The translations under genes and the position numbers were made by a program. 41,620 nt of DNA from Deltaproteobacteria bacterium (GTDB lineage: Bacteria; Desulfobacterota; WTBG01; CAIYCZ01; CAIRTM01), in NCBI GenBank assembly GCA_024276465.1, contig JAJRXD010000131.1:1-41620 (forward strand). Reading direction: 5' to 3'. Below the pieces are notes generated by a model. That model ran no database searches and was not told where the DNA came from. It saw nothing but the letters and a program-made list of their open reading frames with translations. Shown piece by piece: positions 1 to 41,620 of this stretch (position 1 is its first letter; each line of letters starts with the position of its first letter).

Positions 1-575
1 TACATAAATAAATCATCAGTGTCCAAAATATGGCATTATCACATTGTCTTTGCATGTGTTTTAATGTTGAGATTGTTTCGTCGTCATGGTTCCCCGCAAT
101 GACAAGAAGCGCTTGATTTTGCTTTGTGTTGTCGTTGCGAGCGAAGCGCGGCAATCTTGTTTTTGGACAACCATGTACATAACATAGGTTTTCAGGTGTG
201 TTGAAAAAACAACTGAAATTTCCAACTAATTGTTTTTCCTTGAGCAATGGAAGTTTATATATCACGTGTCTTGATATATAAAAATTTTTTTAATATTTTT
301 TATTTTTTCTCTTGATAAACACTGTTTTATATATCATACTATTGATACAGAGGGACAATTTGAAAAAAGAGGCCAAGGATTAATAATGAAAACAGCTCAA
401 ACACCAGACAGTATATCACATTTGGGTATAGATAATTTTACTATTTACATATATAGACAAACAGAAAAAGGGAAAGGGGGTGAATGGCGCCACTTAAACT
501 AGTTTGTTCAGTCAATAAGATTTTTAGTAGAAACAGAAAAACTTTTTTAAACCAACAAAAACGGAGGACAGAACA
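1..575. other. Gene-poor leader upstream of the cytochrome locus
   Basis: AT-rich stretch with no convincing large gene. At 91-160 there is a degenerate pair of arms (cccgcaatgac and gtcgttgcgagc) related to the GTCATTGCGAG repeat that is intact at 12801-12895. The region closest to the first cytochrome probably carries its promoter, but I cannot pick a secure -35/-10 pair. A 38-codon ORF at 386-502 is listed separately. Confidence 0.5.
386..502 (+). CDS. Possible 38-aa small ORF or leader peptide
   Basis: ATG at 386 is preceded by AAGGA about 8 bases upstream, and the frame stays open to TAG at 500-502. The translation starts MKTAQTPDSISHLG and ends KGGEWRHLN. No signal peptide, no Cys and no recognisable family. 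It lies about 70 bases upstream of the first tetraheme cytochrome gene, so it could be a leader or a chance frame in AT-rich DNA. Only the start context supports it. Confidence 0.2.
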   Translation: MKTAQTPDSISHLGIDNFTIYIYRQTEKGKGGEWRHLN

Positions 576-1190
576 ATGAAGAAAACATTAATAATTATTT
601 TAGCTTTGGCAACAGGTCTTATCATGGTTGGCCAGGCAGCTGCACAGGGAATTTCAGGGTCTGCACATGATTTTTCAACAGAAACATGGAACACTTCCGG
701 TGAGATATGTATAACATGTCATACACCGCATAACGCAATGGCAGGAAAGCCGGTACTGTGGAACCATACTCTTACTGATAATTCAACCTATGTAAACAAC
801 CTGCAGACCGCATTTGGCACAACATGGGGTACGCCTGACGGGCCATCTCTTCTTTGCCTGAGCTGCCATGACGGTACTGTGGCCCTTGATAACTTTGGCG
901 GAACTACCAGTGGAACAAATTTTATCGGTGCCGGCGAGCAGGTTGGTGACGGAACAACTCTTGACGGCAACCACCCGATATCTGTTGACTACAATGCAGC
1001 CCTGGTTACAAGCGGTGAACTTAACGACATAACATCAGCAGAAACCGCTGGTGTTAATATTTACGGCAGCGCCCCTGGAAGGATTCAGTGCGGTTCCTGC
1101 CATGACGTGCATAATTCAGCCGGTATTACAAAACTGCTGCGCACAAGCAATGCTGCAAGCGCACTTTGCATGGCATGTCACAATAAGTAA
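576..1190 (+). CDS. Secreted tetraheme c-type cytochrome, OmcE-like nanowire subunit candidate
   Basis: A 204-aa protein with a clear signal peptide (about residues 1-24, ending AAAQ). Four CXXCH heme sites lie at residues 45-49, 94-98, 172-176 and 198-202. Extra histidines that could be distal ligands are H31 (SAHDFS), H52 (TPHN), H64 (WNHT), H133 (NHPIS) and H179 (DVHN). The size, four hemes and the order HDFS / CHTPHNA / CLSCHDGT / DHPIS-like / CHDVHN match what I recall of small OmcE-type cytochromes that polymerise into extracellular filaments. That match is from memory, not from alignment. The start is fixed by ACGGAGGA about 8 bases upstream. A paralogue follows at 1307, with a terminator-like hairpin between them, as expected if this copy is made in excess. 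It could instead be a soluble electron carrier. Confidence 0.85.
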   Translation: MKKTLIIILALATGLIMVGQAAAQGISGSAHDFSTETWNTSGEICITCHTPHNAMAGKPVLWNHTLTDNSTYVNNLQTAFGTTWGTPDGPSLLCLSCHDGTVALDNFGGTTSGTNFIGAGEQVGDGTTLDGNHPISVDYNAALVTSGELNDITSAETAGVNIYGSAPGRIQCGSCHDVHNSAGITKLLRTSNAASALCMACHNK

Positions 1191-1220
1191 GACCTGTTTT
1201 TTTAACTCTATATCAGCTAT

Positions 1221-1268
1221 GCCCCTGACTCCTCACATAGATTTACAGATGGGTCGGGGGTTTTTTTT
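1221..1268 (+). terminator. Probable rho-independent terminator or attenuator between the two tetraheme genes
   Basis: ccccTgac at 1222-1229 can pair with gtcgggg at 1253-1259 (one bulged base), followed directly by a run of eight T at 1261-1268. It would reduce read-through from the first tetraheme gene into the second. The loop is long (about 23 bases), so the strength is uncertain. Confidence 0.5.
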
Positions 1269-1306
1269 GAAGAGCACTTATTAAATGAGGGAGTGATTAC
1301 CATTCA

Positions 1307-1930
1307 ATGAAGGGGATATTAATAAGTTTGCTGTCCTTTGTTTTGTCTGCTGCAGTGGTTAATCATGTAAATGCCCAGAGCGGTATGTTCGGATCAAAAC
1401 ATGATTTTTCTGCGCAGCAGTGGGCAGGCACCACCGAAGTATGTGCAGTATGCCATACTCCCCATAATGCAAAAGATGGTATGGGTGTACAGTGGAGGCG
1501 TGAGGTAACTGATGCAAACGGTTATGACAGTGCTCTGAGAACTGCCTATAACACAACCTGGGGTATACCTGATGGCCCGACACTTCTTTGCCTGAGCTGC
1601 CATGACGGCACCCTTGGGCTGGAAAATTTTGGAGCTGGAGGTTTGCCTATACAGGAGGTGGCTCCACTGAAAAGAACAGGAGACGGTACAACTCTTGCTG
1701 CTGAACACCCTGTTTCCATTGACTACAATACAAGCCTGATTCCATCAGAGCTGAATGATGAGGCATCTGTACGGGCCTCAGGACTTGTACTGTATGGTCC
1801 GTCAGGCAGCGGAAGGGTACAGTGTTCCACATGCCATGATGTACATAACAATAATGTGGTTGCCGGAACCATGCTTCTCAGGGAAGCAAAAGCAGGAAGC
1901 ACTATCTGTCTGGTTTGTCACAAGAAGTAG
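1307..1930 (+). CDS. Secreted tetraheme c-type cytochrome, paralogue of the preceding gene
   Basis: A 207-aa protein with a signal peptide (about 1-24, ending VNAQ). CXXCH lies at residues 46-50, 95-99, 173-177 and 201-205. It follows the preceding protein throughout (SKHDFS, CHTPHNA, CLSCHDGT, EHPVSIDYN, CHDVHN). The notable difference is at the WNH position of the first copy, which here reads WRR (residues 63-65), so that histidine is missing. If it is a heme ligand in the first copy, one heme here has a different ligand or an open site. This copy could be a cap, a minor subunit or a separate carrier. The direction and close spacing suggest co-regulation with the first copy through read-through of the intervening hairpin. 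Confidence 0.85.
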   Translation: MKGILISLLSFVLSAAVVNHVNAQSGMFGSKHDFSAQQWAGTTEVCAVCHTPHNAKDGMGVQWRREVTDANGYDSALRTAYNTTWGIPDGPTLLCLSCHDGTLGLENFGAGGLPIQEVAPLKRTGDGTTLAAEHPVSIDYNTSLIPSELNDEASVRASGLVLYGPSGSGRVQCSTCHDVHNNNVVAGTMLLREAKAGSTICLVCHKK

Positions 1931-1954
1931 TAAAAAAGAAATTCAAGTATAAGA

Positions 1955-2008
1955 CAAAAGCCTCCGAATCCCAATAGGGACATAAACTGATTGTTAGGGG
2001 GCGTTTTG
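1955..2008 (+). terminator. Possible hairpin terminator after the tetraheme pair
   Basis: caaaagcctcc (1955-1965) is nearly complementary to gggggcgttttg (1997-2008), with an inner tccc-aata-ggga hairpin at 1969-1980. There is no strong T-run, so this may simply be an intergenic palindrome. Confidence 0.3.
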
Positions 2009-2120
2009 TACTAAAAACTTTGACTTTTCCTGCTGGATACATTATAAAAATAAGATTTTAATTAAAGCTGACGGATTTATTCTAACGGGATATTTGACAG
2101 CGCATGCAAGGATAGAATTT

Positions 2121-3209
2121 ATGAAGAGGTTTTTTCAAGCCATACCACTGATATTATTTTCCATGTTTATCCTTTGGGGCTGTGCAAGCACACCCTCCCG
2201 CAAAAAACCAGACACATATGTCTTCTTTCCACCTCAGCCTGATCCGCCCCGTATTCAATTTCTTACCAGCATTACCTCGGAAAAAGATTTTGCCACTCCA
2301 AAAAGTTCTTTTGCTGACTTTATTATCGGCAGGAAAAAGAAAAAGGATAAAGAGATAAAAAAACCATATGGCGTTGCAATCAAGGATGGTGTTATCTATG
2401 TCTGCGACACATTTGAAAACAGAATTAATATTTTGAATATTCCCGGACAAAAATTCCAGAATATCGGGGGGGGAAGATCAATAAGATTCAAAAAACCGAT
2501 AAATATTGCCATTGATACAGATGGAACCAAATATGTTACTGACCCGGTTCTTGCTGCAGTGGTGGTTTTAGACAGGCACAATAAAGTTACCGGTATGTAC
2601 GGAAAGAAAGAATTGAAAAAACCCACTGGGGTAGCGCTGTTCAGAGACAGGCTTTTTGTTACTGATGTGACAGGCAATCAGGTGGTTGTATTTGATAAAA
2701 AAACCGGGAAAATTTTATACAGAATAGGAAACCAAAAGGATGGACCGGTTAAGTTAGAGGCTCCGACAAATATCAGTGTTGATCTTGAGGGCAATCTTTA
2801 TGTTTCGGAGACCATGGGGTTTCGAATTCAGAAACTGACCCAGGAAGGGGAGCCTCTGATGAAATTAGGCGCTGGAATAGGTGATGGCTATGGTCAGTTT
2901 GCCAGACCAAAGGGAGTTGCTGTGGATCGTGAAGGCCGGGTTTACAGTGTGGATGCCTGGCACAGTGTGGTGCAGATTTTCGACCCAGAAGGAAACCTGC
3001 TTCTTTTTTTCGGGGAGTTGGGTAATGAGCCGGGGAACCTGAATCTTCCTGCTCAGGTGATAGTTGATTATGACAATGTTTCTCTTTTTAAAAAATATGC
3101 TGCCCCTGATTTTGAGGTCGAATACCTGGTTATCGTAACCAGCCAGTTTGGACTTAAAATGGTTAATATCTTTGGGTTTGGGCACAAAAAGGGGGAAGGG
3201 GATGTTTGA
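2121..3209 (+). CDS. NHL-repeat beta-propeller lipoprotein
   Basis: A 362-aa protein starting at ATG 2121 with AGGA about 8 bases upstream; an in-frame start at 2094 is less likely because it places a hydrophilic stretch before the signal peptide. The lipobox ends at C21 (ILWGC), so it should be a lipid-anchored envelope protein. After a Pro-rich linker (PPQPDPPRIQFL) come repeated NHL blades of the type KPxGVAxD-G-xYVxDxxxxRIQxF, seen about six times up to the C-terminus. NHL propellers are protein-protein interaction scaffolds with no expected catalysis. The stop codon overlaps the start of the pentaheme lipoprotein gene (TGATG), so the two are probably made together. It is a likely assembly or docking factor for the cytochromes or the barrel. 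Confidence 0.85.
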   Translation: MKRFFQAIPLILFSMFILWGCASTPSRKKPDTYVFFPPQPDPPRIQFLTSITSEKDFATPKSSFADFIIGRKKKKDKEIKKPYGVAIKDGVIYVCDTFENRINILNIPGQKFQNIGGGRSIRFKKPINIAIDTDGTKYVTDPVLAAVVVLDRHNKVTGMYGKKELKKPTGVALFRDRLFVTDVTGNQVVVFDKKTGKILYRIGNQKDGPVKLEAPTNISVDLEGNLYVSETMGFRIQKLTQEGEPLMKLGAGIGDGYGQFARPKGVAVDREGRVYSVDAWHSVVQIFDPEGNLLLFFGELGNEPGNLNLPAQVIVDYDNVSLFKKYAAPDFEVEYLVIVTSQFGLKMVNIFGFGHKKGEGDV

Positions 3210-4030
3210 TGAGGGGCTGGGAGCGATCTCGAAAAATGATCATTTTATTTGCTCTGCTTGGAATGTATCTGTTTTTTTCCGGTTGCGACAGATATGCACG
3301 CTACAGGGCGCTCAATTTTTTCTTTGATGGTGTTCCTCATCCTGATGATACGCTCAAAAAAAAGACAGAACCTGTTACTGCTGGCAGTGCTGGTCAGGCT
3401 CAAAAACCAGCAAACGCACTGCTCCCGACTCAATTTTCCCATCCGTCTGAAAATGTCAAAGAATCATGCTCTTTTTGCCATGAATCCATAACTAATATGG
3501 TAATACCTCCCAGGGATATTTGTCTGAAATGCCATAGCCACATAAAAGATACACGGCCTTTTCTCCACGGGCCTGCTGCTATTGACTGCCTTGTCTGCCA
3601 TGATGTTCACAAAAGCGAGGTAAAAACACTTCTCAGGAAGATTGGAAATTTCCTCTGTTTTGACTGCCATTACATAGGTGCGGAAAAAAAGATGCTTGAA
3701 AAAACAGAGGCTCACAGGGAACTGACTGATGATGAGATTGTCTGCCTGCAATGTCATGACCCGCATGGAGGAAGTGACAGGTTTTTCCTGAGGGAGAAGC
3801 AGGAAGAGACCATGGATGATGGGCAGGATTCAAGGGATGATGAAGCTGGAGCCGGTATTAATGGAGATGTTTCACAGGATAAAATGATGCAAGATTCAGA
3901 CAACAGCAGCCAGGATGCACAGGATAAAATGATGCGTGGTTCAGACAACAGCAGCCAGGATGCAGTGGATGACATTTTACAGGAACAGGATATACAAGAA
4001 GATATAATTCAGGAAAATACAGATTCATGA
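3209..4030 (+). CDS. Pentaheme c-type cytochrome lipoprotein with acidic repeat tail
   Basis: A 273-aa protein from ATG 3209, overlapping the previous stop and preceded by a G/A-rich RBS; an internal ATG at 3236 is the alternative start. The hydrophobic segment ends in a lipobox at C26 (FFSGC). Five CXXCH sites follow: CSFCH, CLKCH, CLVCH, CFDCH and CLQCH, the last two types with CHDVH and CHDPHG. After about residue 195 the protein becomes acidic, low-complexity and Ser/Gln/Asp-rich with no hemes. This tail contains two tandem 15-residue repeats (DNA repeat 3875-3964). Its position just before the large barrel gene suggests the lipid-anchored, barrel-associated cytochrome of a trans-outer-membrane conduit. 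The tail could be an exposed spacer. Confidence 0.85.
   Translation: MRGWERSRKMIILFALLGMYLFFSGCDRYARYRALNFFFDGVPHPDDTLKKKTEPVTAGSAGQAQKPANALLPTQFSHPSENVKESCSFCHESITNMVIPPRDICLKCHSHIKDTRPFLHGPAAIDCLVCHDVHKSEVKTLLRKIGNFLCFDCHYIGAEKKMLEKTEAHRELTDDEIVCLQCHDPHGGSDRFFLREKQEETMDDGQDSRDDEAGAGINGDVSQDKMMQDSDNSSQDAQDKMMRGSDNSSQDAVDDILQEQDIQEDIIQENTDS
3875..3964 (+). repeat. Two tandem 45-bp in-frame repeats
   Basis: Unit 1 is 3875-3919 and unit 2 is 3920-3964. They differ only around the middle (caagat versus cgtggt) and encode the 15-aa unit QDKMM-xx-SDNSSQDA twice in the acidic tail of the pentaheme lipoprotein. A likely site of slippage-driven length variation. Confidence 0.85.
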
Positions 4031-4060
4031 AGACAGTGTTGATGATCCCTTAAACAAATT

Positions 4061-4181
4061 GTCATACCCGCCCCGTCTTTGTCGGGACAAACTGCAGCGG
4101 GTATCCAGGCAATACATAACTATTTGATAATACTGGATTCCCGTTGTAATTCATCCCGATGTTTTCCGGGGCGGGAATGAC
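4061..4181. repeat. REP/MITE-like element bounded by imperfect inverted repeats
   Basis: gtcatacccgccccg at 4061-4075 and cggggcgggaatgac at 4167-4181 are inverted repeats matching at 14 of 15 positions, enclosing about 90 bases with no ORF. The arm type (GTCATTCCCGCCCCG) is a familiar dispersed palindromic element in environmental Proteobacteria-like genomes. It lies between the pentaheme lipoprotein and the barrel gene, an interval (4031-4288) with no gene. Confidence 0.65.
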
Positions 4182-4288
4182 ATTACAGGGGTTTTCAGGA
4201 CTTTTTCCGAGTTCATCAGTATTGATGAAAATACAAACCTGTTTTCATGTATCTTATAAGACCTGAGTAATTACGATAAGAATATGGT

Positions 4289-6298
4289 ATGCATGAATCA
4301 TTCACAGATTTTTATTGTTTTTTTTTGATTTTATTTATATTTATGCTGAAATCTTTTTTGTTTCCGGGCAGTTACAGCCATGCACAGTATTACGGTAAGG
4401 AAGAGGTTGACGATCTAAGGCTGCTCAGCCTCCAGGAACTCAACGCAGCTTTGGATTTCAGAATAGAATATAAGGATGATGAAAAGCAATATAAATATCT
4501 GGGCACAGATGAAGCTGATCAACCTAAATTCAGTCAGAAGCGTACCACATTTGAAGAACGTATCAGACTGGAGGGCCGTGGTTCAGTGTATCATCCTAAT
4601 CTTTTAGATTTTCGCCTTGACACTTCTTTCGGGTTAAGACAGGAAAATAACCGGGGGGGGGTTGTTGGAAATCAGAACAAAACTCTGTATGAACATGATC
4701 TGGATATCAGCATCTTGAAGGAAAAAAAGTTCAATTTCATCCTTTTTTCCCGCATGTTCCAGACCACTATTGACAGGGAATTATACGAGAGGATTGATGT
4801 TGACACGGATAGTATTGGCGGACGTTTTTTTTACCAGCATGAACTTTTTCCAATGAGGCTGCTGTTGCAGAGCAGCAAGGTAGAACATGATTCGCTGAGC
4901 TATAAAAGACTTCGCAAAGAAAAAGTTGCTGAGTTTGATGTCTCAAATACGATGAATGACATTCTTGAAAGTGAATTCAGATATCGCTATAAAAATACTG
5001 ATGACAGGTTTCCTGTAAAGCAGAAGCTGACTCAGCATGATCTGAACTTTACAAATATAATCGATTACAAAAAAACGCACGGGATATCCAATGTTTTCTA
5101 TTACAAGCGTACCGGATATATTGAAACCGATCAGTTACAGGTACATGAAAATTTTTATGTGGATCATTCCGAAACCTTCAGGACCATTTATAACTACAAT
5201 TTCAACTATTTTAAAAACCAGAGATATAAAACCAAAAGAAATTACGGCGATATAGGCTTTCGTCACAAGCTCTATGAGAGTCTTGTGACAGAGGTGAGCT
5301 GTGAGGCAAGCTATATTTCCGACAACATAAACTTCAGCGAACTGTACTATGAACCAAAATTTGCTCTGTCATATCAGAAAAAAGTTCCGGGAGGACTGTT
5401 TACAGCCGGATACTTCATCTCTTATCGAAAAACGGACAGGGACGCTGATGAAGGTCCCCAGAAAATTTTCGAGGAAAAGATAGTCCTCTCTGACGGGAAG
5501 ATGAGCTTTCTCACAAAACCAAATGTTGTTATCGATACTGTTGTGGTCAGGGATGAAGACGGGGTTATTTTAACACGTTACATTCACTATAACCTTATTA
5601 CTACCGGAAGTGTAACGGAAATTCGCAGGAGAGACCTTCCCAACAACACCACTGTATTCGTTGATTATGAATATGAGTCTTCAGGAAGTTTAAAATACGG
5701 CACACTCACAACAACAGTTAACATTCGGTACAGTTTAAGACAGCTTCTTTCCTTTTATTATCTTAATTCAAGCGTAACACATGATCAGGCTGGTTCTTCT
5801 ATTACCCGGTTTGCTGGAAGTCCTTTGCAGGAGACCAAGAGAACTCTTTACGGAGTGGAGCTTACATGGCGCTGGTTCAACGTTGATGGTGAATATGAAG
5901 ATGACAGCTCAGATCTTATCCCTTTCAAAGCCTGGAGGCTGAGGGGACGTTTTATGATAAACCCGACTGATTTTCTCTCTTTTACCCTTAACGGGAACCA
6001 TGTTATTACACGATATCAGGAATCAGAGCGTGGGGAAGTGAACTTTGACAGTGTTGATGCTAATCTCAATGTCCGTTTAAACCACTTTCTTGAAGCTGAT
6101 TTAAGGGCCGGATTTTACAGGGAAGACGGGAAGGATATTGACACCCGTATGTGGAGTTTCAGGGCTGATTTAACGAGCAGTTTCAGATCGATTGAACTTA
6201 AACTTCAGTCGGAATTATTGAATAAAAAGGAGATCAGACAGGATCACGATGAATTTAACATCAAATTCAGACTGATCCGCTATTTCAATATTATTTAA
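4289..6298 (+). CDS. Large outer-membrane beta-barrel protein, putative porin of the cytochrome conduit
   Basis: A 669-aa protein with a hydrophobic N-terminus ending near HAQ (about residue 33), then about 630 residues rich in alternating aromatic/polar strands such as FRYRYKN, RLRGRFMIN and ADLRAGFYRED. There are few cysteines, no CXXCH and a high content of Tyr, Arg and Asp/Glu. This is the texture of a 20-plus-strand outer-membrane barrel of MtrB/ExtB-like size, but I recognise no specific family signature and see no CXXC of the MtrB type. The start is uncertain: ATG 4289 has no good RBS, and ATG 4343 would still leave a signal sequence. Flanked by a pentaheme lipoprotein and an approximately 12-heme cytochrome, it is the obvious candidate for the sheath through which electrons cross the outer membrane. 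Confidence 0.75.
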   Translation: MHESFTDFYCFFLILFIFMLKSFLFPGSYSHAQYYGKEEVDDLRLLSLQELNAALDFRIEYKDDEKQYKYLGTDEADQPKFSQKRTTFEERIRLEGRGSVYHPNLLDFRLDTSFGLRQENNRGGVVGNQNKTLYEHDLDISILKEKKFNFILFSRMFQTTIDRELYERIDVDTDSIGGRFFYQHELFPMRLLLQSSKVEHDSLSYKRLRKEKVAEFDVSNTMNDILESEFRYRYKNTDDRFPVKQKLTQHDLNFTNIIDYKKTHGISNVFYYKRTGYIETDQLQVHENFYVDHSETFRTIYNYNFNYFKNQRYKTKRNYGDIGFRHKLYESLVTEVSCEASYISDNINFSELYYEPKFALSYQKKVPGGLFTAGYFISYRKTDRDADEGPQKIFEEKIVLSDGKMSFLTKPNVVIDTVVVRDEDGVILTRYIHYNLITTGSVTEIRRRDLPNNTTVFVDYEYESSGSLKYGTLTTTVNIRYSLRQLLSFYYLNSSVTHDQAGSSITRFAGSPLQETKRTLYGVELTWRWFNVDGEYEDDSSDLIPFKAWRLRGRFMINPTDFLSFTLNGNHVITRYQESERGEVNFDSVDANLNVRLNHFLEADLRAGFYREDGKDIDTRMWSFRADLTSSFRSIELKLQSELLNKKEIRQDHDEFNIKFRLIRYFNII

Positions 6299-6300
6299 AC

Positions 6301-6476
6301 CTAAGCTGAGCTATTTTTCAGATAAAGACAGCTTAGTGTAACGGCATTTCACTCATTCTCAGCAGACATCCATGTCTGCCTGCGAGGTAAGCATTACGCT
6401 TCACCCTCCAGGTGAATCTTATGTAATGCTTAAATCCGTTCAATGCTGTTACACTAATCCCGACACAGCGGGATTT
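6301..6476. repeat. Cluster of five palindromes (MITE-like element or structured RNA)
   Basis: Inverted repeats: 6301-6308 with 6329-6336 (ctaagctg/cagcttag); 6335-6347 with 6443-6455 (12 of 13); 6362-6369 with 6372-6379 (gcagacat/atgtctgc); 6388-6397 with 6423-6432 (10 bp), itself containing 6400-6405 with 6411-6416; and 6456-6462 with 6469-6475 (aatcccg/cgggatt). The 13-bp arms enclose two internal hairpins, giving a cloverleaf-like fold of 121 bases. An ORF spanning it is not credible. It sits between the barrel gene and the next NHL lipoprotein. Confidence 0.7.
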
Positions 6477-6621
6477 GTGAAATCATGTTTTTTTAGAATC
6501 GCTCAATTCAGGTTAAACTCAGGTAAAAGCCGGTTTAAGTGGTTGAGTATTTGTGATGTTTTTCAGGAAAAAGAAAAGATTTATAACAATTGAAATTTCT
6601 TCGAACCAAGAGGGTGCAGAC

Positions 6622-7671
6622 ATGTCAAAAACATTCAAAACCATAATTTGTTTTATCTTTTCGCTTCTTTTGATTATCTGCCCTGGATGCGGCAGGAGGC
6701 CGGTGCAGCCTCTTCATGAATTGATCAGACCACCTGTATGGCCTTCCCCGCCTGAGACTGCCCGGATCAAGTATCTCTACTCAATCTCAACGCCTGATGA
6801 CATTGGCTGGGTGCCATCCTTTTTTGAAAGAACCTTAGGTTTCTTTGCAGGTCCAAGAGAGAACCGTCAGCTTGTAAAACCCTTTGGAATTTTTTTCAGC
6901 AGGAAAGAGGTTCTTTACGTTGCAGATCCTGGAATTCACATGGTCCATATATTTAATCTGAAAGAGCATCAGTATGATAAAATCACCAAATTCGGCAAGA
7001 CAGATTTTGTCTCGCCAATCGGGGTTGTAATGGATGAACATGGTAATCTCTATGTCTCTGATTCCATATTAAGGAGAGTTTTTGTTTATGACCCGGAAGG
7101 TGAACCAGTGATGGAAATAGGCAAAGATGACCGAATGCTTCGCCCGACAGGTATTGCGATTAATCCATCTCTGAAAAGGCTTTATGTGGTGGACACAGTA
7201 TCCCATTCTGTAAAGGTGTTTAATCTGGAGGGAAAATTTCTCTTTGATTTCGGGAAAAGAGGAAACGCAGATGGAGAATTTAACTTCCCTACATCCCTTA
7301 CAATAGATCGGAAGGGGTGCTTGTATGTGAATGACTCCCTGAATTTCAGGGTTCAGGTTTTTGACCCTGATGGCAGGTTTGTTTCCCTTTTCGGGAAACA
7401 CGGGGATGGAATGGGGGAGTTCTCTCTTCCCAAGGGAGTTGCGCTGGACAGCCAGGGGCACATATATGTGGCAGATGCTATTTTCGATTCTGTCCAGATC
7501 TTTAACAGTAAAGGAGCGCTCCTGCTTTACTTCGGAGAGGCAGGGCATGGGCCTGGGAATTTCTGGATACCAACGTCTATTTTTATTGATCATAATGACC
7601 GGATTTTTGTTTCAGATTCTTTCAACCAGCGCGTCCAGGTCTTCAGATTTGTTGGAGGAAGCCGGTCATGA
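6622..7671 (+). CDS. NHL-repeat beta-propeller lipoprotein
   Basis: A 349-aa protein from ATG 6622, chosen because AGAGGG lies about 8 bases upstream and the signal sequence starts here; the frame is open further 5' but lacks an RBS. A probable lipidated cysteine is C23 (ICPGC, an atypical lipobox). The Pro-rich linker PPVWPSPPETARIKYL resembles that of the 2121 paralogue. About six NHL blades follow, with motifs such as FNFPTSLTID, VYDPEGEP and YVADAIFDSVQIF. Its stop overlaps the start of the next cytochrome (ATGA), so the two proteins are probably made in fixed ratio. Likely a scaffold of the envelope cytochrome complex. Confidence 0.85.
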   Translation: MSKTFKTIICFIFSLLLIICPGCGRRPVQPLHELIRPPVWPSPPETARIKYLYSISTPDDIGWVPSFFERTLGFFAGPRENRQLVKPFGIFFSRKEVLYVADPGIHMVHIFNLKEHQYDKITKFGKTDFVSPIGVVMDEHGNLYVSDSILRRVFVYDPEGEPVMEIGKDDRMLRPTGIAINPSLKRLYVVDTVSHSVKVFNLEGKFLFDFGKRGNADGEFNFPTSLTIDRKGCLYVNDSLNFRVQVFDPDGRFVSLFGKHGDGMGEFSLPKGVALDSQGHIYVADAIFDSVQIFNSKGALLLYFGEAGHGPGNFWIPTSIFIDHNDRIFVSDSFNQRVQVFRFVGGSRS

Positions 7672-9314
7672 AAAAAAACATTATTTGGATATTTGTTCTG
7701 TTTATTATATTTGTTATTAATGAAAATGCTGCTTCCGAGGGCACAAAAGGCATTATAAGCAGCAGACATAATCTTTCTGCAGCAGGCCCGGGACGTGTAA
7801 AAGCAGCTATTGATCAGCCTGTCTGCAATTTCTGTCACACACCCCATATGACAGGCCAGGCAAGTCCCATGTGGCAGAAATCGCGTAAGTTCATATATAC
7901 CACATATAAAAGCTCTACTGTTAAAGCTGCCATCGGCCAGCCCACAGGGGCATCAAGACTCTGCCTTTCATGCCATGACGGAACAATAGCTTTAGGGATG
8001 CTCAGAGGCAAAAAACAATCCGTTTCTTTTACTGGTGGGATGCAGAAGATGCCTGCAGGCAAAACAAATCTGGGAATTGACCTGTCTGATGACCACCCTG
8101 TGTCATTTGTTTATGACAACACACTGGCCGGCCAGAACGGTCAGCTTGAGTTTCCGGCTGCTTTACCTGGTCAGGTCAGGCTTGATAATTCCGGAGAACT
8201 GCAGTGTACAACCTGTCATGATGCGCATGATGATCAGTTTGGAAAATTCATGGTAATGGACAACAGATACTCAGCTCTTTGCACCACCTGCCACAGGATA
8301 AACAACTGGTCCTTGACATCCCACCGCAATTCCAGCGCTTTATGGAACAATACAAGCCCTGACCCATGGCCACACACGTCATATACATCTGTTGCTGTAA
8401 ATGGATGTGAAAACTGTCACACTCCTCATACTGCCGGGGGGAGGGAAAGGTTGTTGAATTATGCTATTGAAGAGCAGAACTGTTTTCCCTGCCACAACGG
8501 CAATGTGGCATCAAAAAACATTAAAAAGGAATTTGACAAACCCTATCGACACCCGATTGAAAACAGCAGGGGAGTACACAAACCTGAAGAGGATCCCCTG
8601 TGGTCAAGCCGCCATGTTGAGTGCCAGGACTGTCATAATCCCCATGCTGCCAATGCTGCTTCTGCAACTGCGCCTCTTGCTTCAGGCAGATTAGCCTATG
8701 TTGCAGGTGTTTCGTCATCAGGCTCTCCTGTCTATCCGATCAGTTTTGAATACGAGTTGTGCTACAGGTGTCACGCGGATAATCCCGGCAGAGTGAGTCC
8801 TACTGTCAGCCGGCATATTTTTGAAGAGAACATCAGGCGTAAATTTAACCCGTCGAATGCATCCTATCATCCTGTAGAGGAGGTCGGGAAAAACAGGGAT
8901 GTTCCGAGTCTTATTGCTCCCCTGAATATATCAAGCATGATATACTGTACTGATTGTCATAACAGCAATTCATCTGATTCAGGAGGCAATGCCCCAAACG
9001 GTCCTCACGGCTCAATATGGGAACCAATACTTGAGAGACAGCTCATTACAACTGATCTGACTTCGGAAAGTTCCAGGGCCTATGCTCTCTGCTATAAGTG
9101 CCATAATCGAAACTCAATCCTTTCAGATCAAAGTTTTCCAGAACACAGCAGACATATTGTCGATGAAAGGACGCCCTGTACTGCCTGCCATGATTCCCAT
9201 GGCGTAGAAGAGAACACGAACCTGATAAACTTTGACAGACTTATTGTGTTCAGAATGATCAGGGACTGGTACAATATAATTACACCGGAAGGCTGTCAGG
9301 GTCCTGTTCCCTGA
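7668..9314 (+). CDS. Secreted multiheme cytochrome c, 11 CXXCH in frame; C-terminus lost to a frameshift
   Basis: 548 aa as read. Signal peptide about residues 1-25. Eleven CXXCH: CNFCH, CLSCH, CTTCH, CTTCH, CENCH, CFPCH, CQDCH, CYRCH, CTDCH, CYKCH and CTACH. Many are followed by TPH, DAH, NPH or DSH, which supply distal histidines. The N-terminal third resembles the tetraheme proteins at 576 and 1307 (CHTPH, CLSCHDGT, DDHPVSF). The last residues as read (FRMIRDWYNIITPEGCQGPVP) are out of phase. Adding one base near 9253 restores a normal ending with one more C-SLK-CH site and a stop at 9410-9412 that overlaps the next start by ATGA. The intact protein would be about 581 aa with 12 heme sites. 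Coupling to the NHL gene upstream and its place after the barrel suggest the extracellular or periplasmic partner of the conduit. Confidence 0.85.
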   Translation: MKKNIIWIFVLFIIFVINENAASEGTKGIISSRHNLSAAGPGRVKAAIDQPVCNFCHTPHMTGQASPMWQKSRKFIYTTYKSSTVKAAIGQPTGASRLCLSCHDGTIALGMLRGKKQSVSFTGGMQKMPAGKTNLGIDLSDDHPVSFVYDNTLAGQNGQLEFPAALPGQVRLDNSGELQCTTCHDAHDDQFGKFMVMDNRYSALCTTCHRINNWSLTSHRNSSALWNNTSPDPWPHTSYTSVAVNGCENCHTPHTAGGRERLLNYAIEEQNCFPCHNGNVASKNIKKEFDKPYRHPIENSRGVHKPEEDPLWSSRHVECQDCHNPHAANAASATAPLASGRLAYVAGVSSSGSPVYPISFEYELCYRCHADNPGRVSPTVSRHIFEENIRRKFNPSNASYHPVEEVGKNRDVPSLIAPLNISSMIYCTDCHNSNSSDSGGNAPNGPHGSIWEPILERQLITTDLTSESSRAYALCYKCHNRNSILSDQSFPEHSRHIVDERTPCTACHDSHGVEENTNLINFDRLIVFRMIRDWYNIITPEGCQGPVP

Positions 9315-9412
9315 AATGTCACGACAGGAACCATGACATGCAGGCCTATCCTCAGGCAGCGAAGCAGTATAAGGAACTGAAGCCTTTCAAGGTTAAGAGG
9401 TGGCGCAGATGA
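9254..9412 (+). pseudogene. Out-of-frame C-terminal end of the preceding multiheme cytochrome
   Basis: Read one base back relative to the preceding frame, this stretch gives NDQGLVQYNYTGRLSG, then C-SLK-CH (a CX3CH site), then DRNHDMQAYP and a Lys/Arg-rich end, with stop TGA 9410-9412 overlapping ATG 9409. The motif order (INFD...G..SGSC-x3-CH) is a usual ending for this type of cytochrome, and the ATGA overlap matches the other junctions here. A one-base loss in TT at 9252-9253 would explain it. Confidence 0.75.
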
Positions 9413-9924
9413 AACCGGAGACAAAAGAACTTTCTTTCATTATAAAACTTGTGTCCATCATTGTTTTAACTTCTCTGCTGTCGTTCGGGGTTTTGTATCT
9501 GTTTATGGACAAATGGGTGGGTTCAGATTACAGAACCGCATTCCAGGTTATATCAGCATCTTATGCAAGGATGAATTATTATATTATAGCCGCTGTTCTG
9601 CTTCAGTTTGTCATATCTTCTTTTGTTGTTTTTTTTCTTGCTTTGCGATACAGCCACAAAATAGCAGGCCCCATGTACAGGTTAAAGCTCAGGGTCAGAC
9701 AATTTTTAAACGGTGAGCATGTTGAAGATGTATGTTTCAGGAAAACCGATTTTCTGCATGAAGTGGCAGAAAGCTTTTCTGATTTTTTCCGCTTCCTGGA
9801 AAAAAGAAAGAAACTTTTAGAAGAGGCAAGGGAACTGCTTGGCGAGACGGATCTGGATGATGAAAAAAAGAAACGGGATCTTCTCCATAAAATCAAGAAA
9901 ACAGTTGATGAGTTAAGGCAATGA
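9409..9924 (+). CDS. Two-TM inner-membrane protein with HAMP-like and coiled-coil C-terminus
   Basis: 171 aa from ATG 9409, in ATGA overlap with the frame-corrected cytochrome before it; an in-frame GTG at 9400 is less likely. TM1 is about residues 10-32 and TM2 about 46-72, separated by a short periplasmic loop. Next comes a HAMP-like segment (AGPMYRLKLRVRQFLNGE) and a long charged helix rich in KKRK and LLEEA to the end. There is no kinase, cyclase or chemotaxis output domain and no heme motif. The stop overlaps the heptaheme start (ATGA). It may be a membrane anchor or signal adaptor for the cytochromes. A similar two-TM protein lies at 10743. Confidence 0.75.
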   Translation: MKPETKELSFIIKLVSIIVLTSLLSFGVLYLFMDKWVGSDYRTAFQVISASYARMNYYIIAAVLLQFVISSFVVFFLALRYSHKIAGPMYRLKLRVRQFLNGEHVEDVCFRKTDFLHEVAESFSDFFRFLEKRKKLLEEARELLGETDLDDEKKKRDLLHKIKKTVDELRQ

Positions 9925-10727
9925 AGGCTTTAGTGGCTTTTATTATATTATCAGTTGCAGTTGTAATGGCATGGGCTGTCCAGGGAAGGGATTCCCATGT
10001 TTTTGACAACAGATGTTTTGACTGTCATGTTGGGTCAAAAGATCCTGCTATTCTGACAAGGGATGCAGACTTTCTATGTGTTTCCTGTCATCCTGAACAG
10101 AAAAAAATGACCCATCCAAGCGGAATAGTTCCCAGAAGGAGTATCCCTCCGGACTTCCCTCTTTATAACGGGAAAATGTTATGTATAACCTGTCATATTG
10201 CCCACAAAACATATGATGCAAATGATAGCCGGCATAAACAGTTTGATAATAACCCCTACTTTTTAAGATTTGCTGTAACAGGAAAGGCCTTTTGTTACCA
10301 GTGTCATGATGGAGGCACCAGGGGCTTTTCTGTCAATGAAGCTGATTCACATGCTTTAGGATTTGGAAAGGCACATACACTAAGCCATGATGTCTCATTG
10401 AAAGAGATTCTGGATGACGGTTCCAGAGAATGTTTGAGCTGTCATGACGGCACTCTTTCATCAGATGCAAGTGTTAGAACTTCCGGTGTTAACTGGGAAC
10501 ATTCCGGGGGAATAGGTGTTGTCCATCCAATCGGCATAAACTACAGCAGGGTTTACAGCAAAAAGCCTCAAGTATATCATCATTTGTCGGCTATTGATTC
10601 AAGAATTAAATTTTTTAATGGAAAGATAGGCTGCCAGACCTGTCACACTCACTACTCAGCCTTTCCCCATCTTCTTGTCATGGATAATAAAAGAAGCAGA
10701 TTGTGTCTTCAGTGTCACAATTTATAA
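9921..10727 (+). CDS. Heptaheme c-type cytochrome, secreted or membrane-anchored
   Basis: 268 aa. The N-terminal hydrophobic segment (about 3-20) is a signal peptide or anchor. Seven CXXCH: CFDCH, CVSCH, CITCH, CYQCH, CLSCH, CQTCH and CLQCH, with additional histidines in CHIAH, SRHK, LSHDV, VHPIG and CHTHY. The block CLSCHDGTLSSDASVRTSG...HPIGINYS resembles the tetraheme cytochromes at the start of the window, so it appears built from the same module. It sits between two two-TM proteins and shares ATGA overlap with the first, which suggests a complex with them in the periplasm. I know no exact homologue. Confidence 0.85.
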   Translation: MKALVAFIILSVAVVMAWAVQGRDSHVFDNRCFDCHVGSKDPAILTRDADFLCVSCHPEQKKMTHPSGIVPRRSIPPDFPLYNGKMLCITCHIAHKTYDANDSRHKQFDNNPYFLRFAVTGKAFCYQCHDGGTRGFSVNEADSHALGFGKAHTLSHDVSLKEILDDGSRECLSCHDGTLSSDASVRTSGVNWEHSGGIGVVHPIGINYSRVYSKKPQVYHHLSAIDSRIKFFNGKIGCQTCHTHYSAFPHLLVMDNKRSRLCLQCHNL

Positions 10728-10742
10728 CATGGGAGTTATACG

Positions 10743-11279
10743 ATGACTGACTACAGAAGAAAAAAATTCTATATTGACAGCATATTTCAGAAAAAATTCC
10801 TGTTCCTGTTCCTGTTCCTTAGTTTTTTAGCCTCAGTGGCAAATATCTTTTATTCGTCAATTTTTTTAAAAAAGGAAGTAGAGAGCAATCTGTACCGGTC
10901 CCGCATAGTCATTTCCAATGTAAATGAAATTATTGTTAATAATGTTGCTGTATTTAATATTTTCATGCTGATAATAATGATCCTGCTTTCTTTTGTCTTT
11001 TACTATCTTGTGAGAAGGCGTGTGGTAAAATATTTTATTAATGAACTTCAGAAATCCTTGTACATGCGGAAAAAATGTGTTATAAAAGAAAAATTAAATA
11101 TTGAACTGCCTGAAGAATTCTATGAGTTAAACAAAGTTCTTGCAGAGTTTTTCAGCTTTGTTGACAGAAGATTAAAAGCAGAGAATGAAATCATTACCAT
11201 GTTAGAAGAATTTACAAACAATCCTGTTGAAAGGACAAAACAAAAGGCAACGGAAAAACTTTCAAGCCTCCCTTCTTAA
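10743..11279 (+). CDS. Two-TM inner-membrane protein, HAMP-adaptor-like
   Basis: 178 aa. A basic N-terminus (YRRKKFYID) is followed by TM1 at about 17-41, a short loop, TM2 at about 67-89 (FNIFMLIIMILLSFVFYYLV), a basic junction RRRVV, and a helical charged cytoplasmic part. The layout matches the protein at 9409, although sequence identity looks low. No catalytic domain, Cys motif or heme site. It follows the heptaheme gene by 15 bases. A HAMP-like or coiled-coil signalling or anchoring role is inference from the architecture alone. Confidence 0.7.
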   Translation: MTDYRRKKFYIDSIFQKKFLFLFLFLSFLASVANIFYSSIFLKKEVESNLYRSRIVISNVNEIIVNNVAVFNIFMLIIMILLSFVFYYLVRRRVVKYFINELQKSLYMRKKCVIKEKLNIELPEEFYELNKVLAEFFSFVDRRLKAENEIITMLEEFTNNPVERTKQKATEKLSSLPS

Positions 11280-11407
11280 TTAGCGGACACTTACTAACAG
11301 AACGCAATTTTAGCCTTTAAAAAGTAAAAATTGTCGCGTCCCCTCCCGCAGGCAGGTCTACTATGAACATTCAGTTAAGGATAATCATGAAAGGAGATTC
11401 ACTTCTG

Positions 11408-12721
11408 ATGAGGCGTATAATAATTATATGCGCTTATGCGCTGAGTGCTTTTTCAGTTTACAACTGTGCCATGGCACAGGACAGCTGTATTACTTCTGAG
11501 TGCCACGTGGGAATCAACACAGCCGAATTTGTCCATGGACCCCTGGCTGCCGGTGAATGTACGGTCTGTCATGTGAGGGGTGAAAACGATAATCCGCCTG
11601 ACAACCATGATCTTTCTGATTACAAGGAGGGAGAGGGCCTTTGTCTTGACTGCCATGAAAAAATTGCTATCTTTATGGAAGACAAAAAAAAACATGGCCC
11701 GATTGAAGATGGGGAGTGTATAGTATGTCATGATCCACACCAGGCTGATAATAGATTTCTGCTTATTGAAAACTTTCTTCCGGACCTTTGTTTTAACTGT
11801 CATGAAGACAACATAACAACCAACAAATATGTTCACGGTCCTGTTGCTGCCGGGGACTGCATCGTCTGTCACAATCCACATGCCTCAAAAAATGATTTTC
11901 TTTTAGTCAGTGACCGCCTTACCATCTGTTTTAACTGCCACGGAGAGAAAAAAGATGATCTAAAAAAGAAATGGGTTCATCAGCCTATGAAAGAGTCGTG
12001 CGAAAAATGTCATGAACCCCATGGATCCCAATTTGCCATGCACCTGAAAGACGACAAAGCCACTCTGTGCAGGGATTGTCATGAAAAATTTGTTGATAAG
12101 CTCAACCATTCTAAATCAAAACATTCTGCTATAGCGAAAAACGGCTGCCTGGGCTGCCATTTTCCCCATGCCTCTGATTATGACAATGGGCTTAGAGAAG
12201 AAAAATCTCACCTGTGTCTTACATGCCATGAGAAGATGGAAAAAAAGATTCTTTCAAGCAAGTATCTTCACGGACCTGTTAAAGAGGGAGACTGTACCGC
12301 ATGCCACGATCCTCACGCAACAAACTATGCCGACCACCTGGTCAGTTTTTTCCCTGATGAATTTTATTTTTCATATGATGTTAAAAACTATGCAATGTGC
12401 TTTGGATGCCATAATAATGAAATAGCAACTGAACAGTTTACGGAAACTCTTACAGATTTTCGCAACGGGGACTTAAACCTTCACTTCCTGCATGTTAACA
12501 GGGAAAAGGGCAGGAGCTGCAAGGCCTGCCATGAGGTTCACGCAGGTAACCAGCCAAAGCATATTGCCCGTGAGGTTCCATATGGTAAAAGCAACTGGAT
12601 GCTTCCGATTAAATTCACAAAAACAGAGACAGGGGGCACCTGTGTAGTCGGGTGCCATAAGCCAAAGTCTTATGACCGTGAAAAACCGGTAAAATATGAT
12701 GATAAGAAATCATCAAAATGA
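11408..12721 (+). CDS. Secreted multiheme cytochrome c, 13 CXXCH plus CX4CH and CX3CH
   Basis: About 437 aa from ATG 11408, which has AAGGAG 11 bases upstream; in-frame ATGs at 11387 and 11363 are alternatives. Signal peptide ends near AMAQ. The first heme site is unusual: C-ITSE-CH (CX4CH). Thirteen CXXCH follow (CTVCH, CLDCH, CIVCH, CFNCH, CIVCH, CFNCH, CEKCH, CRDCH, CLGCH, CLTCH, CTACH, CFGCH, CKACH), and the last site is C-VVG-CH (CX3CH). Alternate motifs carry DPH, NPH, EPHG, FPH or EVH, the pattern of a repeated paired-heme module with HGPxxxGxCxxCH. It is the first half of a duplicated pair with 14083 and is followed by a Cys-less redoxin-TPR gene. Probably a periplasmic or surface electron carrier. 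Confidence 0.88.
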   Translation: MRRIIIICAYALSAFSVYNCAMAQDSCITSECHVGINTAEFVHGPLAAGECTVCHVRGENDNPPDNHDLSDYKEGEGLCLDCHEKIAIFMEDKKKHGPIEDGECIVCHDPHQADNRFLLIENFLPDLCFNCHEDNITTNKYVHGPVAAGDCIVCHNPHASKNDFLLVSDRLTICFNCHGEKKDDLKKKWVHQPMKESCEKCHEPHGSQFAMHLKDDKATLCRDCHEKFVDKLNHSKSKHSAIAKNGCLGCHFPHASDYDNGLREEKSHLCLTCHEKMEKKILSSKYLHGPVKEGDCTACHDPHATNYADHLVSFFPDEFYFSYDVKNYAMCFGCHNNEIATEQFTETLTDFRNGDLNLHFLHVNREKGRSCKACHEVHAGNQPKHIAREVPYGKSNWMLPIKFTKTETGGTCVVGCHKPKSYDREKPVKYDDKKSSK

Positions 12722-13047
12722 TTATATTGCAAACTGTTAAATGTGTAATGAATACATTAAAATAGTGCCTGACCGAAAAGCCCATTAATTACACTTTTTC
12801 TGTCATTGCGAGGGAGGTATGACCGAAGCAATCTCCTGGAAACAAAGGGATTGCTTCCCCGATTTTATCGGGGTTCCTCACTCCTCGCAATGACAACTCG
12901 GAATCAGGACTTTTCATTCAGCCACTAAATAATTAATTTCCGGGTTTTTCCTCACTACGCGGCATGTGTGGCAGGCGATGTGAGGAATTACCTGTGATGT
13001 GAAATGTCAGTCCAAATGGATTTTAAGATCAGAGGAGAAAGCAGTAA
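12722..13047. other. Intergenic region with palindromic repeat and leader hairpin
   Basis: No gene. It contains the GTCATTGCGAG-type repeat (12801-12895), then a hairpin ttcctcac 12948-12955 with gtgaggaa 12980-12987 in the leader of the redoxin-TPR gene. An AGAGGAGAAAG ribosome-binding region precedes ATG 13048. Confidence 0.6.
12801..12895. repeat. GTCATTGCGAG-type dispersed palindromic repeat
   Basis: tgtcattgcgagg (12801-12813) and cctcgcaatgaca (12883-12895) are perfect 13-bp inverted repeats. Inside them gaagcaatc (12825-12833) pairs with gattgcttc (12849-12857). This nested layout is typical of a repeat family common in many environmental bacteria. A degraded relative lies near 91-160. 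Confidence 0.85.
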
Positions 13048-14052
13048 ATGAAAAAAAATATCCTGGCAATTGTGTGCTTATTTTTGGTTGTATTCATGTT
13101 CTGTACAGACGTGATGGGGTTCAGGCAACTGAGGGAGGGTGAAACCGTAAAGGACTTCAGCCTTCAGGATCTGGAAGGAAAGACCTATTCCATCTCAGGT
13201 TTAAAAGGCAAAACAATAGTTATACTGTACTGGCGTGTAGGTCAGGAGCGTTCACATCAGGCACTGAAAGAACTGAAGTCTCTACACAAAAAACTTTCCG
13301 GTAAGCCTTTGCAAATTCTGGCTGTTACAAAAGATGCTGATAAACTTGCTGAAATCAAAGCACTTAAGCAGTCCCTTGAACTCCCGTTTCCTGTTTTGCT
13401 TGACAGTGATGCCAAAGTGTATTCCGACCTTGGAGTACTTGTCTTTCCTTCCACAGCCCTGATTGACAGCAAAGGGGTTTTCCGTTTCTACTATGGAGGT
13501 TTTCGATCTGATTACCAGGAGGACCTTTTTGGACAGGTCAGACTGCTTCTTGGCCTGATAACACCGGAGAAACTCAGGGCAGAGAAGGAACGTGTAACTC
13601 CTCGTCTTTCTGAAAATCAAAAAAGAGCAATAAATCACATTAAGCTTGCAAAAACATTAAGAGACAGGGGAATGGATGAAAAAGCCTTCCAGGAGGCAGA
13701 GAAGGCAGTGAAATTAGATCCTGATAATGCAGAGGGTTATATCCTTTACGGGTTCTGCCTGCTTGACATAAACAAGACAGACCAGGGGCTGGCTAATTTT
13801 CAAAAGGCACTTAAGCTTAATCCAAGATCAACAGATGCTAAAATTGGTCTGGGGACTGCTTATCGCATGAAAGGGCAAACTGAAAAAGCCCTTGAGATTC
13901 TGAAAAGCGGGCTTAGTCTCTGTCCGGATTCTGCAGTTATCCATCTGGAGCTTGGGAAGATTTATGAATCCATCGGGAAAAATGATGAGGCATTAAAGCA
14001 GTATAAAGCATCTGCTGAATGTTCTGTTAAGATGAGAAAACGAAGCTATTAA
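13048..14052 (+). CDS. Secreted redoxin-fold (TlpA/AhpC-like) plus TPR protein lacking catalytic cysteines
   Basis: 334 aa. Signal peptide about 1-24. Residues about 28-165 show a thioredoxin-like fold of the TlpA/redoxin type (VKDFSLQDLEGKTYSISGLKGKTIVILYW, then LLDSD, the cis-Pro region VFPSTALID and FYYGGF). Where TlpA has WCxxC, this reads W-RVGQERS, so no redox-active cysteine is present. Residues about 195-325 are TPR repeats (FQEAEKAVKLDPDNAEGY and two more units). It directly follows a cytochrome with CX4CH/CX3CH sites and is duplicated with it (see 15540). A dithiol role is excluded by the sequence. A scaffold or chaperone role in heme attachment or cytochrome assembly is my inference. 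Confidence 0.85.
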   Translation: MKKNILAIVCLFLVVFMFCTDVMGFRQLREGETVKDFSLQDLEGKTYSISGLKGKTIVILYWRVGQERSHQALKELKSLHKKLSGKPLQILAVTKDADKLAEIKALKQSLELPFPVLLDSDAKVYSDLGVLVFPSTALIDSKGVFRFYYGGFRSDYQEDLFGQVRLLLGLITPEKLRAEKERVTPRLSENQKRAINHIKLAKTLRDRGMDEKAFQEAEKAVKLDPDNAEGYILYGFCLLDINKTDQGLANFQKALKLNPRSTDAKIGLGTAYRMKGQTEKALEILKSGLSLCPDSAVIHLELGKIYESIGKNDEALKQYKASAECSVKMRKRSY

Positions 14053-14082
14053 ACAGCTGCAGCACAGGAGTTGAAAACGACG

Positions 14083-15501
14083 ATGCTTAGAGTGATGAGA
14101 GTGTTTGCAATCAGGGTATGTTTTTTAGTGCTTTCCGGAATTTTGTTCTCGGGTAGCCATGTCAATGCACAGGATGGCAACCCGGATATTATTTTGAGGG
14201 CAAGCTGTGTTGATGCAGAGTGTCATACCAAATTCGAAGAACCAAAATATGATCATAGCCCCATGCTTTTGAAAACGTGCAATGTATGTCATGAAACTGT
14301 TGAAAACCGTCATGCCTTCAAGCTGGTAGCCAAAGGCGGTAAACTCTGCACGTTCTGCCATAAAATGAAGCTGAAAAAATTTGTTCATGAGCCGGTAGCC
14401 AAGGGAGAGTGTCTCAAATGTCATGATTACCATGGTTCAGAGTTTCCTTTTCATCTTAAAACAGATCCAGCCAAAGGCTTATGTTTTTCATGTCATAAAA
14501 AAACTGAAAAAATTTTTAGCCATAAATATTCCCATGCCCCTGCAGCACAGGGTGCCTGTATTCTCTGTCACTATGGCCATTCTTCAGAAAGTGATAAACT
14601 TTTGATCGGTGAAGGCAATGATCTGTGTCTTTTTTGTCATAAGAAAGAATTTGAACCCTTGTTAAAGCTAAGGCATGTACATAAGCCGGTAACTGAAAAC
14701 TGTCTCAAATGTCATGATCCCCATGGCAGCGAGAACCCAATGATGATTTCCAAGGATGAGCCGGAATTCTGTTTTGACTGTCATGAAGATATAGCCTATA
14801 TTATTAAACACAGCAGCCATGTTCACGGGGCAACTACTATCGGGGAAAGCTGCTCCAACTGTCATTCTCCCCATGCCAGTGCACTTCCAAGGCTGCTTAA
14901 ACAGCCACTTTTGAACCTTTGTCTTTCCTGTCATGACAAGGAGATAAAAGATTCTGACGGAGAAGTTCTTCAAAACATTGCCAGGGTGATGGCGGAAAAT
15001 CCTTTCAGGCATGGACCGATTCAGCAAAACAACTGTGTTGCATGTCACAAACCCCATGGGTCGAATATTTTCAGGCGCCTGGTTACCTTTTTCCCTGAAG
15101 ATTTCTATGCCCCTTTTAACCTCGAGGAGTATAATCTCTGTTTTCAGTGCCACACCAAGGACACTTTTCTGCAGGAGAGGACAACAGCCCTTACCAATTT
15201 CAGGGATGGGGATTTGAATCTTCATTTTCTCCATGTTAATAAAAATAAAAAGGGAAGAACATGCAGGGCGTGTCATGAAATACATGCCAGCAAACAAAAA
15301 GCGCATGTGCGTTCATCAGTACCATACGGCAACTGGGAGTTTCCAATAGTATTTGAAGCAAGCCCTGAAGGGGGGACATGTGCTGCAGGTTGTCATGATG
15401 AAAAAAAATACAGCAGAAGATATAAAAAAATTGAACCGATACAGCCGTCTTCTCCAAAGGTGCAAAACAGACAAAACAGGAAATCTCTGGAGAAAAAGTA
15501 A
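14083..15501 (+). CDS. Secreted multiheme cytochrome c, 13 CXXCH plus CX4CH and CX3CH, paralogue of 11408
   Basis: About 472 aa from ATG 14083 (AGGAG about 12 bases upstream); a TTG at 14071 abuts that RBS and is unlikely. Signal peptide ends near VNAQ. Heme sites in order: C-VDAE-CH (CX4CH), CNVCH, CTFCH, CLKCH, CFSCH, CILCH, CLFCH, CLKCH, CFDCH, CSNCH, CLSCH, CVACH, CFQCH, CRACH and C-AAG-CH (CX3CH). Order and spacing match 11408, including the late block DLNLHFLHVN and the end GGTC-x3-CH. The C-terminal tail is basic and Gln/Asn/Lys-rich. Only 30 bases separate it from the redoxin-TPR gene before it, and the second redoxin-TPR gene follows. Probably an alternative carrier with different partner or potential. 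Confidence 0.88.
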   Translation: MLRVMRVFAIRVCFLVLSGILFSGSHVNAQDGNPDIILRASCVDAECHTKFEEPKYDHSPMLLKTCNVCHETVENRHAFKLVAKGGKLCTFCHKMKLKKFVHEPVAKGECLKCHDYHGSEFPFHLKTDPAKGLCFSCHKKTEKIFSHKYSHAPAAQGACILCHYGHSSESDKLLIGEGNDLCLFCHKKEFEPLLKLRHVHKPVTENCLKCHDPHGSENPMMISKDEPEFCFDCHEDIAYIIKHSSHVHGATTIGESCSNCHSPHASALPRLLKQPLLNLCLSCHDKEIKDSDGEVLQNIARVMAENPFRHGPIQQNNCVACHKPHGSNIFRRLVTFFPEDFYAPFNLEEYNLCFQCHTKDTFLQERTTALTNFRDGDLNLHFLHVNKNKKGRTCRACHEIHASKQKAHVRSSVPYGNWEFPIVFEASPEGGTCAAGCHDEKKYSRRYKKIEPIQPSSPKVQNRQNRKSLEKK

Positions 15502-15539
15502 CTGTGACAATAACCATGATTTTAGAAAAGGTAAAAAAC

Positions 15540-16553
15540 ATGAAACAAAATAAAATATGCTGTGGAATTCTCAGATGGCTTCTCCCCGGAATTATTTTAA
15601 CAATTGCAACCGTTAATTTTTCTCAGGCAGCTCTTGTGAACGGAACCGTAACTACCAATTTCAAATTGAAAGAGTTGACAGGCAGAGAACTTGCCTTAAA
15701 GGACTTCAGGGGAAAAATTGTTGTTCTGGTTTTCGGTGAACTTTACCAGGAGAATACCCTGAAGGCTGTTAAAGATTTACAAAAGATTTTATCCGAGAAG
15801 CGGTCTTACCGTGATGCTGTTGAGGTTCTGATCATAATCTCCAAAAACATCAAACCCGAAGAATACCAGAAATTCAAAGGCAGTTTTGAACTCACATATC
15901 CTGTTCTTCTGGACAGTGATAGGAATGTATATGCCCAGTATGAAATTATTGCTATCCCGACAACCTTCGTAGTAGGTCGTGACGGCAAAATTGCTGAAAG
16001 GTTTCCGAGCTACACTATTTCCTACTATGACCAGGTATATGTGGAATTGGGATACCTGTTGGGGGAGGTTGAAAAATCGGAACTGGAAAGCGTTTTGCAT
16101 CCCAAGGTAACACCGGCTAAAATGAACGGGAAGTCGGAAAGGCTGCTTTCTTTTGCGGAAAACCTGAAAAAAAGAGGCTTGTATGAAAATGCCCTGAATT
16201 CCTACAAAGAGGTTCTTGACAAACATCCCGATCTTAAAGAGGCCCACATTGGTATTGGCAGTATTTATTTAGAGAAAAAAGAGGCAGACATGGCAGAGTC
16301 TGAGTTTCAGAAGGTGCTTGAAAAGAATCCGAATGATCCTGAAGCACTCAAGGGTATTCTTCAGGTGCATATGCTCAGGGGAGACATTGATGAGAAGTCT
16401 GATGAACTGTTAAAACAAATTCTTGCAACAGGCTATGTTGATGAAGACATCTGCTATATGATGGGCGAGTTCTATGAGCTTAAGGGAGACATTAAGAACG
16501 CAATGAAGTATTACAAAAAGAGCTGTAAACAGCTTATGCAGCAAAGCCGGTAA
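15540..16553 (+). CDS. Secreted redoxin-fold plus TPR protein lacking catalytic cysteines, paralogue of 13048
   Basis: About 337 aa from ATG 15540, which has AAAGG about 9 bases upstream; the in-frame start at 15504 is less likely. Signal peptide ends near SQAA. The redoxin domain spans about residues 35-175 (FKLKELTGRELALKDFRG, IVVLVF-GELYQEN, LLDSDRNVY, cis-Pro region AIPTTFVVG). The site equivalent to CXXC reads GELYQE, again without cysteines. TPR units follow (NALNSYKEVLDKHPDLKEA, AESEFQKVLEKNPNDPEA and a final AMKYYKKSC). The loss of both catalytic cysteines in two diverged copies suggests it is an old, maintained feature. It closes the duplicated cytochrome/redoxin-TPR block. Confidence 0.85.
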   Translation: MKQNKICCGILRWLLPGIILTIATVNFSQAALVNGTVTTNFKLKELTGRELALKDFRGKIVVLVFGELYQENTLKAVKDLQKILSEKRSYRDAVEVLIIISKNIKPEEYQKFKGSFELTYPVLLDSDRNVYAQYEIIAIPTTFVVGRDGKIAERFPSYTISYYDQVYVELGYLLGEVEKSELESVLHPKVTPAKMNGKSERLLSFAENLKKRGLYENALNSYKEVLDKHPDLKEAHIGIGSIYLEKKEADMAESEFQKVLEKNPNDPEALKGILQVHMLRGDIDEKSDELLKQILATGYVDEDICYMMGEFYELKGDIKNAMKYYKKSCKQLMQQSR

Positions 16554-16910
16554 AAAACAGGATCTGCGACACAAGCTTTAGTTGAGGAGTAACATTATGA
16601 TCTGACAAGCAAGTAATACCTCTATAGATACATCATGAAAATCTTTTTTCTTTTGATCTACACCATTAACTGCCAAAACAGGTTGAAACATCCATATGTT
16701 TCTATTACATCAATCACTTGCTGATAATAAATCTTTTTCACCTCCCATGTTTCAGGATAATCTGTGTTCGGGGTTTAACCTTGACGACTTCGTAAATCCC
16801 GCCAAGCGGGATGGATTTGCGCTCCCTGTATCCGGAGCTTTTTACTTTGTTGCCTGTTTTTTTACTTTTCGCGACTTCATCAACCTTTGTCTGAAATACA
16901 CTGTTGTTTT
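16554..16910. other. Intergenic region with REP-like hairpin and one copy of a 26-base repeat
   Basis: No credible gene; a frame running through it is Phe/Leu-rich and lacks a start context. It holds the hairpin atcccgc-caa-gcgggat at 16796-16812, of the same type as the one at 6456-6475, and copy 1 of a 26-base repeat (16831-16856). Neither this interval nor the next gene start shows a Shine-Dalgarno sequence. Confidence 0.55.
16831..16856 (+). repeat. 26-base repeat, copy 1 (copy 2 at 17822-17847)
   Basis: tccggagctttttactttgt followed by TGCCTG here and by CGCCTG at 17822-17847; the copies agree at 25 of 26 positions. Both lie upstream of a gene start (16911 and 17863), in the same orientation. 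Possibly fragments of a dispersed repeat or a shared leader element. Confidence 0.7.
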
Positions 16911-17678
16911 ATGAAAAGGTCAATTATTTTTCTTTGCAGTATTACTGCCCTTGTTTTTCTGAAACTGTTTTTTCCAGGCACGTCAGGTGCTTTTCAAAAT
17001 GCAAATCTTAATGTTAAAGATTCCGTTGAGATGGTTCTCGTTCCAGGGGGGGTGTATCTGATGGGTTCGAACAGTGGATTCCCCGACCAGCGGCCAAAGC
17101 ATGAGGTTTACATTAATGCATTTTATATTGACACGCACGAGGTAACCAACAAACAGTACCAGAAATTTCTTAAAGAAACCGGCCATCCTAAGCCTGCATT
17201 CTGGTTTCCGGATATTGATCGTCCTGATGAGCCTGTGGTTGGGGTGAAATGGAGTGAAGCGTCTGCTTATGCCAAATGGGCTGGTAAACGCCTTCCCACT
17301 GAGGCTGAATGGGAGTATGCAGCCAGGGGAGGAACTATAGAGGGAAGATTTTACTGGGGCGATGAGCCGGACTTTAGTTATGCAAACCTTGATTCTTTTG
17401 GAATTGCTCCTGTAAAAAGCTTCAAGCCAAATGGATACGGGCTTTACGATATGATAGGAAATGTATGGGAATGGTGTTCTGACTGGTATGACAGACAGTA
17501 CTACAGCACAAGCCCCAGAGAAAATCCCCAGGGTCCCCCGGAGGGTAAAAGCAAAGTTTTAAGGGGAGGGGCATGGTACTGTCCTGAACATCTGATCAGG
17601 ATTATAAAACGTTATAACTCCAACCCGGCTGCCGTGAGTTACAGTTTTGGCTTCCGGTGTGTGAAATCAGCTGAATAA
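16911..17678 (+). CDS. Secreted SUMF1/FGE-fold protein lacking the second active-site cysteine
   Basis: 255 aa from ATG 16911; a frame start at 16887 is possible but the signal sequence begins here. No RBS is evident. After a signal peptide (about 1-27) comes the formylglycine-generating-enzyme-sulfatase domain: VPGGVYLMGSNS, YIDTHEVTNKQYQKF, WSEASAYAKWAGKRLPTEAE, GNVWEWCSDWY, VLRGGAWYC and FGFRCV. In true FGE the region after GGxW carries two cysteines spaced CxxxxC. Here only the first is present (WYC, followed by PEHLI), so formylglycine synthesis is unlikely. Such SUMF1-fold proteins also serve as ligand-binding or maturation factors. No sulfatase gene is nearby. Its place at the head of the third cytochrome block suggests an envelope assembly role (inference). 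Confidence 0.85.
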   Translation: MKRSIIFLCSITALVFLKLFFPGTSGAFQNANLNVKDSVEMVLVPGGVYLMGSNSGFPDQRPKHEVYINAFYIDTHEVTNKQYQKFLKETGHPKPAFWFPDIDRPDEPVVGVKWSEASAYAKWAGKRLPTEAEWEYAARGGTIEGRFYWGDEPDFSYANLDSFGIAPVKSFKPNGYGLYDMIGNVWEWCSDWYDRQYYSTSPRENPQGPPEGKSKVLRGGAWYCPEHLIRIIKRYNSNPAAVSYSFGFRCVKSAE

Positions 17679-17821
17679 TGAACTATTTAAACCTGACAAT
17701 CTTGAAAAAGGTCCATCTGTTGCGTTATGCTGTAACCTTAACCCGCTCCCTGACCCGGTCAGGACCTGCTGTCAGTGTACAGGCAGGAACGCATCATCTC
17801 TTTAATTTTAATAGCCATATG

Positions 17822-17847
17822 TCCGGAGCTTTTTACTTTGTCGCCTG
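17822..17847 (+). repeat. 26-base repeat, copy 2
   Basis: Matches 16831-16856 at 25 of 26 positions. It ends 15 bases before ATG 17863 of an NHL protein, so here it would lie in the 5' untranslated region. No clear Shine-Dalgarno sequence is present between it and the start codon. Confidence 0.7.
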
Positions 17848-17862
17848 ATTATTGATTTTTTT

Positions 17863-18819
17863 ATGGGGCCGTCAAACTTGTTTTTTTATAATAAAATTTT
17901 ATTTATGTTCATGCTGTGCTTTGTCCTGAGTCATGCTGGTGTGGTTTACTGTCAGCCTGATGACCTGCCTTTCATAACAGCCCGGCACATCTTTGACATA
18001 AGCTCCGGTTTTATTTATCCCAGTGATGTAACGGTTGGAGCAAAGGGGCAGATATATATTGTGGATGGAGTAAATAACAAGGTTAAGATATTTGATTCAG
18101 AAGGAGCTTATCTGTCTTCGTTCGGGTCTAAAGGAAAAGGAAACGGCCAGTTCAATAGCCCGGTTGGAATAGACAGCCGCAAAGATGGAACCATCTTTGT
18201 GGCAGATTCAGGCAATCAGCGTATTCAGGCTTTTGATCCAGCAGGCCGCTTTTTATTTAATTTTACTGTCAGGGTTAAGGATAGTACAGGTCAGCCTGAT
18301 CCAACGGACGTTGTTTTAGATGAATCCACGAACCGATGCTACGTGGTGGACAATGACAACCATAGAATTCTTGTGTATACAGGAAACGGATCCAGTCTTT
18401 TGGATCAATGGGGAACACGGGGTGAAAAGCCCGGGGAGTTTCAGTTTCCGTTCCTGGCAGCTATGGACAGAAACTCTACGCTTTATGTTGTCGACGTGCT
18501 TAACACGAGGGTTCAGGCAATCAGCAAAGAAGGAAGAACCATGGCTTATATAGGTAAATGGGGGGTTGACAGAGGGCAGTTTTATCGCCCAAAAGGGGTC
18601 ACAATTGACTTTAAGGATAGAATTTACATAAGTGACAGTTATTTAGGGGTTATACAGGTTTTTAAACGTTACAGAAAATTCCTGGGTGTTGTGGCAAACA
18701 AAACGGGCGGGATACTGAGGTTTAAGACACCAGTGGGAATCTATGTTGATGACAAGTTGAGGCTTTATGTTGTAGAGATGCTGCAAAACAGGGTCTCGGT
18801 CTATCAGATTTCGGAATAA
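17863..18819 (+). CDS. Secreted NHL-repeat beta-propeller protein
   Basis: 318 aa with an N-terminal signal sequence ending near VVYCQ (Cys but no good lipobox). NHL blades run through the rest: FIYPSDVTVGAKGQIYIVDG, FNSPVGIDSRKDGTIFVADS, RCYVVDNDNHRILVY, LYVVDVLNTRVQAI, FYRPKGVTIDFKDRIYISDS and KTPVGIYVDDKLRLYVVEM, six in all. The ATG lacks an RBS; ATG 17905 is an alternative. It closely matches the NHL protein at 22579 (same order, same VDNDNH and YRPKGV motifs). Each copy precedes cytochrome genes, so the NHL/cytochrome unit seems duplicated. Seven bases separate it from the 16-heme gene. Role: probable protein-protein scaffold. Confidence 0.85.
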   Translation: MGPSNLFFYNKILFMFMLCFVLSHAGVVYCQPDDLPFITARHIFDISSGFIYPSDVTVGAKGQIYIVDGVNNKVKIFDSEGAYLSSFGSKGKGNGQFNSPVGIDSRKDGTIFVADSGNQRIQAFDPAGRFLFNFTVRVKDSTGQPDPTDVVLDESTNRCYVVDNDNHRILVYTGNGSSLLDQWGTRGEKPGEFQFPFLAAMDRNSTLYVVDVLNTRVQAISKEGRTMAYIGKWGVDRGQFYRPKGVTIDFKDRIYISDSYLGVIQVFKRYRKFLGVVANKTGGILRFKTPVGIYVDDKLRLYVVEMLQNRVSVYQISE

Positions 18820-18825
18820 CAGTAA

Positions 18826-20847
18826 ATGAAAGCCAGGTGTTTACAGAAAAAAGCGATCAATAAATTCCTTCATGCAGGAGTTTTATTCTGTTTCGGTTGT
18901 CTGTTATTTGTGTTTTTTCTGCCACCTGTTTTATCTGCTCAGATGGATCATTCAGACAAGCCCGATACTGCAAAAAAATGTGCAATCTGTCATTTTCAGT
19001 GGGTTTATGCATTTTATTCAGAACACAGAGACGGCGAGTTAATGCCAAAGCCAAAACAGGCTGCAGTGGCAACAAGGCAGATGTGTTTTTCCTGTCATGA
19101 CGGGTCAGTTGCAGATTCACGAAATAATGTCTTTAATTGCGCAGGTCATAAAGCTGGTGTCATCCCTTCAGAAAACGTTACCATACCTGTTGATTTTCCC
19201 CTTGATGATGAGCGAAAAATGCAGTGCTTTACGTGTCATACACCCCATGCTATTTCAAGCGGTTCTGGTATGGGAATCGGAGTTTTTTTAAGAGCGCCCA
19301 ATGAAAATTCCAGTTTCTGTAAAATGTGCCATAAAAACAAAACAGGTGGATTTGCGAAAGGCAACCACTCGGTTGATGTAGGATCAAAGAAGAGACCTTT
19401 GGAAATCACAAAAAACGGGGGGCGTTTCGGAACAGCTTTTGCCAATCAGGTGATATGTGAAACATGTCACCTTGCCCATGGAGGGTTAAACAACAAATTC
19501 CTTGTTCTTTCTGTTGAGGACCCCAAGACCCGGTCAGTACTCTGCGAGACCTGCCATACGGACAAACCAGGGTTAGCTAAGGACCCGGTCCTTAACAGGT
19601 TTTCACATCCCATGGATTTAACTCCCGGAAAGCCGGTCAAAATTCCAAGAAAATGGAAGGGCGGGGGAGATGTTGTGCTTGGAACAGACGGGGAGCTGGT
19701 CTGCCGGACCTGCCATACTCCCCATGGTGCTGTTGACAGTAAAACACTGCTTGCCGAGGAAAACCACAAGGACTCCCTGTGCATACAGTGTCACAGAGAT
19801 CAGAAAATGATTTCAGGTTCCAGACATGATTTAAGAGTATCCATGCCCGGGGCAGAGAACATAATGGGAGATCGTGCAGCTGATACAGGTCCCTGTTCCC
19901 CATGTCATCTTGTTCATTCCGGGTCCGCAAAGTTGATGTGGGCACGAAAGGAAGTTATAAATGAAAAACCCGGCATGTTTTGTGTCAGCTGTCATCGTTC
20001 AGGGGGGTGTTCAGAAAAAGTCATACCTGAAGATTTTTCTCATCCAATGGACATAAGTGTTGAATCAATGAATTTTTTCCGTTCCCTGATAAAAATTCGC
20101 TGTTCCACATGTCATGATTTTCATAACCCGTTCCCGTTATATGATGATCCTGTTGAGAAAGGGAAAAAACATGGTAAATTTCTCCTTCTGTCAAATGAGG
20201 GCGCTTCAGGTAAATGTATTGACTGTCATCCAAGGTATGGATTGATTAAAGGTACAGACCATGATCTTAGCATTACAGCCCCTGGTTTTAAAAATGTTTC
20301 CGGCCAGACACCTGCACAGGGTGGTATCTGCAGCCCGTGCCACGTGGCACATAATGCAAATCTTAAAAAATACCTGTGGGCAGCGCCTGTTGGCCCTAAC
20401 CTGCTGGAAGGCTGGGACAAGGCCAGCACAACCGACAGGGATATAATGATCAGGCTGTGTACAGGGTGCCATTCACCTGGTAAAATTGCAGAGACGCATG
20501 TTCCCGAGTTCGGGCTCCACCCGAGAGAGAAACTGATGCAGGGGATGCCCATGATAAGTTATGATCATCTTAAAGATGAGTTCCCGATCTTTACTGATAC
20601 AGGAGAAACAGCAGAGACAGGAAATATTGTATGCTCTTCGTGCCACAACCCCCATCAATGGGATCCACATGTTGAAGCAAAGGGTCCGGGCAGGAAGGTT
20701 GAAGGGGACGTGACCAATAGTTTTTTAAGATCAGATCTTCACCTGAAATACTGTACAGGGTGTCATGGTGAGGAGGGACTTGTTAAATTCAAATATTTTC
20801 ATGACCATATCGGCAGAGTTAAAAAAAATAATTCTTCCCATCAATAA
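18826..20847 (+). CDS. Secreted 16-heme cytochrome c, first of three paralogues
   Basis: 673 aa with a long signal peptide (about 1-38, ending LSAQ). Sixteen CXXCH: CAICH, CFSCH, CFTCH, CKMCH, CETCH, CETCH, CRTCH, CIQCH, CSPCH, CVSCH, CSTCH, CIDCH, CSPCH, CTGCH, CSSCH and CTGCH. Conserved blocks shared with 26215 and 28246 include DTAKKCAICH, LVHSGSAKLMW, RCSTCHDFHNPFPLYDD, TDHDL, SGQTPAQGG and CHNPHQWDPHVEAKGPG. Several histidines outside CXXCH (TPH, LAHG, DFH, VAH, NPH) fit bis-His coordination. It lies in a tight run with the NHL gene before it and the 14+1-heme gene after. Probably a periplasmic or outer-surface electron wire. Three copies in one locus imply specialised or dose-driven use. 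Confidence 0.88.
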   Translation: MKARCLQKKAINKFLHAGVLFCFGCLLFVFFLPPVLSAQMDHSDKPDTAKKCAICHFQWVYAFYSEHRDGELMPKPKQAAVATRQMCFSCHDGSVADSRNNVFNCAGHKAGVIPSENVTIPVDFPLDDERKMQCFTCHTPHAISSGSGMGIGVFLRAPNENSSFCKMCHKNKTGGFAKGNHSVDVGSKKRPLEITKNGGRFGTAFANQVICETCHLAHGGLNNKFLVLSVEDPKTRSVLCETCHTDKPGLAKDPVLNRFSHPMDLTPGKPVKIPRKWKGGGDVVLGTDGELVCRTCHTPHGAVDSKTLLAEENHKDSLCIQCHRDQKMISGSRHDLRVSMPGAENIMGDRAADTGPCSPCHLVHSGSAKLMWARKEVINEKPGMFCVSCHRSGGCSEKVIPEDFSHPMDISVESMNFFRSLIKIRCSTCHDFHNPFPLYDDPVEKGKKHGKFLLLSNEGASGKCIDCHPRYGLIKGTDHDLSITAPGFKNVSGQTPAQGGICSPCHVAHNANLKKYLWAAPVGPNLLEGWDKASTTDRDIMIRLCTGCHSPGKIAETHVPEFGLHPREKLMQGMPMISYDHLKDEFPIFTDTGETAETGNIVCSSCHNPHQWDPHVEAKGPGRKVEGDVTNSFLRSDLHLKYCTGCHGEEGLVKFKYFHDHIGRVKKNNSSHQ

Positions 20848-20855
20848 CAGCAACT

Positions 20856-22514
20856 ATGTGTAATCTTCAAATTAAAGTCTTTATCTTATTTCAGGTTGTT
20901 TTTTTCGTTGTCCTTTTTTTCTGTGGACAGAAAAATGGAGTTGCAGCAGGGACAGCCCGGGAAGAAATTGTAAATCCACACTGGACAGGAAAAAACTGCA
21001 TAGAATGTCACGTTGAGGATCTTCCACAATGGAAAGATGCTAAACTCAAATATGACGGCGATTCTGTAATGCTCTGCAACAGGTGCCACGGGACAGAATT
21101 TGCCAGGGCTGATATTCACCCCGTAGGTGTCAGCCTTACAAAAGAAATGAAAAAAATTTCCCCAAAAGACTGGCCTTTAAAAGACGGGCAGTTAACATGT
21201 TTAACATGTCATGATGCACGTATTCAGATGACTGATGACTTTGCAGTAAGGACAGAAAACCCCAAATTCATGAGGGGTGCTCCTTTTGAATCGCTTGCAG
21301 AGTTTTGTTTTACCTGCCATCAACAGGCAGAATATAAAAAAACAGATCCTCACAAACAGCTTGATGCAGGCGGGAGGATTATTGAAAGCAGATGTCTTTT
21401 CTGCCACTTGTCTTTTCCGGACTCTTCACAGGTTAAGGATATAACAGAAGTTTCTTTTAAAAGTGAACTCAAGTTTTATTGTGTAAATTGCCATCCTCAG
21501 GAAAAGACAGAACATCCGGCCAGGGCAGATCACATGGTCAAATTACCCGGGGCCATGAAAAAGTCCCTGTCTTCACAAATCACGGCACTGCAGGTTGATA
21601 TTCCGCTTGACGGCGACAGAATTTTCTGTGGTACGTGTCACAACCCTCATGAAAGGGGGGTAATAAAACGGAAAGAGGCACAGCATGGTTCGGGTGAGAA
21701 ATTTTTTCTCAGGCTCAGTGCTGGTTCTGAACTCTGTGTTTCCTGTCATGATGACAAACGTTTTTCCGGGACTTTAGATCAGCAGAAGCAAAAAAAAGGA
21801 CCATCCTGGAAAGCCAAGATGATTCGGTCAACCCATAAACCTATGGATGAAAATAAATGCAAAATGTGCCATGTCATTACCCCTGAAAACAGATATCAAC
21901 CTGAGCCGGTTTTTCTCTGTTTCAAGCAGGGGTGCCATAAAACCGACTTAATGGAAAAAAAATATACTCATGAAAAATCTGTAGTAGAAAACTGTTATTT
22001 ATGTCACAGGCCCCATTCATCTGTTTATAAAAGACTCCTTAAGTATCCGGAAAAAAAACTGTGTCGTGCCTGCCACCCGTTAATAAGGGATAAAAACGGA
22101 AAGGTATCAGGCTGGAAAGAAGGGAAGAAAAAAAGAGGCAGGGAAAATACAGATAATGAAACTTTCGTTAAAGCAGAAAAATTGAAAAAAGATAAAATTC
22201 ATAATGCTTTTATAATGTTTTTCAAAACGAATATTTATTCAGAGGGAAATGGATGTGACTTTTGTCACAGTCCTTACCACAGGGAAAAATTAGGGAAAAC
22301 AGATATGGAAATTTGTTCAAACTGCCATATTTTTGTCCATAAAACTCTGTCACGTGTATCTGCTGTTCCCATAAATATACACGATACCTTTGAAACTAAA
22401 ATGTGCTCTACCTGCCATGATCCACACTCTGCACAGTATAATCACCTGTTGATGCTGGACCAGGGTACTGAACGGTACCGCAGTAGTAAGCCTCCCCCAC
22501 AGTTGCAACCTTGA
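20856..22514 (+). CDS. Secreted multiheme cytochrome c, 14 CXXCH plus one CX4CH
   Basis: 552 aa, signal peptide about 1-31. Fourteen CXXCH: CIECH, CNRCH, CLTCH, CFTCH, CLFCH, CVNCH, CGTCH, CVSCH, CKMCH, CYLCH, CRACH, CDFCH, CSNCH and CSTCH. One C-FKQG-CH (CX4CH) lies between the ninth and tenth. A very basic linker (KEGKKKRGREN and neighbouring lysines, about residues 425-450) separates the last three hemes. The N-terminus differs from the 16-heme paralogues, but its VPxxIPLDxGxxFCGTCHNPHERG module is of the same kind. It starts 8 bases after the previous stop without a strong RBS, so translation is probably coupled. Probably a partner of the 16-heme protein. Confidence 0.87.
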   Translation: MCNLQIKVFILFQVVFFVVLFFCGQKNGVAAGTAREEIVNPHWTGKNCIECHVEDLPQWKDAKLKYDGDSVMLCNRCHGTEFARADIHPVGVSLTKEMKKISPKDWPLKDGQLTCLTCHDARIQMTDDFAVRTENPKFMRGAPFESLAEFCFTCHQQAEYKKTDPHKQLDAGGRIIESRCLFCHLSFPDSSQVKDITEVSFKSELKFYCVNCHPQEKTEHPARADHMVKLPGAMKKSLSSQITALQVDIPLDGDRIFCGTCHNPHERGVIKRKEAQHGSGEKFFLRLSAGSELCVSCHDDKRFSGTLDQQKQKKGPSWKAKMIRSTHKPMDENKCKMCHVITPENRYQPEPVFLCFKQGCHKTDLMEKKYTHEKSVVENCYLCHRPHSSVYKRLLKYPEKKLCRACHPLIRDKNGKVSGWKEGKKKRGRENTDNETFVKAEKLKKDKIHNAFIMFFKTNIYSEGNGCDFCHSPYHREKLGKTDMEICSNCHIFVHKTLSRVSAVPINIHDTFETKMCSTCHDPHSAQYNHLLMLDQGTERYRSSKPPPQLQP

Positions 22515-22578
22515 ATCTGACTGCTGTGAAGAAAAAACAGGGTGTTGAAATTTTTTGTTAACTGCCAAACGAGATATT

Positions 22579-23535
22579 ATGAAAAAAAACAGATTAAAGA
22601 GGAAACCAGTTTTTTTTCTGCTGTTATTATGCCTGACAGCGGGTGAACCGATTTTTGCAGATGAATTTCAGATAACACCGTTAAAGCATCTTTTTGATCT
22701 CGAAGCAGAGTTTCTTCAGCCAAGCGATGTGGCAGTTGGAAGGGACCGTCTTATTTATGTTATGGATGGAGTAAACCACTGTGTAAAGGTGTTTGATGAT
22801 AAGGGATCCTATGTTTTTAAATTTGGTGGCAAGGGGTCGGGCAGTGGTCTTTTCAATTCTCCACTTGGGATAACTACAGATAAGCATGGCCGTGTCTACG
22901 TGGCTGACACAGGCAACAGAAGGGTGCAGGTTTTTTCAGACAGGGGAGAATACCAGACATCTTTTCCGGTAAAATCAGGAAAGCAGGCTTTGCCCTCAGA
23001 TCCTGTTGACCTTGCAGTGGATGAAACAAGGCAGCGTCTGTATGTTGTGGACAATGACAACCATTGCATGGTGCTGTACTCCCTCAATGATTTCAGATTT
23101 CTTAACCGCTGGGGATCGGAAGGTGAGGGGAGGCAGGAGTTTAACCATCCTTTCTTTATTGCAGTAGGTTCTGACACATCAGTGTTTGTTGTGGATGTGC
23201 TCAACGCACGTGTACAGGTCTGGAGTCCGAAGGGTAAGGCAGTAGGCTCTATTGGAGACTATGGGGTGGACATTGGGCAGCTTTATCGGCCAAAGGGAGT
23301 GTGTGTTGACAGGGACAATAATGTTTTTGTCAGTGACAGCTATGTTGGTGCCATTCAGATTTTCAACAAGTACGGTCACCTGAAATCTGTGGCAGGAACC
23401 AGGGAAGGTAAAATAATTAAATGGAAAACACCTGTTGGAATAACAATTGATGACAGCCAGAGGCTCTATGTGGTTGAAATGCTGTTAAACCGTGTAAGGG
23501 TCTACCAGATATTAACGCTGAACAAAAAGGAGTAA
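22579..23535 (+). CDS. Secreted NHL-repeat beta-propeller protein, paralogue of 17863
   Basis: 318 aa from ATG 22579, the start directly before the signal peptide (KKNRLKRKPVFFLLLLCLTA, ending IFAD); a frame start at 22555 is less likely. Six NHL blades: FLQPSDVAVGRDRLIYVMDG, FNSPLGITTDKHGRVYVADT, RLYVVDNDNHCMVLY, VFVVDVLNARVQVW, LYRPKGVCVDRDNNVFVSDS and KTPVGITIDDSQRLYVVEM. The matching blocks show it arose by duplication with 17863. Six bases separate it from the cytochrome bc gene, so here the propeller is paired with an inner-membrane quinol-oxidising module, in contrast to the first copy, which precedes a 16-heme gene. Confidence 0.86.
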   Translation: MKKNRLKRKPVFFLLLLCLTAGEPIFADEFQITPLKHLFDLEAEFLQPSDVAVGRDRLIYVMDGVNHCVKVFDDKGSYVFKFGGKGSGSGLFNSPLGITTDKHGRVYVADTGNRRVQVFSDRGEYQTSFPVKSGKQALPSDPVDLAVDETRQRLYVVDNDNHCMVLYSLNDFRFLNRWGSEGEGRQEFNHPFFIAVGSDTSVFVVDVLNARVQVWSPKGKAVGSIGDYGVDIGQLYRPKGVCVDRDNNVFVSDSYVGAIQIFNKYGHLKSVAGTREGKIIKWKTPVGITIDDSQRLYVVEMLLNRVRVYQILTLNKKE

Positions 23536-23541
23536 CAAACA

Positions 23542-23931
23542 ATGTTTAAAAGGATACTGCTGATCTGTTTTTTTGTCTGCCCTGTGTTTTTAAATTTATA
23601 CTGTTCCGGGGCAATTGCCGGAGATCCTCAGAATTGCCTTTTTTGCCATAAGTACCGGAGGCTCAGGGTATATGATGAAAACGGATATCTCAACAATTAC
23701 TATGTTGATACCAACCTTTTTCACAAGTCAATTCACAGGGACGTAACCTGCATTGGCTGTCACAGCGATGTGAACAAGGTTCCGCACGGCGAGGTGGAAA
23801 AGGTTAACTGCGTCAAGGTCTGTCATCTGGACAGGTATAAGGCCATGGAAGGCAAAAATTTTTCTCACCGCGATGTTGCGGAAAACTTAACAAACAGCAT
23901 TCATGGGATCAAGCCTGATGATCCCCCGTAA
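23542..23931 (+). CDS. N-terminal fragment of a CbcL-like cytochrome bc (ends at an in-frame TAA)
   Basis: 129 aa as read, with AGGAG 9 bases before the ATG. Signal peptide about 1-27 (ending AIAG). Heme sites CLFCH, CIGCH and C-VKV-CH (CX3CH). After KPDDPP the frame meets TAA (23929-23931) and then continues in the same frame as KAALKPD-CKYCH and on into the ORF that follows, without another stop up to 25537. The two ORFs are therefore one gene of 665 codons interrupted by a single stop codon. As read, this fragment is a short secreted 3-heme protein that loses the membrane part. Confidence 0.75.
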   Translation: MFKRILLICFFVCPVFLNLYCSGAIAGDPQNCLFCHKYRRLRVYDENGYLNNYYVDTNLFHKSIHRDVTCIGCHSDVNKVPHGEVEKVNCVKVCHLDRYKAMEGKNFSHRDVAENLTNSIHGIKPDDPP

Positions 23932-23967
23932 AAAGCCGCTTTAAAACCCGACTGCAAATACTGTCAC

Positions 23968-25539
23968 TTGAATGATCTCTATTCTTTGCCGGAAGAGGTT
24001 CCGTCTGACAAAGTTTTGAAACGTTGTCATAATTGTCATACGGAAAAAGGGCTTAAAGGCATTTTTACACACATATCTCACCGGTTCAAGCACAAAACCA
24101 GCCGTTCCCCCTTAGAGATTGTAGAACTTTGTTCAAGCTGCCATGCTGATAAGGACTTTAACAATGTTATGGGATTTGAAGGGCCGAGGGCGGAAGCAGT
24201 TGAGACCTACAAGGAGACAATCCATTACCGTATTCTTCAGCTTGGCGGAGATGACACGGCAGATTGCATCAGTTGTCACGCTTCAGAGAGCATCCATGAT
24301 ATCAGGCCTGCTTCTGACCCCCAATCCACCATATATCCGGATAATCGATACAAGACCTGCCGGTCGGGAAACTGTCATCCAAATGCAGGGCCGGAAATTT
24401 CAACTATTGACAGTCATTTGAGCAAGCACAAGGACAGAGGCCCGGAGATTCATGTTGTGGAAATTTTAATGGAGGGGGTAATGTGGTTTACCCTGTTTTT
24501 TCTCTTCACGTTAATGGGCATGGAAACATATGGCCGTATCAGAAACGGGGATGCGCGTTTCTTCAGGTGGCGCAGGAAACCCCAGCCTCTGTCGCAGAGC
24601 AATCTGACTGATAAAACTGCCACGACTGGAATTCCCAATCTGCACAGATATGTGGATTTTAATCCCAAGGGTGATCATCCCCGCTATTCTATTCATATTG
24701 TAATTAACCATGCAGTAATGCTTATTTCCTTTACTCTTGCGGTTGCCACGGGGCTGCCCCTGTTTTTTCACAATGCAGCCCTTTCCCACAAAGTAATAGA
24801 TCTTATGGGAGGTATTGATGTTACACGTTTAATCCACCGTGTAAACGCAGTTATTTTTACTGTTGATTGCCTGTATCACGTTCTGGTTGTGATTTTGGGA
24901 GTAGGCCGCAGGTTAATAAACGGAACGTTTGATCTGCGCAGGACCCAGTTTCCAATGTTAAAGGATGCAAAGGATCTGTTTCAGGATCTGTGTTATTTTC
25001 TGGGTCTCAGGGAAACACGGCCTAAAATGGAAAAATTTATGTACAAGCAGAAAATACACTATCTGGCAATGATCTGGGGGTGCTCAGTGCTGGCACTCTC
25101 AGGATCCTGTCTTCTTTTCCCTGAATTTATGGTTCAGTATATTCCTTTTCCAAAAATTTCTTTCAATATTCTGCGTCTGATGCATGCAGAGGAATCAGTG
25201 CTTGCATTTATGGTTATAACCCTGTGGCACATGTACAATGTTCATATAGCTCCGGGACGCTTTCCTGTACAGTGGGCTTTCTGGAACGGTAAAATCAACA
25301 AAGATCATCAAATTGAAGAGCACTTTTTAGAATACAAGCGTCAGGTTAAGGAGGGTGTAGCTGAATCTGAAGAGGAAAAACTGTTAAAACAATCTGCTGT
25401 TTCATCCGGAACCAAGAGGGTGAAAAGATCTCCGGTTGAGGCAATTATTGTTTTTGCTGCTGTGCTTTTTATATCTGCCTGTACTACTGGTTATCTGACA
25501 TTCAAGGTGCAGTTTGAAAAGAAAAGGAGCCGCATATAG
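23968..25539 (+). CDS. CbcL-like cytochrome bc: c-heme region plus b-type cytochrome membrane domain
   Basis: 523 aa if begun at TTG 23968, but that start would cut off the in-frame CKYCH just upstream and leave no signal peptide, so the true gene starts at 23542. Heme sites in this part: CHNCH, CSSCH, CISCH and C-RSGN-CH (CX4CH). Six TM helices follow: about residues 163-187, 240-265, 285-312, 367-388, 407-428 and 487-510. Histidines in INHAVML, LIHRVNAV, CLYHV, MHAEESV and LWHMYNVH are candidate b-heme ligands of a prokaryotic cytochrome b561/FdnI-like domain. Known relatives by architecture are Geobacter CbcL-type proteins, which pass quinol electrons to periplasmic cytochromes. The sixth helix ends in the periplasm by my topology count, which fits fusion to the heme domain downstream. 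Confidence 0.8.
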   Translation: MNDLYSLPEEVPSDKVLKRCHNCHTEKGLKGIFTHISHRFKHKTSRSPLEIVELCSSCHADKDFNNVMGFEGPRAEAVETYKETIHYRILQLGGDDTADCISCHASESIHDIRPASDPQSTIYPDNRYKTCRSGNCHPNAGPEISTIDSHLSKHKDRGPEIHVVEILMEGVMWFTLFFLFTLMGMETYGRIRNGDARFFRWRRKPQPLSQSNLTDKTATTGIPNLHRYVDFNPKGDHPRYSIHIVINHAVMLISFTLAVATGLPLFFHNAALSHKVIDLMGGIDVTRLIHRVNAVIFTVDCLYHVLVVILGVGRRLINGTFDLRRTQFPMLKDAKDLFQDLCYFLGLRETRPKMEKFMYKQKIHYLAMIWGCSVLALSGSCLLFPEFMVQYIPFPKISFNILRLMHAEESVLAFMVITLWHMYNVHIAPGRFPVQWAFWNGKINKDHQIEEHFLEYKRQVKEGVAESEEEKLLKQSAVSSGTKRVKRSPVEAIIVFAAVLFISACTTGYLTFKVQFEKKRSRI

Positions 25540-25553
25540 AGAAAAACATAGAT

Positions 25554-26210
25554 TTGTCTTTCCAGACACTGCGCATTAAAGATCAGGAAAGAAAGCAGCT
25601 CCATAACCATTTTCACCTCACAACCGAGGATATTAATCTGGAAGCATGGGCACAGAAGTCATCATGCATTGTCTGCCATTCTCCGTATCCTCATGGGAAA
25701 AAATCAAAAGCCAAGGCACTCATGAACCTGCACACTGAATTTTTAACCTGTCACTCCTGCCATATTAAAATAAAGGAAGGCGAGAAGATAAAGTTTGGCT
25801 GGATAAATCCGACCGGATTCAAACCTGAGGGAAAACCATATGGCACGACTCTGGATCCATCCACAGGACTGTTTGCCGCGACAGATGACCACTATTCAAA
25901 ACTGACCCCATATAGAAATATTAACGGGGTCTGGCAGGCAGTCACGTCCGACGAGATGGTTGGGATTGATTTCAAGTTAGGATCTGATCAAAATTATATG
26001 GAACAGTGGCATAAACTGCACAACAAAACAGAGCTGGAACATTTTGTAAAATGTACATCCTGTCATTCACCAGGAGGAATTATCGATTTCAAGGAACTTG
26101 GGTTTGAGCCTGCCAGGATAAATCAACTGGAAAAGCTTGAAATTGGCGGTATGTTTAACAATTATGAAACTTTTTATTTCCCTGATCTTTTTGAGGATAA
26201 ATTCAAATAA
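25554..26210 (+). CDS. Triheme c-type domain, probably the detached C-terminus of the cytochrome bc gene
   Basis: 218 aa from TTG 25554. Three CXXCH: CIVCH, CHSCH and CTSCH. There is no signal peptide and no hydrophobic segment, although c-heme attachment needs export. The frame is open back to 25518 without ATG, GTG or TTG. AAGGAG (25524-25529) lies six bases before ATA 25536, which overlaps the upstream TAG. Either the start is the rare ATA or, more likely, this domain is fused to the previous gene. Adding one A to the A-run at 25517-25520 gives FEKEKEPHIEKNIDLSF with no break after the sixth TM helix. It would then be a periplasmic triheme tail of the bc protein, making 11 c-type sites in all. 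Confidence 0.75.
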   Translation: MSFQTLRIKDQERKQLHNHFHLTTEDINLEAWAQKSSCIVCHSPYPHGKKSKAKALMNLHTEFLTCHSCHIKIKEGEKIKFGWINPTGFKPEGKPYGTTLDPSTGLFAATDDHYSKLTPYRNINGVWQAVTSDEMVGIDFKLGSDQNYMEQWHKLHNKTELEHFVKCTSCHSPGGIIDFKELGFEPARINQLEKLEIGGMFNNYETFYFPDLFEDKFK

Positions 26211-26214
26211 TACA

Positions 26215-28233
26215 ATGAAAAGATCAAAAACCACAATTTATCCGGTATTGTGTCTTATCTTCCTGATGTTTCCGTGTGCAGTTTTTGCTGAAACAGATCT
26301 TTACCGGCAGGCAGATACTGCTAAAAAATGCAGTATCTGTCATTACAGGTGGATATATACCTTTTATGTTGAGCACAGGGGGACTCCCCTTGCTCCACTG
26401 GATGAAGAAAAGGTGGTTGGAAAACAGGAAATGTGTCTGTCCTGCCATGATGGCTCTGTGCGTGACTCCCGTGACAGGATCTGCAATGATCCTGGACACA
26501 GGATTGGGGCGATTCCCTCGTCACGCGTCAGTATTCCCGAAAAGTTCCCTTTGGATGAGAACGGAGCCCTGCAGTGTGTTACATGTCATACCCCTCATGC
26601 CTTAAGCAGGCAGGGGGCAGCAACAGACGAGTTGTTTCTTCGCGCCCCGAACGTTAACTCATCTTTTTGCAAGCAGTGCCATGTTACTAAGCTGGGAGGG
26701 CAGGGTAAAGGGAACCATCCGGTAGACATTTTGCCATTAAAAAATCCGGACCTTATTATTAAAGCAGGGGGCAGACTTGGCACGGATCCCAAAAATCATA
26801 TTATATGTGAAACCTGTCATATTCCACATGGCGGGGTGAATAATAAATTTCTTGTTCTGTCTGTGGAGGATCCCAAAACCCGTTCTGTGCTGTGTGAAGT
26901 ATGTCACAGCAAAAAACCGGGTCTGGCAAAGGACCAGGCTCTTAACCGCTTTTCACATCCACTTGACCTTACGCCAGGGCTGACAGTAACAATGCCGGAT
27001 AAATGGAAGAATGGGAAAAAATTAGTTCGCGGAACAGGGGGTGAACTTGTTTGCAGGACATGTCATATCCCCCACGGCGCTGTTGACAAAAAGTATCTGC
27101 TTGCTGAACATAATTACAGGGATTCCATCTGTGTTGAGTGCCACAGTGAAAAGAGAAATATTGCGGATTCCAGCCATGACCTGAGAGTTATGAAGCCGGA
27201 TGAGATGAATATACAGGGCCATCGCGTCAGTGGTTTGGGGCCCTGCTCTCCATGCCATCTGGTACATGCCGGATCATCAAAGCTTATGTGGGCAAGAGAA
27301 GCAGCCATGGACGAAAAACCCGGAGAATTTTGTTTCAGCTGTCACAGTAAAGGCAAATCAGCGGGCAAAGTAATGCCTGAGGATTTTTCCCATCCCATGG
27401 AAATTACCCTGGCTGAGGAAAAGTCATCATCTTCTCTTCCTCTGTTTGACGAGAAGGGGATTAATATGAAGGGAAAAATTCGCTGCAGCACATGCCATGA
27501 TTTCCACAATCCTTTTCCATTATATGATGACAATTCAGAGAATGGAAAAAAACACTCTAAATTTTTGCGTTTGTCTCAAAAGGGCTCTTCGGGAATCTGT
27601 GTTGACTGTCATCCGTGGCATGGCCTGGTAGAAGGTACAGACCATGATCTGAACATAACCGCCCCTGATTTTATAAACATATCCGGTCAGACACCAGCAC
27701 AGAGTGGTGTTTGCGGCCCCTGCCATGTTGCACATAATGCCGGGTTTAAGAAGTTTTTGTGGTCAGCCCCTGCAGGCCCGTCTTTACCGAAAGGCTGGAA
27801 CCCGGCATACACAACTGACAAGGATATAATGGCCAGGCTGTGTACAGGATGCCATTCGCCTGGTAAAATTGCAGAAAAGCATGTTCCCAAGTTTGGTCTC
27901 CATCCAAGGGAAAAAATGGTTGAGGGTAAGCCCCTGTTAGCTCTTGAAATACATAAGGATGAATTTCCAACTTTTACTGATACCGGGGAGATAGCAGATA
28001 ACGGGAATATTGTCTGCTCCACATGTCATAATCCCCATCAATGGGATCCAGATGTTGAAGCAAAAGGCCCTGGAGAGATAATAGAAGGGGATTCCGGCAA
28101 CAGTTTTTTAAGAGCTGATCTTCACTCTGTATTCTGCACAGGGTGCCATGGAATAGAGGGGCTTATTAAATTTACATATTTTCACCGCAGTATTGGAAGG
28201 TTAAAGAAGGATGCCCCGTTTACTGTCAAATAA
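26215..28233 (+). CDS. Secreted 16-heme cytochrome c, second paralogue
   Basis: 672 aa from ATG 26215, five bases after the previous stop; a longer frame from 26137 overlaps the upstream gene and is unlikely. Signal peptide about 1-25 (ending VFAE). Sixteen CXXCH: CSICH, CLSCH, CVTCH, CKQCH, CETCH, CEVCH, CRTCH, CVECH, CSPCH, CFSCH, CSTCH, CVDCH, CGPCH, CTGCH, CSTCH and CTGCH. It matches 18826 across its length (LVLSVEDPKTRSVLCE, NRFSHPxDLTPG, GPCSPCHLVHAGS, FHNPFPLYDD, CTGCHSPGKIAE) and is closer to it than to 28246 by eye. Following the cytochrome bc gene, it may be its direct periplasmic electron acceptor. Confidence 0.88.
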   Translation: MKRSKTTIYPVLCLIFLMFPCAVFAETDLYRQADTAKKCSICHYRWIYTFYVEHRGTPLAPLDEEKVVGKQEMCLSCHDGSVRDSRDRICNDPGHRIGAIPSSRVSIPEKFPLDENGALQCVTCHTPHALSRQGAATDELFLRAPNVNSSFCKQCHVTKLGGQGKGNHPVDILPLKNPDLIIKAGGRLGTDPKNHIICETCHIPHGGVNNKFLVLSVEDPKTRSVLCEVCHSKKPGLAKDQALNRFSHPLDLTPGLTVTMPDKWKNGKKLVRGTGGELVCRTCHIPHGAVDKKYLLAEHNYRDSICVECHSEKRNIADSSHDLRVMKPDEMNIQGHRVSGLGPCSPCHLVHAGSSKLMWAREAAMDEKPGEFCFSCHSKGKSAGKVMPEDFSHPMEITLAEEKSSSSLPLFDEKGINMKGKIRCSTCHDFHNPFPLYDDNSENGKKHSKFLRLSQKGSSGICVDCHPWHGLVEGTDHDLNITAPDFINISGQTPAQSGVCGPCHVAHNAGFKKFLWSAPAGPSLPKGWNPAYTTDKDIMARLCTGCHSPGKIAEKHVPKFGLHPREKMVEGKPLLALEIHKDEFPTFTDTGEIADNGNIVCSTCHNPHQWDPDVEAKGPGEIIEGDSGNSFLRADLHSVFCTGCHGIEGLIKFTYFHRSIGRLKKDAPFTVK

Positions 28234-28245
28234 ACAGATGATACT

Positions 28246-30282
28246 ATGATATTTGGGAAAAAAGACGTACTGCAACTGATACACCCCGCAGTTTTTCTGC
28301 TGGTTTCAGTTTCAACAGCCCTGTGTGCTTCTTCACAAGATTCCTTAAAACCCGATTCAGCAAAAGAATGTGCAATATGCCATTACAACTGGGTCGACAC
28401 TTTTTTTGTTGAACATAGAAGTACCGAGTTTGCAGCACTGCCGGAAAAAAACGCTGTGGCTTCTGAAGAGATGTGCTTTTCGTGTCATGACGGTTCAACG
28501 GTAGATTCCAGAAAAAAAGTTCATAATGACAGAAAACATCAGGTTGGCATTACACCATCAAAGAATATGAGGATTCCGGATATTTTCCCGCTTGATGAAG
28601 AAGGGAAGATAAACTGTGCAACGTGTCACAGTGCCCATGGTGTGTCAAGCGACCCCGGGATCGAGAAAACCATCTTTTTAAGAACATCTAATGAAAACTC
28701 CAGGATGTGCAGGATGTGCCATGCAGATAAGACCGGAGGGCAGGAGAAGGGAAACCATCCCATTGACGTTAACAGCCTGAATATCCCAGAGAAAATAGTC
28801 AGATACGGTGGTTTCAGGGGCAGTGATCCAAACCAGGTGATTTGTGAAAGCTGTCATGTGGCCCATGGGGGATTTACTGATAAACGCCTTGTTTTACCTG
28901 TGGACAGCCCTGCAACGTATCCTGTGCTTTGTGAACAGTGCCATTCTGATAAAATACCGGGTGATCTTCCATTCAGCAATATTTTACATCCGCTTAATGT
29001 TCCCCCGGGGATGCGGGTTAAACCCCTTGAAAAATGGAGCAGCGGTAAAAAAGTAATAGTAGGATCAAACAGGGAAATAGTCTGCATGACATGTCATGCT
29101 GCACATGGCGCGGTTGGCAAAAAAGCACTTCTTGTTGATCGAAACAACAGGGATTTTCTGTGTGTTCAGTGCCACACCGGAAAAGAAAATATTACCGGGT
29201 CCAGCCATGATGTGTTCAATTTAAAAGCAAAACAAAAAAAATCGTCTAAACCCCTTGCTGCTGAAACAGGGGCATGTTCGCCATGCCATCTGGTTCATGA
29301 AGGGTCAGCAAAGCTTTTCTGGACAGGAGAAAAAATTAAGGAGGAAAGGCCTGGAGAGTTTTGTAACAGCTGTCATTGTTCGGGCGGCTCAGCAGAAAAA
29401 GTGATGCCTGAGCAGTATTCTCATCCGGAGAATATCATGCTGCCGGAAGGAATAGAGCCTTTGTCGATCCCCCTCTTTGACAACAATGGTTTAAATGTTA
29501 ATGGGGAAATTCGCTGTGGTACATGTCATGATTTTCATAATCCCTTTCCATTGAATGCTGATCCTGACAAGAAGGGGGAGAAACACGGAAAATTTTTACG
29601 CATGTTACAAGACGATGCTTCAGGTATATGTATTGTCTGTCATCCAATGCATGGGTTGATTGAGGGTACAGATCATGACCTGAATATAACAGTACCTGAT
29701 TTCATCAATACTTCCGGACAGACACCTGCACAGGGAGGTGTCTGCAGTCCGTGCCACGTGGCCCACAATGCCGGTTTTCAAAAATTCCAGTGGTCAGCCC
29801 CTGTAGGACCGGCTGTTCTGAAGGGGTGGAATGAATCTTTTGCTTCAGATAAAGATTTAATGACGACGTTGTGTACAGGGTGTCATTCTCCAGGGAAAAA
29901 TGCAGAGACACAGATTCCCAGATTCGGACTTCACCCAAAAGGCTTTATTGTCCCTCAAAAAGAGACGGCTGATGGAATGCCCACTCTTAAGTTTGAATTT
30001 GTTAAGGATGAATTTCCGATTTTTTCTGCTACAGGGGAAATAGCAGAAACAGGCAATATTGTCTGTTCCACATGCCACAATCCCCATCAATGGGATCCCC
30101 ATGTCAAAGACAGGGGCCCTGGCAGGGAGACAGAAGGCAATGTTACCAACAGTTTCTTAAGGCCAAAGCTTCATTCAAGGTTTTGTACGGAATGTCATGG
30201 AATGGATGGACTTATCAAACTGAAATATTTTCACAGCCCCCTTGGCAGGACAAGCAGGAAACACCCGTTTTCTTTTAAATAG
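28246..30282 (+). CDS. Secreted 16-heme cytochrome c, third paralogue
   Basis: 678 aa, signal peptide about 1-29 (ending LCASS). Sixteen CXXCH: CAICH, CFSCH, CATCH, CRMCH, CESCH, CEQCH, CMTCH, CVQCH, CSPCH, CNSCH, CGTCH, CIVCH, CSPCH, CTGCH, CSTCH and CTECH. Heme order and blocks are those of 18826 and 26215, with more divergence (LVLPVDSPATYPVLCE, insertion FIVPQKETADG near residue 570). CHCSG after CNSCH adds a stray cysteine. It is the last gene of the long plus-strand run. The gene that follows is convergent at 30368, and I see no strong terminator in the 85-base gap. Confidence 0.88.
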   Translation: MIFGKKDVLQLIHPAVFLLVSVSTALCASSQDSLKPDSAKECAICHYNWVDTFFVEHRSTEFAALPEKNAVASEEMCFSCHDGSTVDSRKKVHNDRKHQVGITPSKNMRIPDIFPLDEEGKINCATCHSAHGVSSDPGIEKTIFLRTSNENSRMCRMCHADKTGGQEKGNHPIDVNSLNIPEKIVRYGGFRGSDPNQVICESCHVAHGGFTDKRLVLPVDSPATYPVLCEQCHSDKIPGDLPFSNILHPLNVPPGMRVKPLEKWSSGKKVIVGSNREIVCMTCHAAHGAVGKKALLVDRNNRDFLCVQCHTGKENITGSSHDVFNLKAKQKKSSKPLAAETGACSPCHLVHEGSAKLFWTGEKIKEERPGEFCNSCHCSGGSAEKVMPEQYSHPENIMLPEGIEPLSIPLFDNNGLNVNGEIRCGTCHDFHNPFPLNADPDKKGEKHGKFLRMLQDDASGICIVCHPMHGLIEGTDHDLNITVPDFINTSGQTPAQGGVCSPCHVAHNAGFQKFQWSAPVGPAVLKGWNESFASDKDLMTTLCTGCHSPGKNAETQIPRFGLHPKGFIVPQKETADGMPTLKFEFVKDEFPIFSATGEIAETGNIVCSTCHNPHQWDPHVKDRGPGRETEGNVTNSFLRPKLHSRFCTECHGMDGLIKLKYFHSPLGRTSRKHPFSFK

Positions 30283-30367
30283 AACGGCGGGCTGGTAAAA
30301 TGTGCTGATGAATCTTAAAAAAGGCTGTCATGGCTGATTTGGTATGGGTGGCAGTTCCGGTGGATGT

Positions 30368-30772
30368 TTATAGTTCCTGATCCACTAACATACCCTGAAA
30401 AAACAGGGGAAACATCTCGGTGTAATTAACAATGAGAGTTCCGGTTCCAAATATAAATGGCTGCCGGGTCAATCCAACCAGAGTAATTACGATATCAACA
30501 TTTTTTCCAGCAATGCTTTCATCTACTGAAGTGTATACCCCTGCAAAAGAATTGGCAAACGAGAAATAGTAGCCTGCTCCGCTGAACCGTGAAAATGAAA
30601 GGCTGACTTGCTCCCCGAAGCTGATTTCAGAATTAAAAACATCTATCAGAGAGTAAAAGAAACAATTATATTTGTTCCCCCAGACTGCGCTTGCTTCAAT
30701 AGTTTGAGCTTTAACAATAGAGGGAAGCAACAGGACTATGACAGCAACGAATATGAGAATACCTTTTCGCAT
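30368..30772 (-). CDS. Small secreted hypothetical protein
   Basis: 134 aa from ATG at 30772, with AAAGGAGG eight bases upstream, which rules out the longer frame start at 30799. Signal peptide about 1-23 (ending VKAQ). The mature part is beta-rich with Phe/Ser/Gly runs (SFSRFSGAGYYFSF, FIFGTGTLIVNYT) and no Cys except one near YNCFF. I do not recognise a family. It is convergent with the cytochrome cluster and divergent from the OB-fold gene at 30976, sharing the 203-base interval as a promoter region. A periplasmic or surface protein. Confidence 0.7.
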   Translation of the reverse strand: MRKGILIFVAVIVLLLPSIVKAQTIEASAVWGNKYNCFFYSLIDVFNSEISFGEQVSLSFSRFSGAGYYFSFANSFAGVYTSVDESIAGKNVDIVITLVGLTRQPFIFGTGTLIVNYTEMFPLFFQGMLVDQEL

Positions 30773-30975
30773 TAACTTAACCTCCTTTGATAACAGCAAA
30801 AAGAATGTAAACAGTTCTGTTTAATTAATAAATAATGAAACATTTTTGCTTGAATGTCAAGTAAAAACAGACTAAAATCATTAAATCCGGGGAGGTAAGG
30901 AATCTCTGCTTGCTTGCTGCGGAAGATTAAAAACAGTCGCCCTTAACATTTATTTTACAGACAGGAGAAAAACTG

Positions 30976-31743
30976 ATGAATAGACTCACATGTTTGCTTT
31001 TGACAGCACTGATTGTTTTAATTTCTGGAACCTGGTGTTCCGGGAAAACATCTGAAGAAACTAATGAGCTGTTGACAAATCATCCTTCCAGGCTGAATTC
31101 AGCCCCAGCTGCCTACACAGGTACTGTTGTTGAGACTATGAACACTTCTGGTTACACTTATGTCAGGATTGACACGGGAAAGGAGAAGATATGGGTTGCT
31201 GCCCCGGAGTTTCAGGTTAAAGTTGGAGATAAAGTCAAAGCTCCTCAAGGCGCTCCCATGAAAAATTACCGCAGTAAAACCCTGAACCGAACTTTCGGCA
31301 TGGTCTATTTTGTCGGCAAAATAGGGGTGCTGGAAAAAGAGCAGGCTGCTGGCCTGGCTTCCAGCGATCACCCGAATTTAAACTCAGGCAGTAAAGGTTC
31401 CCAGCAGGTCCCTTCTGTAGTTGACTTCTCCGGGATAACAAGGCCTGACGGTGGAAAAACAGTTGCGGAAATCCATAATGAGAAAAAAGATCTTTCAGGT
31501 AAAAAAATTATTGTTCGTGGAAAGGTGGTGAAGTTTAATTCCAAGATAATGGGCACGAATTGGGCTCACATTCAAGACGGTACTGGTGCAGAAGGAACAA
31601 ACGACCTGACCGTTACTACCAGTGCCAATGTAAAAGCAGGTGACACAGTTCTGGTAAGGGGTGTGGTTGCTGTAGACAAGGATTTTGGATCAGGTTATAA
31701 ATATAAAGTCATTATTGAGGATGCTATGATTACAGTGGAATAA
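30976..31743 (+). CDS. Secreted NrfJ-like protein with two OB-fold regions
   Basis: 255 aa, AGGAGA before ATG 30976. Signal peptide or lipoprotein-like N-terminus (LISGTWCSGK, Cys at about 22). Residues about 45-115 (YTGTVVETMNTSGYTYVRID, KEKIWVAAPEFQVKVGD, KNYRSKTLNRTF) match the NrfJ-type family as I know it, seen near cytochromes and metal or redox systems. Residues about 150-255 (DLSGKKIIVRGKVVKFN, NWAHIQDGTG, DLTVTTSANVKAGDTVLVRG) look like a second OB fold of the nucleic-acid-binding type, here likely periplasmic. Function unknown; a structural or metal-binding periplasmic protein is the cautious call. Confidence 0.75.
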   Translation: MNRLTCLLLTALIVLISGTWCSGKTSEETNELLTNHPSRLNSAPAAYTGTVVETMNTSGYTYVRIDTGKEKIWVAAPEFQVKVGDKVKAPQGAPMKNYRSKTLNRTFGMVYFVGKIGVLEKEQAAGLASSDHPNLNSGSKGSQQVPSVVDFSGITRPDGGKTVAEIHNEKKDLSGKKIIVRGKVVKFNSKIMGTNWAHIQDGTGAEGTNDLTVTTSANVKAGDTVLVRGVVAVDKDFGSGYKYKVIIEDAMITVE

Positions 31744-31768
31744 AAAGCCCTGCCAGGAGTCAGTAATT

Positions 31769-32005
31769 TTATATTTTATATCTATTATAGAGTTCTTTCC
31801 TTACAGGACAGGTACAAACATGGGATGACCCAAAAGACATCTGGTAAGAACACAATTCACTATTAATGCATTTAATAAAATGCAGGTTGTCAGTTACACA
31901 TTGTTCAACTTTACAGAGGGTCAGCTGGTTACCGGATAAGCAAGAGAAGTTTTTTCTGCACTCAGTGGATGCCTTTTTAGTTTCCTCATTTATTCTTAAG
32001 TCCAT
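31769..32005 (-). CDS. Small cysteine-rich cytoplasmic protein (8 Cys)
   Basis: 78 aa from ATG at 32005, with GAGG about eight bases upstream; the longer frame from 32056 is less likely. Cysteines at 16, 22, 31, 36, 46, 52, 64 and 66, the last two as VCTCPVRKELY. There is no signal peptide, so the cysteines more likely bind Zn or Fe-S than form disulfides. The regular Cys spacing and aromatic spacing (HFIKC, CSYQM) argue for a real protein. I recall similar small conserved hypotheticals but cannot name a family. Convergent with the OB-fold gene and downstream of the c554-like gene on the same strand. Confidence 0.6.
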   Translation of the reverse strand: MDLRINEETKKASTECRKNFSCLSGNQLTLCKVEQCVTDNLHFIKCINSELCSYQMSFGSSHVCTCPVRKELYNRYKI

Positions 32006-32101
32006 TTTGCAGGCCTCAAAGAGAAATGTAATATGCAAAATTAATGAAGTCGGCAAAATTATAGGACAGATGGTGGGGTAAAGTCAACGGGACAAATCAG
32101 C

Positions 32102-32143
32102 CATCAAAACCCCCTCCCTGTGCGCAGGGAGGGGGTTTTGATG
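32102..32143 (-). terminator. Perfect 19-bp hairpin, likely terminator of the c554-like gene
   Basis: Arms 32102-32120 and 32125-32143 are exact inverted repeats (including cccctccctg and cagggagggg) around a four-base loop. The T4 in the arm end and the position just after the stop of the minus-strand cytochrome at 32159 support termination. Being symmetrical, it may work on both strands. Confidence 0.85.
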
Positions 32144-32158
32144 AATGCTTATTATCCC

Positions 32159-32632
32159 TTATTTATTTTTATGTTTTATCTCCTCATATCGTTTTTTGAA
32201 ATCAAATCCCTTGTAGTGTGGACTCCTTTCATTATGACACTTTTTGCACGTATGTTCATCAGGGGCTATTATTAAACCAGCCTCAACAGCAAGCTTCCTT
32301 TGGAGCTCAGGGTTGGCTTTATATTTTTTCTTGTTCATTATTTTAGCACTGCTGAACTTACTGCCCGGACCATGACAAACTTCACAGTGAATGCCAGGCA
32401 GATTGGGATCATTATTGGTGGTATGGCATTCAATGCACTTGGGATCTTTTTTTTCAGCATCTTTTAGCTGGTCAAAGGCTTTTGAGTGCTTTGTCTTTTT
32501 CCAGGTTTTGTAAATTTTAATATGGCATGTTTTACATTTTTTTACACCTTTATATGTTGCCCCATCTGCTTTTACATAAGCTGGTGTGAAACCGAAAAAC
32601 AGTAAAATTAAAAATATTGTCAGTTTTCGCAT
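32159..32632 (-). CDS. Secreted tetraheme cytochrome, c554-like
   Basis: 157 aa, with AAGGAGGA five bases before the ATG. Signal peptide about 1-22 (ending VKAD). Four CXXCH: CKTCH, CIECH, CEVCH and CKKCH. The layout YKGVKKCKTCHIKIYKTW, CIECHTT, GIHCEVCHGPGS and HTCKKCHNERSP-YKGFDF matches the cytochrome c554/multiheme family, a small electron carrier found widely. It is transcribed opposite to the main cluster from the 32633-32954 interval. It is probably independently regulated, with its own hairpin terminator. It lacks the TPH and DPH module seen in the cluster, so it belongs to another lineage. Confidence 0.9.
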   Translation of the reverse strand: MRKLTIFLILLFFGFTPAYVKADGATYKGVKKCKTCHIKIYKTWKKTKHSKAFDQLKDAEKKDPKCIECHTTNNDPNLPGIHCEVCHGPGSKFSSAKIMNKKKYKANPELQRKLAVEAGLIIAPDEHTCKKCHNERSPHYKGFDFKKRYEEIKHKNK

Positions 32633-32954
32633 TTGTTCCTCCTTCTTTATTAAAGTTAATTATTGTTGTCCGAAGACACCATATAGATATATATATTTGG
32701 TTCTCATAAATCCTTTTACTTTATCACTTTAATAATTTTTTGTCAATCACATTTGTCCACCAAAATCCACTGCCTAAATTTAAAGTTACCCTATTCATAA
32801 GAATACAGAGCTGTTTTTTTCAAAATCAGATCCGATTCAGCAACAGTGCTTCAAAACAGAGCAATTACTCCTCTCAAACACGAAATCAAAACGTACCTCT
32901 GCTATGCGAGTAACAGGCAGTTTGAATTTTTCTATTAAACCTCTTTTTTACTTC
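32633..32954. other. Non-coding spacer between c554-like gene and the IS1380 remnant
   Basis: AT-rich, no ORF. The part next to 32632 holds the SD of the c554-like gene and presumably its promoter. The other part should contain one end of the IS1380-type element, but I could not identify its terminal inverted repeat. Confidence 0.5.
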
Positions 32955-34489
32955 TTAACCGGATGGAACAGGCACCATCATGGATATCCTTTTGCGTGCC
33001 TCGATCAGCAACTCAAGAGATGGATGATTCCTGGTTAAACGAATTATCAGACTACGTGAGCGCTTTACTATACGTCCAGGCAACTTGATAAATGAAAAGT
33101 TTTGCCCAATGCCTGTGTCTTCATTATCCCGTTCAGGTTGTGCGTAATAATCATTATCCACCACCATGCCGCATTCTCTCCAAAATCTCCACTTGGAAGT
33201 TTCCCGCCAGCTAAATCATGTTTCATCACTGAATGAACTTCTTCACTTTTGCCACAACGCTCATGATGCCAACTTATCAGCTTGCCCCCTTCCCAGTCCA
33301 TGTTCGTAACCATACCAAACAGCTTATACTTCTTGTCCTCTATATCCATTGTTTGAAAGGGAAATTGCACTTGTTGTTCCATTCCAGGCAGGGGCAACTG
33401 TACGCTCATTTTTTCCCTCTTTGCCAGATATCTATACTCAGGTCCTTTCTTACTATGCCCGATGGTATTTGGCACAAAACACACTTCTGCCCATTGTGTA
33501 CTGGTTTTGTACTTCTTACCATCTACCATCTTGTATAATGGCTTCCACTCAGACTCTTCAACCTCTGCCACAGCTTTCTTGAATCCCGGTGTGACATTAC
33601 AACCTATTGCAAATTCAATACGGCCAAATCTCCGGTTTTCGGCCATCTCACAATACTTTAACATATTATGCTGATACCCGGCAGTATCTGACCTTATTTG
33701 CAGATTCTCTACTGTCTCAGGCAAATATCCCAATGCATCTTTTAATACCCTCAACTGTTCATATCCTGCCGGTACGTTGCCATCCCTGAACTCGGTATGC
33801 AGTATTATTTCCTGTTCTGCCCACCAGGTGTTTATCGGCTGGTATGACTTGTAGCCTTTATAGCAGTAAAGACTTTGCTCTTTATTTGTTGCTACTACTG
33901 TTGCATCCATATCCAGAGTTGCTGTTTCTTCAGGGTTTTGAATATTTGCAAAATCTGCAATATCTTTGTTAATAAAGGACAGGGCTTTTAAATGTTTATT
34001 GGACGCTGGAATAAATGCTTTGCCCTCTTGGCGGTTGTTTTCCTGCTCTGCATCATGGAAAGCCTCAAGATATCTGAATATCGATGATGGTGATGGTACT
34101 GTGTGTGTCCTCTTCTTTCTCCATCTGCTCAATAATGCCCTGCGATCTTTACGTTTGAGTCCGTGCATCTCCGCTTTCTTTACTACCTCACAGAATCCAT
34201 CATCTGCTTCCATAATCCTCATGTCATCTACACAGTCCTCACCTGCCAGATTTAACTGTATCAGGGAAGTTACTATTTGTTCATCCGTCCATCCCTGGCT
34301 GCCTTCCCTGACTTTCAGATGTTTTTGGATCGATTCTCTAAGCCCTGTCTTTTTGGCCAGATCAAGGTATACCGGCAACCCTGCCAGTGCTGTCATCCCG
34401 GTTGTTTTTTCTCTTCTTCGTACTTGAATGGTAATTCGCCTTGTGCCATAATGGTTGCACCTCGTTGGTGATATTGTTTGTTTGCACAT
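32955..34489 (-). mobile_element. IS1380-family insertion sequence, probably inactive
   Basis: Whole transposase region, including the out-of-frame C-terminus. The frame 33068-34489 stops after LGKTFHLSSCLDV. The neighbouring frame down to 32955 continues with FIKLPGRIVKRSRSLIIRL, the usual C-terminal part of IS1380 transposases. Adding one T to the T-run near 33100 joins them. Terminal repeats and target-site duplication were not found by eye. Confidence 0.75.
33068..34489 (-). CDS. IS1380-family transposase, frameshifted near its C-terminus
   Basis: 473 aa as read. An early TGMTALAGLPVYLDLAKKTGL block is followed by the DDE-type core: ATLDMDATVVATNKE (first Asp), IRSDTAGYQ (second Asp), and the late region HERCGKSEEVHSVMKHDL with WWWIMIITHNLN. 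These are typical IS1380 signatures. The final 13 residues are out of frame. The ATG at 34489 has only a weak GGAAG upstream, next to a small hairpin (34502-34515). It lies between a minus-strand cytochrome and the 3' end of the metal efflux operon, with the same orientation as that operon. Confidence 0.85.
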   Translation of the reverse strand: MCKQTISPTRCNHYGTRRITIQVRRREKTTGMTALAGLPVYLDLAKKTGLRESIQKHLKVREGSQGWTDEQIVTSLIQLNLAGEDCVDDMRIMEADDGFCEVVKKAEMHGLKRKDRRALLSRWRKKRTHTVPSPSSIFRYLEAFHDAEQENNRQEGKAFIPASNKHLKALSFINKDIADFANIQNPEETATLDMDATVVATNKEQSLYCYKGYKSYQPINTWWAEQEIILHTEFRDGNVPAGYEQLRVLKDALGYLPETVENLQIRSDTAGYQHNMLKYCEMAENRRFGRIEFAIGCNVTPGFKKAVAEVEESEWKPLYKMVDGKKYKTSTQWAEVCFVPNTIGHSKKGPEYRYLAKREKMSVQLPLPGMEQQVQFPFQTMDIEDKKYKLFGMVTNMDWEGGKLISWHHERCGKSEEVHSVMKHDLAGGKLPSGDFGENAAWWWIMIITHNLNGIMKTQALGKTFHLSSCLDV

Positions 34490-34676
34490 ACATTATATCT
34501 TCCCTGTTATCAGGGGCCAACGAGTTTTTTGCTTTTTTTGATGGTGAATTAAGGTCCAAAAACTGTTTTTATTTTTTTGATAGTAATCTTCTGATGACAA
34601 TATTTAATGTGGGGGGTTGTGCCTTTTATGGATAAACCTCCTAATATAAATGGTTATGCTCAGTCTTGCGATATTA

Positions 34677-37600
34677 TCAAACATGTCTTCTTCCCCACTT
34701 TATGTATAAAACAGGAACCACGATTAAATTCAAGAACGTGGCAGTTAGCAATCCGCCCAGAATTACAATAGACATTGGTGACTGGATTTCGCTCCCCGGT
34801 TGATCAACTGCCAATGCCAGAGGAAGCAGTGCCAGTCCCGTGGTCAACGCCGTCATCAGCACCGGACTCAAACGCTCCATCGAACCTTGTACCACTGCCT
34901 CCAGCGGCGATTTGCCTTCTCTGTCTATCAGATAATTGTAATGAGAAATCATTATAATGCCGGTTCGAACGGCGATCCCGAAAAGTGTGATGAATCCTAC
35001 TAACGAAGCAATGGAAATAATGCCATCTGTAAAGTAGATGCTCACAATGCCACCAATAAGCGCCAGCGGCAAGTTTACCATTACCAAAATTGCCTGACGA
35101 AAATTTCCAAAAGCCATATACAGTATTACAAGGATTGCAATGATGGAAAGCAGGCTCAACAGGGTAACCGTCCGGGTGGCTTCCTTTTCGCTTTCAAACT
35201 GACCACCAAACTCTACATAATACCCTTTTGGAAAAGTGATATTTCGGTCTATTCCGGACCGGATTTCTTCCACAACGCTGTGAAGGTCTCTTCCCGCTAC
35301 ATTTGCCTGAACCACAATTTTTCGCTGGACATTTTCCCGGCTGATATAATTTGGTCCCCTGTCTACAACGATGTCGGCAACCATTTTCAGGAAAATTTTG
35401 GCGCCGGTGGGAGTATCAATAAGACTGTTTCGTATGGCATCCAGGTCCCCTCTGTATTCAGGGGCATAACGGATGATCAGATCATGCCGTCTGTCCTGCT
35501 CAAAGACTTGAGATGCTTTGACCCCCAGGAAGGCGATGTCAATCATTTCATCCATGTCAGCTACACGTAGTCCATGCAGGGCCATCTTCCGGCGGTTAGC
35601 TATGATCCGCACCTGTGGGATATCTGTCTGCTGGTCAACGGATAAATCAACAATCCCTGTCACGTTTCCCATCTGCGTCTTCACCTGTTCCGCCAAACTC
35701 CTAAGCTGATAGAGGTCCTGTCCGAAGATCTTGACCGCAATATTTGCCCTTGTGCCAGACAGCATATGGTCAATACGGTGACTGATGGGTTGCCCAATGC
35801 TGATATTCGTCCCTGGCACGAGGGATAGATCTCGACGCAATTCATCAAGCAGCTGCTGTTTTGAAAGATTGGACAGGTCAATCTGGACTTCCAACTCGTG
35901 GGCATGGGATCCCATCGAATGTTCGTCCAGCTCTGTTCTGCCCGTTCGCCGGGCAGTGGACAGGACAGCGGGATGGGAGAGCAAGATCTCTTCCACCATT
36001 TTTCCGATTTGGTCCGATTCGTCAAGGGATGTTCCAGGCACGGTTGCGACACTTAGATTCAGCGTCCCTTCGTTGAATTCCGGCAGGAATGACCGCCCCA
36101 TAAACGGCAGGAATGCCAGCGTCGTAAGCACCATCAATCCTGCCAAAGCAATAACCCGGTTTTTCCGATGCAAACACAATTCGAGGATGGGTGAATAAAG
36201 CTGCTTGAGTTGGTGAACCAGCCAACCGTCCTTTTTCTGTTTTGCAGAAATGCTTTTCAACAGGTAGGAGCTCAACGCCGGGGTGACAGTCACAGACACC
36301 ATCAGGGACGCAAAGATGGAAACAGCATATGCCAATCCCAATGGTTTAAGCATTCGTCCTTCTATGCCGCTCAAGAAAAAGAAGGGGACGAATACCACAA
36401 TAACAATTGGACTTGCCATTGCAATGGATGATCGGATTTCGGACGACGCATCCGCCACCACATCATAGAATGAACGACGTTCCGGTTCAGGCTTTGCCGC
36501 ATTCTCACGAATACGACGATAGACATTTTCGAGATAGACAATGGAATCGTCTACCAGCACGCCAATGGCAATAGCCATTCCTCCTAAGGTCATGGTGTTG
36601 ATGGACATGTTGAAGACTTTCAACACCATGATAGATACAATGAGCGACAAGGGAATGGCAGTCACTGAAATGATGGTTGTCCGAAAGTTCATCAGGAAAA
36701 TGAACAGGACGAACACCACCAGAATCGCCCCATCCCGCAGTGCCTTCGCCACATTTTGAATAGCCACTTCAATAAAGTCAGCCTGCTTGAAAATATCCGT
36801 GTGCAGGGTAATGTCTGACGGAAGCGAGGGGCGCATCTCTTCCAGAGCTGTTTCGATCTTTCGGGTCAGTTCCAGGGTATTGGCGTCTGGCTGTTTGCTG
36901 ACAACCAGCATAACGCCGTTTTTCTTGTTTATGGATGCCATCCCCAAGCGCGTGGCGGGTGCAATGGTTACCTTTGCCAGATCGCGGATGAGAACAGGCA
37001 CTCTGTTGTGGGTCGTCACCACCGTGTATTCCAGGTCATCCAGCGCCCTGACCCGCCCGATGCCCCGGATCAGATATTCCTGCCCGGAACCCACAAACAC
37101 GCCTCCGGTGGCGTTCACGTTCGATTCGGAAACTGCTTTTAAAATCTGCTGCATACTTAAATTGTATTTTTGAAGCAGATAAGGGTTAATCTGAATTTGG
37201 TATTGCTTCTTTTCACCTCCATAGACCAATACCTGGGCCACGCCTGGGATGGATTGCAATCGACGGCGGATAGTAAAATCGGCAAGGGTGCGAAGGTCCA
37301 TAACCGACGTCGTATTGCCGGTGAGACCCACCAGCATTATCTCTCCCATAATGGATGTAATCGGTGCCAGGATGGGTTGATCCACCCCCTCTGGGATAAC
37401 GTTCTGGATGGATTGAAGTTTTTCGTTCACAATTTGTCTTGCAGTGTATATCTCTGTTCCCCACTCAAATTCCACCCAAATAACAGAAAGACCCTGAATG
37501 GAGTTGGAGCGGACACGCCGGACTCCGGAAGCGCCGTTCACCACTGTTTCAATGGGGAAGGTAACCAGCATTTCCACCTCTTCCGGAGCCATACCGTGTG

Positions 37601-37757
37601 CCTCGGTCATAATTGTCACTGTAGGTGCCGTGAGATCAGGAAACACATCCACCGGCAACTTAACCGTGGTATAGATCCCCACAACAAACAGTCCAATTGC
37701 CCCAATCAGGACAATCAGCCGATTCTTTAAACTGAATTGCATTAATTTATCTAACAT
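34677..37757 (-). CDS. CusA/CzcA-type heavy-metal efflux RND transporter
   Basis: 1026 aa, the usual length for HME-RND pumps. The N-terminal helix leads to KLPVDVFPDLTAPTVTIMTEAHG and APEEVE, a hallmark of CusA/CzcA proteins. TM4 carries the acidic motif GVLVDDSIVYLENVYRR (D403, D404, E410), the proton-relay region, in the double-Asp form. Twelve TM helices in two sets flank two large periplasmic regions. The C-terminus (VILGGLLTATFLNLIVVPVLYIKWG) is standard. It exports metal ions such as Cu/Ag or Zn/Co/Cd through the adaptor and outer-membrane channel encoded upstream. The metal cannot be told safely from sequence alone. Last gene of the operon. Confidence 0.93.
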   Translation of the reverse strand: MLDKLMQFSLKNRLIVLIGAIGLFVVGIYTTVKLPVDVFPDLTAPTVTIMTEAHGMAPEEVEMLVTFPIETVVNGASGVRRVRSNSIQGLSVIWVEFEWGTEIYTARQIVNEKLQSIQNVIPEGVDQPILAPITSIMGEIMLVGLTGNTTSVMDLRTLADFTIRRRLQSIPGVAQVLVYGGEKKQYQIQINPYLLQKYNLSMQQILKAVSESNVNATGGVFVGSGQEYLIRGIGRVRALDDLEYTVVTTHNRVPVLIRDLAKVTIAPATRLGMASINKKNGVMLVVSKQPDANTLELTRKIETALEEMRPSLPSDITLHTDIFKQADFIEVAIQNVAKALRDGAILVVFVLFIFLMNFRTTIISVTAIPLSLIVSIMVLKVFNMSINTMTLGGMAIAIGVLVDDSIVYLENVYRRIRENAAKPEPERRSFYDVVADASSEIRSSIAMASPIVIVVFVPFFFLSGIEGRMLKPLGLAYAVSIFASLMVSVTVTPALSSYLLKSISAKQKKDGWLVHQLKQLYSPILELCLHRKNRVIALAGLMVLTTLAFLPFMGRSFLPEFNEGTLNLSVATVPGTSLDESDQIGKMVEEILLSHPAVLSTARRTGRTELDEHSMGSHAHELEVQIDLSNLSKQQLLDELRRDLSLVPGTNISIGQPISHRIDHMLSGTRANIAVKIFGQDLYQLRSLAEQVKTQMGNVTGIVDLSVDQQTDIPQVRIIANRRKMALHGLRVADMDEMIDIAFLGVKASQVFEQDRRHDLIIRYAPEYRGDLDAIRNSLIDTPTGAKIFLKMVADIVVDRGPNYISRENVQRKIVVQANVAGRDLHSVVEEIRSGIDRNITFPKGYYVEFGGQFESEKEATRTVTLLSLLSIIAILVILYMAFGNFRQAILVMVNLPLALIGGIVSIYFTDGIISIASLVGFITLFGIAVRTGIIMISHYNYLIDREGKSPLEAVVQGSMERLSPVLMTALTTGLALLPLALAVDQPGSEIQSPMSIVILGGLLTATFLNLIVVPVLYIKWGRRHV

Positions 37758-37788
37758 AAGAAAGTCTCCATTTGAGATAGTGAATTAT

Positions 37789-39285
37789 TTAATGTGCATG
37801 TGGATGCCCTATCACTGCGGATGTGGAGGCCAGTTTCACAAGATAACCTCCCCTTGTAACCACCCGTTCCCCTTCTTTAAGACCGCTCAAAATGGCGACC
37901 CGGCCTTTATATAGACTGCCTGTCTCCACTACTTTTCTTTTAAAGGATTCACCTCCCTCTTGGGTGAACACTACATGATGAGCATCGTCATCAAAAATGG
38001 CGCTTTCGGGTACGCATAGAGATGAGGCCACATCAGAAGTGTAAATATCCACTTGTACTGTCTGACCGATTTTCAAGAGATGGTCTTGGTTGGCAATTTC
38101 CAGAAGAATTGGAATAGTTCGACTATCAGAATCAAGCATATTTCCCATACTCAACAGGCGGAATTTGTCACCTTCCACTATGATAGGGGATTTTAGACCA
38201 GGAATGGTGATGGTTGCTCCTTCCGGAGTGTTCATTCTGTAGTAATCCATCTCGAACATATAAACCTTCAGCCAGACTGTGGTTGGATCTACAATGGTCA
38301 TCAGTTTTTGTCCAGCGGCAACCTTCTGTCCCGGCAAGACCGCAACCTCCATCACAATCCCACTGATTGGCGCGCAAAACCGGAATAAGTCAGAATTACC
38401 GGACTGACTGAAAGCCTTATAACCTGAATTCCGGATGAAATAGTTATTTTTGATTTTATCAAACTCCCGGTTTGATATAGCGTTTTTATCTTTCAGCCGT
38501 TGCGCCCGATCATATTCTGTTTTGGCGTATTCATAGGCCAGTTTACGGTCTGTCCAACTGTTGCTGGAGTCTAAAGGTGGCGAAAGGGTAGCAAGAAGTT
38601 GGCCTGATTTTACGCTCCTCCCGGGAATAACCATTGCCTTATTGTCCTCTACATGCAAGAACCCTTCCACTGGAGAGGTGATTTCAGCATATGACGACTG
38701 GCGGGGTATCACTTCGCCTACAGCCTGGATAGATGTTCGGATTGTCTTGATATGCGCCGGTTCAGTGCTAAAGTCAATCTTCCATTGCTGTTCTTTTAAA
38801 AAGGTGATGTCTTCATTGTTGCTTTCTGGCACCGCTTGGATATCTTGAACCGATTCATAGACCACAAAATTTTTAATCTGGAATGATTCGCTCAAGTTGA
38901 GTCCTTCGTATTCTAAGCGGAACTCGTAATTGCCTGCCAGATGCAGTTCCACTATGGGGTTGAAGATCCCTTCCCGCAACAGATGTTGTTGTTCCACCTG
39001 AAAGGTCTGTCCACTTTGATGGCGAAAAATCAGTCTAACCATTCCCTTACGGACTGGCTTAAAATCATCGAGAAACGTAAGGTGGATAACAAATTCCCCC
39101 AATGTAGATTTTAATAGAACAGGATATTCCATAAATAATTCCATCCTGTCTGTCCACTGAGTGACGGAAACGGTTGGCGTTTCTTCTGTATTGGTAGGCT
39201 GACTGGTGTGGTCGTGACTGTTAGTCGAACATCCGGTCATTAACAGACTCCAGGCTATCGCTAAAATAACAATCAAATGTTTCAT
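37789..39285 (-). CDS. RND efflux periplasmic adaptor (CusB/CzcB-type) lipoprotein
   Basis: 498 aa. Lipobox at C19 (LLMTGCST). An N-terminal extra domain of about 150 residues resembles the N-terminal region of some heavy-metal adaptors (LTFLDDFKPVRKGMVRLIF). Then come the usual MFP parts: SYAEITSPVEGFLHV, helical hairpin, FRFCAPISGIVMEVAVLPGQKVAAGQKLMTIVDP, and a C-terminal AILSGLKEGERVVTRGGYLVK. The start is SHDHTS and the end GHPHAH, both His-bearing and possible metal contacts. Its start overlaps the stop of the outer-membrane gene by four bases. It spans the periplasm between pump and channel. Confidence 0.92.
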   Translation of the reverse strand: MKHLIVILAIAWSLLMTGCSTNSHDHTSQPTNTEETPTVSVTQWTDRMELFMEYPVLLKSTLGEFVIHLTFLDDFKPVRKGMVRLIFRHQSGQTFQVEQQHLLREGIFNPIVELHLAGNYEFRLEYEGLNLSESFQIKNFVVYESVQDIQAVPESNNEDITFLKEQQWKIDFSTEPAHIKTIRTSIQAVGEVIPRQSSYAEITSPVEGFLHVEDNKAMVIPGRSVKSGQLLATLSPPLDSSNSWTDRKLAYEYAKTEYDRAQRLKDKNAISNREFDKIKNNYFIRNSGYKAFSQSGNSDLFRFCAPISGIVMEVAVLPGQKVAAGQKLMTIVDPTTVWLKVYMFEMDYYRMNTPEGATITIPGLKSPIIVEGDKFRLLSMGNMLDSDSRTIPILLEIANQDHLLKIGQTVQVDIYTSDVASSLCVPESAIFDDDAHHVVFTQEGGESFKRKVVETGSLYKGRVAILSGLKEGERVVTRGGYLVKLASTSAVIGHPHAH

Positions 39286-40529
39286 TGTTTATCCCCTTTC
39301 CGTGCTGAAAAGTTAACCAGTGTTTGTCCTGTGATTGCCTCCAGTTGAAAGAGGCTTTGGTAATAATTGACCAGTTGTTTGTAAAATGCCTGGATTCCAT
39401 CGGTCTTGATCTGGATTACGTTCAGCATTTCTGTTAAAGACATCCACCCCTCCTGGTAGGATATCAGGATGCTTTCAATCATGTCCTTTTTATTGAAATG
39501 CCTCTCTGCCATTTTCAGTGACATCTCAAGGCTATGGCAGGTAGATACCAGCGTTTCGATCTGTCCCCGTAGTATTTGCTGATATTGTTTTAATTTACTA
39601 TTGGCGATTTTAAGTTCGACCTGCTTTTTCTGTATGGCCGGCTGGTTCCGGTTAAACACCGGCAGGGGAATGGATATACCGGCCAGATAACCATCCTGAT
39701 CCGATTCCAGCTTCTTATAACCGCCAAATAGGTTTAAATGGGGAATCAACCGTCTTCGCTCCATCTGGATTTTGTTTTGGATCGCTGTCTTAATTAATTT
39801 TCGCTGCTGATATCCTGGGGTGTTGGGAATAAATGCCAGATAATTATCTAAGGCGTCTATCTCCACCGGTTGAAAATTGATCTCTGTGAACAATTGAAGG
39901 CGGGCCGATGCATCAATACCCATATCAGCTTTCCACCTGCTTTCCAACCTTCTTGTTGTCCGCTTTATCGCTTGCAACCTGGCGTTGATATTTATCAGGG
40001 TCATCTGAATCAAATGTTGATCAGTGCCGGACAGGGTCCCTTCCTTCAATTGATTCCGTGCCACATCAGATACATTCACAATTATATCTTTTAACCGATT
40101 CATGTGCTCCAACTGCGTTCCCAATAATTTAAGTTTGATGTATCCGCTTTTCAGGTCGCTGAGAAAACGCATGATTCGGTCTTCTTTTTTATATTCTGCC
40201 GAGTCAAGTTGAGCATCCCAACTCCGCTGACGGCTGGCATACACCCATGGCATTTCAATTTGCTTACTCAAGGTAAGGTATTGTTCCATCTGTCCAGCTG
40301 CGTCTTCCTGAGAATAGTTGAATTCGGGATTAGTCCATTGCAGATCCATATTCCGATCGGTTTCGGTTAGTTTATACGTCCGTTTAATAATCTGGATGGT
40401 TGAACTCTGTCTGATCGCAAATTCGACCAATCCTTCAAACTTTATGGTTACTGTTTCACCTTTCAAAATATCTGGTGAAATTATCATTAGTCCAAAACAG
40501 ATGGACCATACAACACCACGAATAGACAT
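39282..40529 (-). CDS. TolC/CusC-family outer-membrane efflux protein
   Basis: 415 aa, signal peptide about 1-24 (ending LKGE). Two repeats of long heptad-like helices: LVEFAIRQSSTIQIIKRTYK, NPEFNYSQED and later KLESDQDGYLAGISIPLPVFNRNQPAIQKKQVEL, the classic NPxL/isiplPvF region of the OEP family. It forms the trimeric outer-membrane channel of the tripartite pump. Its stop overlaps the adaptor start (ATGA on the minus strand), indicating tight co-translation. No lipobox Cys, unlike CusC itself. Confidence 0.9.
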   Translation of the reverse strand: MSIRGVVWSICFGLMIISPDILKGETVTIKFEGLVEFAIRQSSTIQIIKRTYKLTETDRNMDLQWTNPEFNYSQEDAAGQMEQYLTLSKQIEMPWVYASRQRSWDAQLDSAEYKKEDRIMRFLSDLKSGYIKLKLLGTQLEHMNRLKDIIVNVSDVARNQLKEGTLSGTDQHLIQMTLININARLQAIKRTTRRLESRWKADMGIDASARLQLFTEINFQPVEIDALDNYLAFIPNTPGYQQRKLIKTAIQNKIQMERRRLIPHLNLFGGYKKLESDQDGYLAGISIPLPVFNRNQPAIQKKQVELKIANSKLKQYQQILRGQIETLVSTCHSLEMSLKMAERHFNKKDMIESILISYQEGWMSLTEMLNVIQIKTDGIQAFYKQLVNYYQSLFQLEAITGQTLVNFSARKGDKQ

Positions 40530-40603
40530 ATTAGTCCTCCTTATGGAGCGTTTATGGCTTTTATAGATATATTAATGGAAAAAATAAAAAGATCGTGAAG
40601 ACT

Positions 40604-41005
40604 TCAGGAAAAATAAGGCGGACTTCGGGATAGAACCGGGGAAAAGAATTCTTTTTGATGGGGCAGGTATGAATATACCTTATGGATGATATAGGAAAGA
40701 TCTGGTGTGTTTAGAATAACAGCACTTACTGTTGAATACAACGTGGTGGACAAATTTGTTGTTCTTTTTAGTACCAGGCTAAAGGGGGTTGGATCGACGT
40801 CATAATGCTCACTTCCGCTGTGCTGGTGATCATTGGAATGACTGTCGGTATGATTTTCAGTATTGTGATCAATTGGATGGAAGTTAATGATAATCTGAAA
40901 CCCATCCTCGTCATGAGTGTGGTGAAGATGGACGAAGGAACAGATCTGACCCAAACACAAAATCTGGAGAATTAAAATAATCGCTAATGCTTTGGTTTTT
41001 TTCAA
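40604..41005 (-). CDS. His-rich membrane or secreted protein leading the metal-efflux operon
   Basis: About 133 aa from TTG at 41005, chosen because GAGGG lies five bases upstream and the hydrophobic segment (ALAIILILQILCLGQICSF) follows at once. The frame start at 41149 would add about 48 residues that overlap the gene before it. After the hydrophobic segment come HLHHTHDED, and HNTENHTDSHSNDHQHSGSEHYD at about residues 50-75, a dense His/Asp metal-binding stretch. The C-terminal half is not recognisable. It is likely a periplasmic metal-sensing or metal-delivering protein for the pump. The exact metal is unknown. Confidence 0.7.
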   Translation of the reverse strand: MKKTKALAIILILQILCLGQICSFVHLHHTHDEDGFQIIINFHPIDHNTENHTDSHSNDHQHSGSEHYDVDPTPFSLVLKRTTNLSTTLYSTVSAVILNTPDLSYIIHKVYSYLPHQKEFFSPVLSRSPPYFS

Positions 41006-41115
41006 TTTTCCCTCAGTGTAATTACAGATAAATCGGTTAGTATCATAGCCATAGTGAAACCTTCCCTGTCTTATTAATGGGGTTAGGGTCAAGCAATGAT
41101 AATGAGATATGTTAT

Positions 41116-41325
41116 TTAAATTTTCCTGATTACTTCTTTCAGTTTGCAAAGTCGCAGAAGTGTATTCGATATTTGTTTTAGTCCGTCTCTAATTTGAGAA
41201 AGTTTTTCCGTGTCATCAGTTCGGCCCTCAGCATTAGCTATATCTATGGCGGTGTCACATCTCTTCAGTTCCTTATTAAGGATGTCGATTTTTTCGTCAA
41301 TGTTTTCTAAAAAACTATGCGGCAT
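41116..41325 (-). CDS. Small coiled-coil hypothetical protein
   Basis: 69 aa, with GGAGGA eight bases before the ATG. Helical throughout with heptads (IDEKIDILNKELKRCDTAID, LSQIRDGLKQISNTLLRLC), charged, two Cys, no signal peptide. First gene of the minus-strand operon that continues with the His-rich protein and pump genes. A cytosolic coiled-coil or dimerising protein; possibly a regulatory partner, but no DNA-binding motif is evident. Confidence 0.6.
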   Translation of the reverse strand: MPHSFLENIDEKIDILNKELKRCDTAIDIANAEGRTDDTEKLSQIRDGLKQISNTLLRLCKLKEVIRKI

Positions 41326-41591
41326 AATCTATCCTCCAAAAATGTTTTTTCGTTGCCAGAGAACAGGTGATGGGAGTTATGACAAGCTTAAATTGAAAAC
41401 AAAATCATACGCCCCCACTGCTTTTTTCAGTTACGATTACTTCAATAAATTCAATCCATATTGAATAAATAAATATTATCACTCTTGTCCAAAAACGGAT
41501 TTTAAAAAAATAAGAAATTGAAAAAGTCCTCCAAATAAGGCACGGTATTTTTACCACTAAAAAAACCAACCAAAAAAGGAGGACTGGAACT
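41326..41591. promoter_or_regulatory. Divergent intergenic region with operator-like palindrome and transposase leader
   Basis: Between the metal operon (minus) and the transposase (plus). attcaat 41449-41455 and attgaat 41460-41466 form a seven-base palindrome with a four-base loop, a possible operator for the efflux genes. The part after about 41485 likely belongs to the insertion sequence: tgtccaaaaacgg may be near its left end. Confidence 0.4.
41525..41585 (+). promoter_or_regulatory. Inverted repeat masking the transposase Shine-Dalgarno
   Basis: agtcctcc (41525-41532) is the exact reverse complement of ggaggact (41578-41585), which contains the GGAGG ribosome-binding site for ATG 41592. 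In mRNA that starts outside the element the two would pair and hide the RBS. This is an established way for insertion sequences to limit transposase made from incoming transcription. Confidence 0.6.
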
Positions 41592-41620
41592 ATGGTAAAA
41601 CATGCAAGCCTATTTAGTCA
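41592..41620 (+). CDS. Start of an IS4-like transposase (partial, runs off the window)
   Basis: ATG 41592 with GGAGG nine bases upstream. The nine codons visible read MVKHASLFS. This start is characteristic, in my memory, of IS4-family transposases carrying a DUF4372-type N-terminus. The rest is outside the window, so the family call rests on a few residues and on the IS-like leader. Confidence 0.5.

Follow-up and report, generated by a model that had tools for sequence, protein, structure and literature searches.

Cysteine-free redoxin-TPR proteins paired with 15-heme cytochromes in a deltaproteobacterial gene cluster: candidate dedicated assembly factors

In System II heme attachment, ResA is the apo-cytochrome reductase, and heme is delivered via CcsBA itself (PMC3884852). 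The periplasmic TPR proteins NrfG, CcmI, and SirG bind apo-cytochromes, and some of them are dedicated to one cytochrome (PMC3601427, PMC6976685). E. coli CnoX (YbbN) joins a thioredoxin domain with an SXXC site to TPRs, and is a holdase (PMC8129009).

The window discussed here is the whole 41,620-nt stretch of DNA analysed, from a Deltaproteobacteria bacterium (contig JAJRXD010000131.1); overall, it is a large cytochrome/NHL/beta-barrel cluster. Between 11408 and 16553 on the + strand, the gene order cytochrome/redoxin-TPR occurs twice in succession:

11408..12721, +, 15-heme cytochrome 1, Paired_CXXCH family, exported; partner, the QERS-type redoxin-TPR protein
11486..11506, +, first heme site of cytochrome 1, CX4CH (CITSECH), by motif count
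12641..12658, +, last heme site of cytochrome 1, CX3CH (CVVGCH), within a conserved C-terminal domain
13048..14052, +, redoxin-TPR protein 1, with a signal peptide, a ResA-like domain lacking CXXC, and four TPRs
13243..13254, +, QERS at the CXXC position of redoxin-TPR 1, by alignment
13447..13449, +, conserved cis-Pro codon of redoxin-TPR 1, by alignment
13612..14046, +, TPR region of redoxin-TPR 1, a high-confidence prediction (Pfam, AlphaFold2)
14071..15501, +, 15-heme cytochrome 2; partner, the QENT-type redoxin-TPR protein
14206..14226, +, first heme site of cytochrome 2, CX4CH (CVDAECH), by motif count
15379..15396, +, last heme site of cytochrome 2, CX3CH (CAAGCH), by motif count
15540..16553, +, redoxin-TPR protein 2; of two candidate starts, the ATG at 15540 is probably the right one rather than the GTG at 15504
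15747..15758, +, QENT at the CXXC position of redoxin-TPR 2, by alignment
16887..17678, +, FGE-sulfatase-domain protein, part of the surrounding cluster, and also found 3′ of the pair in a relative (locus L058)

Between cytochrome 1 and redoxin-TPR 1 lie 326 bp with a repeat element and no obvious gene.

Each cytochrome has 15 heme sites by motif count: one CX4CH (the first), 13 CXXCH, and one CX3CH (the last). A first-pass annotation had described the repeated gene order, the unusual first and last sites, and 13 CXXCH; all of this holds, the figure of 13 excluding the two odd sites. The doubled CXXCH repeat (Paired-CXXCH, PF09699) is matched with E = 1e-66 and 1e-61. The listed open reading frame of cytochrome 1 begins at 11363, but the ATG at 11408 agrees better with a signal peptide. 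Cytochrome 1 orthologues at loci L055 and L058 have the same partner type beside them, and those of cytochrome 2 (L055 and L059) a QQNT redoxin-TPR protein. Both the 4-2(x13)-3 heme pattern and the cysteine-free partner site are found again in orthologues and paralogues throughout the phylum, and thus are not due to chance. Elsewhere in the same genome there are a third cytochrome of this kind and two further redoxin-TPR genes; the third pair adjoins a molybdopterin/FeS/NrfD-type complex.

Both redoxin-TPR proteins of the window have Pfam AhpC-TSA/Redoxin and TPR matches and, by inspection, N-terminal signal sequences for export. Their redoxin domains contain no cysteines at all, those present being in the signal peptide or TPR tail; RVGQERS and GELYQENT align exactly with the positions that FWATWCPYC takes in ordinary TlpA-like proteins. 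The thioredoxin-like frame, cis-Pro, and TPR tail noted at first pass, without CXXC, are thus confirmed by Pfam and alignment. A profile search assigns a ResA-type fold, the best nine solved-structure matches all being ResA (E about 1e-28). Matches to the CcmH/CycH-type TPR family PF23914 (30.3 and 32.6 bits) fall below its 42-bit cut-off. The AlphaFold2 model, from an alignment of two rows only, is confident for the TPR half and poor for the redoxin half, so that the fold search with it returned mainly TPR proteins, with CnoX/YbbN at rank 47; it serves here as a pointer to CnoX/YbbN and nothing more. A scan of genome contigs with redoxin-TPR 1 gave just two matches, both at the TPR level, and a plasmid tblastn gave nothing beyond partial TPR or thioredoxin matches.

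Judged by profile, the closest kin of these proteins is ResA, with which they have in common the fold and sequence of the redoxin domain, predicted export, and, in some cases, a gene position beside ResB/CcsA as in res operons. Unlike ResA, they lack CXXC, carry a C-terminal TPR domain, and are tied to one cytochrome family. TlpA, CcmG, and DsbE belong to the same Pfam families (AhpC-TSA, Redoxin), but reduce disulfides via CXXC, which the redoxin-TPR proteins, having lost this site, should be unable to do. In predicted architecture, the analogue is CnoX/YbbN: an N-terminal thioredoxin-like domain, a redox-inactive site, and a C-terminal TPR domain. CnoX is not known to carry an export signal; its thioredoxin domain is of the classical type and keeps one site cysteine, and its clients are passed to GroEL, whereas the redoxin-TPR proteins appear to be exported, are of ResA (AhpC-TSA/Redoxin) type, and have lost both site cysteines. 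NrfG, CcmI, and SirG differ in belonging to System I and in having no redoxin domain.

Across the phylum, both CXXC positions are free of cysteine in every one of 98 redoxin-TPR proteins, and all 98 keep the cis-Pro opposite the active site. CXXC is replaced by a (Q/S/N)x(R/K)S motif, with R or K third in 85 and S fourth in 90. TlpA-like proteins without TPRs in the same genomes retain CXXC; in a control set of long TlpA-like frames drawn from 12 genomes, none has a TPR tail and every TlpA-type one has CXXC. Cysteine loss is a fixed trait of the family.

The pairing with cytochromes is real and not a matter of chance neighbours. On the cytochrome tree, presence of the partner changes 2 times, against 25.9 expected from shuffles. 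Of 42 redoxin-TPR proteins in the clade here called A, 40 go with such a cytochrome (35 adjacent and 5 near), and the other two are on cut contigs; no relatives with CXXC were seen beside the same cytochromes. Distances among cytochromes and among redoxin-TPR proteins correlate with r = 0.88 over 43 pairs, a value to which common descent of the species also contributes. Other genomes, too, have the three pair types of the window's class: the QERS, QENT, and QEFS types each have their own cytochrome orthologue in the genome of the window (G000) and in G014, and the QERS and QENT types keep theirs also in G004 or G005. The partner specificity suggested at first pass from the duplication is therefore matched by pairs that are duplicated and inherited together. 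The family is evidently wider than cytochrome assembly, since a sister clade (SPRS type) is near heme genes in only 8 of 43 cases; the proposition that all redoxin-TPR proteins serve cytochromes is rejected on the same count.

System II is the only heme-attachment system found in the window's own genome: a profile search gives ResB (G000:C71:4100-5410), inspection shows a CcsA-like WWD protein in the next frame, and the CcmF_C profile has no match, while control genomes with System I do give matches. The earlier comparison with CcmG and NrfG, which belongs to System I, is accordingly not directly applicable. ResB and/or CcsA are encoded beside the cytochrome at 11 of 43 partnered loci, and in G043, G324, and G209 this ResB is the only one in the genome. 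The linkage is not specific to partnered cytochromes, being about equally frequent beside unpartnered ones (7/35), and so belongs to the cytochrome rather than to its partner.

With a probability of about one half, each redoxin-TPR protein would be a dedicated, periplasmic, non-redox assembly factor of chaperedoxin-like character (a holdase-type chaperone), acting with System II on the adjacent apo-cytochrome. It would have arisen from a ResA-like System II thioredoxin by loss of CXXC, giving up disulfide reduction while retaining the fold and cis-Pro groove, with the TPR tail as a second binding surface. Once out of the Sec channel, the apo-cytochrome would be kept unfolded and unaggregated by the redoxin and TPR surfaces, and then be handed over to CcsBA (ResB/CcsA) for attachment of the 15 hemes, reduction being left to ordinary CXXC proteins. 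Of the dedicated, non-redox chaperone proposed at first pass, "dedicated" and, by sequence, "non-redox" are borne out; "chaperone" is what we infer. Several observations count against an assembly factor: related 15-heme cytochromes manage without a partner in 11 genomes, the SPRS-type sister clade is mostly away from heme genes, the ResB/CcsA linkage extends to unpartnered cytochromes, and species ancestry enters the correlation of distances.

One alternative, which seems rather unlikely, is that the redoxin-TPR protein is a structural subunit or scaffold, staying on the mature cytochrome and docking it to an outer-membrane barrel, to NHL proteins, or to a molybdenum/NrfD complex of the kind encoded at the third locus. 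Strict pairing and co-inheritance also fit this, as do the cluster in which the window's pairs lie, the setting of the third pair, and the use of TPRs as general docking modules. However, beta-barrel and NHL neighbours also occur beside unpartnered cytochromes (L064, L100, L115) and are missing from many partnered loci (L060-L062, L081), so that no common complex partner is seen except the cytochrome.

It is quite improbable that the replacement motif forms a novel site for a ligand, which might be an anionic group like a heme propionate, and that the protein delivers or buffers heme or another ligand. The conservation of its third and fourth positions is above that of a mere relic, but the redoxin domain shows no evident conserved His, Met, or Cys that could act as an axial ligand, and System II already has CcsBA for heme delivery (PMC3884852).

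Less probable still is the first-pass suggestion that the redoxin-TPR proteins present the unusual CX4CH and CX3CH motifs to the machinery for heme ligation. Most partnered cytochromes do have both motifs, and CXXCK and CX15CH sites have known helpers dedicated to them (PMC3601427, PMC6976685). Against this, cytochromes with CX4CH...CX3CH lack an adjacent partner in 13 genomes, 11 of them without any redoxin-TPR gene; four partnered 10-heme cytochromes (L101, L102, L116, L127) lack CX4CH; and the other CX4CH/CX3CH proteins in the window (20856-22514, 23542-23931, 23968-25539) have no redoxin-TPR partner. A need of these sites for the partner is thus rejected. A decayed TlpA-type gene without a function of its own, as loss of the catalytic cysteines might suggest, is hardly credible given that the frames are open, that the replacement motif is conserved and the cis-Pro invariant across 98 proteins and many families, and that the genes are co-inherited with specific cytochromes.

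Somewhat more tentatively, the exported, cysteine-free ResA-TPR family with (Q/S/N)x(R/K)S might be a periplasmic counterpart of the chaperedoxins, with one branch the obligate, pair-specific chaperone of long multiheme cytochromes and the SPRS branch serving other exported clients. Long-range electron transfer is a candidate role of the 15-heme cytochromes, and making large multiheme cytochromes in foreign hosts is a bottleneck in practice. How a single chain takes up fifteen hemes and escapes misfolding is poorly understood, and this family offers a genetically linked, cysteine-free candidate. Duplicated pair-specific sets within one genome permit swap tests of specificity, and the separation of holding from reducing in this family would make roles that are usually mixed in ResA and CcmG testable apart.

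The window, 41.6 kb long, is one entire contig from a genome bin of 181 contigs and 4.1 Mb. Multiheme cytochromes, NHL proteins, and one outer-membrane-barrel-like protein take up most of the window. The first-pass annotation described, at 11408-16553, a repeated order of cytochrome and cysteine-less redoxin-TPR protein (a ResA-like domain with C-terminal TPRs):

11408-12721, + strand: cytochrome 1
13048-14052, + strand: redoxin-TPR 1
14071-15501, + strand: cytochrome 2
15540-16553, + strand: redoxin-TPR 2

Gene order, motif count, and domain matches bear this out: each cytochrome has, by motif count, 15 heme sites (CX4CH, then 13 CXXCH, then CX3CH), and both redoxin-TPR proteins match the AhpC-TSA/Redoxin and TPR families, with zero cysteines in their redoxin domains. 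Among solved structures cytochrome 1 matches just one, 6r2q_A, which carries the label cystathionine beta-synthase; 6R2Q being the MtrCAB complex, this label looks mistaken. Directly after the pairs lies an FGE-sulfatase-domain protein (16887-17678), also found after a similar pair in another genomic locus (L058, with QERS at the CXXC place) and within a related cytochrome cluster in L071. Three paralogous long 16-heme proteins lie in one cluster (18826-20847, 26137-28233, and 28246-30282), and a DDE transposase gene (PF13701, 33068-34489) adjoins the cytochrome cluster at its end.

The stretch separating cytochrome 1 from redoxin-TPR 1 holds, at 12800-12895, a MITE-like inverted repeat that is imperfect, TCATTGCGAGG...CCTCGCAATGA (fold z = -9.3). 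Counting partial ones, the genome has 31 copies. No copy was seen at the corresponding place in G014, another genome of the phylum set.

The pairing is not unique to the window, since a third locus is found on another contig of the same genome (L013 2753-12465). Cytochrome 3 has the same 15-site heme pattern, and is followed, by inspection, by small c554-like and c7-like cytochromes, a molybdopterin oxidoreductase, an FeS protein, and an NrfD-like protein; the locus ends in two tandem redoxin-TPR genes with QEFS and NEQS in place of CXXC. A copy of the inverted repeat lies just upstream of these two genes (C69:28102-28178, on contig 69). The same gene order occurs in G014, split between two short contigs (L056 and L057).

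The C-terminal cytochrome domain was found in 65 of 395 genomes searched; redoxin domains of this type were searched in the same set, and one script served to read the roughly 120 loci that were retrieved. A good domain score was reached by 78 cytochromes, 43 of them with and 35 without a redoxin-TPR partner; two of the 43 partners, on short G014 contigs, were assigned by hand (one cut by the contig end, L055:4193-4699; one on a separate contig, L057, in the third-locus order). On the cytochrome-domain tree the partner label requires two changes, vs. 25.9 with shuffled labels, which we read as strong clustering rather than resolved history, since the tree rests on few columns and many of its forks are weak. 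The redoxin-domain tree has a clade of 42 (SH-aLRT 98), nearly all cytochrome neighbours: 35 within 700 bases, five within 6.5 kb, and two on contigs cut before the cytochrome. Its sister group, with an SPRS-type site, includes some second redoxin-TPR genes of the same loci but is mostly unlinked, and, of the 43 redoxin-TPR genes that lie away from such cytochromes, only eight have a heme-protein gene within 4 kb. These SPRS-type exported, cysteine-free proteins (L138-L155, L160-L177) are numerous, with several copies per genome, mostly away from heme-protein genes.

Three pair types can be traced in the window's class: QERS with cytochrome 1 (the window's genome, G014, and G004), QENT/QQNT with cytochrome 2 (the window's genome, G014, and G005), and QEFS/QQFS with cytochrome 3 (the window's genome and G014). 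Identity within types is 68-75% for the cytochromes and 47-58% for the redoxin-TPR proteins, vs. 39-43% and 20-30% between types. Over 43 pairs the two distance matrices correlate (r = 0.88, permutation p = 0.0005), with a contribution from shared species history.

In all 98 redoxin-TPR proteins both cysteine positions of CXXC are free of cysteine and the cis-Pro is kept. The commonest residues are S (49), Q (27), and N (12) at the first position, R (65) and K (20) at the third, and S (90) at the fourth. As the profile used for searching came from cysteine-free members, an independent control took long reading frames from 12 genomes that match the plain Pfam AhpC-TSA model: outside the redoxin-TPR set no such frame has a TPR tail, and CXXC is kept in all TlpA-like frames (a single match of peroxiredoxin type shows a different cysteine pattern). 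In these genomes TPR fusion and loss of the cysteines never occur apart. No CXXC-keeping relatives, which would have spoken against the first-pass proposal, were seen beside these cytochromes.

That proposal also tied the partner to the CX4CH and CX3CH sites, and here it fails. In 13 genomes, cytochromes that run from CX4CH to CX3CH have no adjacent partner; on a second search of these genomes, a redoxin-TPR gene turned up at another site in two, and only ordinary CXXC proteins in the other 11. Other proteins of the window with CX4CH/CX3CH sites also lack such a partner. Conversely, four partnered loci have 10-heme cytochromes without CX4CH, and CX3CH belongs to the C-terminal domain common to partnered and unpartnered cytochromes. 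Nor does length alone require a partner: related cytochromes with 19, 25, or 27 sites, CX4CH first and CX3CH last, have none (L107, L108, L111, L119, L122, L128).

The closest solved structure to the redoxin domain, by sequence, is ResA, whose role in System II is to reduce apo-cytochrome (PMC3884852). Genes for ResB and/or CcsA (System II) adjoin the cytochrome in 11 partnered loci, and in G043, G324, and G209 this ResB is the only one found in the genome; they also adjoin seven of 35 unpartnered cytochromes, so the linkage is with the cytochrome and not specifically with the partner. In the window's genome ResB-CcsA are encoded on a different contig, and no match to CcmF, the System I synthase, was found.

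Our literature search, in which subscription journals were thinly covered, found no paper on such redoxin-TPR proteins. Taken singly, their parts are of familiar types. What appears to be undescribed is that CXXC loss is fixed and goes with TPR fusion, that a conserved motif stands in its place, and that the proteins are tied pair by pair to a single cytochrome family.

A cysteine-free ResA-like domain would be incapable of disulfide exchange, but its intact cis-Pro groove and the TPR tail could hold an extended chain. The main alternative to a holdase, a structural scaffold of the mature cytochrome complex, seems to us less likely. We favour a holdase on the precedent of E. coli CnoX/YbbN, which likewise combines a redox-inactive thioredoxin-type domain with TPR and can act in this way (PMC8129009), and of NrfG, CcmI, and SirG, TPR proteins of System I that act as dedicated chaperones for apo-cytochromes (PMC3601427, PMC6976685). 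By this analogy, and at roughly even odds, the redoxin-TPR proteins may be dedicated apo-cytochrome holdases that hand their cytochromes over to CcsBA.
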